In this document: piece by piece, positions 1 through 41,401 of the stretch
How the letters are laid out: each line of letters opens with the position of its first letter
How positions within the stretch are numbered: position 1 is the first letter of the stretch
Assembly (NCBI GenBank): GCA_029939235.1
Contig: JAOZTG010000008.1
Span: 1 to 41,401, forward strand
Source of the DNA: Flavobacteriaceae bacterium
GTDB taxonomy: Bacteria; Bacteroidota; Bacteroidia; Flavobacteriales; Flavobacteriaceae
Direction of reading: 5' to 3'
DNA: 41,401 nucleotides
The notes under the pieces: generated by a model
Seen by the model: the letters and a program-made list of their open reading frames with translations, nothing else
What the model was told of the DNA's origin: nothing
Database searches by the model: none
Program-made: the position numbers and the translations under genes

Positions 1-2
1 AT

Positions 3-71
3 GAAGACCTGGAAATGTATGAAAATGTAATCCTGGAAAAATGTAGTATCATAAACAATAATAAATTTTAA
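3..71 (+). CDS. 3' end of an upstream gene (partial, unidentified)
   Basis: An open frame enters from the left edge and stops at 69-71. The 22 visible residues (beginning EDLEMYENVILEKC) have ordinary coding composition, and the stop lies 11 bases before the next start, so it is probably the tail of a gene co-transcribed with the YceI-like gene. The fragment is too short to identify. Confidence 0.45.
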   Translation, partial: EDLEMYENVILEKCSIINNNKF

Positions 72-82
72 AAACAATCCAA

Positions 83-637
83 ATGAAAAAATCAATTTTA
101 AGTATCGTTCTATTATTTATATTTACTTGTACAGTAAATGCACAAACCGAAAATAAAATAGTAAGTAAAAAAACACATTTTAAAATTTACTCTCATACTG
201 CTGCTGAAGATATTGAAGCCAATAACTACAAAACAGTTAGTACGATCAATACAGAAACAGGTGAATTTGTTTTCTCTGTACCAATGCAAAGCTATGAATT
301 TGAAAAGTCTCTAATGCAAAAGCATTATAACAGTAAAAAGTTTTTAGACACTAAACAGTTTCCAAAATCTAAATTAAAAGGAAAAATAACCAATCTTTCT
401 GATGTTCACTTTAAAACGGACGGAACTTACACTGCAAATATCGAGGGAAGTCTGACGATACATGGTGAAACCAAAAATATTAGTGAAAAAGCAACAATCA
501 CAGTAAAAGGAGGGAATATCACCCTAAATTCTAAGTTAAACCTTACTTTGGCAGATTATGCCATCGCATTTAAAGATGGTAAACCTTCAACGAACATTGC
601 TAAAGTTATAGAAATAACTGTGGTTGCAGAGTATTAA
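83..637 (+). CDS. YceI-like family secreted protein
   Basis: A 184-residue protein with a Sec signal peptide (residues 1 to about 20, cleavage near VNA-QT), so periplasmic. The rest matches the YceI lipocalin-like beta-barrel family: a stretch of the type FEKSLMQKHYNSKKFLDTKQ, then KSKLKGKI, then GSLTIHGETK, which are typical family landmarks. YceI proteins bind isoprenoid or other amphiphilic ligands; the ligand here is unknown. The start is set by the signal peptide. It follows a partial upstream gene by 11 bases and converges with apbE across a repeat-like spacer. A second, divergent YceI-like protein lies at 31312-31944. Confidence 0.85.
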   Translation: MKKSILSIVLLFIFTCTVNAQTENKIVSKKTHFKIYSHTAAEDIEANNYKTVSTINTETGEFVFSVPMQSYEFEKSLMQKHYNSKKFLDTKQFPKSKLKGKITNLSDVHFKTDGTYTANIEGSLTIHGETKNISEKATITVKGGNITLNSKLNLTLADYAIAFKDGKPSTNIAKVIEITVVAEY

Positions 638-654
638 TTTTGAGTTATTAAAGT

Positions 655-815
655 GAGATTGTATCAAAAGTCTTTTTTTTTGAGTTTTTCATAATTTTAA
701 AAACTTTGTGATACTCTGCGGAATCTTAACGAACCTTTGTGTAACAGCTTTTTAAAATTGTATCGCAAAGAAATGCAAAGGAGACGCGAAGAAACTAAAA
801 GAACTTTTGAGACAA
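655..815. repeat. Degenerate intergenic repeat of the 'CTTTGTG/GCAAAG' type
   Basis: The spacer between two convergent genes carries several short related words in both orientations (aactttgtgatactctgcgg, aacctttgtgtaac, cgcaaagaaatgcaaagg). From memory, this resembles non-coding interspersed repeats common in Flavobacteriia chromosomes. No open reading frame is present. A related element is at 21910-22035. Confidence 0.4.
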
Positions 816-836
816 TTTCGTTTTTATTCAATAAGG

Positions 837-1835
837 TCAATTTGAAATTTGTAAATTTTGATTTGCAAAGGTCTTTATATCACCATTATCATCACTGTAA
901 ATAAAAAAACATTTCAAGTCTTTATGTTTTTTGAGAAACAACTTACTTTTTTCTAATCCCATTGCCATAAAAGCAGTTGCATAAGCATCTACATCAGCAC
1001 AATCTAATTTTGCAATGACCGATGCGCTTAACAAATCACTTTGACTGGGAAATCCTGTTTTTGTATCAATTGTATGAGCAAACTTCTTACCTGTTGAGGC
1101 ATCTATTTTAAACTTTCTGTAATTTCCTGAAGTTGCGATGGACTCATTATTAAGTTCAATAACTGTCTGAAATGAACGGGAACCGTCAAAATTTGGTTTT
1201 TCAATGGCAATTTTCCAGTTTTTACCATCTGGATTTAATCCTCTGGCACGAATTTCTCCTCCAATCTCTACAAGATAATCTTTTATGTTTTTCGATTCTA
1301 AAAATCTACCAATCACATCGACAGCATATCCCTTTGCAATAGCGTTAAAATCAATATATGTACTTCTGTATTTTTTAATTATTTTTTCTTTCTTCAATTG
1401 AACTTTTTCCAAACCAACAAACTCTAACATGCTTTTTACATGAGCTGAATCCAAATTTTCAACAACATTGTCCGGACCAAATCCCCATGCATTGACTAAT
1501 ACCCCAATAGTTGGATCAAATGCACCATCAGTTTCTTTGTAGATCCTTTCAGATTTTTTGAAAACCTCCTGAAACATCTTATCTGTAACAACAGAAGTAT
1601 CCCCTCTATTAATTTTTGATATATCAGAAGTTGGCAGATATGTTGACATGGATTTATTAACCCTATAGATCAAACTATCAATTTGGTTTTCTAAAATACT
1701 GTTATTTAAGTTATTATATGTGATATGAAACGAAGTTCCTAATGCAATTCCCTTTAATTTACCATAACTTGAATCTGTTTGATCTGCACATCCAAAAACA
1801 ACTATTAAAAAGAAAAATAAATAGACTTTTTTCAT
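837..1835 (-). CDS. apbE: FAD:protein FMN transferase (ApbE), lipoprotein
   Basis: A 332-residue lipoprotein (signal peptide with lipobox VFGC, Cys16) of the ApbE family. ApbE covalently attaches FMN to a Thr in [S/T]GxT-type motifs of periplasm-facing proteins. Family landmarks are visible: ALGTSF near the N-terminus, DGAFDPTIGVLVNAWGFGP (about 102-120), VDFNAIAKGYAVD-like FNAIAKGYAVD (about 162-172), VEIGGEIRARG, SIATSGNYR, and the C-terminal HTIDTKTGFP plus ADVDAYATAFMAMG metal/FAD region. Its likely clients are NqrB and NqrC, encoded about 5 kb away on the same strand, which carry suitable acceptor motifs. It has its own transcription unit, separated from nqrF by the OmpA and hydrolase genes. 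Confidence 0.93.
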   Translation of the reverse strand: MKKVYLFFFLIVVFGCADQTDSSYGKLKGIALGTSFHITYNNLNNSILENQIDSLIYRVNKSMSTYLPTSDISKINRGDTSVVTDKMFQEVFKKSERIYKETDGAFDPTIGVLVNAWGFGPDNVVENLDSAHVKSMLEFVGLEKVQLKKEKIIKKYRSTYIDFNAIAKGYAVDVIGRFLESKNIKDYLVEIGGEIRARGLNPDGKNWKIAIEKPNFDGSRSFQTVIELNNESIATSGNYRKFKIDASTGKKFAHTIDTKTGFPSQSDLLSASVIAKLDCADVDAYATAFMAMGLEKSKLFLKKHKDLKCFFIYSDDNGDIKTFANQNLQISN

Positions 1836-1935
1836 GAAATATTATCATTTAATTAACATACAAAGATAAGTTATATATTAGATTTGTAATCGTATTTTTT
1901 TACACAAAAAATGCGATAAACCATAAAATATTTAA

Positions 1936-1943
1936 TATTTTTG
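1936..1943 (+). promoter_or_regulatory. Candidate Bacteroidota -7 element upstream of the OmpA gene
   Basis: TATTTTTG fits the TAnnTTTG consensus, 29 bases before the ATG. No TTG at the usual -33 spacing is seen, and AT-rich DNA gives chance matches. Confidence 0.3.
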
Positions 1944-1972
1944 TTTTTTAAAAATTTAACACAATTACAATT

Positions 1973-2800
1973 ATGAAAAAAATTCTTTTGATCACAATTA
2001 CTATGTCTGTTTTACTTAGTTCATGTGTATCTACAAAAAAGTATACAGACTTAGAAAGTCAGTATGGTAAAACCAAGCAGGATTTGGTTGATGCAAAAGC
2101 CGATCTACAATCTTGTTTAGTTGAAAAAGATCATTTAGCAAGTTTAAATGAAATACTTAAAGAGGATAAATCAAGATCTTTACAACAAGTTGAAAACCTA
2201 ACTGTTTTAACACAATCTTCTTCTGATAATATCAAAGAAGTTATTGCTCAATTAAGTGAAAAAGACAAGTATATCAATGGTATTCGTGATGCGATGACCA
2301 GAAAAGATTCTATCAATCTGGCATTGGCATTTCAGTTAAAGAAAGACCTTGCTGCCGGTATTCAGGATGAGGATATACAAATTGAAGTTGAAAAAACTGT
2401 TGTTTATATTTCAATTGCCGACAAAATGTTATTTAAAAGCGGTAGTGCTGTAGTTTCTGACAGAGCAAAAGAAGTTCTTGGAAAAGTTGCAACCGTTGTA
2501 AACAGCAAACCAGAAATGGAAGTGCAGGTTGAAGGTTATACCGATAATGTATCTATCAATACAAAATGTATGAAAGACAACTGGGACCTTAGTGTAGCCA
2601 GAGCTACTGCTGTTGTAAGAGTATTACAAAATGATTATGCAGTTAATCCAGGTAGATTAATTGCTGCAGGTAGAAGTGAATTTGTTCCTTTGGCAAGTAA
2701 TGATACTCCTGATGGTAGATCAACTAACAGAAGAACAAGAATTGTTATCTTACCTAAATTAGATCAGTTCTTTGATATCTTAGAACAAAAACCAGAGTAG
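1973..2800 (+). CDS. OmpA-family peptidoglycan-binding lipoprotein
   Basis: A 275-residue protein with a lipoprotein signal peptide (lipobox LSSC, Cys18). Residues about 25-125 look like a coiled coil rich in heptad Leu/Lys/Glu. A C-terminal OmpA/MotB domain (about 150-262) shows the strand LMFKSGSAVVSDRAKEVL, VEGYTDN, WDLSVARATAVVRVL and RSTNRRTRIVI, the standard peptidoglycan (DAP) binding signature. It probably sits in the outer membrane and tethers it to the cell wall. It is a single gene with a perfect hairpin terminator 25 bases after the stop. Confidence 0.88.
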   Translation: MKKILLITITMSVLLSSCVSTKKYTDLESQYGKTKQDLVDAKADLQSCLVEKDHLASLNEILKEDKSRSLQQVENLTVLTQSSSDNIKEVIAQLSEKDKYINGIRDAMTRKDSINLALAFQLKKDLAAGIQDEDIQIEVEKTVVYISIADKMLFKSGSAVVSDRAKEVLGKVATVVNSKPEMEVQVEGYTDNVSINTKCMKDNWDLSVARATAVVRVLQNDYAVNPGRLIAAGRSEFVPLASNDTPDGRSTNRRTRIVILPKLDQFFDILEQKPE

Positions 2801-2820
2801 TTACTTATAAATAATTCATA

Positions 2821-2850
2821 AAAAAGGCTATCAATTGATAGCCTTTTTTA
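2821..2850. terminator. Bidirectional rho-independent terminator
   Basis: GGCTATCAATTGATAGCC is an 18-base perfect palindrome (2826-2843), flanked by an A run on the left and a T run on the right. It serves the OmpA gene on the plus strand and the hydrolase-like gene, whose stop lies at 2848-2850, on the minus strand. Confidence 0.85.
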
Positions 2851-3645
2851 TTGTAATAATTCAGCAATTTTGTTTAGATACATTTGATGGTTAACCAAAT
2901 TATAATGATTTCCATCCGGTATGATCATTAGGTCGATATTTTCTTTTGACAATTCCTCGAGTTTCACACTGTTTCTATAATCTACCAGTTTATTCAATTT
3001 ACCGTGAAAAATATAAATTTTACATTTCACATTTTTAATAGAGGAGGCCGTATCAAACCTGTATTTTGAGATTAATGATTTAAAAGGAATATAAGGGTAA
3101 ACATATTTTGAAGTGAACATCATATCATACAATGGAGATTCAAGAATCAACCTTTTGGGTTTATTTAAAGAGGCGGCATACGTTGCAAAGGTCCCTCCTA
3201 TTCCACGACCATAAACAGTAATTAAATTTTCATCATACAGATCTTTCGTAAAATCATACCAAAGTTTTGAATCTTCCATCATCAGTTTTTCATTAAAACT
3301 CCCGGTACTTTTACCATATCCCCTATAGTCAATTAATAATGCATCGTAATTTAAATGATTGATATATGTTGCCGACCGACTCCAATGTTCAATATTACCA
3401 GAGTGATTATGAAAAAATAGAACTACCCCTTTTGGGTCACTAACTTTAAAAAGCAAACCATTTAGAGTTTGGTTGTCATGAGTTTTTAGGTTGATCTCCT
3501 CAAAATCACTTTTAAATGAAAATCTGTAATTCGCAGGTAATTTTACTGCATGAAAAATTATTTTATCCTGAGCAAGATATAGAATAACACTTATAATTAT
3601 CAGAACTGATAAAACTGAAATTAAGATAATTACAAAAAAAGACAT
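2848..3645 (-). CDS. Alpha/beta-hydrolase-fold protein with degenerate catalytic triad
   Basis: A 265-residue protein with one N-terminal membrane segment (about 4-24) and an alpha/beta hydrolase domain of the BEM46/ABHD13-like type: VVLFFHNHSGN (oxyanion-loop region), LLIDYRGYGKSTG (about 103-115), the nucleophile elbow YGRGIGG (145-151), FHGKLNKLV (213-221) and PDGNHYN with His247. The elbow is normally GxSxG; here Ser is replaced by Gly148 (codon GGA). The acid position, normally HGxxD, is Asn218 (codon AAT). Only the His is retained. The frame is otherwise intact and the rest of the fold is preserved, so this looks like a pseudoenzyme or a hydrolase using other residues. It lies downstream of the nqr operon on the same strand, but a terminator separates them. 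Confidence 0.82.
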   Translation of the reverse strand: MSFFVIILISVLSVLIIISVILYLAQDKIIFHAVKLPANYRFSFKSDFEEINLKTHDNQTLNGLLFKVSDPKGVVLFFHNHSGNIEHWSRSATYINHLNYDALLIDYRGYGKSTGSFNEKLMMEDSKLWYDFTKDLYDENLITVYGRGIGGTFATYAASLNKPKRLILESPLYDMMFTSKYVYPYIPFKSLISKYRFDTASSIKNVKCKIYIFHGKLNKLVDYRNSVKLEELSKENIDLMIIPDGNHYNLVNHQMYLNKIAELLQ

Positions 3646-3710
3646 TTATTGATTTTTTATAAAAGTACTCAATATTTGATCTATATTACGATCTATTATG
3701 TTAATTTAAT

Positions 3711-3742
3711 AAAAAAACAGCACGTAAAGTGCTGTTTTTTTA
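3711..3742 (-). terminator. Rho-independent terminator of the nqr operon
   Basis: ACAGCAC (3717-3723) pairs with GTGCTGT (3729-3735) around a 5-base loop, with A and T runs on either side. It begins 21 bases after the nqrF stop in the direction of transcription. Confidence 0.85.
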
Positions 3743-3762
3743 TAATAATATCTAATCATTAA

Positions 3763-5055
3763 TTAACCTCCAAAGTCGTCAAATCTGATATTTTCATCAG
3801 CTAATCCAAAATCTTCACCCATTTTCTGCACTGCATTATTCATCATTGGCGGACCACAGAAATACAACTCAAGATCTTCAGGAGATTCATGTTTCGATAA
3901 ATACTGATCAATAACTGCCTGATGTACAAAACCAAGGAAACCATCACCTTCTTTATCATCCACATCTTTCATCACTTTCCAGTTATCTTCTTCTGCCGGC
4001 TCTGACAGAACAATAAAGAATTTAAAATTAGGAAACTCTTTTTCAAGCTCTCTAAAGTGTTCTACATAGAACAATTCACGTTTCGATCTACCACCATACC
4101 AGTAAGTTACTTTTCTGCCTGTTTGTAACGTTTTAAACAAATGATACAAATGTGAACGCATTGGAGCCATTCCTGCACCACCACCAACATATAACATCTC
4201 TGCATCACTATCATTGATGAAAAATTCACCATAAGGTCCTGAAACAATTACTTTATCACCTGCCTTTCTGCTAAAAATATAAGAAGACGCAACGCCTGGA
4301 TTAACATTCATCCAATCGTTTTTAGCTCTATCCCATGGCGGAGTTGCAATACGAACATTCAACATTACATTTCTTCCTTCTGCAGGATAAGAGGCCATAG
4401 AATAAGCTCTTTCCACTTCCTCATTATTCTTCATCTGTAAAGGCCAAAGATTGAAATTATCCCATTCTAATTTGAATTTTTCAGGCTCTCCCGGATGTTC
4501 AACAGGATGTGCAGTAATATCCATATCCTTAAAATCAACTACAGTATTAGGTATTTCGATTTGAATATAACCACCTGCTTTATAATCCATATCTTCAGGT
4601 AATTCAACAACAAATTCTTTGATAAAAGAAGCAACATTATAATTGGAAACTACTGTTGCCTCGAATTTTTTAATACCAAATATTTCTTCAGGAATGGTAA
4701 TTTCCATATCCTCTTTTACTTTCACCTGACAAGCCAAACGAATTCCTTCAGCCAATTGTTTACGTGTGAAATTTGGCACTTCTGTTGGTAATGCCTCTCC
4801 TCCTCCACTTTGCACATGACATTCACATTGGATACAGGTTCCACCACCACCACAGGCTGATGGTAAAAATATCTTTTCATTTCCCAAAGTTGTTAAAAGA
4901 GTACTCCCTGTTTCAACTTCAATTTCTTTTTTCCCGTTTATTTTGATCTTTACTTTCCCTGACGGAAGTAATTTTGCCTTAGCTACTAATAATATGGTTA
5001 CTAAAACTAGTATCAATACTAGAGAAAAAACTACACTTGCTACGATTGGATTCAT
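3763..5055 (-). CDS. nqrF: Na+-translocating NADH:quinone oxidoreductase subunit F
   Basis: A 430-residue NADH dehydrogenase subunit of Na+-NQR. It has an N-terminal membrane anchor (about 5-26). A 2Fe-2S ferredoxin domain follows, with Cys68, Cys74, Cys77 (ACGGGGTCIQCEC) and Cys109. The flavin domain shows RAYSMASYP, the usual FAD-binding RxYS motif. The NADH-binding region has GGGAGMAPMRSH and ends in YFCGPPMMNNAV. It takes electrons from NADH in the cytoplasm and passes them to the membrane subunits. It is the last gene of the nqrABCDEF operon, but a 235-base spacer containing a decayed gene remnant separates it from nqrE. Confidence 0.97.
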   Translation of the reverse strand: MNPIVASVVFSLVLILVLVTILLVAKAKLLPSGKVKIKINGKKEIEVETGSTLLTTLGNEKIFLPSACGGGGTCIQCECHVQSGGGEALPTEVPNFTRKQLAEGIRLACQVKVKEDMEITIPEEIFGIKKFEATVVSNYNVASFIKEFVVELPEDMDYKAGGYIQIEIPNTVVDFKDMDITAHPVEHPGEPEKFKLEWDNFNLWPLQMKNNEEVERAYSMASYPAEGRNVMLNVRIATPPWDRAKNDWMNVNPGVASSYIFSRKAGDKVIVSGPYGEFFINDSDAEMLYVGGGAGMAPMRSHLYHLFKTLQTGRKVTYWYGGRSKRELFYVEHFRELEKEFPNFKFFIVLSEPAEEDNWKVMKDVDDKEGDGFLGFVHQAVIDQYLSKHESPEDLELYFCGPPMMNNAVQKMGEDFGLADENIRFDDFGG

Positions 5056-5101
5056 TTCTATTTGTTATTGATAAAAGAATCAAGAATCAAAAACTACGAC
5101 T

Positions 5102-5290
5102 TTAAACGTCTAAGGTTTCTCGAAATCCTGAAATCATTCTTTGAATTTTTATTATTTTTTCTTCTAACTCTTTGAATTTATTTAAATCTAAATATTTTTC
5201 ATTAAAGGCAACTATTAATTTTATTTCTCCAACTCAAAAACAGAAACTAAATATCTTTATTCTTGCTTCTTTCTTCTTAAATCTTACCTT
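5102..5290 (-). pseudogene. Remnant of a four-helix-bundle (S23/IVP-type) protein gene
   Basis: The minus strand downstream of nqrE holds a decayed reading frame. From 5233 to 5102 one frame reads about 43 codons, including LIVAFNEKYLDL, KFKELEEKII and IQRMISGFRETLDV, then TAA. This matches the C-terminal half of the small four-helix-bundle family known from 23S rRNA intervening sequences. Just upstream, in another frame, SVFELE is readable, the segment that normally precedes it, so a frameshift lies near 5228-5235. Earlier sequence has stops in each frame, and no full-length start remains. It looks like an inactivated insertion inside the nqr operon. The assignment is by recalled family pattern only. 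Confidence 0.55.
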
Positions 5291-5908
5291 CTATAATTTT
5301 ATTCCTGAAAAGCTCATAAAGGCTATTGCCATTAATCCTGTAATAATAAAGGTAATACCCAATCCTTTTAAAGGTTTTGGAATATTTGAATATGTAATCT
5401 TTTCCCTTATTGCTGCAATGGCTAAAATAGCAAGGAAAAAACCTATTCCGGAACCGGTTCCATAAACTACTGACTCAGTCACTGTTGAAAAGTTTTTTTG
5501 TTGCATGAATAATGACCCTCCTAATATGGCACAGTTCACAGCAATCAATGGTAAAAAGATACCTAATTCACTGTAAAGGGCAGGTGCAAAACGCTCAACG
5601 ATCATTTCAACCAACTGCACCATAGATGCAATTACTGCAATAAACATAATAAAACTTAAAAAACTCAGATCAATATTTGCATATTCAGCTCCTAACCATG
5701 TCAAGGCTCCTTCTTTTAAGATATAAGTATCTAATAAATAGTTGACCGGTACAGTAATTGTCATTACAAAAATTACTGCTGCCCCCAGACCCACAGCTGT
5801 TTTTACTGTTTTTGACACAGCTAAATAGGAACACATTCCCAGAAAATAGGCAAAAACCATATTATCAATAAATATGCTTTTTATAAATAAACTTCCTAAA
5901 TCTTCCAT
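5291..5908 (-). CDS. nqrE: Na+-translocating NADH:quinone oxidoreductase subunit E
   Basis: A 205-residue integral membrane subunit with six predicted helices. Cys26 (FLGMCSYLA) and Cys126 (AVNCAILGG) match the conserved cysteines that, with those of NqrD, hold the intramembrane iron-sulfur centre of Na+-NQR. The C-terminal region [21 protein letters not shown] is typical. NqrD and NqrE are homologous and pack in inverted orientation around the Na+ path. It starts 43 bases after nqrD. A plus-strand open frame at 5172-5465 is only antisense. Confidence 0.96.
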
Positions 5909-5951
5909 GATATTTTTATTTTAGTAAAGGATATAAAAATTTCCTTATAAT

Positions 5952-6623
5952 TTAATTTTCAATTAATTTTCTATTTCTTGATCTTTGGTACCAAATAATA
6001 ATTCCTACAGTGATCAAAGCCATTGGTGATAATAACATAAAGCCATTATTTTCATAACCATACTGGTATACACCTGTTGATTCTGCTATGGTTTTTGCTT
6101 TGTGCCCTAAAACTTCAATTCCCATTAATTTTCCTGAACCTAAAAGCTCTCTAAAAAATGCAACAATAATCAGAATAATACCATAACCCATAGAGTTTCC
6201 TATACCATCTAAAATAGATTTCCAAGGTCCGTTAGCCAATGCAAAAGCTTCAAATCGACCCATAATGATACAGTTTGTAATAATCAATCCAACAAAAACT
6301 GATAACTGTTTACTTACATCGTAAGCATATGCTTTTAAAACCTGATCAACCAGGATCACCAAAAAAGCGACGATCAATAACTGAACAATAATTCTGATTC
6401 TGTTTGGAATCAAGTTTCTTAATAAGGAAACGATCAGGTTACCAAATGTCAATACAAACATTACTGCCACTGCCATTACAATTGCAGGTTCCAATTTTAC
6501 TGTAATTGCTAAAGCAGAACAAATACCTAATACCTGCACCGTAATTGGATTATCATCATTCAGCGGATCTAATAATAATCTTCTGTTTTTTTGCGAGAAC
6601 AACGCTTCTTTTTCTTTCGCCAT
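5952..6623 (-). CDS. nqrD: Na+-translocating NADH:quinone oxidoreductase subunit D
   Basis: A 223-residue membrane subunit with six predicted helices, homologous to NqrE and the RnfE family. Conserved Cys35 (LGICSALAI) and Cys118 (ITNCIIMGR) fit the ligands of the NqrD/NqrE iron-sulfur site. A cytoplasmic N-terminal tail of about 25 residues precedes the first helix, as is usual for NqrD. It starts two bases after the nqrC stop, so translation is probably coupled. Confidence 0.96.
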
Positions 6624-6625
6624 AA

Positions 6626-7321
6626 TTAATCCTTTTTAAGATATGGTATATAATTATTAAGTCTTTCCTCCACCATATCAGTAACACCGTCAGATGTTAT
6701 GGTTCCTCCTGAAATTGCATCTACTCCATGCTTATCACCAATTTTTGCTCCTCCCTTGATTGCTTTAACAGAAACAAAATTCCCTTCTTCATCAAAAATA
6801 GTTTTTCCTATATATTCATCTTCAAACCATGACTGATTGATCTCAGCACCTAAACCAGGAGTTTCACCTGCATGATCAAAAGAAGCTCCAAAAATGGTAT
6901 TCTTATCACTTTCCAAAGCGATATAACCCCAGATTGCATCCCAAAGACCAGCACCATATAAAGGAACTATATAATATTTTTTACCATCTTTTTCAGCTAA
7001 ATAAATTGGGTAATTTTGATTATCATAAGGTTTTTTTGTTTCCTTATGCAGATCCATTTTAAATGCATCCACATCATTATTTACCGAACCATCTGGTTTC
7101 AGAGCCAACTGTTCTTTAATGTATTCATCAAACTTTGCTCCTGCCTGATCTCTATCAACATTGACTCCAATCGTTGATAAAATGTTTTGCATTTTTTCTT
7201 TTCTAACATTTTCAGCTTGCAATGGTTTTAGTGTTGTTGCTGTAAAAGCCAAAACTGACGCAACGATGACAACCATAACAATGGCGAAAATAAAAGTGTA
7301 TATGTTACTATTTCTATCCAT
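6626..7321 (-). CDS. nqrC: Na+-translocating NADH:quinone oxidoreductase subunit C
   Basis: A 231-residue subunit with one N-terminal membrane helix (about 9-30) and a periplasmic FMN-binding domain. The flavin attachment motif is [13 protein letters not shown], with Thr207 as the expected phosphoester acceptor. The commonest form of this motif is SGAT, so Gly206 is a small variation. [16 protein letters not shown] and [12 protein letters not shown] are the other family landmarks. ApbE, encoded at 837-1835, is the likely flavin transferase. The gene lies five bases after nqrB. Confidence 0.96.
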
Positions 7322-7326
7322 AATAA

Positions 7327-8469
7327 TTACGCTTTAACTTTTTGTAATCTCTTTTTTCTTCTTTTTACATTACTTTCGATAACGTAATGATCAATGGTTG
7401 GTGCAAATACATTCATTAATAGAATTGCCATCATAACACCTTCCGGTAAGGTTGGGTTAACAATTCTAATCAGAATTGCAAAAACACCAACTAAGAACCC
7501 GTAAATCCATTTTCCTTTTGTGGTTTGTGCAGCAGTAACCGGGTCGGTTGCCATAAATACCATACCAAAAGCAAAACCTCCAACTAACATGTGTTGCCAC
7601 CAAGGAAAGTTAAATAAAGCATTGGTATCACTACCTATTGCATTAAATAACAAACCTGTTAAAGATGCTCCAATTACCGAAGCTACCATAATTCTCCAAC
7701 TTGCAATTCCTGTAAAAAGTAATATTGCAGCACCGATCAAGATCATCAAAACAGATGTTTCTCCAACTGAACCGGGCATATATCCCATAAACATATCAAA
7801 AACACTTGTGTCTGGCATTTTATTCCCAGCCAAAACACCTAAAACTGTTTCACCTGAAACACCGTCAGCAACTGAATCGGCAACCCAAACGGTATTACCC
7901 GACATGAATGGTGCATAAGAAAACAAAGCAAATGCCCTGGCGATCAAGGCCGGATTTAAGATATTCATTCCTGTACCACCAAATGCCTCTTTACCAATAA
8001 TTACAGCAAAAATTACAGAAATTGTCAACATCCATAAAGGCAGATCAATAGGCATGATCAAAGGGATGAGCAATCCTGTAACCAGATAACCTTCGTTTAC
8101 TGCATGACCTCTAAAAATAGCATAGGCAAATTCAATTCCTAAACCTACTCCATAGGAAATAATAATCATTGGTAATATGCGAATACCTCCAAAACTAAAA
8201 TACTCCCAAAAACTGTGACCCTCACCTAAATTTTGGTAACCAATATTCCAGGTTCCAAATATCAGCGCCGGTAATAATGCGATCACAACAACCATCATAA
8301 CTCTTTTCAGATCTATCCCGTCACGAATATGGGCTCCAACTTTAGTTGTGTGATTTGGGACATATAGAAAAGTTTCAATTCCGCCAAAAGCAGGACCAAA
8401 CTTTTCATACTTACCTCCTTTTTCAAAGTGAGGTTTTATCTTATCTATTTGTTTTCTTAAAAAATCCAT
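7327..8469 (-). CDS. nqrB: Na+-translocating NADH:quinone oxidoreductase subunit B
   Basis: A 380-residue polytopic membrane subunit, central to Na+ translocation. It carries covalent FMN and riboflavin in known enzymes. The FMN acceptor motif here reads SGETVLG, with Thr208 as the acceptor. The conserved GKEAFGGTGMNILNPALIARAF segment (about 159-180) and the GFAFGMVFMATDPVTAA region near residue 300 are clear. The start codon overlaps the last base of the nqrA stop (TAATG). An antisense plus-strand open frame over the middle of the gene is not a gene. Confidence 0.97.
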   Translation of the reverse strand: MDFLRKQIDKIKPHFEKGGKYEKFGPAFGGIETFLYVPNHTTKVGAHIRDGIDLKRVMMVVVIALLPALIFGTWNIGYQNLGEGHSFWEYFSFGGIRILPMIIISYGVGLGIEFAYAIFRGHAVNEGYLVTGLLIPLIMPIDLPLWMLTISVIFAVIIGKEAFGGTGMNILNPALIARAFALFSYAPFMSGNTVWVADSVADGVSGETVLGVLAGNKMPDTSVFDMFMGYMPGSVGETSVLMILIGAAILLFTGIASWRIMVASVIGASLTGLLFNAIGSDTNALFNFPWWQHMLVGGFAFGMVFMATDPVTAAQTTKGKWIYGFLVGVFAILIRIVNPTLPEGVMMAILLMNVFAPTIDHYVIESNVKRRKKRLQKVKA

Positions 8470-9818
8470 TAACCTACTTCTTTAATCATTAAATCTAATC
8501 CTTGACGGATAATATCCTGCGCTTCAATTTTTGAAGTACTTACAAAATCAATCAGTGCAAAATCCTCCGGTGCTACCTCATAAATTCCTAAATTTTCCAT
8601 TTTTTCAATATCTCCAATCATTGCTGCTTTTAACAACTGCATCGGATAGATATCAATTGGCATAACTTTCTCCATTTCTCCGGTAATCACAAAAGCCCTG
8701 TCTTCACCATTAAAATTAGTATCCAGATCATATTCTTTATTGGGTGTTAACCAGGAAAAGAAAGTTCTTGACATACTTAATTTATGATTCCCTACAAAAG
8801 GCATCCAGCCAAAGAAATCGTAATGATCTCCTTCAGGAATAACAGAAATAAGATTGTCATAAAACCCAATTGCACCATTCTCTCCAACTACAGCTCCTGT
8901 TAAAGGATTTCCATTTATAATTCGGGCTTTACCGGTTTTCAAATTACCATTAACAATATCACTTATTTGAGTACCTTCTATAACTTTATAATATTGAGGA
9001 TGTTCCACCATTGAACCTGCCAATGCAATTACTCTGGTTGGATCATATTTTCCTGTAAGCATCAAACTTCCAATTGCAACAACATCCTGTGGATTTACTA
9101 CCCAAACTCTATCACCTGAATTTACAGGATCGATCTTTGAAATTTGAACTCCAACATTTCCTGCAGGATGCTTCCCTGTGATTTTATGAATTACAACTCC
9201 TTTGGTACCATTAAAAAAAGAAGACTCGTTTCCATCTACAGACAAATGTACTTTCCCATCAGTTAATTTTGATAATGCATCAACACCTGCCTGGAACTCC
9301 TTTTCTTTTCCCGACAAAGTAAATTGCAGTGATGCAGCAAGCGGAGCTGTAGCATAAGCTGAAATAAATATAGATTTCGGACTATCATCAGGGTTGGCAA
9401 TTACATCATACGGTCGTTGCTTTATATATGCCCAACAACCACTGTTCAGTAATAATTCTTTTACCTGATCATTGTTTAAATTTTCAGGAGATTTTATATT
9501 AAAATCTTTATACGTATCGCTTTTATCTGCTGTTATTTTTATCGATAATATTTTTCTTTTCGCACCTCGAACGATCTCTTTTATTTCACCACTAACCGGT
9601 GAAGTAAATTTAATCCTATCATTGTGCTTTGCAAAAAATACAGTTTCACCAACATTTACCTTATCACCAACCTTTACTGCCATCTTAGGCAAAGTTCCAT
9701 GAAAATCTGTTGGATAAATAGCAAATATTTTTGAGCGACTTACTGAAGACAAATTTTTTTCTGCCCCTCCTTTTAGCTTAATTTTCAAGCCGTTTTTAAT
9801 TCGAATGTCTTTTGACAT
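8469..9818 (-). CDS. nqrA: Na+-translocating NADH:quinone oxidoreductase subunit A
   Basis: A 449-residue cytoplasm-facing peripheral subunit with no membrane segments. Recognisable parts are the N-terminal LKGGAEK, the lipoyl-like segment VKVGDKVNVGETVFFAKH, HPAGNVGVQISKIDPVN, GEDRAFVITGEMEKVMPIDIYP and a C-terminal region with PEDFALIDFVSTSK. It is the first gene of the operon, reading away from the T9SS plug gene, with a 169-base shared upstream region. Confidence 0.97.
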   Translation of the reverse strand: MSKDIRIKNGLKIKLKGGAEKNLSSVSRSKIFAIYPTDFHGTLPKMAVKVGDKVNVGETVFFAKHNDRIKFTSPVSGEIKEIVRGAKRKILSIKITADKSDTYKDFNIKSPENLNNDQVKELLLNSGCWAYIKQRPYDVIANPDDSPKSIFISAYATAPLAASLQFTLSGKEKEFQAGVDALSKLTDGKVHLSVDGNESSFFNGTKGVVIHKITGKHPAGNVGVQISKIDPVNSGDRVWVVNPQDVVAIGSLMLTGKYDPTRVIALAGSMVEHPQYYKVIEGTQISDIVNGNLKTGKARIINGNPLTGAVVGENGAIGFYDNLISVIPEGDHYDFFGWMPFVGNHKLSMSRTFFSWLTPNKEYDLDTNFNGEDRAFVITGEMEKVMPIDIYPMQLLKAAMIGDIEKMENLGIYEVAPEDFALIDFVSTSKIEAQDIIRQGLDLMIKEVG

Positions 9819-9901
9819 AATTTGCTCTGATTAAATTCTATTTTCTTGAAGGATGTAAATATCCTAAATTTAAGAAAAATCAAATGTTTATTTATTGAAC
9901 G

Positions 9902-9909
9902 CAAATTTA
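9902..9909 (-). promoter_or_regulatory. Candidate -7 element of the nqr operon
   Basis: On the minus strand the bases read TAAATTTG, matching TAnnTTTG, 83 bases before the nqrA ATG. No clear -33 TTG is seen at the expected distance. Confidence 0.33.
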
Positions 9910-9987
9910 ATAATTAATATTTTATAGTTTAGCGTTTGTTTAACATTTCTTTCTTCAAAAGAAGTATTTAGAATATTTATAAATTAA

Positions 9988-11310
9988 ATGTATAATATGT
10001 TATTAATCAGTAATTTATCTCATGTCATTTTTCGCTATTTCAATATTCAAAAATTTGTTTTAGCAAAAATCCTATTCATTTTTATATTTTGTTTTAGCTT
10101 TTCAATTGTTTTATTTGGTCAAAGTGGCACTATTGTTACACCACCTTCCAATATTAAATCAATTGTTTTAAAACCATTAAAACCAAATACTTACACTCCT
10201 ATAGTTCAACTTGGTGAAAAATTGATTTTAAGTTTTGACGATATCAATGCACAGGAGATTATTTACACATACAAAATTGAACATTGTGATTATAACTGGG
10301 AAAAATCAAATTTAGCATCTACTGAATATATGACTGGATATGCTACTGATAGAATTAGAAATTATGAAAATTCATTCAACACCTTGCAGGATTATACACA
10401 TTATCAAATGCAAATTCCCAATGAAAATAATCGTATAAAAAAAACAGGGAATTACCTGATCTCCATATTTGACGAAGACGAAAACCTGGTTTTTAGCCGA
10501 CGATTTATCATTTATCAATCAAATGTAACAGTAGGGGTAACTGTCCATAGAAGCAGAATCGTTAGTGAAATTTATGAAAAGCAGAGTGTAGAATTTGTGA
10601 TCAATCATAAAGATTTATTATTAAACAATCCTAATGAAGAAATAAAAGTCGCTATTTATCAAAATGGAGACTGGAATTCAGTAATAAAAAACATCAAACC
10701 AAAATATGTTCGGAGAGCACAGTTATTGTACAATTATGTTGATGATATCTCCTATTGGGCCGGTAATGAATATTTATATTTTGACACAAAAGAAATAAGA
10801 AATGCAACAAACAATATTGCTAAAACAAGATTAGACAACATATTCAATACTTACCTGTACTATACGGAGGCCAGAGGGAAAAAACCATATACTTTTTACC
10901 CTGATGTGAATGGTAATTTTGTATTGCGAACTATTGACACTGATGACATTTCACTGGAAGGAGATTATTCTTTTATTCATTTTGCTTTGGAATATCTCGA
11001 AGATCTCAATAACGAAGATATTTATATTTATGGTGCTTTTAATGACTGGCAAATAACAAATGAAAACAAAATGGTTTATAATTCACGAACTAAACTTTAT
11101 GAAGCTTCATTAATGCTTAAACAAGGGTTTTACAACTATTCCTACGTAACTGCAAACTATAATAAACAGATAAATACACATGCTATTGAAGGATCTTTTT
11201 ATCAAACCGAAAATAATTACACCGTAATAGTTTATTATAAAAAATTTGGTGAATTATATGATCAGGTAATTGGCGTTGGTAGTGCCAGTTCAGAAATATT
11301 AAAGAATTAA
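9988..11310 (+). CDS. Type IX secretion system plug protein (DUF5103 family)
   Basis: A 440-residue exported protein. A hydrophobic signal segment (about 27-44, ending LFGQSG) is preceded by an unusually long 26-residue N-terminal part, so the true start may be internal or the n-region is long; no better in-frame ATG exists. The mature part matches the DUF5103 family: SIVLKPLKPNTYTP, IEHCDYNW, YATDRIRNYENSFNTLQDYTHYQ, and the C-terminal YIYGAFNDW and GFYNYSYV. The family member in Flavobacterium johnsoniae was identified structurally as the plug that closes the SprA translocon of the T9SS. The gene stands alone, divergent from nqrA. Its stop overlaps the stop of the next, convergent gene. Confidence 0.85.
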   Translation: MYNMLLISNLSHVIFRYFNIQKFVLAKILFIFIFCFSFSIVLFGQSGTIVTPPSNIKSIVLKPLKPNTYTPIVQLGEKLILSFDDINAQEIIYTYKIEHCDYNWEKSNLASTEYMTGYATDRIRNYENSFNTLQDYTHYQMQIPNENNRIKKTGNYLISIFDEDENLVFSRRFIIYQSNVTVGVTVHRSRIVSEIYEKQSVEFVINHKDLLLNNPNEEIKVAIYQNGDWNSVIKNIKPKYVRRAQLLYNYVDDISYWAGNEYLYFDTKEIRNATNNIAKTRLDNIFNTYLYYTEARGKKPYTFYPDVNGNFVLRTIDTDDISLEGDYSFIHFALEYLEDLNNEDIYIYGAFNDWQITNENKMVYNSRTKLYEASLMLKQGFYNYSYVTANYNKQINTHAIEGSFYQTENNYTVIVYYKKFGELYDQVIGVGSASSEILKN

Positions 11311-12101
11311 TCGTCCAGCAACATAACAGTTACCAAATAAGCACAATGATCGGATGCAATTGTATCCTGAATCACTTCTGTTTTCAATACTTTCCACCTG
11401 CTTTTTGGATACAACATCACATAATCAATTTTACGATTTGGTTTGTCTGATGGAAAAGTAAACTTTGGATTCTTTTTATCATAAGATGATTTCCATTTTT
11501 CTTCCAGAACATTAATTGTTTTACTTCCCGGAACTGCATTCAGGTCTCCTGTTAAAATGGTCGGATATCTGTTCTTTGTAAACACTCTATTGATCTCTTT
11601 TGCCTGAGAAATTCGATCAACTTCATCTTTCAAATGATCTAAATGTGTTCCGATAAACGAAATAGTATCTCCTGATCTTAAAACAGTAGTTATCTCTAAA
11701 GCTGCTCTCGATTCATTACCTGGTGAATATGGCAAACTTACATTTCTTGTATTCAAAAATGAATATTTTGACAATACCCCTTCCCCATATTCTCCTCCAT
11801 CAAATTCCATAGCTCTTGCAAATACCGGTGCTAATTTGGCTCTCCATCCTAATTCTGTTACCAGATCGTAATTCTTAGCTCGATCTGTTTTAAAATCTAC
11901 TTCCTGTAAAGCAACAAAATCGGGATTAGCATCAATAATAACTTTAGCAATAACATCCAGATCAAAATTACCTTTCATTGTTTCTCCATGATAAATATTA
12001 AAAGATAGAATCTTTATAATCTTTCCATCATTGGATTTTTGAGACCAAACAAAATTAATAGTTAATAATACAATCGTAAATAATGTAAATAATGATTTCA
12101 T
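11307..12101 (-). CDS. Secreted endonuclease/exonuclease/phosphatase-family protein
   Basis: A 264-residue protein counted from the Met at 12101, chosen because it directly precedes a signal peptide (MKSLFTLFTIVLLTINFVWS-Q); an in-frame ATG seven codons earlier is less likely. The fold is the DNase I/inositol-phosphatase superfamily, with all active-site motifs: LSFNIYHG, LQEVD, GTHLDH, LTGDLNA, KIDYVM and ASDHCAY. It is therefore probably an active metal-dependent phosphodiesterase in the periplasm or on the cell surface; the substrate is unknown. It converges on the plug gene with a four-base overlap of the 3' ends (TTAA shared by both stops). Confidence 0.85.
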   Translation of the reverse strand: MKSLFTLFTIVLLTINFVWSQKSNDGKIIKILSFNIYHGETMKGNFDLDVIAKVIIDANPDFVALQEVDFKTDRAKNYDLVTELGWRAKLAPVFARAMEFDGGEYGEGVLSKYSFLNTRNVSLPYSPGNESRAALEITTVLRSGDTISFIGTHLDHLKDEVDRISQAKEINRVFTKNRYPTILTGDLNAVPGSKTINVLEEKWKSSYDKKNPKFTFPSDKPNRKIDYVMLYPKSRWKVLKTEVIQDTIASDHCAYLVTVMLLDD

Positions 12102-12266
12102 GGAGTTGATTTTTAAATACAAATAATACTATTCGAATGTATTAATAATCTATCTATTACATACCTTAATAAAAGAATTTCTTTCATTAGGAAATTTTTA
12201 TGATTAACTTTATAACTTTTGTTACTTAAAATGATTTTAATCATATTTTTAAGCTTATTTATACAA

Positions 12267-12274
12267 TAATTTTG
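12267..12274 (+). promoter_or_regulatory. Candidate -7 element for the methylmalonyl-CoA operon
   Basis: TAATTTTG matches TAnnTTTG, 25 bases before the mce start. An inverted repeat ATGATT-TT-AATCAT (12231-12244) lies just upstream and could be an operator. No -33 TTG at standard spacing is seen. Confidence 0.35.
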
Positions 12275-12299
12275 TCCCCGCTTTTAAAACTATTTAATT

Positions 12300-12701
12300 A
12301 TGAAAATTACACACATTGAACACATAGGAATTGCAGTTAACAATTTAGAAGAATCCATTAAATACTACGAAGGTGTTTTAGGCTTGAAATGTTATTCTGT
12401 TGAAGAAGTAGCAGATCAAAAGGTAAAAACTGCATTTTTTATGGTTGGTGAAACAAAAATTGAATTACTGGAAAGTACATCTCCAGATGGTCCAATTGGA
12501 AAATTTGTAGAAAAAAAAGGACAAGGAATGCATCATATTGCATTTTCTGTTGATAATGCTACTGAAGCCTTAAAAACAATAGAAGAAAGAGGTGTAAGGC
12601 TCATTGATAAAACTTCAAGAAAAGGAGCAGAAGGACTTGATATAGGTTTTCTTCATCCAAAATCAACTCATGGAGTGCTTACTGAACTTTGTTCTAAATA
12701 A
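12300..12701 (+). CDS. mce: Methylmalonyl-CoA epimerase
   Basis: A 133-residue VOC/glyoxalase-fold enzyme that interconverts (R)- and (S)-methylmalonyl-CoA. Two beta-alpha-beta-beta-beta units are visible. The metal ligands fit the family: His in IEHIGIAV near the N-terminus, His in GMHHIAF at the centre, and Glu in GVLTELC at the C-terminus. FFMVGETKIELLE supplies the further conserved Glu. It is the first gene of a plus-strand operon leading into the decarboxylase and mutase genes, which fixes its substrate well. Confidence 0.94.
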   Translation: MKITHIEHIGIAVNNLEESIKYYEGVLGLKCYSVEEVADQKVKTAFFMVGETKIELLESTSPDGPIGKFVEKKGQGMHHIAFSVDNATEALKTIEERGVRLIDKTSRKGAEGLDIGFLHPKSTHGVLTELCSK

Positions 12702-12756
12702 ATAATAATTCACCGATTTATTTTTCAATCAAAACCGGTGGCTAAATAAAATAACA

Positions 12757-14316
12757 ATGGCAAATCAAGAAAAAATTAATGAGCTTATTGAAAAAAGAGC
12801 TAAAGCAAAACTGGGAGGTGGTGAAAAAAGAATCGACTCACAACATGCTAAAGGGAAACTAACTGCTCGTGAAAGAATTGACTTACTTCTAGATGAAGAT
12901 AGTTTTGAAGAGTTTGATATGTTCGTAACGCATAGAACAGTAGATTTTGGTTTGGAAAAACAAATTTACCTTTCTGACGGTGTTATTACAGGGCATGGTA
13001 CTATTGATGGGAGAATTGTTTATGTTTTTTCACAAGATTTTACAGTTTTTGGAGGTTCATTATCGGAAACCTATGCATTAAAAATATGTAAAATAATGGA
13101 TATGGCTATGAAGATTGGAGCACCTGTAATTGGACTTAACGACAGTGGTGGAGCACGTATACAAGAAGGAGTAAGATCCCTTGCCGGTTATGCCGAAATT
13201 TTCCAAAGAAACATAATGGCTTCAGGTGTGATACCTCAAATTTCATCTATATTAGGGCCTTGTGCTGGTGGAGCCGTATATTCTCCGGCTTTAACCGATT
13301 TCACTATCATGACTGAAAATACCAGTTATATGTTCGTTACCGGCCCAAAAGTAGTGCAAACAGTTACCGGTGAAATTGTAACTACCGAACAGTTAGGTGG
13401 TGCAAAAATTCATTCCACAAAATCTGGTGTTTCACATTTTCTTGCTAAAAATGACGAAGTAAACTTACTCCTTATCAGAAAATTATTGAGTTATCTTCCA
13501 TCAAATAATCTGGAAGAGCCACCGGTTATAGAATGTTCTGACCCTATTGACAGATTAGAGGATTCTCTAAATGAGATCATTCCTGAAAATGCAAATAAAC
13601 CATATGATATTGTTGATGTAATTTCAACCATTACAGATAAAGGAGAATTTACGGAGGTTCATAGAAATTATGCAAGAAATATTGTTGTTGGATTTGCAAG
13701 ATTCAATGGCCGTCCGGTTGGAATAGTTGCCAATCAACCAAAATATTATGCAGGAGTTCTAGATATTGAAGCATCCAGAAAAGCGGCCAGATTTGTACGT
13801 TTTTGTGATGCATTTAATATTCCGATTGTAACTCTTGTTGATGTTCCTGGCTTCTTACCCGGAACAGGACAAGAATACGGAGGAATTATCCTTCATGGAG
13901 CCAAATTATTATTTGCCTATGGTGAAGCAACCGTTCCAAAAGTGACTATTACACTTCGTAAATCTTATGGTGGAGCCCATGATGTAATGAGTTGCAAACA
14001 GCTGAGGGGTGATGTTAATTATGCATGGCCAACAGCAGAAATTGCTGTAATGGGAGCAAAAGGTGCGGTAGAAGTTTTAGAAGGTCGTAACATCAAAAAA
14101 ATTGAAGATGCTACCGAAAAAAGTGAATACATCCAGAAAAAAGAAGATGAATACACTAAGAAATTCGCCAATCCTTATGAAGCAGCAAAATATGGCTTTA
14201 TTGATGATGTGATCGAGCCAAGAAATACTCGTTTCAGAATCATTAGAGCCTTGGAATTACTTGCAAATAAAAAAGAGATCAATCCACCAAAAAAACACTC
14301 AAACATTCCATTATGA
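12757..14316 (+). CDS. mmdA: Methylmalonyl-CoA decarboxylase / propionyl-CoA carboxylase carboxyltransferase subunit
   Basis: A 519-residue acyl-CoA carboxyltransferase with N-terminal (about 25-270) and C-terminal (about 280-500) crotonase-like domains. Clear motifs are [74 protein letters not shown] and [18 protein letters not shown]. It moves CO2 between methylmalonyl-CoA and a biotin carrier. Because OadG-, biotin-carrier- and OadB-like genes follow and no biotin carboxylase gene is present, the decarboxylase role (Na+ export) fits best; a PCC beta role cannot be excluded. The stop overlaps the next start. Confidence 0.94.
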
Positions 14317-14675
14317 TACTATATGTTGATTTAAACATGGATCAGATCAGTGAAGGATATGTTATTCTGATTACCGGATTGCTCATTGTTTTTAGTGCAC
14401 TGGTTACTCTTTCTTTGGTTTTTAAATACGGTATGCCTTTAATGCTGTATTTGTATAAAATAATTACCAGAAGAAAAGATAAAAAAATAGCGGATATAGC
14501 TATGGAAGTTGATAAAGATTTCACAGGAGAGGTTACCGCAGTTATTGCAGCAGCAATTCACATGTACCTCAACGAACAACATGACAAAGAGAATCCAATC
14601 TTAACGATCAAACAAGCTAAAAAATCATATTCACCATGGAGTTCTAAAATTTATGGAACCCATCACAGATTATAA
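14313..14675 (+). CDS. OadG/MmdD-like small membrane subunit of Na+-pumping decarboxylase
   Basis: A 120-residue protein with a short periplasmic N-terminus, one membrane helix (about 14-37) and a charged cytoplasmic tail. The ending [18 protein letters not shown] and the AAAIHMYL segment are like those of gamma/delta subunits in Bacteroidota decarboxylase clusters. It would tether the carboxyltransferase and biotin carrier to the beta subunit. The start overlaps the mmdA stop by four bases (ATGA). The sequence is low in specific motifs, so the call rests mainly on position and topology. Confidence 0.8.
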
Positions 14676-14691
14676 CTAAATTAATAAGAAA

Positions 14692-15111
14692 ATGAAAAAT
14701 TTCAAATTTAGAATACACGATAACAACTACAAGGTTAGAATCTTATCGCATGAAGGCAATATGATCAACCTTGAAGTAAACGGTACTTCTTATTCGGTTA
14801 AGATGAAGGAAGATATTGTTGTTTCCAAAACTCCAACTCTGGTTCGTGCTGCATCTCAAAGACCTGCAGAACCACTAAAGGTAAATCCAAGCTCGCAAAA
14901 AACAAAGATTTTATCACCACTTCCAGGATCTATTTTTGCTATTAAAATTAAAGTTGGTGATACAATTAAAGAAGGTGATAGTATGTTGATTCTTGAGGCT
15001 ATGAAAATGGAAAATGATATTACAGCCGAAAAAAGTGGTGTTATATCAGCTATTCATGTAACAGTTGGGCAGCAAGTTTTACAAAATGACCTATTAATTG
15101 AACTAGAGTAA
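14692..15111 (+). CDS. mmdC: Biotin carboxyl carrier subunit of the decarboxylase
   Basis: A 139-residue protein. Residues about 70-139 form a biotinyl domain with the standard LEAMKMEND motif, whose central Lys is biotinylated. A flexible linker (QRPAEPLKVNPSSQKTK) precedes it. The N-terminal 45 residues form a small beta domain typical of carrier subunits in this type of cluster. It shuttles carboxyl groups from the carboxyltransferase to the membrane beta subunit. It lies 16 bases after the OadG-like gene. Confidence 0.93.
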   Translation: MKNFKFRIHDNNYKVRILSHEGNMINLEVNGTSYSVKMKEDIVVSKTPTLVRAASQRPAEPLKVNPSSQKTKILSPLPGSIFAIKIKVGDTIKEGDSMLILEAMKMENDITAEKSGVISAIHVTVGQQVLQNDLLIELE

Positions 15112-15153
15112 AATTGTTATCGATACTATATAGATGATAAAAAATATAATAAA

Positions 15154-16479
15154 ATGAAGAAATTATTTTTAATATTCGGGATTATTTCCCTTCTGTTTGT
15201 CATAAAACCTATATTAGGCTTAGATAAAAAGGCTGATGTTTTAAAAACAGAAAGATCTGTAACAATTGAGCAAGTTGACACAACAAATGGAGAGGGAGTG
15301 TTGAAAGGATCATTCGATGGTTTAAAACAGTTTTACAATTACACCGGTTTTGCCAATATAACATGGGGTCATTTTACTATGATTTTAATTGGAATCGTAT
15401 TTATTTATTTGGGAATTAAATTTGACTACGAGCCCTTGTTATTGATTCCAATAGGAACAGGCGTTATTATTGGAAACATACCATTTGTTGCCGGTAATAT
15501 GACTGGTATTTATGAATCAGGATCTGTTTTAAACTATTTGTATTTTGGAGTTGTAAAAGGTATTTACCCTCCACTAATATTTTTAGGTATTGGAGCAATG
15601 ACTGATTTTTCATCATTGATCGCAAATCCGAAATTAATGCTATTGGGAGCAGCAGCACAAATTGGTGTATTTGCAACCTTTATCGGTGCACTTTATTTAG
15701 GATTTAACTTACCCGAAGCAGGAGCAATTGGAATTATTGGTGGAGCTGATGGCCCTACTGCGATTTTCTTATCCTCTAAATTAGCGAATGGAATTAACAT
15801 TTTACCTGATGGGACTACCGTTAAAAATCTAATTGGTCCAATAGCGATAGCTGCTTACTCATATATGGCATTAGTACCTGTTATTCAGCCTCCAATAATG
15901 AGATTATTGATCTCAAAAGAAGATAGAAAGATCCGAATGAAGCCACCAAGAGCAGTTTCTCAAAAAGAAAAAATGATTTTTCCTATTGTTGCGTTGATCC
16001 TTACAACCTTTATTTCGCCAAGTGCATTACCCCTTTTAGGAATGTTATTTTTTGGAAATTTATTGAAAGAATCAGGAAGAACAGAAAGACTTGCAGAAAC
16101 TGCACGTACCAAATTAATTGATATCGTAACAATTTTATTAGGAGTTACTGTGGGTGCTTCCACGCAAGCAGATATTTTTATCACTAAAGATTCATTATTA
16201 ATTTTCGGTCTTGGTGCAATTTCATTCGTAATCGCAACCATGGGTGGATTACTATTTGCAAAATTCATGAACAAATTTCTTAAAGGAGATAACAAGATAA
16301 ACCCATTAATTGGGGCTGCCGGAGTTTCAGCTGTTCCGGATAGCGCAAGGGTAGTACATGCAGAAGCATTAAAATCAGATCCTCATAACTATTTATTGAT
16401 GCATGCAATGGCACCAAATGTCTCAGGTGTGATAGGTTCAGCAATTGCTGCAGGTATAATTTTAAGTTTTTTAGGATAA
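15154..16479 (+). CDS. oadB: Na+-translocating decarboxylase beta subunit
   Basis: A 441-residue polytopic membrane protein of the OadB/MmdB/GcdB family that couples decarboxylation of carboxybiotin to Na+ export. The hallmark GIIGGADGPTAIFLSSKLA is present (about 191-210), including the Asp implicated in Na+ and proton binding. So are the C-terminal NPLIGAAGVSAVPDSARVVH and NYLLMHAMAPNVSGVIGSA. It has an N-terminal extension of about 60 residues with its own hydrophobic segment (possible signal peptide, MKKLFLIFGIISLL) before the conserved membrane domain, as in other Bacteroidota copies. Confidence 0.95.
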   Translation: MKKLFLIFGIISLLFVIKPILGLDKKADVLKTERSVTIEQVDTTNGEGVLKGSFDGLKQFYNYTGFANITWGHFTMILIGIVFIYLGIKFDYEPLLLIPIGTGVIIGNIPFVAGNMTGIYESGSVLNYLYFGVVKGIYPPLIFLGIGAMTDFSSLIANPKLMLLGAAAQIGVFATFIGALYLGFNLPEAGAIGIIGGADGPTAIFLSSKLANGINILPDGTTVKNLIGPIAIAAYSYMALVPVIQPPIMRLLISKEDRKIRMKPPRAVSQKEKMIFPIVALILTTFISPSALPLLGMLFFGNLLKESGRTERLAETARTKLIDIVTILLGVTVGASTQADIFITKDSLLIFGLGAISFVIATMGGLLFAKFMNKFLKGDNKINPLIGAAGVSAVPDSARVVHAEALKSDPHNYLLMHAMAPNVSGVIGSAIAAGIILSFLG

Positions 16480-16509
16480 TAGTTTATTGGAAATATCGAC
16501 GGATTCAAC

Positions 16510-18372
16510 ATGAATTCGAATTCATTTAAAGTACAAAATATGATGAACAATAATAAAAGTTTTCTTTTTAAAGAATTCGATCCCATCAGCAAACAAGAGT
16601 GGATCGACAAAGCAAAAACAGATCTTAAAGGTGCCGATTTTAATAAAAAACTGGTTTGGAAGAATTTAAGTAAAATTGATATACAGCCATTTTACAATAC
16701 GGAAGATCAACAAGAATTTTTAAATAACACCGGGGAAAGTTCTAAAGCATTAACAAACTATAGATCTATAAAAGTAAAATCAGGTAAAAAGGGGAATAAG
16801 CTCGCCTTAAAAGCCGTGGAAGAAGGAATGAACGGTTTACTTTTTGACCTGAAAAGAAAGAGTATTTCCCTACAAAAGTTATTAAAAAATATTGATCTAA
16901 ATAAAATAGCCGTATCTTTTTTATTGAGATCTAATGAAGTGGAAATTGTAAAAGAGTATATTTCTATTGTTAAGAAGCAAAATATTTCTTTACAAGATCT
17001 AAAAGGCTACATTGATTTGGACATTATCCAAAAATATGTTACTACTGGTAAAATTAAATCTGACAAATTTGAAAAAGTTGAGGATATTATAGAAATTACC
17101 AAAGACTATCCAAATCTTAAAGCCATTGCTATTTCGGGTGGAATTTATTTGAATTCAGGTGGAAATCAGGTACAGGAAATAGCTTATACCTTAAACTCTT
17201 TGGTGTGTTTTATTCATATTTTTTCAAAAAATGAAATCAAAATACAAAGCATTTTTGATAACCTGCATTTTGAACTTGCCATTGGTTCTGAGTATTTTGT
17301 TGAAATTGGTAAATTCAGAGCTTTCAACAGTTTGCTACATGTGGTAGCAAAAAAATATGATGTAAATGATTTCTCATATACACTTACAGCCATCACTTCC
17401 AAATGGAATAAATCTGTAACCGATGCAAATACAAATATGCTTCGGGCTACAACGGAGACAATGTCAGCAATTCTTGGCAATGTTGATGGAGTAATGGTCG
17501 ATCCTTACGACAAAGAATTCAACAAAGCTTCTGATTTCTCCAGTAGAATTGCAGGCAATATTGCTACAATTCTAAGAGAAGAATCCTATTTTGGAAAAGT
17601 TTCAAATCCAGTTGACGGTTCTTATTATATGGAAGAAGTCAGTGCTAAGATCGCCAATAAAGCACTAGAATTATTTAAAAGTATTGAGAAATATGGTGGC
17701 TACTACCTTGCTTTTGAAAATGGCATAATCCAACAGCAAATTGCAGAGATCTGCCTGATAAAAATAAAGCTGATCAGCCAAAGAAGACTGGCAATGGTTG
17801 GAGTCAATAAATATCCAAATTTAATGGAATCTATTGATGCAAAAATACTTTCAGACAAATTTGTAAAATCAGGCACTAAAAAAACAGTTTTAACACCAAA
17901 AAGAGCTGCTTTTGAAATAGAAGCATTAAGAAAAATTACTGAAAAATTAGTTCAAAAAACAGGAAAACGTCCTATTGTAGAACTTACCAGTTTTGGTAAT
18001 TTGAACATGAGAAAAGCCAGGGCTGCATTTGCTTACGATTTTATGGGGGTTAGCGGCTTTGATATACTCGCCGAAAAAAGTTATGACAATGTGAAAAATG
18101 CTGCTAAAAAAAGTGCTTTTTCTAATTCAAATGTTGTGGTAATATGTAGTTCTGATAAAGATTATGATGAAAGCGCACTGCAATTTATAACTACCTTTAG
18201 AGCTTTGAATACTGACAAAGTTTTATTGCTTGCCGGAAACCCTGTTGCTATAACAGAGCGACTAACAAAAGCCGGATTAGATGGTTTTATTCATATGAAA
18301 ACGGATGTAATAAGCCTTCTTTCAGATGTACAAAACAAAATTAAAAAATCATTAAAAACATTAAAATCATGA
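16510..18372 (+). CDS. mutA: Methylmalonyl-CoA mutase small (non-catalytic) subunit
   Basis: A 620-residue subunit of the heterodimeric mutase. The TIM-barrel part is recognisable ([61 protein letters not shown]). The C-terminal B12-like domain lacks the DxHxxG cobalamin motif, as is normal for the small subunit, which does not bind the cofactor. The start is uncertain: in-frame ATGs at 16540 and 16543 are alternatives that would shorten the N-terminus by about 10 residues. It overlaps the large subunit start by four bases (ATGA). Confidence 0.93.
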
Positions 18373-20501
18373 GACCAGATTTTTCAGATTTAAAAATAGA
18401 TACTGCAGTTCAGCAAAAAGCTATACCTCAGGAGAATCAAGAGATTTGGAATACTCCGGAAGGAATACCTGTGAAGAGTAATTTCACCAAAGAAGACATT
18501 AAAGATGCTGAGCACCTGGAATTTGCAGCGGGATTACCTCCATTTACCAGAGGCCCTTATAGCACTATGTATGTTACTCGCCCATGGACCATTCGTCAAT
18601 ATGCAGGTTTTTCTACAGCAGAAGAATCCAATGCTTTTTACAGACGAAATCTTGCTGCCGGCCAAAAAGGACTTTCGGTTGCTTTTGACCTGGCTACACA
18701 CCGAGGATATGATTCCGATCATCCACGTGTAACAGGGGATGTGGGAAAAGCTGGTGTTGCTATTGATTCTGTATTGGATATGGAAGTATTATTCAACCAG
18801 ATACCTTTAGATAAAATGTCGGTTTCCATGACCATGAACGGAGCTGTTTTGCCGATTATGGCCTTCTATATAGCAGCTGCTAAAAAACAAGGTGTTAGTT
18901 TAGATAAACTTAGCGGAACCATCCAAAACGATATTTTAAAAGAGTTTATGGTTAGAAATACTTATATCTACCCACCTCTTCCATCGATGAAAATTATTGG
19001 TGATATTTTTGAATATACAACCAAGAACATGCCTAAATTTAATTCTATATCTATAAGTGGATACCACATGCAGGAAGCTGGGGCTACCGCCGATATTGAA
19101 TTGGCATACACTTTGGCAGATGGCATGGAGTATATTAGAACCGGACTGAAATCGGGTTTAAAAATTGATGAATTTGCTCCAAGACTTTCCTTTTTCTGGG
19201 CGGTTGGAATGAATCACTTTATGGAAATCGCAAAAATGCGTGCCGGCCGTATGCTCTGGGCGAAGATCATTAAGTCTTTTAACCCAAAGAATCCAAAATC
19301 GATGGCATTACGAACACACAGTCAAACTTCCGGATGGAGTTTAAGTGAGCAGGATCCTTTTAATAATGTTGCCCGTACTTGTATTGAAGCAATGGCTGCA
19401 GGCCTTGGCGGAACACAATCTTTACATACAAATGCTTTGGACGAAGCGATTGCTTTACCAACTGATTTTTCGGCTCGAATAGCAAGAAATACTCAAATTT
19501 ACATTCAGGAGGAAACTCAAATCACCAAAGCTGTTGACCCTTGGGCAGGTTCTTATTATGTAGAATATCTTACCAAAGAAATTGCCAAAAAAGCATGGAA
19601 ACTTATTGAAGAAGTGGAAGAACTTGGCGGAATGGCAAAAGCAATAGAAACCGGTGTTCCAAAATTGAGAATTGAAGAGGCTTCTGCCCGTAAACAGGCT
19701 CGTTTAGATTCCGGTCAGGATATTTTGGTTGGAGTGAATAAATTCCAAACCAAAGAGAAGTCAGATATCGAGATTCTGGAAGTGGATAATACGGCTGTAA
19801 GAGAATCGCAAATTGAAAGATTAAATAAGTTAAAATCAGATAGAAATAACGATATCGTTACTGCAAATTTAGAGGCTCTTTCAAAATGTGCTGATACCGG
19901 TAAAGGAAATTTACTGGAATTAGCTGTGGTTGCAGCTGAAAATTTTGCTACTTTAGGTGAAATTTCCGATGCCTTAGAGAAACATTTTGGCAGGCATAAA
20001 GCCGATACAAAGTTGATAAGCGGAGTATATCGTAAAGAAGTAGATATGGATAAAACTTTTGCAAAAGCTCAAAAACTAGCTAATAAATTTGCCGAATTAG
20101 AAGGTCGCCGACCTAGAGTAATGATTGCTAAAATGGGACAGGATGGTCATGACAGGGGTGCTAAAGTTGTAGCTTCAAGTTTTGCTGATCTTGGTTTTGA
20201 TGTGGATATGGGACCTTTATTCCAAACACCTGAAGAAGTTGCTAAACAAGCGATTGAAAACGATGTTCACTTTGTAGGTGCTTCCAGTTTGGCAGCAGGA
20301 CATAAAACACTTATCCCTCAATTGATCGATGAACTTGAAAAGCTTGGCAGACCGGATATTATGGTATTTGCAGGAGGAGTGATTCCGGCACAGGATTACG
20401 ATTATTTATTTAAAAGAAAAGTAGCTGCTGTTTTTGGTCCGGGAACAGTTATATCGGAATCGGCCATAACAATTATGAAAAAATATTTAGAACAGGAATA
20501 A
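18369..20501 (+). CDS. mutB: Methylmalonyl-CoA mutase large (catalytic) subunit
   Basis: A 710-residue adenosylcobalamin-dependent mutase subunit that interconverts succinyl-CoA and (R)-methylmalonyl-CoA. The N-terminal barrel has [39 protein letters not shown] and [11 protein letters not shown]. The C-terminal B12 domain has [11 protein letters not shown] (about residue 590), whose His replaces the lower cobalt ligand, followed by GASSLAAGH and [11 protein letters not shown]. Length and motifs are complete. It is the last gene of the operon; MeaB, its protective GTPase, is encoded convergently downstream. Confidence 0.97.
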
Positions 20502-20600
20502 AAGGTATTAAACCTCAGGGCAAGCCCTGAACCCAATAACAGGAATCAACCCAAGGGTCGAGGTATTAACCAAGATCCCGCTGAAAAAAACAGGATTAGT
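20502..20600. repeat. GC-richer intergenic element with hairpin
   Basis: Between mutB and meaB, about 90 bases are clearly less AT-rich than the flanks. They begin with a perfect inverted repeat TCAGGGC-AA-GCCCTGA (20515-20530) and contain further CCC/GGG words (acccaagggtcgagg, aagatcccgctg). There is no coding potential. This could be an interspersed repeat; other copies cannot be seen in this window. Confidence 0.35.
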
Positions 20601-20666
20601 TCGACTTAAAAAATTGAAATTAATTTTTTAAAGTCTCACGAATAAGACTATCATTATTTGAATTAG

Positions 20667-20702
20667 AAAAACCTCGCTCCATTTTTGTGTTGCGGGGTTT
20701 TT
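20667..20702. terminator. Bidirectional terminator between mutB and meaB
   Basis: AAAAACCTCGC (20667-20677) pairs with GCGGGGTTTTT (20692-20702), 11 pairs including one T-G, around a 14-base loop. It overlaps the meaB stop codon and serves both convergent genes. Confidence 0.85.
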
Positions 20703-21717
20703 ATTTATGTTTTCCAATCAAATTTTTAAACTCTTCCATAATTAACTGCGCTGCTTTTACAGGTGATACTCTTGAAGAAATGATTTCTTTCTCGAAACTT
20801 GTTAAATGCTCTTTTATATGGTCAGATGTATAAAACAATCTTTTTAACTCCTCATTAATATTATTGTACATCCATTGTATTTGCTGATGATCTCTGTTCT
20901 TTTTAAAATAACCATTCTTTAAAACCGACTCTTTGAATTCTGAGATCTTTTCCCATACAAAATCAATTCCAGTATTTTTGGTAGATGATGCCATACTCAC
21001 AACAGGCGTCCAGCCTGATTCCGATCGGGGAAAAATATGCAAGGCATTTTGATATTGTAATTTTGCCATTTCACTTTTACGGATATTGTCACCATCTGCC
21101 TTATTGATCACAACCATATCCGCCATTTCCATGATTCCTTTTTTAATGCCCTGTAGTTCATCTCCAGCACCTGACAACATTAAAAGCAAAAAGAAATCTG
21201 TCATACCATGAACAGCAGTTTCTGATTGTCCAACCCCAACGGTTTCAATTAAAACCACATCATAACCGGCAGCTTCGCAAAGCAGCATTGTTTCACCGGT
21301 TTTGTTTGCTACACCCCCTAAAGTATCTCCGGAAGCTGATGGCCTGATATAAGCACCTTCTAAATTAGCCAGCTCTTCCATTCGGGTTTTATCCCCTAAA
21401 ATACTACCTTTTGAACGCTGACTACTTGGGTCAATAGATAAGATTGCAACTTTATGACCTTTACTTACCAAATGCTTTCCAAAAACTTCAATAAATGTAC
21501 TTTTCCCAACTCCGGGTACTCCTGTGATTCCAATTCGAATAGAATTACCGGATTGCGGTAAAATTGCCTGAATAATTTCTTTCGCAAGCTTTTTATCACT
21601 TTCTAAATTACTTTCAATAAGCGTAATTGCTCTTGAAAGTATAACACGATCACCTTTTAAAACACCATCAATATATGCTTCTATCGGTAATCTTCTTTTA
21701 GGCTTGTAATTTTTCAT
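20701..21717 (-). CDS. meaB: Methylmalonyl-CoA mutase-associated GTPase MeaB (ArgK family)
   Basis: A 338-residue G3E-type P-loop GTPase. The P-loop is GVPGVGKS (66-73). Other motifs are LSIDPSSQRSKGSILGDKTRM, RPSASGDTLGG, DVVLIETVGVGQSE (Walker B) and VINKADGD (base recognition). MeaB guards methylmalonyl-CoA mutase and gates adenosylcobalamin loading. Its place directly beyond the mutase genes fits this, although it is on the opposite strand and so separately regulated. Confidence 0.95.
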   Translation of the reverse strand: MKNYKPKRRLPIEAYIDGVLKGDRVILSRAITLIESNLESDKKLAKEIIQAILPQSGNSIRIGITGVPGVGKSTFIEVFGKHLVSKGHKVAILSIDPSSQRSKGSILGDKTRMEELANLEGAYIRPSASGDTLGGVANKTGETMLLCEAAGYDVVLIETVGVGQSETAVHGMTDFFLLLMLSGAGDELQGIKKGIMEMADMVVINKADGDNIRKSEMAKLQYQNALHIFPRSESGWTPVVSMASSTKNTGIDFVWEKISEFKESVLKNGYFKKNRDHQQIQWMYNNINEELKRLFYTSDHIKEHLTSFEKEIISSRVSPVKAAQLIMEEFKNLIGKHK

Positions 21718-22144
21718 GTGACTTTATTATGTTCTTTTTCAACATGATAAATATCTATTATGTGAAAATAATGTTTAAATATAAGTACATAAAGATAAGT
21801 TTTTAAAAAATTCTGGATGTGTTTTTAAAAAATAATTTATAATAAAAATAGTTCTGTTTTAGAATAATGTAGAATTACTATTTTTAGATACTTGATTGCC
21901 AGTAAATATTTAAAATTCTCTTTGTAAAACTTCCATATTTTCTCTGTGTGCCTTTGAGAAATACCCGCCTGAACGGACTGGCAGGGCTATTGCACAAAGT
22001 GCCACAAAGGGTTTTAACAAGTTGCACAAACACAACACTATTGTAAAACACAACCATAATAATTAATTCATCAAAAATTCCTAAATCAAGCAGATCAAAT
22101 AAGATTTTGTCCCTTAGCCAACTTAAAAAGCACTCAGAAATATC
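21718..22144. other. Non-coding spacer between meaB and the BI-1 gene
   Basis: These 427 bases hold no convincing gene on either strand. The right part of meaB's upstream region is very AT-rich and presumably contains its promoter, though no clear TAnnTTTG was found. The remainder contains the repeat-like element described separately. Confidence 0.6.
21910..22035. repeat. Intergenic repeat-like element with inverted words
   Basis: The stretch contains tttgtaaaac, ctctgtgtgcctttgag, a GC-rich core cccgcctgaacggactggca, then gcacaaagtgccacaaaggg and gttgcacaaacac. The left TTTGTG-type words are echoed on the other strand by the right CACAAAG-type words. The core resembles the CCCGCC-type words seen in repeats of many Bacteroidota genomes (from memory). 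It is related in vocabulary to the element at 655-815. Confidence 0.4.
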
Positions 22145-22855
22145 CTATTTTCTATCCCCAAAAATTCTCAATAGAAAAATAAACAGGTTGATAAAATCTA
22201 AATATAGGGTTAAAGCCCCTAAAATGGCGCTCTTTTCCATACTCTCACCATTATCAAAACCCTGATAAGCAATAGCCTTTAACTTTTGCGTATCATAGGC
22301 TGTCAATCCAACAAATATGGCAACTCCTAAATAAGTAATGATCCAGTGCATCATTTCGCTATGCATAAAAATATTCACAACAGAAGCAATAATAATTCCT
22401 ATCAAGGCCATCATTGCCAGATTTCCAATTTTTGTCAGATCTTTTTTTGTGAAAAATCCATAGGCACTCATCGCTCCAAACGTACCCGCAGTTACTAAAA
22501 ATGTAGAAGAGATCGATGCAGAGGTATACATCATAAACAAAATAGATAAAGTGAGTCCGTTCAATACAGCATACAAAATAAACAGCATTGTAGCTGTAGA
22601 AGCACTTATTTTATGCACCATTCTTGAAATATATCCAACCAAAAAAAGCTCTCCGATAATCAAACCAAAAAACAAAATTTTGTTACCAACAATTATTTGC
22701 ATCAATGATTCGGAGCCAGCTACATAATATGCAACAGCTCCGGTGAGCAAAAGGGCAATAGCCATCCAGTTATAAACTCTTGAAAAGTAAACAGAAACTG
22801 TATTATTACTTACTTCAATAGGGCTATCATTAAAATTTTTGATATGATTTTCCAT
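22145..22855 (-). CDS. Bax inhibitor-1/YccA family membrane protein
   Basis: A 236-residue protein with seven predicted membrane helices after a short cytoplasmic N-terminus. Family motifs are VYNWMAIALLLTG near the start, LTLSILF in the middle, the GVAIFVGLTAYDTQKLK segment (helix six with the conserved Asp) and the C-terminal ALTLYLDFINLFIFLLRIFG. Members are pH- and Ca2+-responsive membrane proteins, related to YbhL/YccA. It follows nosY1 on the same strand after 112 bases but is a common chromosomal gene, so a functional link with nos is not implied. Confidence 0.93.
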   Translation of the reverse strand: MENHIKNFNDSPIEVSNNTVSVYFSRVYNWMAIALLLTGAVAYYVAGSESLMQIIVGNKILFFGLIIGELFLVGYISRMVHKISASTATMLFILYAVLNGLTLSILFMMYTSASISSTFLVTAGTFGAMSAYGFFTKKDLTKIGNLAMMALIGIIIASVVNIFMHSEMMHWIITYLGVAIFVGLTAYDTQKLKAIAYQGFDNGESMEKSAILGALTLYLDFINLFIFLLRIFGDRK

Positions 22856-22967
22856 AGTATTTTATAAATTTTTGCAAAGGAATAACGATTATATAAGATA
22901 TAAAAATCATTATTCTTTAAGTTTTGTTAATTCTTTAAAAATTGTTTGTGGTACTTGAATATGTATC

Positions 22968-23750
22968 TTAAAAATCTTTCTTTTGAAGTTTTCGTTTCAT
23001 TCTCCATACGGGAATAATCACCCAAAGGGATAAAACGATCAATGATAAGATCAAACCCAGATTAGTTCCGAAAAACTCTTTAAAAACTGCTCCGGTATAA
23101 CCGAGTAAAGCGGAAATATCAAGTTTCAATAAAATCAATATTCGGGAAAGATCTATGGGGTTAAACATTGTTGCTGCTAAAGAAAATTTATCCAAAGGAT
23201 ACTCATTGAACATTACCAGTGAGATCATAAATATACCATCATATATCACAGCTAAGAACAACCACATCAAAATTGCATAACCGAACCCTTTGATCTTATT
23301 ATCCTGTGATAATGCTATATTGAAAGCCAAAGCAACAAATATAAAATTCAAAAATGACCCAACTACCAATAATAATCCAAAATCAAAAATGGCAGCAGAT
23401 CTAAACAAACCATACATTAAAAATGGAATTCCTAACCCCAGAGCTAAACTCAAAGTTAATGAGATAGAAATACCTAAATACTGCCCCATAAAAATTGTAC
23501 TTCTTTTAATAGGCTGTGCCAGAAGTAGTTCAGTAAACTCTTTGGAATTATAATAATACATCACTCCAAAAATTGTCCCTATCAGAGGAGTAAGAACAAT
23601 AATGATATTCATTAATGTTATGATGGCTTTATTAATATCATTATTTAAAAATAACAATACAAATCCAAGGGCTAAATAAAATGCAAAATAAACATAGCTC
23701 CACCGGCTTCGCATTAGATCATAAAAACTATATTTTAATATTTTAAACAT
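22968..23750 (-). CDS. nosY: ABC transporter permease NosY (cluster 1)
   Basis: A 260-residue membrane protein with about six helices, of the ABC-2 type. It carries the NosY-like features FKILKYSFYDLMRSRW at the start, YYNSKEFTELLLAQPIKRSTIFMGQYLG after the second helix, and a PIDLSRILILLKLD segment near residue 200. With NosF and periplasmic NosD it forms the NosDFY complex that supports assembly of the Cu-S centre CuZ. It overlaps nosF1 by eight bases, implying translational coupling, and closes cluster 1. Confidence 0.9.
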   Translation of the reverse strand: MFKILKYSFYDLMRSRWSYVYFAFYLALGFVLLFLNNDINKAIITLMNIIIVLTPLIGTIFGVMYYYNSKEFTELLLAQPIKRSTIFMGQYLGISISLTLSLALGLGIPFLMYGLFRSAAIFDFGLLLVVGSFLNFIFVALAFNIALSQDNKIKGFGYAILMWLFLAVIYDGIFMISLVMFNEYPLDKFSLAATMFNPIDLSRILILLKLDISALLGYTGAVFKEFFGTNLGLILSLIVLSLWVIIPVWRMKRKLQKKDF

Positions 23751-24450
23751 TTTCTTTAGTCATTAAATTAGCGATAGCATGTTCAAGATCATTTTGTTTG
23801 GTTTGTTGTTTTAACTCGGCTACACTACCTTTAAAATAAATAATTCCATCCAATAAAAACACAATTTCATCTGCTATCTCTTCTACTAAACTCATAATAT
23901 GCGTGGTGATCAAAAGAGTTTTACCTTTCTCTTTTTCTTTTTGAATGATCTCCTTTAAGTGAATTAATGAAATTGGATCCAAACCTGTAGTAGGCTCATC
24001 TAAAATGATCAGATCACTATCAAACATAAAGGTTAAAATGATATTTACTTTTTGTTTCGTTCCTCCTGATAAATTACCCAGCTTTTTATCTAAAAAAGGT
24101 TCTAAACTAAAAAGTTGAATTAAATCTTTATCCTGTGCTTTTTTCGGACGTAGATTTTTAACCATGGAAATCAATTCATTCACCCTAAGGTTTGCAGGGA
24201 AATTTGCGATCTGTGGCAAATAGTTAATTTGATTTCGATAATCCCATTGTTTTAAAACTGAATTTCCATCAATCTCGATTTCACCTGAATTAGGAATCAC
24301 CATCCCCAAAATACTTTTTATCAAAGTAGTTTTCCCGGAACCATTTGGACCTAAAATTGCAAAAATTCCACCCTTTTTAATCTGCAGATCCAAACCGTCT
24401 AAAACAGTTAGTTTTCCAAATTTTTTATGTAGGCTACTAATATCTATCAT
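23743..24450 (-). CDS. nosF: ABC transporter ATPase NosF (cluster 1)
   Basis: A 235-residue ABC ATPase. Walker A is GPNGSGKTT (about 34-42), the signature is LSGGTKQKVN, Walker B is LIILDEPTTGLDP and the switch His is in TTHIMS. Position between nosD and nosY assigns it to the NosDFY maturation complex of N2O reductase. It lies 52 bases after nosD1. Confidence 0.93.
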   Translation of the reverse strand: MIDISSLHKKFGKLTVLDGLDLQIKKGGIFAILGPNGSGKTTLIKSILGMVIPNSGEIEIDGNSVLKQWDYRNQINYLPQIANFPANLRVNELISMVKNLRPKKAQDKDLIQLFSLEPFLDKKLGNLSGGTKQKVNIILTFMFDSDLIILDEPTTGLDPISLIHLKEIIQKEKEKGKTLLITTHIMSLVEEIADEIVFLLDGIIYFKGSVAELKQQTKQNDLEHAIANLMTKENV

Positions 24451-24502
24451 TTTTGATTTATCTGTTATTTAACTGAATATCACCATTATATTTAAAATAT
24501 TT

Positions 24503-25750
24503 CTATTCATAAATTGGATTTATTGGTTCTGTTAAAGGCTTATTGTCTAATAAATCATCAGGCGTGAAAACCGGGGATACCTTTTCGGAAAAATTAATAA
24601 TATCAACAAATAAACTCCTCAATAACACCAATGTTTCCGGGGTTTTATTTACTACATATGAAAATAATTTCACTGGACGGTGAGGTACATCTCCAATACC
24701 ATTTTTATCCAGATCATAACCAGTATATTCACTCCAGTAATTGGCCTCAAACTTATTATCATTTAACCTGCTATTATAGGACAGGTCAAAAGCATTATGC
24801 ATAAAATTATTGAACTCAAAAACATTTGTATAACATCCTCCTGTAAATTTTACTGCCCAGCCGTTTCTTATAAAGTGATTTTCTTTATAGCTAATTCTGT
24901 TACAGCCGTCCACATTAATTCCAATGGTGTTCTGTTCAAAAATATTGTTGTTAATATCAGCATCATTAATTTCTTTTAAAAGTAAGCCATAAGATGCTGT
25001 ACCCCAATTATAATGAAATGTATTGTGATGCATTTTAATAAATTTGGAAAACATGACAGCGACACCGGCACCGTTATTTTTGAATTCATTATGATGATAT
25101 TCATTGTGATGTGAAAACATAAAATGTAATCCATAACGAATATTATCTCTACTTGAATTGTTTGAAATAAAGCTTTTATCTACAAACTCTAAATAAATAC
25201 CATCTCTCATACCCAAAAGTACATTTTGCTCAATTCTCATATGCGAACTTTTCCATACATGCACACCATTACCGGCACTTGTTTCATTTTTGGCATCATT
25301 GCGTCCGTAGATCTTGTTATTCTGAATAATCCCATATTTGACCCTTTGTAAAATAAAACCATAGAAAACATTTTCAGCAATATTATCTTTTATTGTAAAA
25401 TTCTTTGAGTGCGAAATAAAAACGGCAGCTATTTCCTTGGTATGGCTCATTCCAATATTGATGAACTTAAACCCTGATATACTAAAATTATCAGCTTTTA
25501 CCGCAAATATGCTTTCTGTTTTATTCTCAGCATCAATAACCGGATAATCAACACCAATAATATGAATGGCTCTGTTTACATTAATTTGATTTTCCTTGTA
25601 AATACCTTTTTTTACTAAAATGGTGTCTCCATCTTTGGCTAATAATACAGCTTCTTTTATGGATTTTACACCACAGGAATCACATACATTGATCGTATTG
25701 GCGTGAATTACAGACGTAAATACTAAAAAGAATACTAAAATAAATCTCAT
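24503..25750 (-). CDS. nosD: Periplasmic copper-site assembly protein NosD (cluster 1)
   Basis: A 415-residue exported protein (signal peptide about 1-17, cleavage near HA-N) with a right-handed beta-helix made of CASH/NosD repeats: many NN, HHN and N-F/I-I turns between about residues 60 and 330. The C-terminal NYWSEYTGYDLDKNGIGDVPH motif is the classic NosD/CASH ending. It works with NosF and NosY in CuZ biogenesis. It starts one base after the nosL1 stop. It is clearly divergent from nosD2 at 37045-38346. Confidence 0.94.
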   Translation of the reverse strand: MRFILVFFLVFTSVIHANTINVCDSCGVKSIKEAVLLAKDGDTILVKKGIYKENQINVNRAIHIIGVDYPVIDAENKTESIFAVKADNFSISGFKFINIGMSHTKEIAAVFISHSKNFTIKDNIAENVFYGFILQRVKYGIIQNNKIYGRNDAKNETSAGNGVHVWKSSHMRIEQNVLLGMRDGIYLEFVDKSFISNNSSRDNIRYGLHFMFSHHNEYHHNEFKNNGAGVAVMFSKFIKMHHNTFHYNWGTASYGLLLKEINDADINNNIFEQNTIGINVDGCNRISYKENHFIRNGWAVKFTGGCYTNVFEFNNFMHNAFDLSYNSRLNDNKFEANYWSEYTGYDLDKNGIGDVPHRPVKLFSYVVNKTPETLVLLRSLFVDIINFSEKVSPVFTPDDLLDNKPLTEPINPIYE

Positions 25751-25751
25751 T

Positions 25752-26192
25752 CTATTTTGAGAGTTCTGTTTTTAACTGTTCCCAGGTATAAAGTTTACCT
25801 CCGTTTTCTTTTAGTAATTTCTCAGCAGTTTCTTTGGAACTGAAAGCAGAAAGGTTAGCTCCCATCGGACTCTTAATATTTTCACTAATTAAATATGTAG
25901 CAGTTTTTGCATCCACAAGATTTCCCGGATCTGCATAATCAGCAACCAACAAAAATTCCATCAAATTCTCATTATCATCCCTGCTGATCTTCATAACCAT
26001 ACACTCTACAGCATCAAACATATAGGCTTTTCCTTTTTTGGTAACATATTGTGCCGAATGACTTTTATCTACAACTGTCATGTCACAAAGAAGGCAATGG
26101 TCTTGGCCATAGTTTATTTCTTTTGGTTCAACTTTGCATGATGTAAATAGCAACAACACTGCAGAAAAAAATAATAATAGTGCTTTTTTCAT
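25752..26192 (-). CDS. nosL: Copper chaperone lipoprotein NosL (cluster 1)
   Basis: A 146-residue protein counted from the Met at 26192, which gives a perfect lipoprotein signal (MKKALLLFFSAVLLLFTSC). An upstream in-frame Met at 26258 would add 22 unlikely residues. The motif HCLLCDM is the NosL CxxCxM copper(I) site, followed by MTVVDKSHSAQYVTKKGK, YLISENIKSPMGANLSAF and a C-terminal LYTWEQL. NosL delivers Cu(I) for CuZ assembly and is probably anchored in the outer or inner membrane facing the periplasm. A TAnnTTTG match (TACATTTG, 26213-26220, minus strand) lies just upstream. Confidence 0.92.
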   Translation of the reverse strand: MKKALLLFFSAVLLLFTSCKVEPKEINYGQDHCLLCDMTVVDKSHSAQYVTKKGKAYMFDAVECMVMKISRDDNENLMEFLLVADYADPGNLVDAKTATYLISENIKSPMGANLSAFSSKETAEKLLKENGGKLYTWEQLKTELSK

Positions 26193-26286
26193 TTTAATAT
26201 CGTTAGAGTTTTCAAATGTAATAATAATTGAGCATAATGACAGAACCACCCTACTCAATAAATTCTCATAATCATTCTAAATTTAA

Positions 26287-26874
26287 TTAATTATTTGCTT
26301 CTTTTTTACCGATAAAAAATGCGACAAAAGTTAAAAACATTCCCGTAAACATAAACCATGCTCCCGCTCTTGGGTAAGAATGAGCAGTAAAATTAAGTAT
26401 ATCTTTAGTTCCATACAACGGTGGTTGAAAGCCCATTACAGATCCATCCGGATTTTTGAAATTCATAATCGCTTTAGGATCTAAATTATGACCATAATCA
26501 TACTCCCAAAGATAAAAATCATACATTCCTGCAATTCCCAATACAGACATCAATATAAACCAGAATAGAAACCATTTATATTTTCCAATAAAACCAATGA
26601 CTACCCCTAAAACAATCATCATACCAATTACTATAGGAAATATTGTAAACTCTGGTATGGACTCAGGAATATACTGCATACCAACATAGTGATTCATTAA
26701 ATTGATATTTTTAATATCGAATTCATTCGTGTCAGCAAATTTATTTATATAGATCTCCATTCCCAGAGGGATTGGGTACTGCGGTGCTTCAAGCGTAATA
26801 TTCCATAATGGAAAGGCAAATAATCCAAGTAATAACAGAGAACCTGTTATCATTAAAATTTTTGATTTTTTCAT
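26287..26874 (-). CDS. NosB-like integral membrane protein (cluster 1)
   Basis: A 195-residue membrane protein with four predicted helices (about 5-24, 78-97, 101-119 and 169-189). It starts with a helix followed by FPLWNITLEAPQYP, then has MNHYVGM near residue 62, and YGHNLDP before the last part. The same order of motifs occurs in the 276-residue protein at 38479-39309 of cluster 2, so the two are paralogues. Both follow a nosZ gene directly, as the polytopic NosB does in clade II nos clusters, so NosB is the likely identity, but I assign it by position and not by sequence memory. Conserved His residues in NHYxGM and YGHxLD could bind metal or haem. Confidence 0.65.
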   Translation of the reverse strand: MKKSKILMITGSLLLLGLFAFPLWNITLEAPQYPIPLGMEIYINKFADTNEFDIKNINLMNHYVGMQYIPESIPEFTIFPIVIGMMIVLGVVIGFIGKYKWFLFWFILMSVLGIAGMYDFYLWEYDYGHNLDPKAIMNFKNPDGSVMGFQPPLYGTKDILNFTAHSYPRAGAWFMFTGMFLTFVAFFIGKKEANN

Positions 26875-26921
26875 GATTCTTTTTATGATTTAAATGAGAT
26901 AGTAATACAAAAAAATATAAA

Positions 26922-26929
26922 CAAATATA
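26922..26929 (-). promoter_or_regulatory. Candidate -7 element for nosB1
   Basis: Minus-strand TATATTTG fits TAnnTTTG, 47 bases before the nosB1-like start and downstream of the nosZ1 hairpin. It could give nosB-L-D-F-Y a promoter of their own. No -33 TTG is evident. Confidence 0.3.
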
Positions 26930-26987
26930 TGCATTAAACATTTGAATAAATGCTACTTAACATGCATAAAAGATGATTAATCTTAAT

Positions 26988-27034
26988 TTATAAAAATATA
27001 AAAGCGGACAGAAACATCTGCCTCCGTCCGCTTT
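26988..27034 (-). terminator. Hairpin (terminator or attenuator) after nosZ1
   Basis: AAAGCGGAC (27001-27009) pairs perfectly with GTCCGCTTT (27026-27034). On the minus strand the stem is followed by a T-rich stretch (TTTTATATTTTTATAA). It begins about 30 bases after the nosZ1 stop and could lower expression of the downstream maturation genes. Confidence 0.7.
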
Positions 27035-27063
27035 AAACAATATATATTTAAACTATAAATATT

Positions 27064-29049
27064 TTACAGATCATCTTCTCCCGGAATATCACCATCCAAT
27101 GTATAGGTCAGAGGCACATTGGATCCTTTTGCAGAAACACGAACATATCCTTGCATTTCCTGATGCAATGCTGAACAGAAATCAGTACAATAGAATGGCC
27201 AAACACCAACTTGTTTAGGTTCCCATGTAAAAGTAGTAGTTCTACCCGGCATGATCAATAATTCTGATGTATTAGCACCAATCATTGAAATACCATGAGG
27301 CACATCATAATCCTGTTCTAAGTTAGTTACATGGAAAAATACTTTGTCACCAACTCTTACTCCTTCAATATTATCAGGTGAGAAGTGTGAACGAATCATT
27401 GACATATAAATATGTACTTCATTTCCTTTTCGAACAACTTTGGTTTCAGCTTCGGTTTTAACAGCATATTCATGCTTATTATCCTCTAAACGGAATATTT
27501 TTTGTGAATTTTTTGCAACTATATCAGCAGCAATACCTGCCGCATAATGTGGTTCACCAATCGTTGGAAAATCCAATAGCAGTTCCATTTTTTCACCGGA
27601 GATATCAAATAACTGAGCACTTTGACATACTTCAGGACCTGTTGGTAAATAACGGTCTTTTGTAATTTTGTTCATTGCAACCAAATATTTATCGTCAGGA
27701 GTTTGAGAATTTCCACCTGGTATCATTAAGTGACCTACGGAATAATAAACCGGATGTCTGTCAATAACTTTCAAATCTTTGATATTCCACTTTACAACTT
27801 CCGAAGAAATAAAGAATGTTGTATATCCATTTCCTCTTGTATCAAATTCTGTATGAAGTGGTCCTAAACCCGGTTGATCTAAAACACCATAATTTACTGC
27901 TTCAAATTTAATAATTGGAATTCCATATGCATCACCATCAAATGCTTTATCAGCAATTGCTTTTTGCATTTTGGTAAATGAGTGAACAGTCATCGCTGCG
28001 GCTAATTTACCATTACCAATAATATATTCACCTGTTGGATCAACATCACAACCATGTGGTGATTTAGCCGTAGGTAAGAAATAAATAGCTCCGGGAACAT
28101 CTTTAGGTTCAACAACCAATACTTCTTTTTTCATCACAGAAGTAGAAGTATGTGCATCATCATTCCATGTATTATGTGCATATTTTGCAGGTACTTTTTT
28201 CCCTCCTCCATTTTTTACATACTCTTCAATTTTTTTCCAGTTAATGGCAGCAATAAAATCCTTATCATTTTGAGATGCATTAACTTCCAATAAAGTATTT
28301 GCTTCTTCTGTATTATAAGTTGAGAAAAAGAACCATCCATGAGATTTTCCACGACCAGGATGAGATAGATCATAGTTGAAACCTGGCATTTTTATCTGGA
28401 AAGCAATTTCCATATTACCATGGTCTTTATCAATACTTAAAAAAGTAAGAGCACCACTAAAGTTACCTTTTAGATCTTTTATAGGCATATCTCTTTGAGG
28501 AAACGGAACTGCAAAACGAGTACCTGCCACCACATATTCTGAGTTTTCAGTAACAAATGAAGAACTGTGATTTCCGGCAGAATTAGGAATTTCAATAATT
28601 TCTTCTGTCTCAAAAGTTTTCAAACTGATACGTGCAATACGAGGTGTATTGTTTTCATTGATAAATACCCAACGACCATCAACTGTACCATTTGTTTGAG
28701 AAATGTCTGGATGATGAGAATCCCCCCAGGGAATAAAACCATGAGATGTCATTAACATTGGTTTGGTTTCTTCACTATAACCGTAACCTTTTTCAGGATC
28801 TTGTGAAAATACCGGTATTACTCTAAACAAACGACCTGATGGCAATCCGTAAACAGCCAACTGACCGCTAAAACCACCGGATACAAATGCATAATGAGAA
28901 TCGTGCTCACCCGGTGCAATATAAACTTTTTCAGCAGCATTACCTGTTATTGCTCCTTTGCTTGTTTTTTTACTTGTATCCGGACCACAACCTATCAGGA
29001 AAGTAGCAGTAATTGCAAATAAAAAAATCGATTTAAAAATTGTTTTCAT
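27064..29049 (-). CDS. nosZ: Nitrous oxide reductase NosZ, clade II, Sec/lipoprotein type (cluster 1)
   Basis: A complete 661-residue N2O reductase that reduces N2O to N2 in the periplasm. The signal peptide is Sec type with a lipobox (LIGC, Cys21) and has no twin Arg, as in clade II of Bacteroidota. The seven-bladed propeller carries all seven CuZ histidines by motif: His112 and His113 (GDSHHPD), His161 (AGNHSS), His332 (KSPHGCD), His399 (GPLHTE), His440 (SVGHLM), His501 (GEPHYA). The C-terminal cupredoxin domain has the full CuA set: His585 (VPHGIS), Cys621, Cys625, His629 and Met632 in YCTDFCSALHQEM. It follows the cytochrome c gene after 32 bases and is probably transcribed from upstream of the fasciclin gene. 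Confidence 0.97.
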   Translation of the reverse strand: MKTIFKSIFLFAITATFLIGCGPDTSKKTSKGAITGNAAEKVYIAPGEHDSHYAFVSGGFSGQLAVYGLPSGRLFRVIPVFSQDPEKGYGYSEETKPMLMTSHGFIPWGDSHHPDISQTNGTVDGRWVFINENNTPRIARISLKTFETEEIIEIPNSAGNHSSSFVTENSEYVVAGTRFAVPFPQRDMPIKDLKGNFSGALTFLSIDKDHGNMEIAFQIKMPGFNYDLSHPGRGKSHGWFFFSTYNTEEANTLLEVNASQNDKDFIAAINWKKIEEYVKNGGGKKVPAKYAHNTWNDDAHTSTSVMKKEVLVVEPKDVPGAIYFLPTAKSPHGCDVDPTGEYIIGNGKLAAAMTVHSFTKMQKAIADKAFDGDAYGIPIIKFEAVNYGVLDQPGLGPLHTEFDTRGNGYTTFFISSEVVKWNIKDLKVIDRHPVYYSVGHLMIPGGNSQTPDDKYLVAMNKITKDRYLPTGPEVCQSAQLFDISGEKMELLLDFPTIGEPHYAAGIAADIVAKNSQKIFRLEDNKHEYAVKTEAETKVVRKGNEVHIYMSMIRSHFSPDNIEGVRVGDKVFFHVTNLEQDYDVPHGISMIGANTSELLIMPGRTTTFTWEPKQVGVWPFYCTDFCSALHQEMQGYVRVSAKGSNVPLTYTLDGDIPGEDDL

Positions 29050-29081
29050 AATTTAGTTAAATTTAGTTTAGTTTTTTAGTT

Positions 29082-29552
29082 TTAGTTTTTTGTTCTAAAA
29101 TACTCAAGAACAGCTCTTGCTTCTTCCTCCGTCAGATTTTGATTTGCCATAGGAGCACTATACTCCATTAACAATTCTTTTGCTTTGGCATTTTCAACAA
29201 CCATCACTTCAGGATTTAATATCATATTCATGATCCACTCAGGTGTTTGCTTTTTAGTAACTCCTGCTAAAGGTGGTCCAACAAAACGCTTGGTCATTTT
29301 ATGACAAGCCGTACATTTTGCTCTAAATATTTCTTTTCCTTTTTCGGCCAAAGCATTGTCAATATCACCCAAAGTAAGACTCTTAATAGGCCCCACACCT
29401 TTATCCTTCATTGGATCGATCTTCTCAGGCTCCTTTTCCTTTGTTACTTCCTTTTTTTCAGGTTCTTTAGCAACTTCTTCTTTCGCTTTTTCACCTCCAC
29501 AACTGGACATTAAAACTACCAATATCAGTATTGTCAAAAATTTTAATTTCAT
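29082..29552 (-). CDS. Monohaem cytochrome c lipoprotein, probable electron donor to NosZ1
   Basis: A 156-residue lipoprotein (lipobox LMSSC, Cys18). A charged Lys/Glu-rich tether (about 21-50) precedes a small class I cytochrome c domain with Cys80, Cys83 and His84 (KCTACHK). Met135 in YSAPMANQNL is the likely sixth haem ligand. Its place directly before nosZ1 suggests it feeds electrons to CuA. The haem domain resembles the first haem domain fused to NosZ2 at 39480: both show CxACHK, FxGPxLA, a Trp-containing helix and MxNQN in the same order. Confidence 0.9.
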   Translation of the reverse strand: MKLKFLTILILVVLMSSCGGEKAKEEVAKEPEKKEVTKEKEPEKIDPMKDKGVGPIKSLTLGDIDNALAEKGKEIFRAKCTACHKMTKRFVGPPLAGVTKKQTPEWIMNMILNPEVMVVENAKAKELLMEYSAPMANQNLTEEEARAVLEYFRTKN

Positions 29553-29577
29553 AAAATATTTTTTAAATTATTCTTAA

Positions 29578-30177
29578 TTATTCAGCAGGTACTAACACAT
29601 CTCCAACAACGTGTATCCACCCATTACTAACTTTTACAGACATTAAAACCTCTGTACCACCTACAAATATTTTTCCGTCTTTATTCTCTACAGTAAGGTA
29701 TTTACCTGAAGCCATATACAGTTTCCTGCCTTTTTTAGCCTCTTTTTTTAATTGTTTGATAGGGTAATTTGCCGGAGCAACATGATTTTTTAGTACAAAA
29801 GCTAAAGCATTTTTATTCTCTGGTTTTAACAAATTGTCAACAGCATCTTGAATTTTAACAAAAGCACTATTTACAGGTGCAAATACGGTTAACGGACCTG
29901 CGTTCACTAAAGCATCTTCTACCCCAGCAGCTTGAACTGCTGCAACTAGAGTTGAGAAAGGCATGTTGCCGTCATCATCTTTGTAGGTCATAGCTACTTG
30001 AAGAACATTTGCCTGTTCCCCCTCACTTAATTCAACAGCTGCTTGCCCACGATGCTCAGTTGTTGATTTTGTTGTTACTTCTGTTTTTGTTTCACTTTTC
30101 ACTTCCTGTTTGTCGTTTTTACACGAAACAAGAGCAAATATGAACAATACTACGATTGTTAAAAATTTAATTTTCAT
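29578..30177 (-). CDS. Fasciclin-domain lipoprotein of nos cluster 1
   Basis: A 199-residue protein counted from the Met at 30177, which starts a lipoprotein signal (MKIKFLTIVVLFIFALVSC); the frame also has an ATG at 30231 that would add 18 implausible residues. A single fasciclin (FAS1) domain covers about 65-198, with the motifs ALVNAGPLTVFAPVNSAF and VLKNHVAP, and ends in NGWIHVVGDVLVPAE. Fasciclin lipoproteins recur next to nosZ in Flavobacteriia (from memory), but their role is not established. It is the first gene of cluster 1, 25 bases before the cytochrome c. Confidence 0.88.
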   Translation of the reverse strand: MKIKFLTIVVLFIFALVSCKNDKQEVKSETKTEVTTKSTTEHRGQAAVELSEGEQANVLQVAMTYKDDDGNMPFSTLVAAVQAAGVEDALVNAGPLTVFAPVNSAFVKIQDAVDNLLKPENKNALAFVLKNHVAPANYPIKQLKKEAKKGRKLYMASGKYLTVENKDGKIFVGGTEVLMSVKVSNGWIHVVGDVLVPAE

Positions 30178-30228
30178 AATGATGTACTTAGTTAAGTTTT
30201 GAATGTTTAGATATTTGTAACGAATATA

Positions 30229-30236
30229 CAAAAATA
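30229..30236 (-). promoter_or_regulatory. Candidate -7 element of nos cluster 1
   Basis: On the minus strand TATTTTTG matches TAnnTTTG, 51 bases before the chosen fasciclin start. No CAA (TTG on the minus strand) lies at the standard spacing; the nearest is about 26 bases away. Confidence 0.33.
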
Positions 30237-30576
30237 TGTTACATTGGTTACGTAAAACATGACAAATATCACTAAAGAGATTAATCTATCTTTTTATAAC
30301 TTTTTTAAGCTGATCAGATAGAAAAAAGATATGAATAGAAATTTTATTTTGCACTGTAGATGGGTAAAACAAATTAAGTACCTAAAAAATAATCAGAGCC
30401 TATTTTATTCAAAAAATGAATCTTAATAAAGATTCGTTATTCAAAAAATTTACACTTATTATAATTTTCCAGTAGATCTAATTATTTTTTAAACAAATCA
30501 CAACATTCTTAATGAATTTTATTGTAATTTAGTACTTCATCAAATATAATTGAAAGCATTTAAAGACTGTAAAATC

Positions 30577-30592
30577 AATCATATATATGATT
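30577..30592. promoter_or_regulatory. Perfect 16-base palindrome upstream of the PAS gene
   Basis: AATCATATATATGATT reads the same on both strands and lies 61 bases before the PAS start codon. It could be an operator for a dimeric regulator. Chance is not excluded in such AT-rich DNA. Confidence 0.35.
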
Positions 30593-30653
30593 TTTCTAAT
30601 TTATTATCAGTAAAAATCAACCCACGATTGTTCATCAAAGTAAATTTATAATA

Positions 30654-31310
30654 ATGGAAAATACTAAAGGTAAAAGATTAACTAAAAAAGATCGTCCGAA
30701 TCCCATAAATGAAGAGATTATTATTCCTGATGATCAGGTTTTAATAAGTGTAACTGATCCAAAAGGTATCATCATTGAAGCTAATGATATTTTTGTTCAA
30801 GTCTCTGGTTATAATGAAGATGAATTAATAGGTTCTTCTCACAATATAATTCGCCATCCTGATATGCCAAAAATCATGTTTAAAATAGTTTGGGATCATA
30901 TTATGGATAAGGAAAATGTAATGGCTGTAGTAAAAAATTTAGCAAAAGACGGAAAATACTATTGGGTAGTAACCGATTTTGTTACCAGGGTAGATGCTGA
31001 TAGAAACATCATTAACTATACTGCATATCGAAGACCCGTTGCTGACAAAGTAAAACAGGCCGTAATTCCTTTGTATAAAGCTTTGTGTGCAATTGAAGAA
31101 GTTGCCGGAATGGATGCTGCAGAAAGATTTTTAAATCATTATTTTGATGATAGAGATACCAATTATGATGATATGGTAGAAGAAATAATTGTAAAAAATT
31201 GTGACAAAGCAGCTGTTTTGGGATTTGGAGATAATGTGGAAGGCACAATGAAAGAGATGTCAAAAGAAAAGAAACAATCATTGTTCAATAAATTGTTTGG
31301 AGTGAAATAA
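30654..31310 (+). CDS. Stand-alone Aer-like PAS protein (putative flavin redox/oxygen sensor)
   Basis: A 218-residue soluble protein. Residues about 22-130 form a PAS domain very close to that of the E. coli aerotaxis sensor Aer: ANDIFVQVSGY, then HNIIRHPDMPK, then VVKNLAKDGKYYWV. Arg67, His68, Asp70, Trp80 and Asn95 sit exactly ten residues after the Aer positions (57, 58, 60, 70, 85) that, from memory, are needed for FAD binding. The remaining 85 residues are helical and charged, ending KQSLFNKLFGVK, and show no kinase, HAMP, methyl-accepting or DNA-binding domain. It is divergent from cluster 1 and convergent with cluster 2 (one base between the stops). It may report respiratory redox state to a partner. 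Confidence 0.85.
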   Translation: MENTKGKRLTKKDRPNPINEEIIIPDDQVLISVTDPKGIIIEANDIFVQVSGYNEDELIGSSHNIIRHPDMPKIMFKIVWDHIMDKENVMAVVKNLAKDGKYYWVVTDFVTRVDADRNIINYTAYRRPVADKVKQAVIPLYKALCAIEEVAGMDAAERFLNHYFDDRDTNYDDMVEEIIVKNCDKAAVLGFGDNVEGTMKEMSKEKKQSLFNKLFGVK

Positions 31311-31311
31311 A

Positions 31312-31944
31312 CTACTCAGATTTCATATAAGCCTGTATATGGGCGTCTAACAAAATTGTATCGGTTACAACAAAACCTTCCTCCTCCTCTTTTGGGTTTG
31401 GATTATTAGCTGAACCATAAAAAATTCCCCAGTCTGTACGATTTAAAATAATTGTTTTGGTGTTGAAATATAAACTGTCATTCTTTAATTCAATTATTCC
31501 TTCAAAATCATGACAAATACCAGTTTCAAAAATTATAAAATCACCGGTAATTTTGTAGTTATCCTTATTGATTTTATCTATAGAATGCGACTCGAAATGA
31601 GCATCAGGATAAACTTTTGTATGGAAGAACTCAACAGATCTTAATACATTTTGAAGAGTTCCTTGCAGTAATTTATTATCAATATCGGTATTGATAATAC
31701 TCTTCATATCTATAGTGAAATTAGCTTTTATTGGATTTTTGTCATTCTCTAAAATTATTTCACCTTCTTTAAATTTTATAAGCCCAAAATGAGCACAATT
31801 CCAATGTAATTTGCTCATTGCCGTATCTAAAATATAGGTGTTATAATCTTTTTCCTGTGTATTCATCTTTGGTTTAGAAGCAAAAATAAACAACTCCAAA
31901 AACAGTATTAATATGATAACTTTATATAAAATAGATAATCGCAT
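31312..31944 (-). CDS. YceI-like family protein downstream of nos cluster 2
   Basis: A 210-residue protein with an N-terminal hydrophobic segment (about 7-22), probably a signal peptide or anchor. The body fits the YceI fold: the opening YILDTAMSKLHWNCAHFGLI, KEGEIILEN, FTIDMKSI, FFHTKVYPDAHFES, YKITGDFIIFETGICHDFEG and the closing LDAHIQAY. It is distant from the YceI-like protein at 83-637. It lies 75 bases after the pentapeptide gene on the same strand, so it is probably the last gene of cluster 2. YceI proteins bind isoprenoids; a role near quinol-linked N2O reduction is only a guess. Confidence 0.78.
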   Translation of the reverse strand: MRLSILYKVIILILFLELFIFASKPKMNTQEKDYNTYILDTAMSKLHWNCAHFGLIKFKEGEIILENDKNPIKANFTIDMKSIINTDIDNKLLQGTLQNVLRSVEFFHTKVYPDAHFESHSIDKINKDNYKITGDFIIFETGICHDFEGIIELKNDSLYFNTKTIILNRTDWGIFYGSANNPNPKEEEEGFVVTDTILLDAHIQAYMKSE

Positions 31945-32019
31945 TGTTTTGATTACTTTAGTTTTACACTAATTTTTTTAACTTCTTAATCTGAAAATCA
32001 ACAGGCAGTCAACTACTAA

Positions 32020-32940
32020 CTATTTTATGTCTTGCCAAACACCAGTTGCCAGATCATTTTCATCAATAAATCCTAAAATTTCTTTTGGAATATTTTTAGC
32101 TCCTTTAAAGTTTGTGCCTTCAAACTCGGTACCAAAAAAATTACAGCCTTTTAAATCAGCACCACTAAAATCAGTGCCTTGTAAGTGGCCTCCCTGAAAA
32201 TTTGCATACCAAAGTCGTGAATTGATAAAGGTAGATTCTTCCAATCCGGCACCTGTAAAATCAGCATAGGAAAAATCACAACTATCCAATTTAGATTTTA
32301 TAAGCACAGCCCTGAATAATTTTGCTTTTATGCCTGTCGAACCCGTCAAATCACTTTCTAAAAACTCTGAATCTTTCATCAAAGCTCCCGAGAAATCACA
32401 ATTACGCATGGTGGTAAAATGACCTTCCATACCAAACATATTTGCTCCTCTAAAGTTAGAATTTGATAGTGGCACATAATTAACTTTTACATGAAACAAT
32501 CTACTTTGCTGGAAATTAATACTATCCATAACAGAACCATCAAAAATAGTCCACCTTACATCCGCTGCTCTAAAATCAGATTTACGATAATTACCATCCA
32601 TACATCGGCCTGAACGTATAGATGCCCCTCTAAAATCTCCTTCAATTACACTGGCTTTTGGCCAGTAAACCTCATCTAATGAATCTCTACGAAAATCATC
32701 ACCGTCCTGAGGAATTGCTTTAATCCCCTTGTATCTTTTTTTACCACTCAAAAGCGTAGTTTCTTCATCAATAATTGCATTAAGCTGATCTGGCTCTAAA
32801 AATATTGCCAGCTCCGGTAAGCCTGTTGTATCTGGTTTATTGGGAAATAACTGACTCGTTACTGATGCACTTTGGAATGAACACGAAAACAAAAAAAATG
32901 AGAAAATTATAATAATTGTAAAATGTAAAATGTTTTTCAT
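32020..32940 (-). CDS. Pentapeptide-repeat lipoprotein in nos cluster 2
   Basis: A 306-residue lipoprotein (signal peptide with lipobox LFSC, Cys20). From about residue 95 to 285 it consists of A(D/N)LxX-type pentapeptide repeats, such as SNFRGANMFG, CDFSYADFTGAGL and TDFSGADLKGCNF, which form a right-handed quadrilateral beta-helix. It begins 48 bases after nosY2, consistent with one operon. A surface-exposed or periplasmic scaffold role is likely. No enzyme motif is visible. The link with nos is positional only. Confidence 0.85.
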   Translation of the reverse strand: MKNILHFTIIIIFSFFLFSCSFQSASVTSQLFPNKPDTTGLPELAIFLEPDQLNAIIDEETTLLSGKKRYKGIKAIPQDGDDFRRDSLDEVYWPKASVIEGDFRGASIRSGRCMDGNYRKSDFRAADVRWTIFDGSVMDSINFQQSRLFHVKVNYVPLSNSNFRGANMFGMEGHFTTMRNCDFSGALMKDSEFLESDLTGSTGIKAKLFRAVLIKSKLDSCDFSYADFTGAGLEESTFINSRLWYANFQGGHLQGTDFSGADLKGCNFFGTEFEGTNFKGAKNIPKEILGFIDENDLATGVWQDIK

Positions 32941-32988
32941 ATTCTAAATCTATTATTTCAATACTCACTACTAAAACCTCCTACTTTT

Positions 32989-33825
32989 TTATACAACATC
33001 ATTTCTATTAAAATACCTATTACCTAAAAAGGCAAACAGAAAACCTAAAATGATTGGATATAAAATTGAAAATGCAATAAAAACACTTCTACTTACCGTG
33101 TCTAACACATAATAAGATGCCGTTCCCATTACAGTAAGCTGAGGATCAAAAAGAATTAAACTACCTGTTCGAAAAACCTGCAATGGATTTAGCATTCCCA
33201 AACCTATGATCAGATCTGGATTACCACGCATTCGCAACATAATTCCAATTAAAATCAGATCGATAAATGCAACCAGAAATAACCAAATAATAAACGCAGT
33301 ACTAACAGCAATATCTTGTGAGGAAGCTCTGGCAGAAATATACATACTCAATCCTAAAAAGAAGAACACCAAAGACGCCAACAAAGCACTATACAGGAAA
33401 AACAAGTCCCATGGCACATCAATATTAGTAATTAAGGCCCAAATTACCGATCCTAACAAGGCAATAAAAACAGGAGTGTAAATAATAAAAAAACGTCCAA
33501 TGAGTTTTCCCCAAAAATAACTACTAAAAGAAATGGGCAAAGATAATATGTACTCCATCACACTATTTTCTCTGTCACCTACTACTGAACGAACCGTTGA
33601 AATAAGCACATAAATAGGTAAAATTGCCATACTAATTTGCATAAAAGTAACCATTAGCCGACTCAAACCAACAAATCCTATAATTTGTGATTCGGTTATA
33701 CCGGATGTAAACATTACAGCTACAAATCCGCCAAATAATAAACTATAAGCCCAAAACCAAGTGGAACGAAGGTTTTGACGAATATCAGATTTTATAATTT
33801 CCTTTAAACTTTCAAAGTTTTTCAT
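32989..33825 (-). CDS. nosY: ABC transporter permease NosY (cluster 2)
   Basis: A 278-residue ABC-2-type membrane protein with six predicted helices. Motifs typical of NosY permeases include DIRQNLRSTWFWAYSLLFGG at the start, RSVVGDRENSVMEYILSLPISFSSYFWGKLIGR after the second helix and GMLNPLQVFRTGSLILFDP near residue 210. It would form NosDFY with NosF2 and NosD2. It begins 52 bases after nosL2. It is poorly similar to nosY1 apart from the shared family pattern. Confidence 0.88.
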   Translation of the reverse strand: MKNFESLKEIIKSDIRQNLRSTWFWAYSLLFGGFVAVMFTSGITESQIIGFVGLSRLMVTFMQISMAILPIYVLISTVRSVVGDRENSVMEYILSLPISFSSYFWGKLIGRFFIIYTPVFIALLGSVIWALITNIDVPWDLFFLYSALLASLVFFFLGLSMYISARASSQDIAVSTAFIIWLFLVAFIDLILIGIMLRMRGNPDLIIGLGMLNPLQVFRTGSLILFDPQLTVMGTASYYVLDTVSRSVFIAFSILYPIILGFLFAFLGNRYFNRNDVV

Positions 33826-33877
33826 TGATACAGATCTATATTGATTTTTTATTTTATCAGCTATAATAAAACGAGAA

Positions 33878-34435
33878 CTAATTCTTTTTTACTTTGTCGT
33901 TTTCTTTCTCTAATTTTTCTTCCAACTTTTTCAATTTTTCCGGGTTCTCTTTCATCATCAACATTTTTTCCTGAATAAAAGCCTCTCTCATAGTTTTTCC
34001 TTCATTGATCCTTTGTAATACCTGCTCAAAAGTATAAACACTATCCGTATCAGGTTTATTAGAGTAAGCAGAATAACCATATCCCATTGGCGTATGTTTA
34101 CCATAATCATAAAATGCTGTTTCTGCATCAATCCAATTGGAAGGATCATTTCCCTTACTTGCATCTCCTATCCAAAACCTAGCTTTATTGCCTTTCCACT
34201 GATTCCAGGTCATAGTATCTCTCATCTCTTCAGCCAAACAACCTATATCATCATACCAATGAACTTCTCCAAATTCATTAATAGATTGAGCATTATAACG
34301 TTGATCCGTCAATCCCATAAGACAGATATAACACACATCCCTATCAAAATTAATATCACGGGCTTCGTACGTTACATTTTGTCTACATGAACTAAAAAGA
34401 ATAAAAACTCCTAGTAGTAAACTTATTTTATTCAT
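33878..34435 (-). CDS. nosL: NosL-like copper lipoprotein with charged C-terminal extension (cluster 2)
   Basis: A 185-residue protein counted from the Met at 34435, which gives the lipoprotein signal MNKISLLLGVFILFSSC. In-frame Mets at 34444 and 34495 are alternatives; the latter would overlap nosF2. The NosL copper motif is VCYICLM (CxxCxM). FGEVHWYDDIGCLAEEM, WIDAETAFYDYGKHTPMGYGYSAY and YTFEQVLQRI follow the family order. The last 45 residues are unusual for NosL: a Met-containing EKMLMMKEN stretch and then a highly charged Lys/Glu coiled-coil-like tail. Presumed role: Cu(I) delivery to NosZ2. Confidence 0.85.
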   Translation of the reverse strand: MNKISLLLGVFILFSSCRQNVTYEARDINFDRDVCYICLMGLTDQRYNAQSINEFGEVHWYDDIGCLAEEMRDTMTWNQWKGNKARFWIGDASKGNDPSNWIDAETAFYDYGKHTPMGYGYSAYSNKPDTDSVYTFEQVLQRINEGKTMREAFIQEKMLMMKENPEKLKKLEEKLEKENDKVKKN

Positions 34436-34478
34436 TGTATACATATTTAATCTTTTTAACCGACGGTTAAAATTTTCA

Positions 34479-35132
34479 TTATACTTCTTTGTCAATCACA
34501 ATTTTACCCATATCCATTTCGATTAAACGATTTACCAAATTTTCTACTTCATCAATTCGATGGCTACTTATGATCATCAAAGCATTTTTGTCAAATTTAT
34601 GTAAATAATCAAATAATATATTTCGAGCTTTAGGATCTAAGTTAGCAGCGGGTTCATCCATTAATAAAATTTTTGGGGTTCTTCCTAATGCAAAAGATAC
34701 CAGAAGTTTTTGCTTCATTCCTCCTGATAGTTTCATAAAAGGTTTGTTCAAATTGCTTTGTACATCTAAACCTAAATTTTCGCTAATCTCCACAAATTCT
34801 TGTTGATCAGTATTGGTTAGTTTTCCAAAAAAATCCAACATTTCTCCAACAGTCATTTTTATTGGTGGAGGAATCTGTGGTACAAAACCAATATTCTGCA
34901 GTATTAATTCTCTTTCTTTTCGTGGATTCATCCCCAGCACCTCAATATCACCTTCGTATTTATAGAGTCCTAAAATACAACGTATCAGAGTTGTTTTTCC
35001 AGCACCATTCTGACCTACTAAAGCAATTCGTTCCCCAGCTTTAAAACCATTTGTCAAATTCTCAATTACAGTTGTTTTTTTAAAGGATTTTGTAAGCTGA
35101 TCAACTGAAATTAAGATTTCTGAGTCTTCCAT
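34479..35132 (-). CDS. nosF: ABC transporter ATPase NosF (cluster 2)
   Basis: A 217-residue ABC ATPase. Walker A is GQNGAGKTT (about 40-48), the signature LSGGMKQKLLV, Walker B ILLMDEPAANLDP, and the switch His is in SSHRIDE. Flanking nosH, nosL and nosY place it in the NosDFY complex. It starts 29 bases after the nosH stop. It is shorter than NosF1 (235 residues) because the C-terminal tail is absent. Confidence 0.92.
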   Translation of the reverse strand: MEDSEILISVDQLTKSFKKTTVIENLTNGFKAGERIALVGQNGAGKTTLIRCILGLYKYEGDIEVLGMNPRKERELILQNIGFVPQIPPPIKMTVGEMLDFFGKLTNTDQQEFVEISENLGLDVQSNLNKPFMKLSGGMKQKLLVSFALGRTPKILLMDEPAANLDPKARNILFDYLHKFDKNALMIISSHRIDEVENLVNRLIEMDMGKIVIDKEV

Positions 35133-35161
35133 TTATTTTTTTAGTTAGATTTTTGTAGTAT

Positions 35162-36094
35162 TTATAATAATTTTTCAAAGCCTTTTACCGTATATGTTAA
35201 AGCATCACCATAACAAACATCAATACACAAACCACATCTTGTACAATCTGCTCCTGCAAAATGAACCTCTTTGGTGGCCTCACCCCTCTTTACAAACCAG
35301 AGTTCATGTGGCACCAAACATACATCCTGACAATCCCGGCAATGACCACATTTAGACAAGTCAAATTTTACAGCCATAGGTGATAATTTACCAATAGCAC
35401 TATATGTTACTCCTATAGGACAAACATAACGACACCAAAAACGTTTGGAATATACAATTTCAAAAAGTAATAAAATAACTACCCATAACAATAATAATCC
35501 GGGACCGTAAATAAGAGCTCTTGAAATGATACCTACCGGATTTAAGTTTTCAAAAACCAGATTTTTAGTTATAAAAGCCAGCAATAAAAATCCCACCCAA
35601 AAGATATATTTGACCCCAATATTAAAATTATGCTCCTTGATCTTTTTCTTTTTTACAAAATAATTATGCACTTTTTCAGCATTTTCTGCTAAAAAATGAT
35701 ACGGACAAAGCCATGAGCAAAATGTACGACCGCCCAGTAAAAAGTAAAACATTATTATTATAAAAAATCCGATAAAGAAATTCATGGTTAACATTCCAAA
35801 ATAACCCGTGCGATTTCCAATAAACATCTCTTGCAGGGCATTGTAGGGATCCATTAAATAAATTCCTATAAAACGAGAGCCGCTAAGTGAACCTTCCAAT
35901 ATTCCTATATCAAAAGCAAAAGATGCCCAAAATAGAAAATTGAAAAATAGTAAAACACCCCAGCGTATGTTACGCCATTTGTGTTTATTTGGCTTGCTTG
36001 CTTTCCATTCTTTAAAAGTGATCCCTAATTTAGAATTGGGCATATCCTCTCTACGTTTAGCAGGTATTGGTGGTAATTTTTTAACGTTTATCAT
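35162..36094 (-). CDS. nosH: NapH-like ferredoxin/membrane quinol dehydrogenase subunit NosH
   Basis: A 310-residue integral membrane iron-sulfur protein of the NapH/NosR C-terminal type. Four to five membrane helices are interspersed with the two CxxxCP motifs SWLCPYHF and CRYVCPIGV. The C-terminus carries two 4Fe-4S clusters: CGHCRDCQDVC and CTRCGLCIDVC. With NosG it is thought to pass electrons from menaquinol to periplasmic N2O reductase in clade II systems. It starts 11 bases after nosG. No equivalent is present in cluster 1. Confidence 0.9.
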   Translation of the reverse strand: MINVKKLPPIPAKRREDMPNSKLGITFKEWKASKPNKHKWRNIRWGVLLFFNFLFWASFAFDIGILEGSLSGSRFIGIYLMDPYNALQEMFIGNRTGYFGMLTMNFFIGFFIIIMFYFLLGGRTFCSWLCPYHFLAENAEKVHNYFVKKKKIKEHNFNIGVKYIFWVGFLLLAFITKNLVFENLNPVGIISRALIYGPGLLLLWVVILLLFEIVYSKRFWCRYVCPIGVTYSAIGKLSPMAVKFDLSKCGHCRDCQDVCLVPHELWFVKRGEATKEVHFAGADCTRCGLCIDVCYGDALTYTVKGFEKLL

Positions 36095-36105
36095 CAGAAA
36101 AGTTT

Positions 36106-36939
36106 TTAAGCGGTTTCTAATTTTTCTATAAAAATACTACTTGGTGTTGTTGGACAAACCATTTCGCAAACCCCACAACCGGTACAGCCATCTAACACTA
36201 TTGGACGCCAGATTTTTTCTCCATTTCCTTTTATCTTCTCTTTCATAATGATAGCTGTATCACCTATAGGACATTCCGTAACACATAAATCACATAACTC
36301 ACGATTAAACACATGATCATTTACCGGAGATGCTTTTCGTTCTTTTCGTTTAGGATTAGGTGAACGATAAACTCCTTCAAACCCATCCTCTCTGGGGACA
36401 CCTTTATAACTTTGTCCTTTTCTGGCCAGGCAGGTTTCATGGTTTGTAACTGCAATACCCATTTTAGTATTTGATTTCATTGCCAGTGATTGCACAATAA
36501 ATGGATTATGATCCGGATCCGGAGTAGAATTTTCTTTTTGATATTCCAATAAAGCATTTTCGCCAGCCTTTTTAAAAGGCAGAAAATCTAATGCTGCAGT
36601 TGGACATGTTTCTACACATTGCATGGCATCACAAGAAAAATCGCAGGCTTGTGCTCGTGTATCAATGTATGGTGTGCCATAAGACAAACCATCTGAAATT
36701 CCAGCTAGTTTTATAGCTTCTATAGGGCATATTTGTACACAAAGTCCGCATTTGATACATGCATATATAAAATCATCTTCAATAACAGCACCGGGTGGAC
36801 GCAATAATACTTTATCACTTTTCTCATTAAGGTGTTTTAAGTAATTTACTCCAACACCCACAGCTCCCAGAGCAGCAACTGCAACTGCTCCATTTTTTAG
36901 AAACTGTCTTCTATTAATATCTGATTTTGATTTTTCCAT
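36106..36939 (-). CDS. nosG: NapG-like periplasmic ferredoxin NosG
   Basis: A 277-residue protein with a twin-arginine signal (NRRQFLKNG, Arg10-Arg11, then a hydrophobic stretch), so exported folded through Tat. Four cysteine groups for 4Fe-4S clusters are visible: CIKCGLCVQICP, the atypically spaced CDFSCDAMQCVETCP, CDLCVTECP with an upstream Cys in HETCLARKG, and CTGCGVCEMVCP. This is the NapG/MauM/NosG pattern. It lies between nosD2 and nosH, the order seen in Wolinella-type clade II clusters (nosZ-B-D-G...H-F-Y-L), here without nosC1/C2. Confidence 0.9.
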   Translation of the reverse strand: MEKSKSDINRRQFLKNGAVAVAALGAVGVGVNYLKHLNEKSDKVLLRPPGAVIEDDFIYACIKCGLCVQICPIEAIKLAGISDGLSYGTPYIDTRAQACDFSCDAMQCVETCPTAALDFLPFKKAGENALLEYQKENSTPDPDHNPFIVQSLAMKSNTKMGIAVTNHETCLARKGQSYKGVPREDGFEGVYRSPNPKRKERKASPVNDHVFNRELCDLCVTECPIGDTAIIMKEKIKGNGEKIWRPIVLDGCTGCGVCEMVCPTTPSSIFIEKLETA

Positions 36940-37044
36940 ATAATATCAGTATTAAGTTTTATATATTTGGTTTTCTTATTTACAAATCACTATTCTCTCT
37001 TCCTTCTTTTCGATTTTCCCTCTTAACAATATTCTCTATAAAAT

Positions 37045-38346
37045 TTAGTAATTATGCTCTTTATTTTGTTCCCATTTGTATAAAGGCTTTTTATCTCTCA
37101 ATACAAATTTTGGTTTTGAAAATGGAGCTAAACGTTCTAAAAAGTCCAATACTTCCAAAATAGGAGCCCCGTAAAAGAATTTTACATTTTTATTAAATGC
37201 CCATAAATGTTCACTATAACTGTATAAACTATAAGGTACATCACCTATATTGTCTTCATCCTTATCAAAGCCTTGATAATCACTCCAGTAATTACCTTCA
37301 AATTTATTTCCATTTGCTGTTTTACCACGGGTATATACCTGTGTTAAATTATCATGAAGGTAGTTTCCTTTGACTAAATTACCTTCCAAATCAGAATGAA
37401 ACAGCATACCCACATTGCAAAAAGCAATTTCATTGCCTACTACTGTATTTATTTTTTCAGTTACAAAAGGAGATACATCAAAGTGAATACCATAAGCAGA
37501 ATATAGAAAACGATTATTTAGTATTTGATTAGAAGATGTTTCTTTTAAGCCTAAACACATTCCGGTTGAACCTACTGATCCCTGAATTAAATTTTCAGAT
37601 AAAATTGTTTGCTCACTATACATCAGAAAAACTCCTACAGAATTATTATAAAATTCGTTATTATGTATACGATTATTATGTGCATACATAAAGTGAATAC
37701 TATATCTGTTTCCTACCCCTTTATTACCTTCAAAATGATTACCGGAAGAATACCAAACTACCATATCACGTACACCATGCCAATAGTTGAACATAATTCT
37801 ATTATTGGTAGAATACCACAAACGTATTGCATCACCTTTTAAGGCTAAAGGTTTTCTTGAGATAGAGGTAATATCATTGTGCTTAACAATAACTCCATCT
37901 GATTTAAAAATATCAACTCCAAATAGACATTCTTCAATAAGACAATTTTGAACTGTTGTATAATTTGCCTCTATGATCTTTACCCCTGCATCTAATCTGT
38001 CAGGAGAATCACCTGAATTTGTTATATGTAAATTTTTAACGGTAACGCTATCCGCTTTGACGTAAATAACAGATTCATTTGCCATACCGGAAATTGTTGC
38101 TTTTCCTCCACCATCAATTACCACATTGGGCACTTTGATTGTTGCCGGACCTGTATAAAAACCTGGTTTTAATTTTAAAGTATCCCCCGGCTTGAGATTT
38201 TTAAGCAATGTATTGAGGAATACTTGATTCTTATCTGAAGTAAAAGGAGTAATTTCAGTATTTAAACCAAACGTATTTGAATCTTTTTCCTGCGAAAAAG
38301 AATTCCATTGTAATAGTATTAACAATATGAGGAAGTAAATTCTCAT
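37045..38346 (-). CDS. nosD: Periplasmic copper-site assembly protein NosD (cluster 2)
   Basis: A 433-residue exported protein (signal peptide about 1-18, cleavage near SFS-Q). A beta-helix of CASH/NosD repeats runs from about 60 to 345, with repeats such as NNRIMFNYWHGV, NRIHNNEFYNNSVGVF and NQILNNRFLYSAYG. The closing motif is NYWSDYQGFDKDEDNIGDVPY. The N-terminal LKPGDTLKLKPGFYTGPATI matches the first coil of NosD. The strong terminator upstream ends only 28 bases before the start codon, so expression depends on read-through or a promoter within the hairpin. A 105-base spacer separates it from nosG. Confidence 0.94.
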   Translation of the reverse strand: MRIYFLILLILLQWNSFSQEKDSNTFGLNTEITPFTSDKNQVFLNTLLKNLKPGDTLKLKPGFYTGPATIKVPNVVIDGGGKATISGMANESVIYVKADSVTVKNLHITNSGDSPDRLDAGVKIIEANYTTVQNCLIEECLFGVDIFKSDGVIVKHNDITSISRKPLALKGDAIRLWYSTNNRIMFNYWHGVRDMVVWYSSGNHFEGNKGVGNRYSIHFMYAHNNRIHNNEFYNNSVGVFLMYSEQTILSENLIQGSVGSTGMCLGLKETSSNQILNNRFLYSAYGIHFDVSPFVTEKINTVVGNEIAFCNVGMLFHSDLEGNLVKGNYLHDNLTQVYTRGKTANGNKFEGNYWSDYQGFDKDEDNIGDVPYSLYSYSEHLWAFNKNVKFFYGAPILEVLDFLERLAPFSKPKFVLRDKKPLYKWEQNKEHNY

Positions 38347-38374
38347 AAAATAGATTTGTTTTAAAATTGATAAG

Positions 38375-38458
38375 AAAAAAACTGTCTCTAAAAATGGAAC
38401 TAAGCTTAACTAAAGTATGAAAATAAACAACTAACTATGAAATCATTTAAAGAGACAG
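38375..38458 (-). terminator. Long hairpin terminator between nosB2 and nosD2
   Basis: CTGTCTCTaAAAATG-type left arm (38382-38396) pairs with CATTTAAAGAGACAG (38444-38458); the outer eight pairs are perfect and two inner positions mismatch. The loop is 47 bases. On the minus strand the stem is followed directly by seven T, the classic rho-independent form. It starts 20 bases after the nosB2-like stop. Confidence 0.75.
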
Positions 38459-38478
38459 CTTAACTATAAAACCACAAA

Positions 38479-39309
38479 TTAACTATTCGATTTTAATGAA
38501 ATAGATTTTCTTTTAAACAATATTGCTAACAATAAAAAAACAAATACTCCAAGTGCCACAAAGAACCCATAATAAGGATAAGCAACTGTTTCAAACTGAG
38601 CCACTTTACCATGTCCGAAAACAGTTGGCATAAATGGTTTAATACCTGCAAAAGCTCCACCGCCGTGTAAATCTAAATGATGACCATACCAATACATGGA
38701 ATACATATAAAGAAAAAGGAAATAAAACGGTAACAATGATGGTAATATAGCAAATATTGCATTCTTCTTCTTAGGAGTTACAATAAAAACGATTACCAAT
38801 AAACCCAAAACAACAAAAATATACCTTGAATTAACCAAAATACCATTCAATATTTTCAAGTATTGTGGTGTAACATCAATTTGCAATGGGCTGCCGGTTT
38901 CAGGATCAATAACATCTTCACCTTCCCCATCTTTTTTAGTATCAAAAACATAATATTCCGGTACCGGTTTTATTTGTCCTTCTTTTACTTCTTCATACAT
39001 ACGACTATTGATGCCTTGTACTATTGGGTACATACCGATATAATGGTTAATTGCAGTCATTTCCATTAAACAATCTGCTCCTTCATTAGTTGTAATTTCC
39101 GATCTTTCCTGTACTCCTTCACAGCCATTATAAACTCCATCGTATTTAAATTCAATACGAATACCTTTTGGATACATTGATTTTGGGTATTGATGACTTT
39201 GTAAAGCCACCCACCATATAGGCATAAAATATACTGCAATGATTAACAATAATCCAACTACAGCGAAGATTTTGTACAGAAGTCCAAATTTTTTTGCTTG
39301 ACTATCCAT
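38479..39309 (-). CDS. NosB-like integral membrane protein (cluster 2)
   Basis: A 276-residue protein with about four predicted helices (near 11-32, 165-183, 187-208 and 247-266). Shared landmarks with the 195-residue protein of cluster 1 are MPIWWVALQSHQYP at the end of helix one, INHYIGM near residue 89, YGHHLD near 212 and a VAYPYYG stretch before the last helix. It is longer because of a Cys-containing insertion after helix one (NGCEGVQERS...ADCLMEM), with two Cys that might form a disulfide in the periplasm. It directly follows nosZ2 as NosB does in clade II clusters. Function unproven. Confidence 0.62.
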   Translation of the reverse strand: MDSQAKKFGLLYKIFAVVGLLLIIAVYFMPIWWVALQSHQYPKSMYPKGIRIEFKYDGVYNGCEGVQERSEITTNEGADCLMEMTAINHYIGMYPIVQGINSRMYEEVKEGQIKPVPEYYVFDTKKDGEGEDVIDPETGSPLQIDVTPQYLKILNGILVNSRYIFVVLGLLVIVFIVTPKKKNAIFAILPSLLPFYFLFLYMYSMYWYGHHLDLHGGGAFAGIKPFMPTVFGHGKVAQFETVAYPYYGFFVALGVFVFLLLAILFKRKSISLKSNS

Positions 39310-39337
39310 ATTATATATAATTTTTTTAGTTCTATTA

Positions 39338-39345
39338 CAAATTTA
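39338..39345 (-). promoter_or_regulatory. Candidate -7 element for nosB2
   Basis: Minus-strand TAAATTTG matches TAnnTTTG, 28 bases before the nosB2-like start and after the nosZ2 terminator. A TTG (CAA at 39360-39362) stands 14 bases upstream, shorter than the usual 17-23. Confidence 0.35.
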
Positions 39346-39408
39346 GCAAAAAACAAGATCAATTGTTTCTTTAAAAAAAGTAATATTAATAGTTTATTTT
39401 AATTTAGA

Positions 39409-39424
39409 CCGAATAAAAATTCGG
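39409..39424. other. Short perfect hairpin CCGAAT-AAAA-ATTCGG
   Basis: A six-base-pair stem with a four-base loop in the nosZ2-nosB2 spacer, just beyond the main terminator. It may be a backup terminator, an mRNA stabiliser or part of a regulatory site. Confidence 0.4.
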
Positions 39425-39435
39425 CGTTAATTCTT

Positions 39436-39471
39436 AAAAAAACCCGAGTAAAAAATTAATTCTTACTCGGG
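39436..39471 (-). terminator. Rho-independent terminator after nosZ2
   Basis: CCCGAGTAA (39443-39451) pairs perfectly with TTACTCGGG (39463-39471), and the minus-strand transcript continues into seven T. It begins nine bases after the nosZ2 stop. Confidence 0.87.
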
Positions 39472-39479
39472 AGAGTAGA

Positions 39480-41401
39480 TTATTTGGCGGTAGCTCCTGC
39501 CGCGCTTAACATATATTTGATTGCATTTTTCATGTCATCATCAGATAAATCAGTGAATCCACCTTTTGGAGGCATCACACCAATTTTTCCCTGGAATCCT
39601 TTGATTGTGTGATCAAGAAGTACATCCATACCTTGAGCTCCAATTGTTGCCCAACGTTCTTTTTCATCTAATTTAGGAGCACCCGTTACACCGGTAGAAT
39701 GACAAGCCATACATTTGGTATCGTAAGTTGCTTTACCATTCCCAAAATCACCACCAGCACCAGCAGCACTTGTGTCGCCAGATTTAGCTTCCATTACTTC
39801 CTTCGATTTTGCTTTCATATAGGCAATAATCTTTGTTGCATCCTCTTTAGAAACATTTTGATTAGGCATTGCCAGTTTATAATGCTGACGCATAGCTTCT
39901 ATATCGGTATCTTTCATTTTAGAATCCGGATCTAAAATCCATTCTTTTAGCCATTTGTCATCTCTACGTAATTCGATCATCGCTAAATCTGGTCCGTTAA
40001 ACTCCCTACCAAATTTATGACAAGCACTACAACCATAGTTCAAATATTCCAATTCACCAGGTAATAGGTTTGCTAACTCAATTGCCGATGGTTTAAATGA
40101 TTGCATTTTCATGTCTACGTTGATACGATCTGTATAAGCCAATACTCTATCATTATCTGCAACCTGATCAAACTCAACTGCTAAATAACCAACTAACTGA
40201 CGTTTCGATGGACTGTTTTGCGCATCTAATAAGATAGGATACATACCAGATTTATCAGCTAAAAACTTAATAGTGGCCGTTTCACCCGGACTAAAATGAT
40301 ACATTTTGTCATAGGCAGAAATTTGATAAACATAATGATCTAATTTAGTTTGACCATGATTTGTAATATATAAGGATACCGTTTGACCTTGTTTTACATT
40401 AAGGTTATCCGGAGTTATTTTACCATCTTTTATGGTTCCATAAACATATACATTTTTACCCTTTACGGTAGTCTTTTCAGCACCTAATGCAGTAAAATGC
40501 TTAGATTTTTCATCTGTAATAATGTTAGTTCCTACAGGATAGATTTCCTCTGACTTAAACTCATCAAGGTGAATTAAAGTTGTATAATGAGGTTCACCCA
40601 TTGGTAATGGTAAATCATATATTACAACAGGGTCTCCATCACCACTTATATCAATAAGTTGGTGATTTTGTGGATGTAAAGGTCCAACCGGGTTAAAACG
40701 ATCAATAGATAATTTATTTAAAGAAATTAAATATTTACCATGAGGTTTTTGAGTATCTCCGGAAGCAGATACCAAGTGACCTACATTATAATGAGAAGGC
40801 ACATAACCTAATACTTTTAGGTTGATATAATCCCATTTGGTAATACGTGAATCTACATAAATAGAAGTATAAATAATACCTTTTTTACTATCATATTGGT
40901 TGTGTAATGGTCCTAATCCAACCTCAACACTACCATGTAAAGCATCTTCTAATTTGATAATATTAATACCGTACCTGTCTTTCCCTTCAAAATTTCTATC
41001 TTTAATAGCTTTCATTATTTTATCAAACTTGTAAACCCAAGCGTGAGAATCTAATTTACCGGCTACTACAATATATTGACCGGTTGGGTCAACATCAACA
41101 CCATGAGGTGATTTTGGCTCAGGAACTAAGAAAAATAAATCATGCTTAACAGCATCTGCTATTTTAATTACTCTGTGACCACGAACCATCATTGGTTTGA
41201 TTGTACCATTTTTTAATAATTTTTCAGCTTTTTTCCAGTTGGTTACATGTAAGTAATCCACATCTCTTGAAGAACAACCTGCTTCAAATGGAGGGCGTCC
41301 ACTTTCAATACCACCATAATACATCTCTGTACAAAATGAATTGGTAAAACCCCAACCATAAGAATCTAATTTACCTGCATCAGATAAATCTTGTGTATAA
41401 G
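39480..41401 (-). CDS. NosZ-like protein lacking the CuA site, fused to two cytochrome c domains (5' end outside window)
   Basis: The open frame continues to the right edge: 25 residues precede the first visible Met (41324), which is therefore not the start. I number 639 visible residues from 41399. Residues 1-285 are NosZ propeller, with four CuZ histidines in their family motifs: His99 (KSPHGVD), His166 (GPLHNQ), His208 (NVGHLV), His271 (GEPHYT). The first three CuZ histidines would lie outside. Residues 300-410 are the cupredoxin domain; where NosZ1 has YCTDFCSALHQEM this protein has LLDAQNSPSKRQL, so no CuA Cys, His or Met remains. Two haem-c domains follow: Cys457-Cys460-His461 with Met511 (AMPNQN), and Cys563-Cys566-His567 with Met609 (GVMPPKGG). 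An Ala/Gly-rich linker joins them. It leads a full set of nos maturation genes. Confidence 0.9.
   Translation of the reverse strand, partial: YTQDLSDAGKLDSYGWGFTNSFCTEMYYGGIESGRPPFEAGCSSRDVDYLHVTNWKKAEKLLKNGTIKPMMVRGHRVIKIADAVKHDLFFLVPEPKSPHGVDVDPTGQYIVVAGKLDSHAWVYKFDKIMKAIKDRNFEGKDRYGINIIKLEDALHGSVEVGLGPLHNQYDSKKGIIYTSIYVDSRITKWDYINLKVLGYVPSHYNVGHLVSASGDTQKPHGKYLISLNKLSIDRFNPVGPLHPQNHQLIDISGDGDPVVIYDLPLPMGEPHYTTLIHLDEFKSEEIYPVGTNIITDEKSKHFTALGAEKTTVKGKNVYVYGTIKDGKITPDNLNVKQGQTVSLYITNHGQTKLDHYVYQISAYDKMYHFSPGETATIKFLADKSGMYPILLDAQNSPSKRQLVGYLAVEFDQVADNDRVLAYTDRINVDMKMQSFKPSAIELANLLPGELEYLNYGCSACHKFGREFNGPDLAMIELRRDDKWLKEWILDPDSKMKDTDIEAMRQHYKLAMPNQNVSKEDATKIIAYMKAKSKEVMEAKSGDTSAAGAGGDFGNGKATYDTKCMACHSTGVTGAPKLDEKERWATIGAQGMDVLLDHTIKGFQGKIGVMPPKGGFTDLSDDDMKNAIKYMLSAAGATAK

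Follow-up and report, generated by a model that had tools for sequence, protein, structure and literature searches.

Tandem NosZ homologues that divide CuZ and CuA between them: a probable heterodimeric nitrous oxide reductase in Bacteroidota and related phyla

Introduction

The principal biological sink known for nitrous oxide (N2O) is NosZ, whose cytochrome-fused form, cNosZ, keeps both copper sites, CuA and CuZ. For the Marinobacter N2O reductase PMC11573801 places CuZ next to the CuA site of the partner protomer. The ligands of CuA are H579, C614, W616 (through its carbonyl), C618, H622 and M625, CuZ is bound by seven histidines, and the conduit from CuA to CuZ is formed by F617, E488 and K450. 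The cNosZ operon of Wolinella succinogenes has the order nosZBDGC1C2HFYL, and a role of NosGH as menaquinol dehydrogenase has been described for that organism (PMC8139620). The NosZ-like proteins of DPANN archaea carry a CuA motif without CuZ and branch between Cox2 and clade II; as far as the consulted sections of PMC10936187 go, two bins have a short five-histidine neighbour, a seven-histidine partner is lacking, and complementation did not lead to significant consumption of N2O.

The stretch of DNA analyzed here (the window) is the whole of a 41,401-nucleotide contig, C20, from a Flavobacteriaceae genome of 3.43 Mb in 303 contigs. It ends within a gene for a NosZ homologue, subunit A, that has CuZ but no CuA, next to a second homologue, B, in which the situation is reversed. 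The closest described systems are the long-form clade II NosZ proteins of Rhodocyclaceae, Myxococcota, Neomarinimicrobiota and others (L086-L093, L095-L119), which have their CuZ and CuA positions in the same places and share their operon genes, in nearly the same order, with the A-B loci, but in which one gene holds 12 of 12 ligands that are here divided over A and B. They match B up to residue 720-726 and therefore have the C-terminal extension in common with it. Wolinella cNosZ shares with A a fused cytochrome c domain, the Sec type and the presence of NosGH and NosB in the operon, but is one polypeptide, whereas A is without CuA on the haem-bearing chain. Unlike the DPANN case, as far as it is set out in the sections mentioned, A and B are both NosZ-length homologues inside a nos operon. 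The lactonase-type NosZ of clade III was considered and rejected as an identity for either protein, its model (NF052460) indicating only distant homology with 88-101 bits for A and 68 bits for B against a cut-off of 700.

The original prediction, made from the DNA letters, had regarded the layout of A as having no known counterpart, and in the titles and opening lines of abstracts of the open-licence literature we likewise found no description of it and no heterodimeric or split N2O reductase of the A-B kind; the accessible part of PMC11148229 does not mention CuA, CuZ or paralogues.

Results

Gene A and its partner B

The minus-strand frame at 39480-41399 comprises 639 codons ending in a TAA stop, is clean and runs open off the contig end. 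It accounts for the last 639 residues of a NosZ-like protein, in which a cupredoxin domain is joined by two domains of the cytochrome c type, in agreement with the clean frame and NosZ kinship originally proposed. The window part of A (39480-41401, minus strand) is matched by the NosZ model TIGR04246 with 426 bits over profile positions 186-577, as befits a fragment, by PF18764 with 96 bits, and by a cupredoxin model. Two further stretches match cytochrome c, PF00034/PF13442 covering the C-terminal cytochrome c domain. Within the visible propeller (40488-41399, minus strand), which carries H4-H7 of the CuZ ligands, all four expected histidine motifs are present as predicted: KSPHG at 41100-41114, GPLH(N) at 40899-40913, VGHL at 40773-40784 and EPHY at 40584-40595. 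The cupredoxin domain that follows (40173-40472, minus strand) is devoid of CuA ligands; its segment at 40188-40244 reads MYPILLDAQNSPSKRQLVG and contains none of them, so that the erasure of CuA from A claimed in the original prediction holds. The two predicted CxxCH sites were also found on the minus strand, haem 1 (39858-40031) as CSACH at 40017-40031 with a candidate methionine in AMPNQ at 39858-39872, and haem 2 (39561-39713) as CMACH at 39699-39713 with a candidate methionine in VMPPKG at 39561-39578; both methionine ligands are assigned from motif.

A search of the genome for the propeller family also matched a second contig, C191, whose first 55 bases are identical to the last 55 of C20, and this 55-mer occurs at these two ends only. 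Joining the contigs yields an A of 902 amino acids, the rest of the gene lying on C191 (L038:3-842), and an orthologue search in the same genome returned the same two pieces in the correct order. The C191 piece supplies the motifs ADTHH and SNHGG, and with them the three N-terminal histidines (H1-H3) that had been sought in the missing 5' end, completing the set of seven CuZ histidines.

Gene B lies on C191 as well (L038:873-3053), 30 bases upstream of A and outside the window, and encodes a NosZ-like protein of 726 amino acids. Its CuA motif is complete, with the histidine in ETHGF followed by CTEFCSALHLEM, and its CuZ positions are occupied by other residues. In Pfam the C-terminal part of B matches the COX2 CuA domain (PF00116, 29.7 against a cut-off of 22), its propeller repeat stays under the cut-off (25.5 against 30), and B as a whole scores 413 bits on TIGR04246, below 625. 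A CuA set elsewhere, which would have counted against the original reading of A, is thus present in the partner and absent from the same polypeptide. Both A and B have leader-like N-termini, and an invariant cysteine in a lipobox-like segment of A (residue 29 of the relative L072; 20 rows) suggests that A is membrane-anchored.

A structure model of A, made for L072 from a 20-row alignment, had a mean pLDDT of 67.6, its propeller and cupredoxin being of fair quality and its N-terminus and linkers weak. It matched 27 entries of solved N2O reductases across propeller and cupredoxin (Z 37.8-39.8 over 493-549 residues, rmsd 2.5-3.5), the next unrelated fold, also a propeller, reaching Z 29.0. The AlphaFold model of B was poor (mean pLDDT 59.7), too poor for geometry, and again N2O reductases headed the list (27 entries, Z 24.4-25.4, rmsd 13-14). 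We take the solved structures that match A and B to be N2O reductases of the one-gene kind.

Distribution and ligand conservation

In a family sample of 299 genomes, A orthologues (66-70% identity) were found in three genomes besides that of the window, making the pair rare (4 of 299), and all three also carry B. The remaining family matches to A lie at 35-40% identity, and in 26 of the 26 loci of this class that were fetched CuZ-type and CuA motifs stand on one chain; 24 of these were classed by a motif filter and two (L020 and L032), which the filters missed and which were left out of the single-gene set, were read directly, both showing DxHH and a CuA motif. A phylum-wide search for B at E 1e-100 in 395 genomes gave the window's own genome as the sole match. 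A scan of genome contigs queried with an alignment of four B proteins, from which at least 80 loci were kept, gave at least 47 loci that reach 60% identity to B and whose titles all name Bacteroidota, Chlorobiota or Melioribacteraceae groups, and at least 33 loci at 41-45% identity from Rhodocyclaceae, Myxococcota, Neomarinimicrobiota and others. The 33 distant loci listed are single genes holding both copper sites, and every carrier of B listed from the scan is metagenome-assembled.

To count the pairs, B was chosen by sequence identity and A by its next-downstream position alone, with no use of motifs. Two of the 47 listed B contigs end inside B; A lies directly downstream in 45 of the 45 listed loci whose contig continues, and the window's A is the best match of all 45 downstream frames. 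Among the readable listed rows of A, H1-H3 are present in 43 of 43 and H4-H7 in 39 of 39. None of the five CuA ligands (H, C, C, H, M) is kept in any readable A row, a histidine occupying column C2 in 11 of 45 listed rows. The five CuA columns are intact in 45 of the 45 readable listed rows of B, which lacks the seven CuZ histidines of clade II NosZ: none is kept in 39 of 47 listed rows, and the one retained in each of the other eight (seven at H6, one at H4) may reflect chance or alignment. In the listed B rows H1 is replaced by R or W (R in 43 of 45), H2 and H3 by F or Y, H5 by D in 47 of 47 and H7 by Y in 47 of 47. Because these replacements are nearly fixed and non-random, the empty hub of B may possess its own distinct structure or function.

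The groups of A, B and single NosZ used elsewhere in this work were built with motif filters, and four duplicate rows (the same contigs reached twice) were dropped from the alignment set. All seven CuZ histidines are present in 41 of 41 aligned A rows, that of the window included, and all 12 ligands in the 63 aligned singles, figures that, like the conduit and conservation values below, rest on motif-made groups, so that their completeness is partly by construction. The singles are the 33 distant loci, the 24 filtered family loci, the ordinary NosZ of the window's genome and four plasmid references, one locus supplying two sequences. Of the A relatives scored on TIGR04246, three full-length ones exceed the cut-off of 625 (635, 644 and 661 bits) and three others lie just below it (618, 620 and 624). 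A or the pair is present twice in some carriers (L040 with L045; L082; L069; genomes G679, G711 and G702), and additional A-like frames occur in G702 (C120) and G711 (C151).

A chimeric assembly or a decaying nosZ duplicate would fit a gene that spans two contigs of a 303-contig assembly, carriers that, among those listed, are metagenome-assembled, and a B that at locus L080 is broken over two frames. The repetition of the layout in 45 listed loci, the dN/dS values far below 1 reported below and the uniqueness of the 55-base overlap contradict a pseudogene or chimera, and we regard such an origin as scarcely credible.

The nos operon and its cytochromes

Downstream of A on the minus strand the window holds the remainder of a nos operon. 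It begins with a NosB-like membrane protein (38479-39309), assigned by position and by homology to single-NosZ operons and without a Pfam or NCBIfam match, and continues with NosD (37045-38346; TIGR04247, 366 bits, cut-off 300), the NapG-like TAT 4Fe-4S protein NosG (36106-36939; TIGR00397, 115 bits, under the cut-off of 179) and NosH, a ferredoxin-type member of the NapH/MauN family (35162-36094; TIGR02163, 233 bits, cut-off 213). These are followed by the ABC transporter ATPase NosF (34479-35132; PF00005) and the ABC-2 permease NosY (32989-33825; PF12679), whose Nos roles are assigned by position, with a NosL-like gene between them (33878-34495; PF05573, E 0.0013, 19.5 bits, under the gathering score of 24). 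The maturation genes NosD, NosF, NosY and NosL thus adjoin A both in the window (32989-38346) and in related loci. The order B-A-nosB-D-G-H-F-L-Y parallels the Z-nosB-D-G-H-F-L-Y of most singles, in which exceptions are NosL before NosF (L088, L114), NosG before NosD (L099) and NosL not seen (L116), and the A-B pair occupies the place that a single nosZ takes in the nosBDGHFLY operon of other phyla. The next gene, at 32020-32940 on the minus strand, encodes a pentapeptide-repeat protein, relatives of which (49-91% identity) occur in 12 of the 16 listed pair loci that have nosY.

A second nos cluster at 22968-29552 comprises genes for a cytochrome c, a clade II NosZ, a NosB-like protein, NosL, NosD, NosF and NosY, of which NosF, NosY, NosL and NosD were named by position and reading. 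Its NosZ (27064-29049, minus strand) has all CuZ and CuA motifs and is an ordinary enzyme outside the A-B system; the cell therefore has two nos systems, 3.4 kb apart. Genes at 3763-9818 presumably form the Nqr set for a sodium-pumping NADH:quinone reductase, to judge from a reading of their sequences.

Of 39 pair loci, 36 have a counterpart of haem 1; L056, L057 and L062 end too early to include it. A c-haem domain is present in 35 of the 35 complete A proteins listed and 24 of these carry one haem, so the two fused haems of the original prediction apply to the window protein and not to the family as a defining trait. In 14 loci (L047, L049-L053, L058, L060, L061, L063, L071, L074, L078 and L082) the equivalent of haem 2 is a homologous, separate small monohaem gene 32-226 bases downstream of A, and on account of this homology that cytochrome appears to have been fused to A in the window protein. 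In 31 of 32 readable single-NosZ loci, nosZ and nosB are separated by one, two or three CxxCH frames, whereas pair loci have one small cytochrome gene between A and nosB in 12 of 32 and none in 20; among these 20, the second haem is fused to A in 11, as in the window, and nine have neither. Descent of the fused domains from the stand-alone cytochromes of single-NosZ operons was considered and set aside, weak matches at E 0.001 or better being obtained in 3 of 33 loci.

Conduit residues, selection and phylogeny

The residues equivalent to the Marinobacter conduit are themselves divided. Within the motif-made groups the phenylalanine is present in 63 of 63 singles and 47 of 47 B but in 0 of 41 A (two of these being gaps), and the glutamate in 63 of 63 singles and 41 of 41 A but in 0 of 47 B, all 47 of which have asparagine; the lysine is found in all singles, A and B. 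Such a division is expected if the CuA domain of B sits on the propeller of A. Mean column identity in propeller and cupredoxin was 0.84 and 0.76 for A, 0.73 and 0.94 for B, and 0.68 and 0.71 for singles, values of which only the within-group ratio is telling, since the groups differ in breadth. Near the active site, the residue at H6+2 is V in 41 of 41 A and M in 47 of 63 singles.

Comparison of the window genome's genes with six relatives gave dN/dS of up to 0.2 in every computable domain and pair, ligand-less domains included (for A, the window part; one haem comparison was saturated), and 0.02-0.04 for the cupredoxin of B. All domains of A and B are under purifying selection.

These data bear on how electrons reach CuZ. 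The original prediction had them enter CuZ from the fused haems, and a homodimer of A working in this way, with B as a separate carrier or a relic, would account for the intact CuZ, the c-haem in 35 of 35 complete copies and the erased cupredoxin site; it also suits operons in which the usual stand-alone cytochrome pair is gone or cut to one, which makes haem delivery mostly covalent. Yet a B with the full CuA set adjoins A in all 45 listed loci that can be read past it, by both column identity and dN/dS its cupredoxin ranks as the best conserved domain in the two proteins, and the conduit phenylalanine survives in B and not in A. A relic would not persist so in bins labelled Bacteroidota, Chlorobiota and Melioribacteraceae. 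As CuA is retained by the neighbouring B, direct haem-to-CuZ entry is not the best reading; we judge the A homodimer quite unlikely, and the route first proposed gives way to one from the haem or haems to CuA of B and on to CuZ of A.

The distance matrices of A and B are correlated (r 0.87 for 40 pairs), to a degree that none of 2000 permutations reached; co-inheritance of the genes would lead one to expect this, and any partnership would fit it. Such a correlation is equally compatible with an A2 homodimer holding CuZ, on which a B2 homodimer holding CuA docks as a separate electron carrier, and, both chains having kept both domains, the sequences alone fit that arrangement. It leaves unexplained, however, why the ligand-less propeller of B and cupredoxin of A are under purifying selection and why the division of the conduit coincides exactly with the known interface between protomers, and we consider two separate homodimers very improbable.

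A tree of 54 of 151 rows, with ligand columns removed, recovered A as one clade and B as one clade (each 100/100), both placed within the long-form single NosZ (support 98/97) and outside the short Bacteroidota NosZ of clade II, among which the ordinary NosZ of the window falls. A and B as sisters are allowed but not shown: the AU test does not reject a single A+B clade (p 0.557), and its support in the free tree is 64/22.

N2O and nitrite reductases of the carriers

In 36 of 40 carrier genomes a TIGR04246 search detected no ordinary NosZ, returning A-like and B-like frames, doubled in some carriers, and weak CuA-domain matches only; an ordinary NosZ (921-944 bits) is present in the other four, namely the window's genome, G680, G683 and G705. 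Completeness values exist for four carriers: three in which no ordinary NosZ was detected are 99, 96 and 95% complete, and the window's genome is 91% complete. Searches for nitrite reductases covered 34 of the 40 carriers and gave a full-length cd1 match in six, the window's genome included, and a copper nitrite reductase above cut-off in two, so that full-length nirS or above-cut-off nirK occurs in 8 of 34. The cd1-type enzyme of the window's genome lies on contig C73 (PF02239, 392 bits), and with it this bacterium may denitrify from nitrite.

An A-B heterodimer might act on a substrate other than N2O, such as NO or another small oxidant. The departures of A from singles at some near-site positions, the coexistence of an ordinary NosZ in four of the carriers and the small share of carriers with a nitrite reductase would be in keeping with this. 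Nitrite reductase is, however, often missing in clade II N2O reducers; the seven CuZ ligands and the conduit glutamate and lysine are invariant in the aligned A proteins, the nosBDGHFLY set is retained in the order of single-NosZ operons, and most carriers show no ordinary NosZ. We consider another substrate quite unlikely.

Discussion

Both genes, their reciprocal loss of ligands and conduit residues, their constant adjacency, the purifying selection on them and their place in a nos operon are most simply accommodated if A is one subunit of a heterodimeric N2O reductase that arose by tandem duplication of NosZ and loss of opposite metal sites, which we hold to be probable. The ancestor would have been a long-form clade II NosZ of ~770 amino acids with CuZ and CuA on one chain. 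After its tandem duplication, CuA would have disappeared from the A copy, which would have retained CuZ and acquired one or two c-haem domains, and CuZ would have disappeared from the B copy, which would have retained CuA.

From these sequences we infer the heterodimer itself, the step from haem to CuA and N2O as substrate. Since in ordinary dimers CuA of one protomer faces CuZ of the other, a dimer of A with B would hold a single functional CuA-CuZ pair. Electrons would pass from menaquinol through NosGH to haem 2, whether fused, separate or absent, and to haem 1 of A, then to CuA of B and across the interface to CuZ of A and N2O; copper would be loaded by NosD, NosF, NosY and NosL. As the C-terminus of A would sit on the ligand-less domain pair, a tether would probably be needed for this relay. 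The full architecture, an obligate A-B heterodimer with a single CuA-CuZ pair and a covalent haem relay (haem 2, haem 1, CuA, CuZ) that is mostly the sole N2O reductase of its carriers in Bacteroidota and related phyla, appears undescribed, and we think it likely to be correct as a whole. On present evidence A and B together would work like an N2O reductase, and neither chain alone has the defining set of sites.

TIGR04246 calls most A proteins normal NosZ and leaves B under its cut-off. Because the model accepts most A despite the missing CuA, gene surveys may count A unaware of the partner that it would need. If the proposed heterodimer is real, one CuZ and one CuA per dimer would let each site be varied without a second copy, and the system would show whether each half of the classical dimer depends on the other. 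It would also exemplify cleanly how duplicated genes can undergo reciprocal loss across the interface of a dimer.
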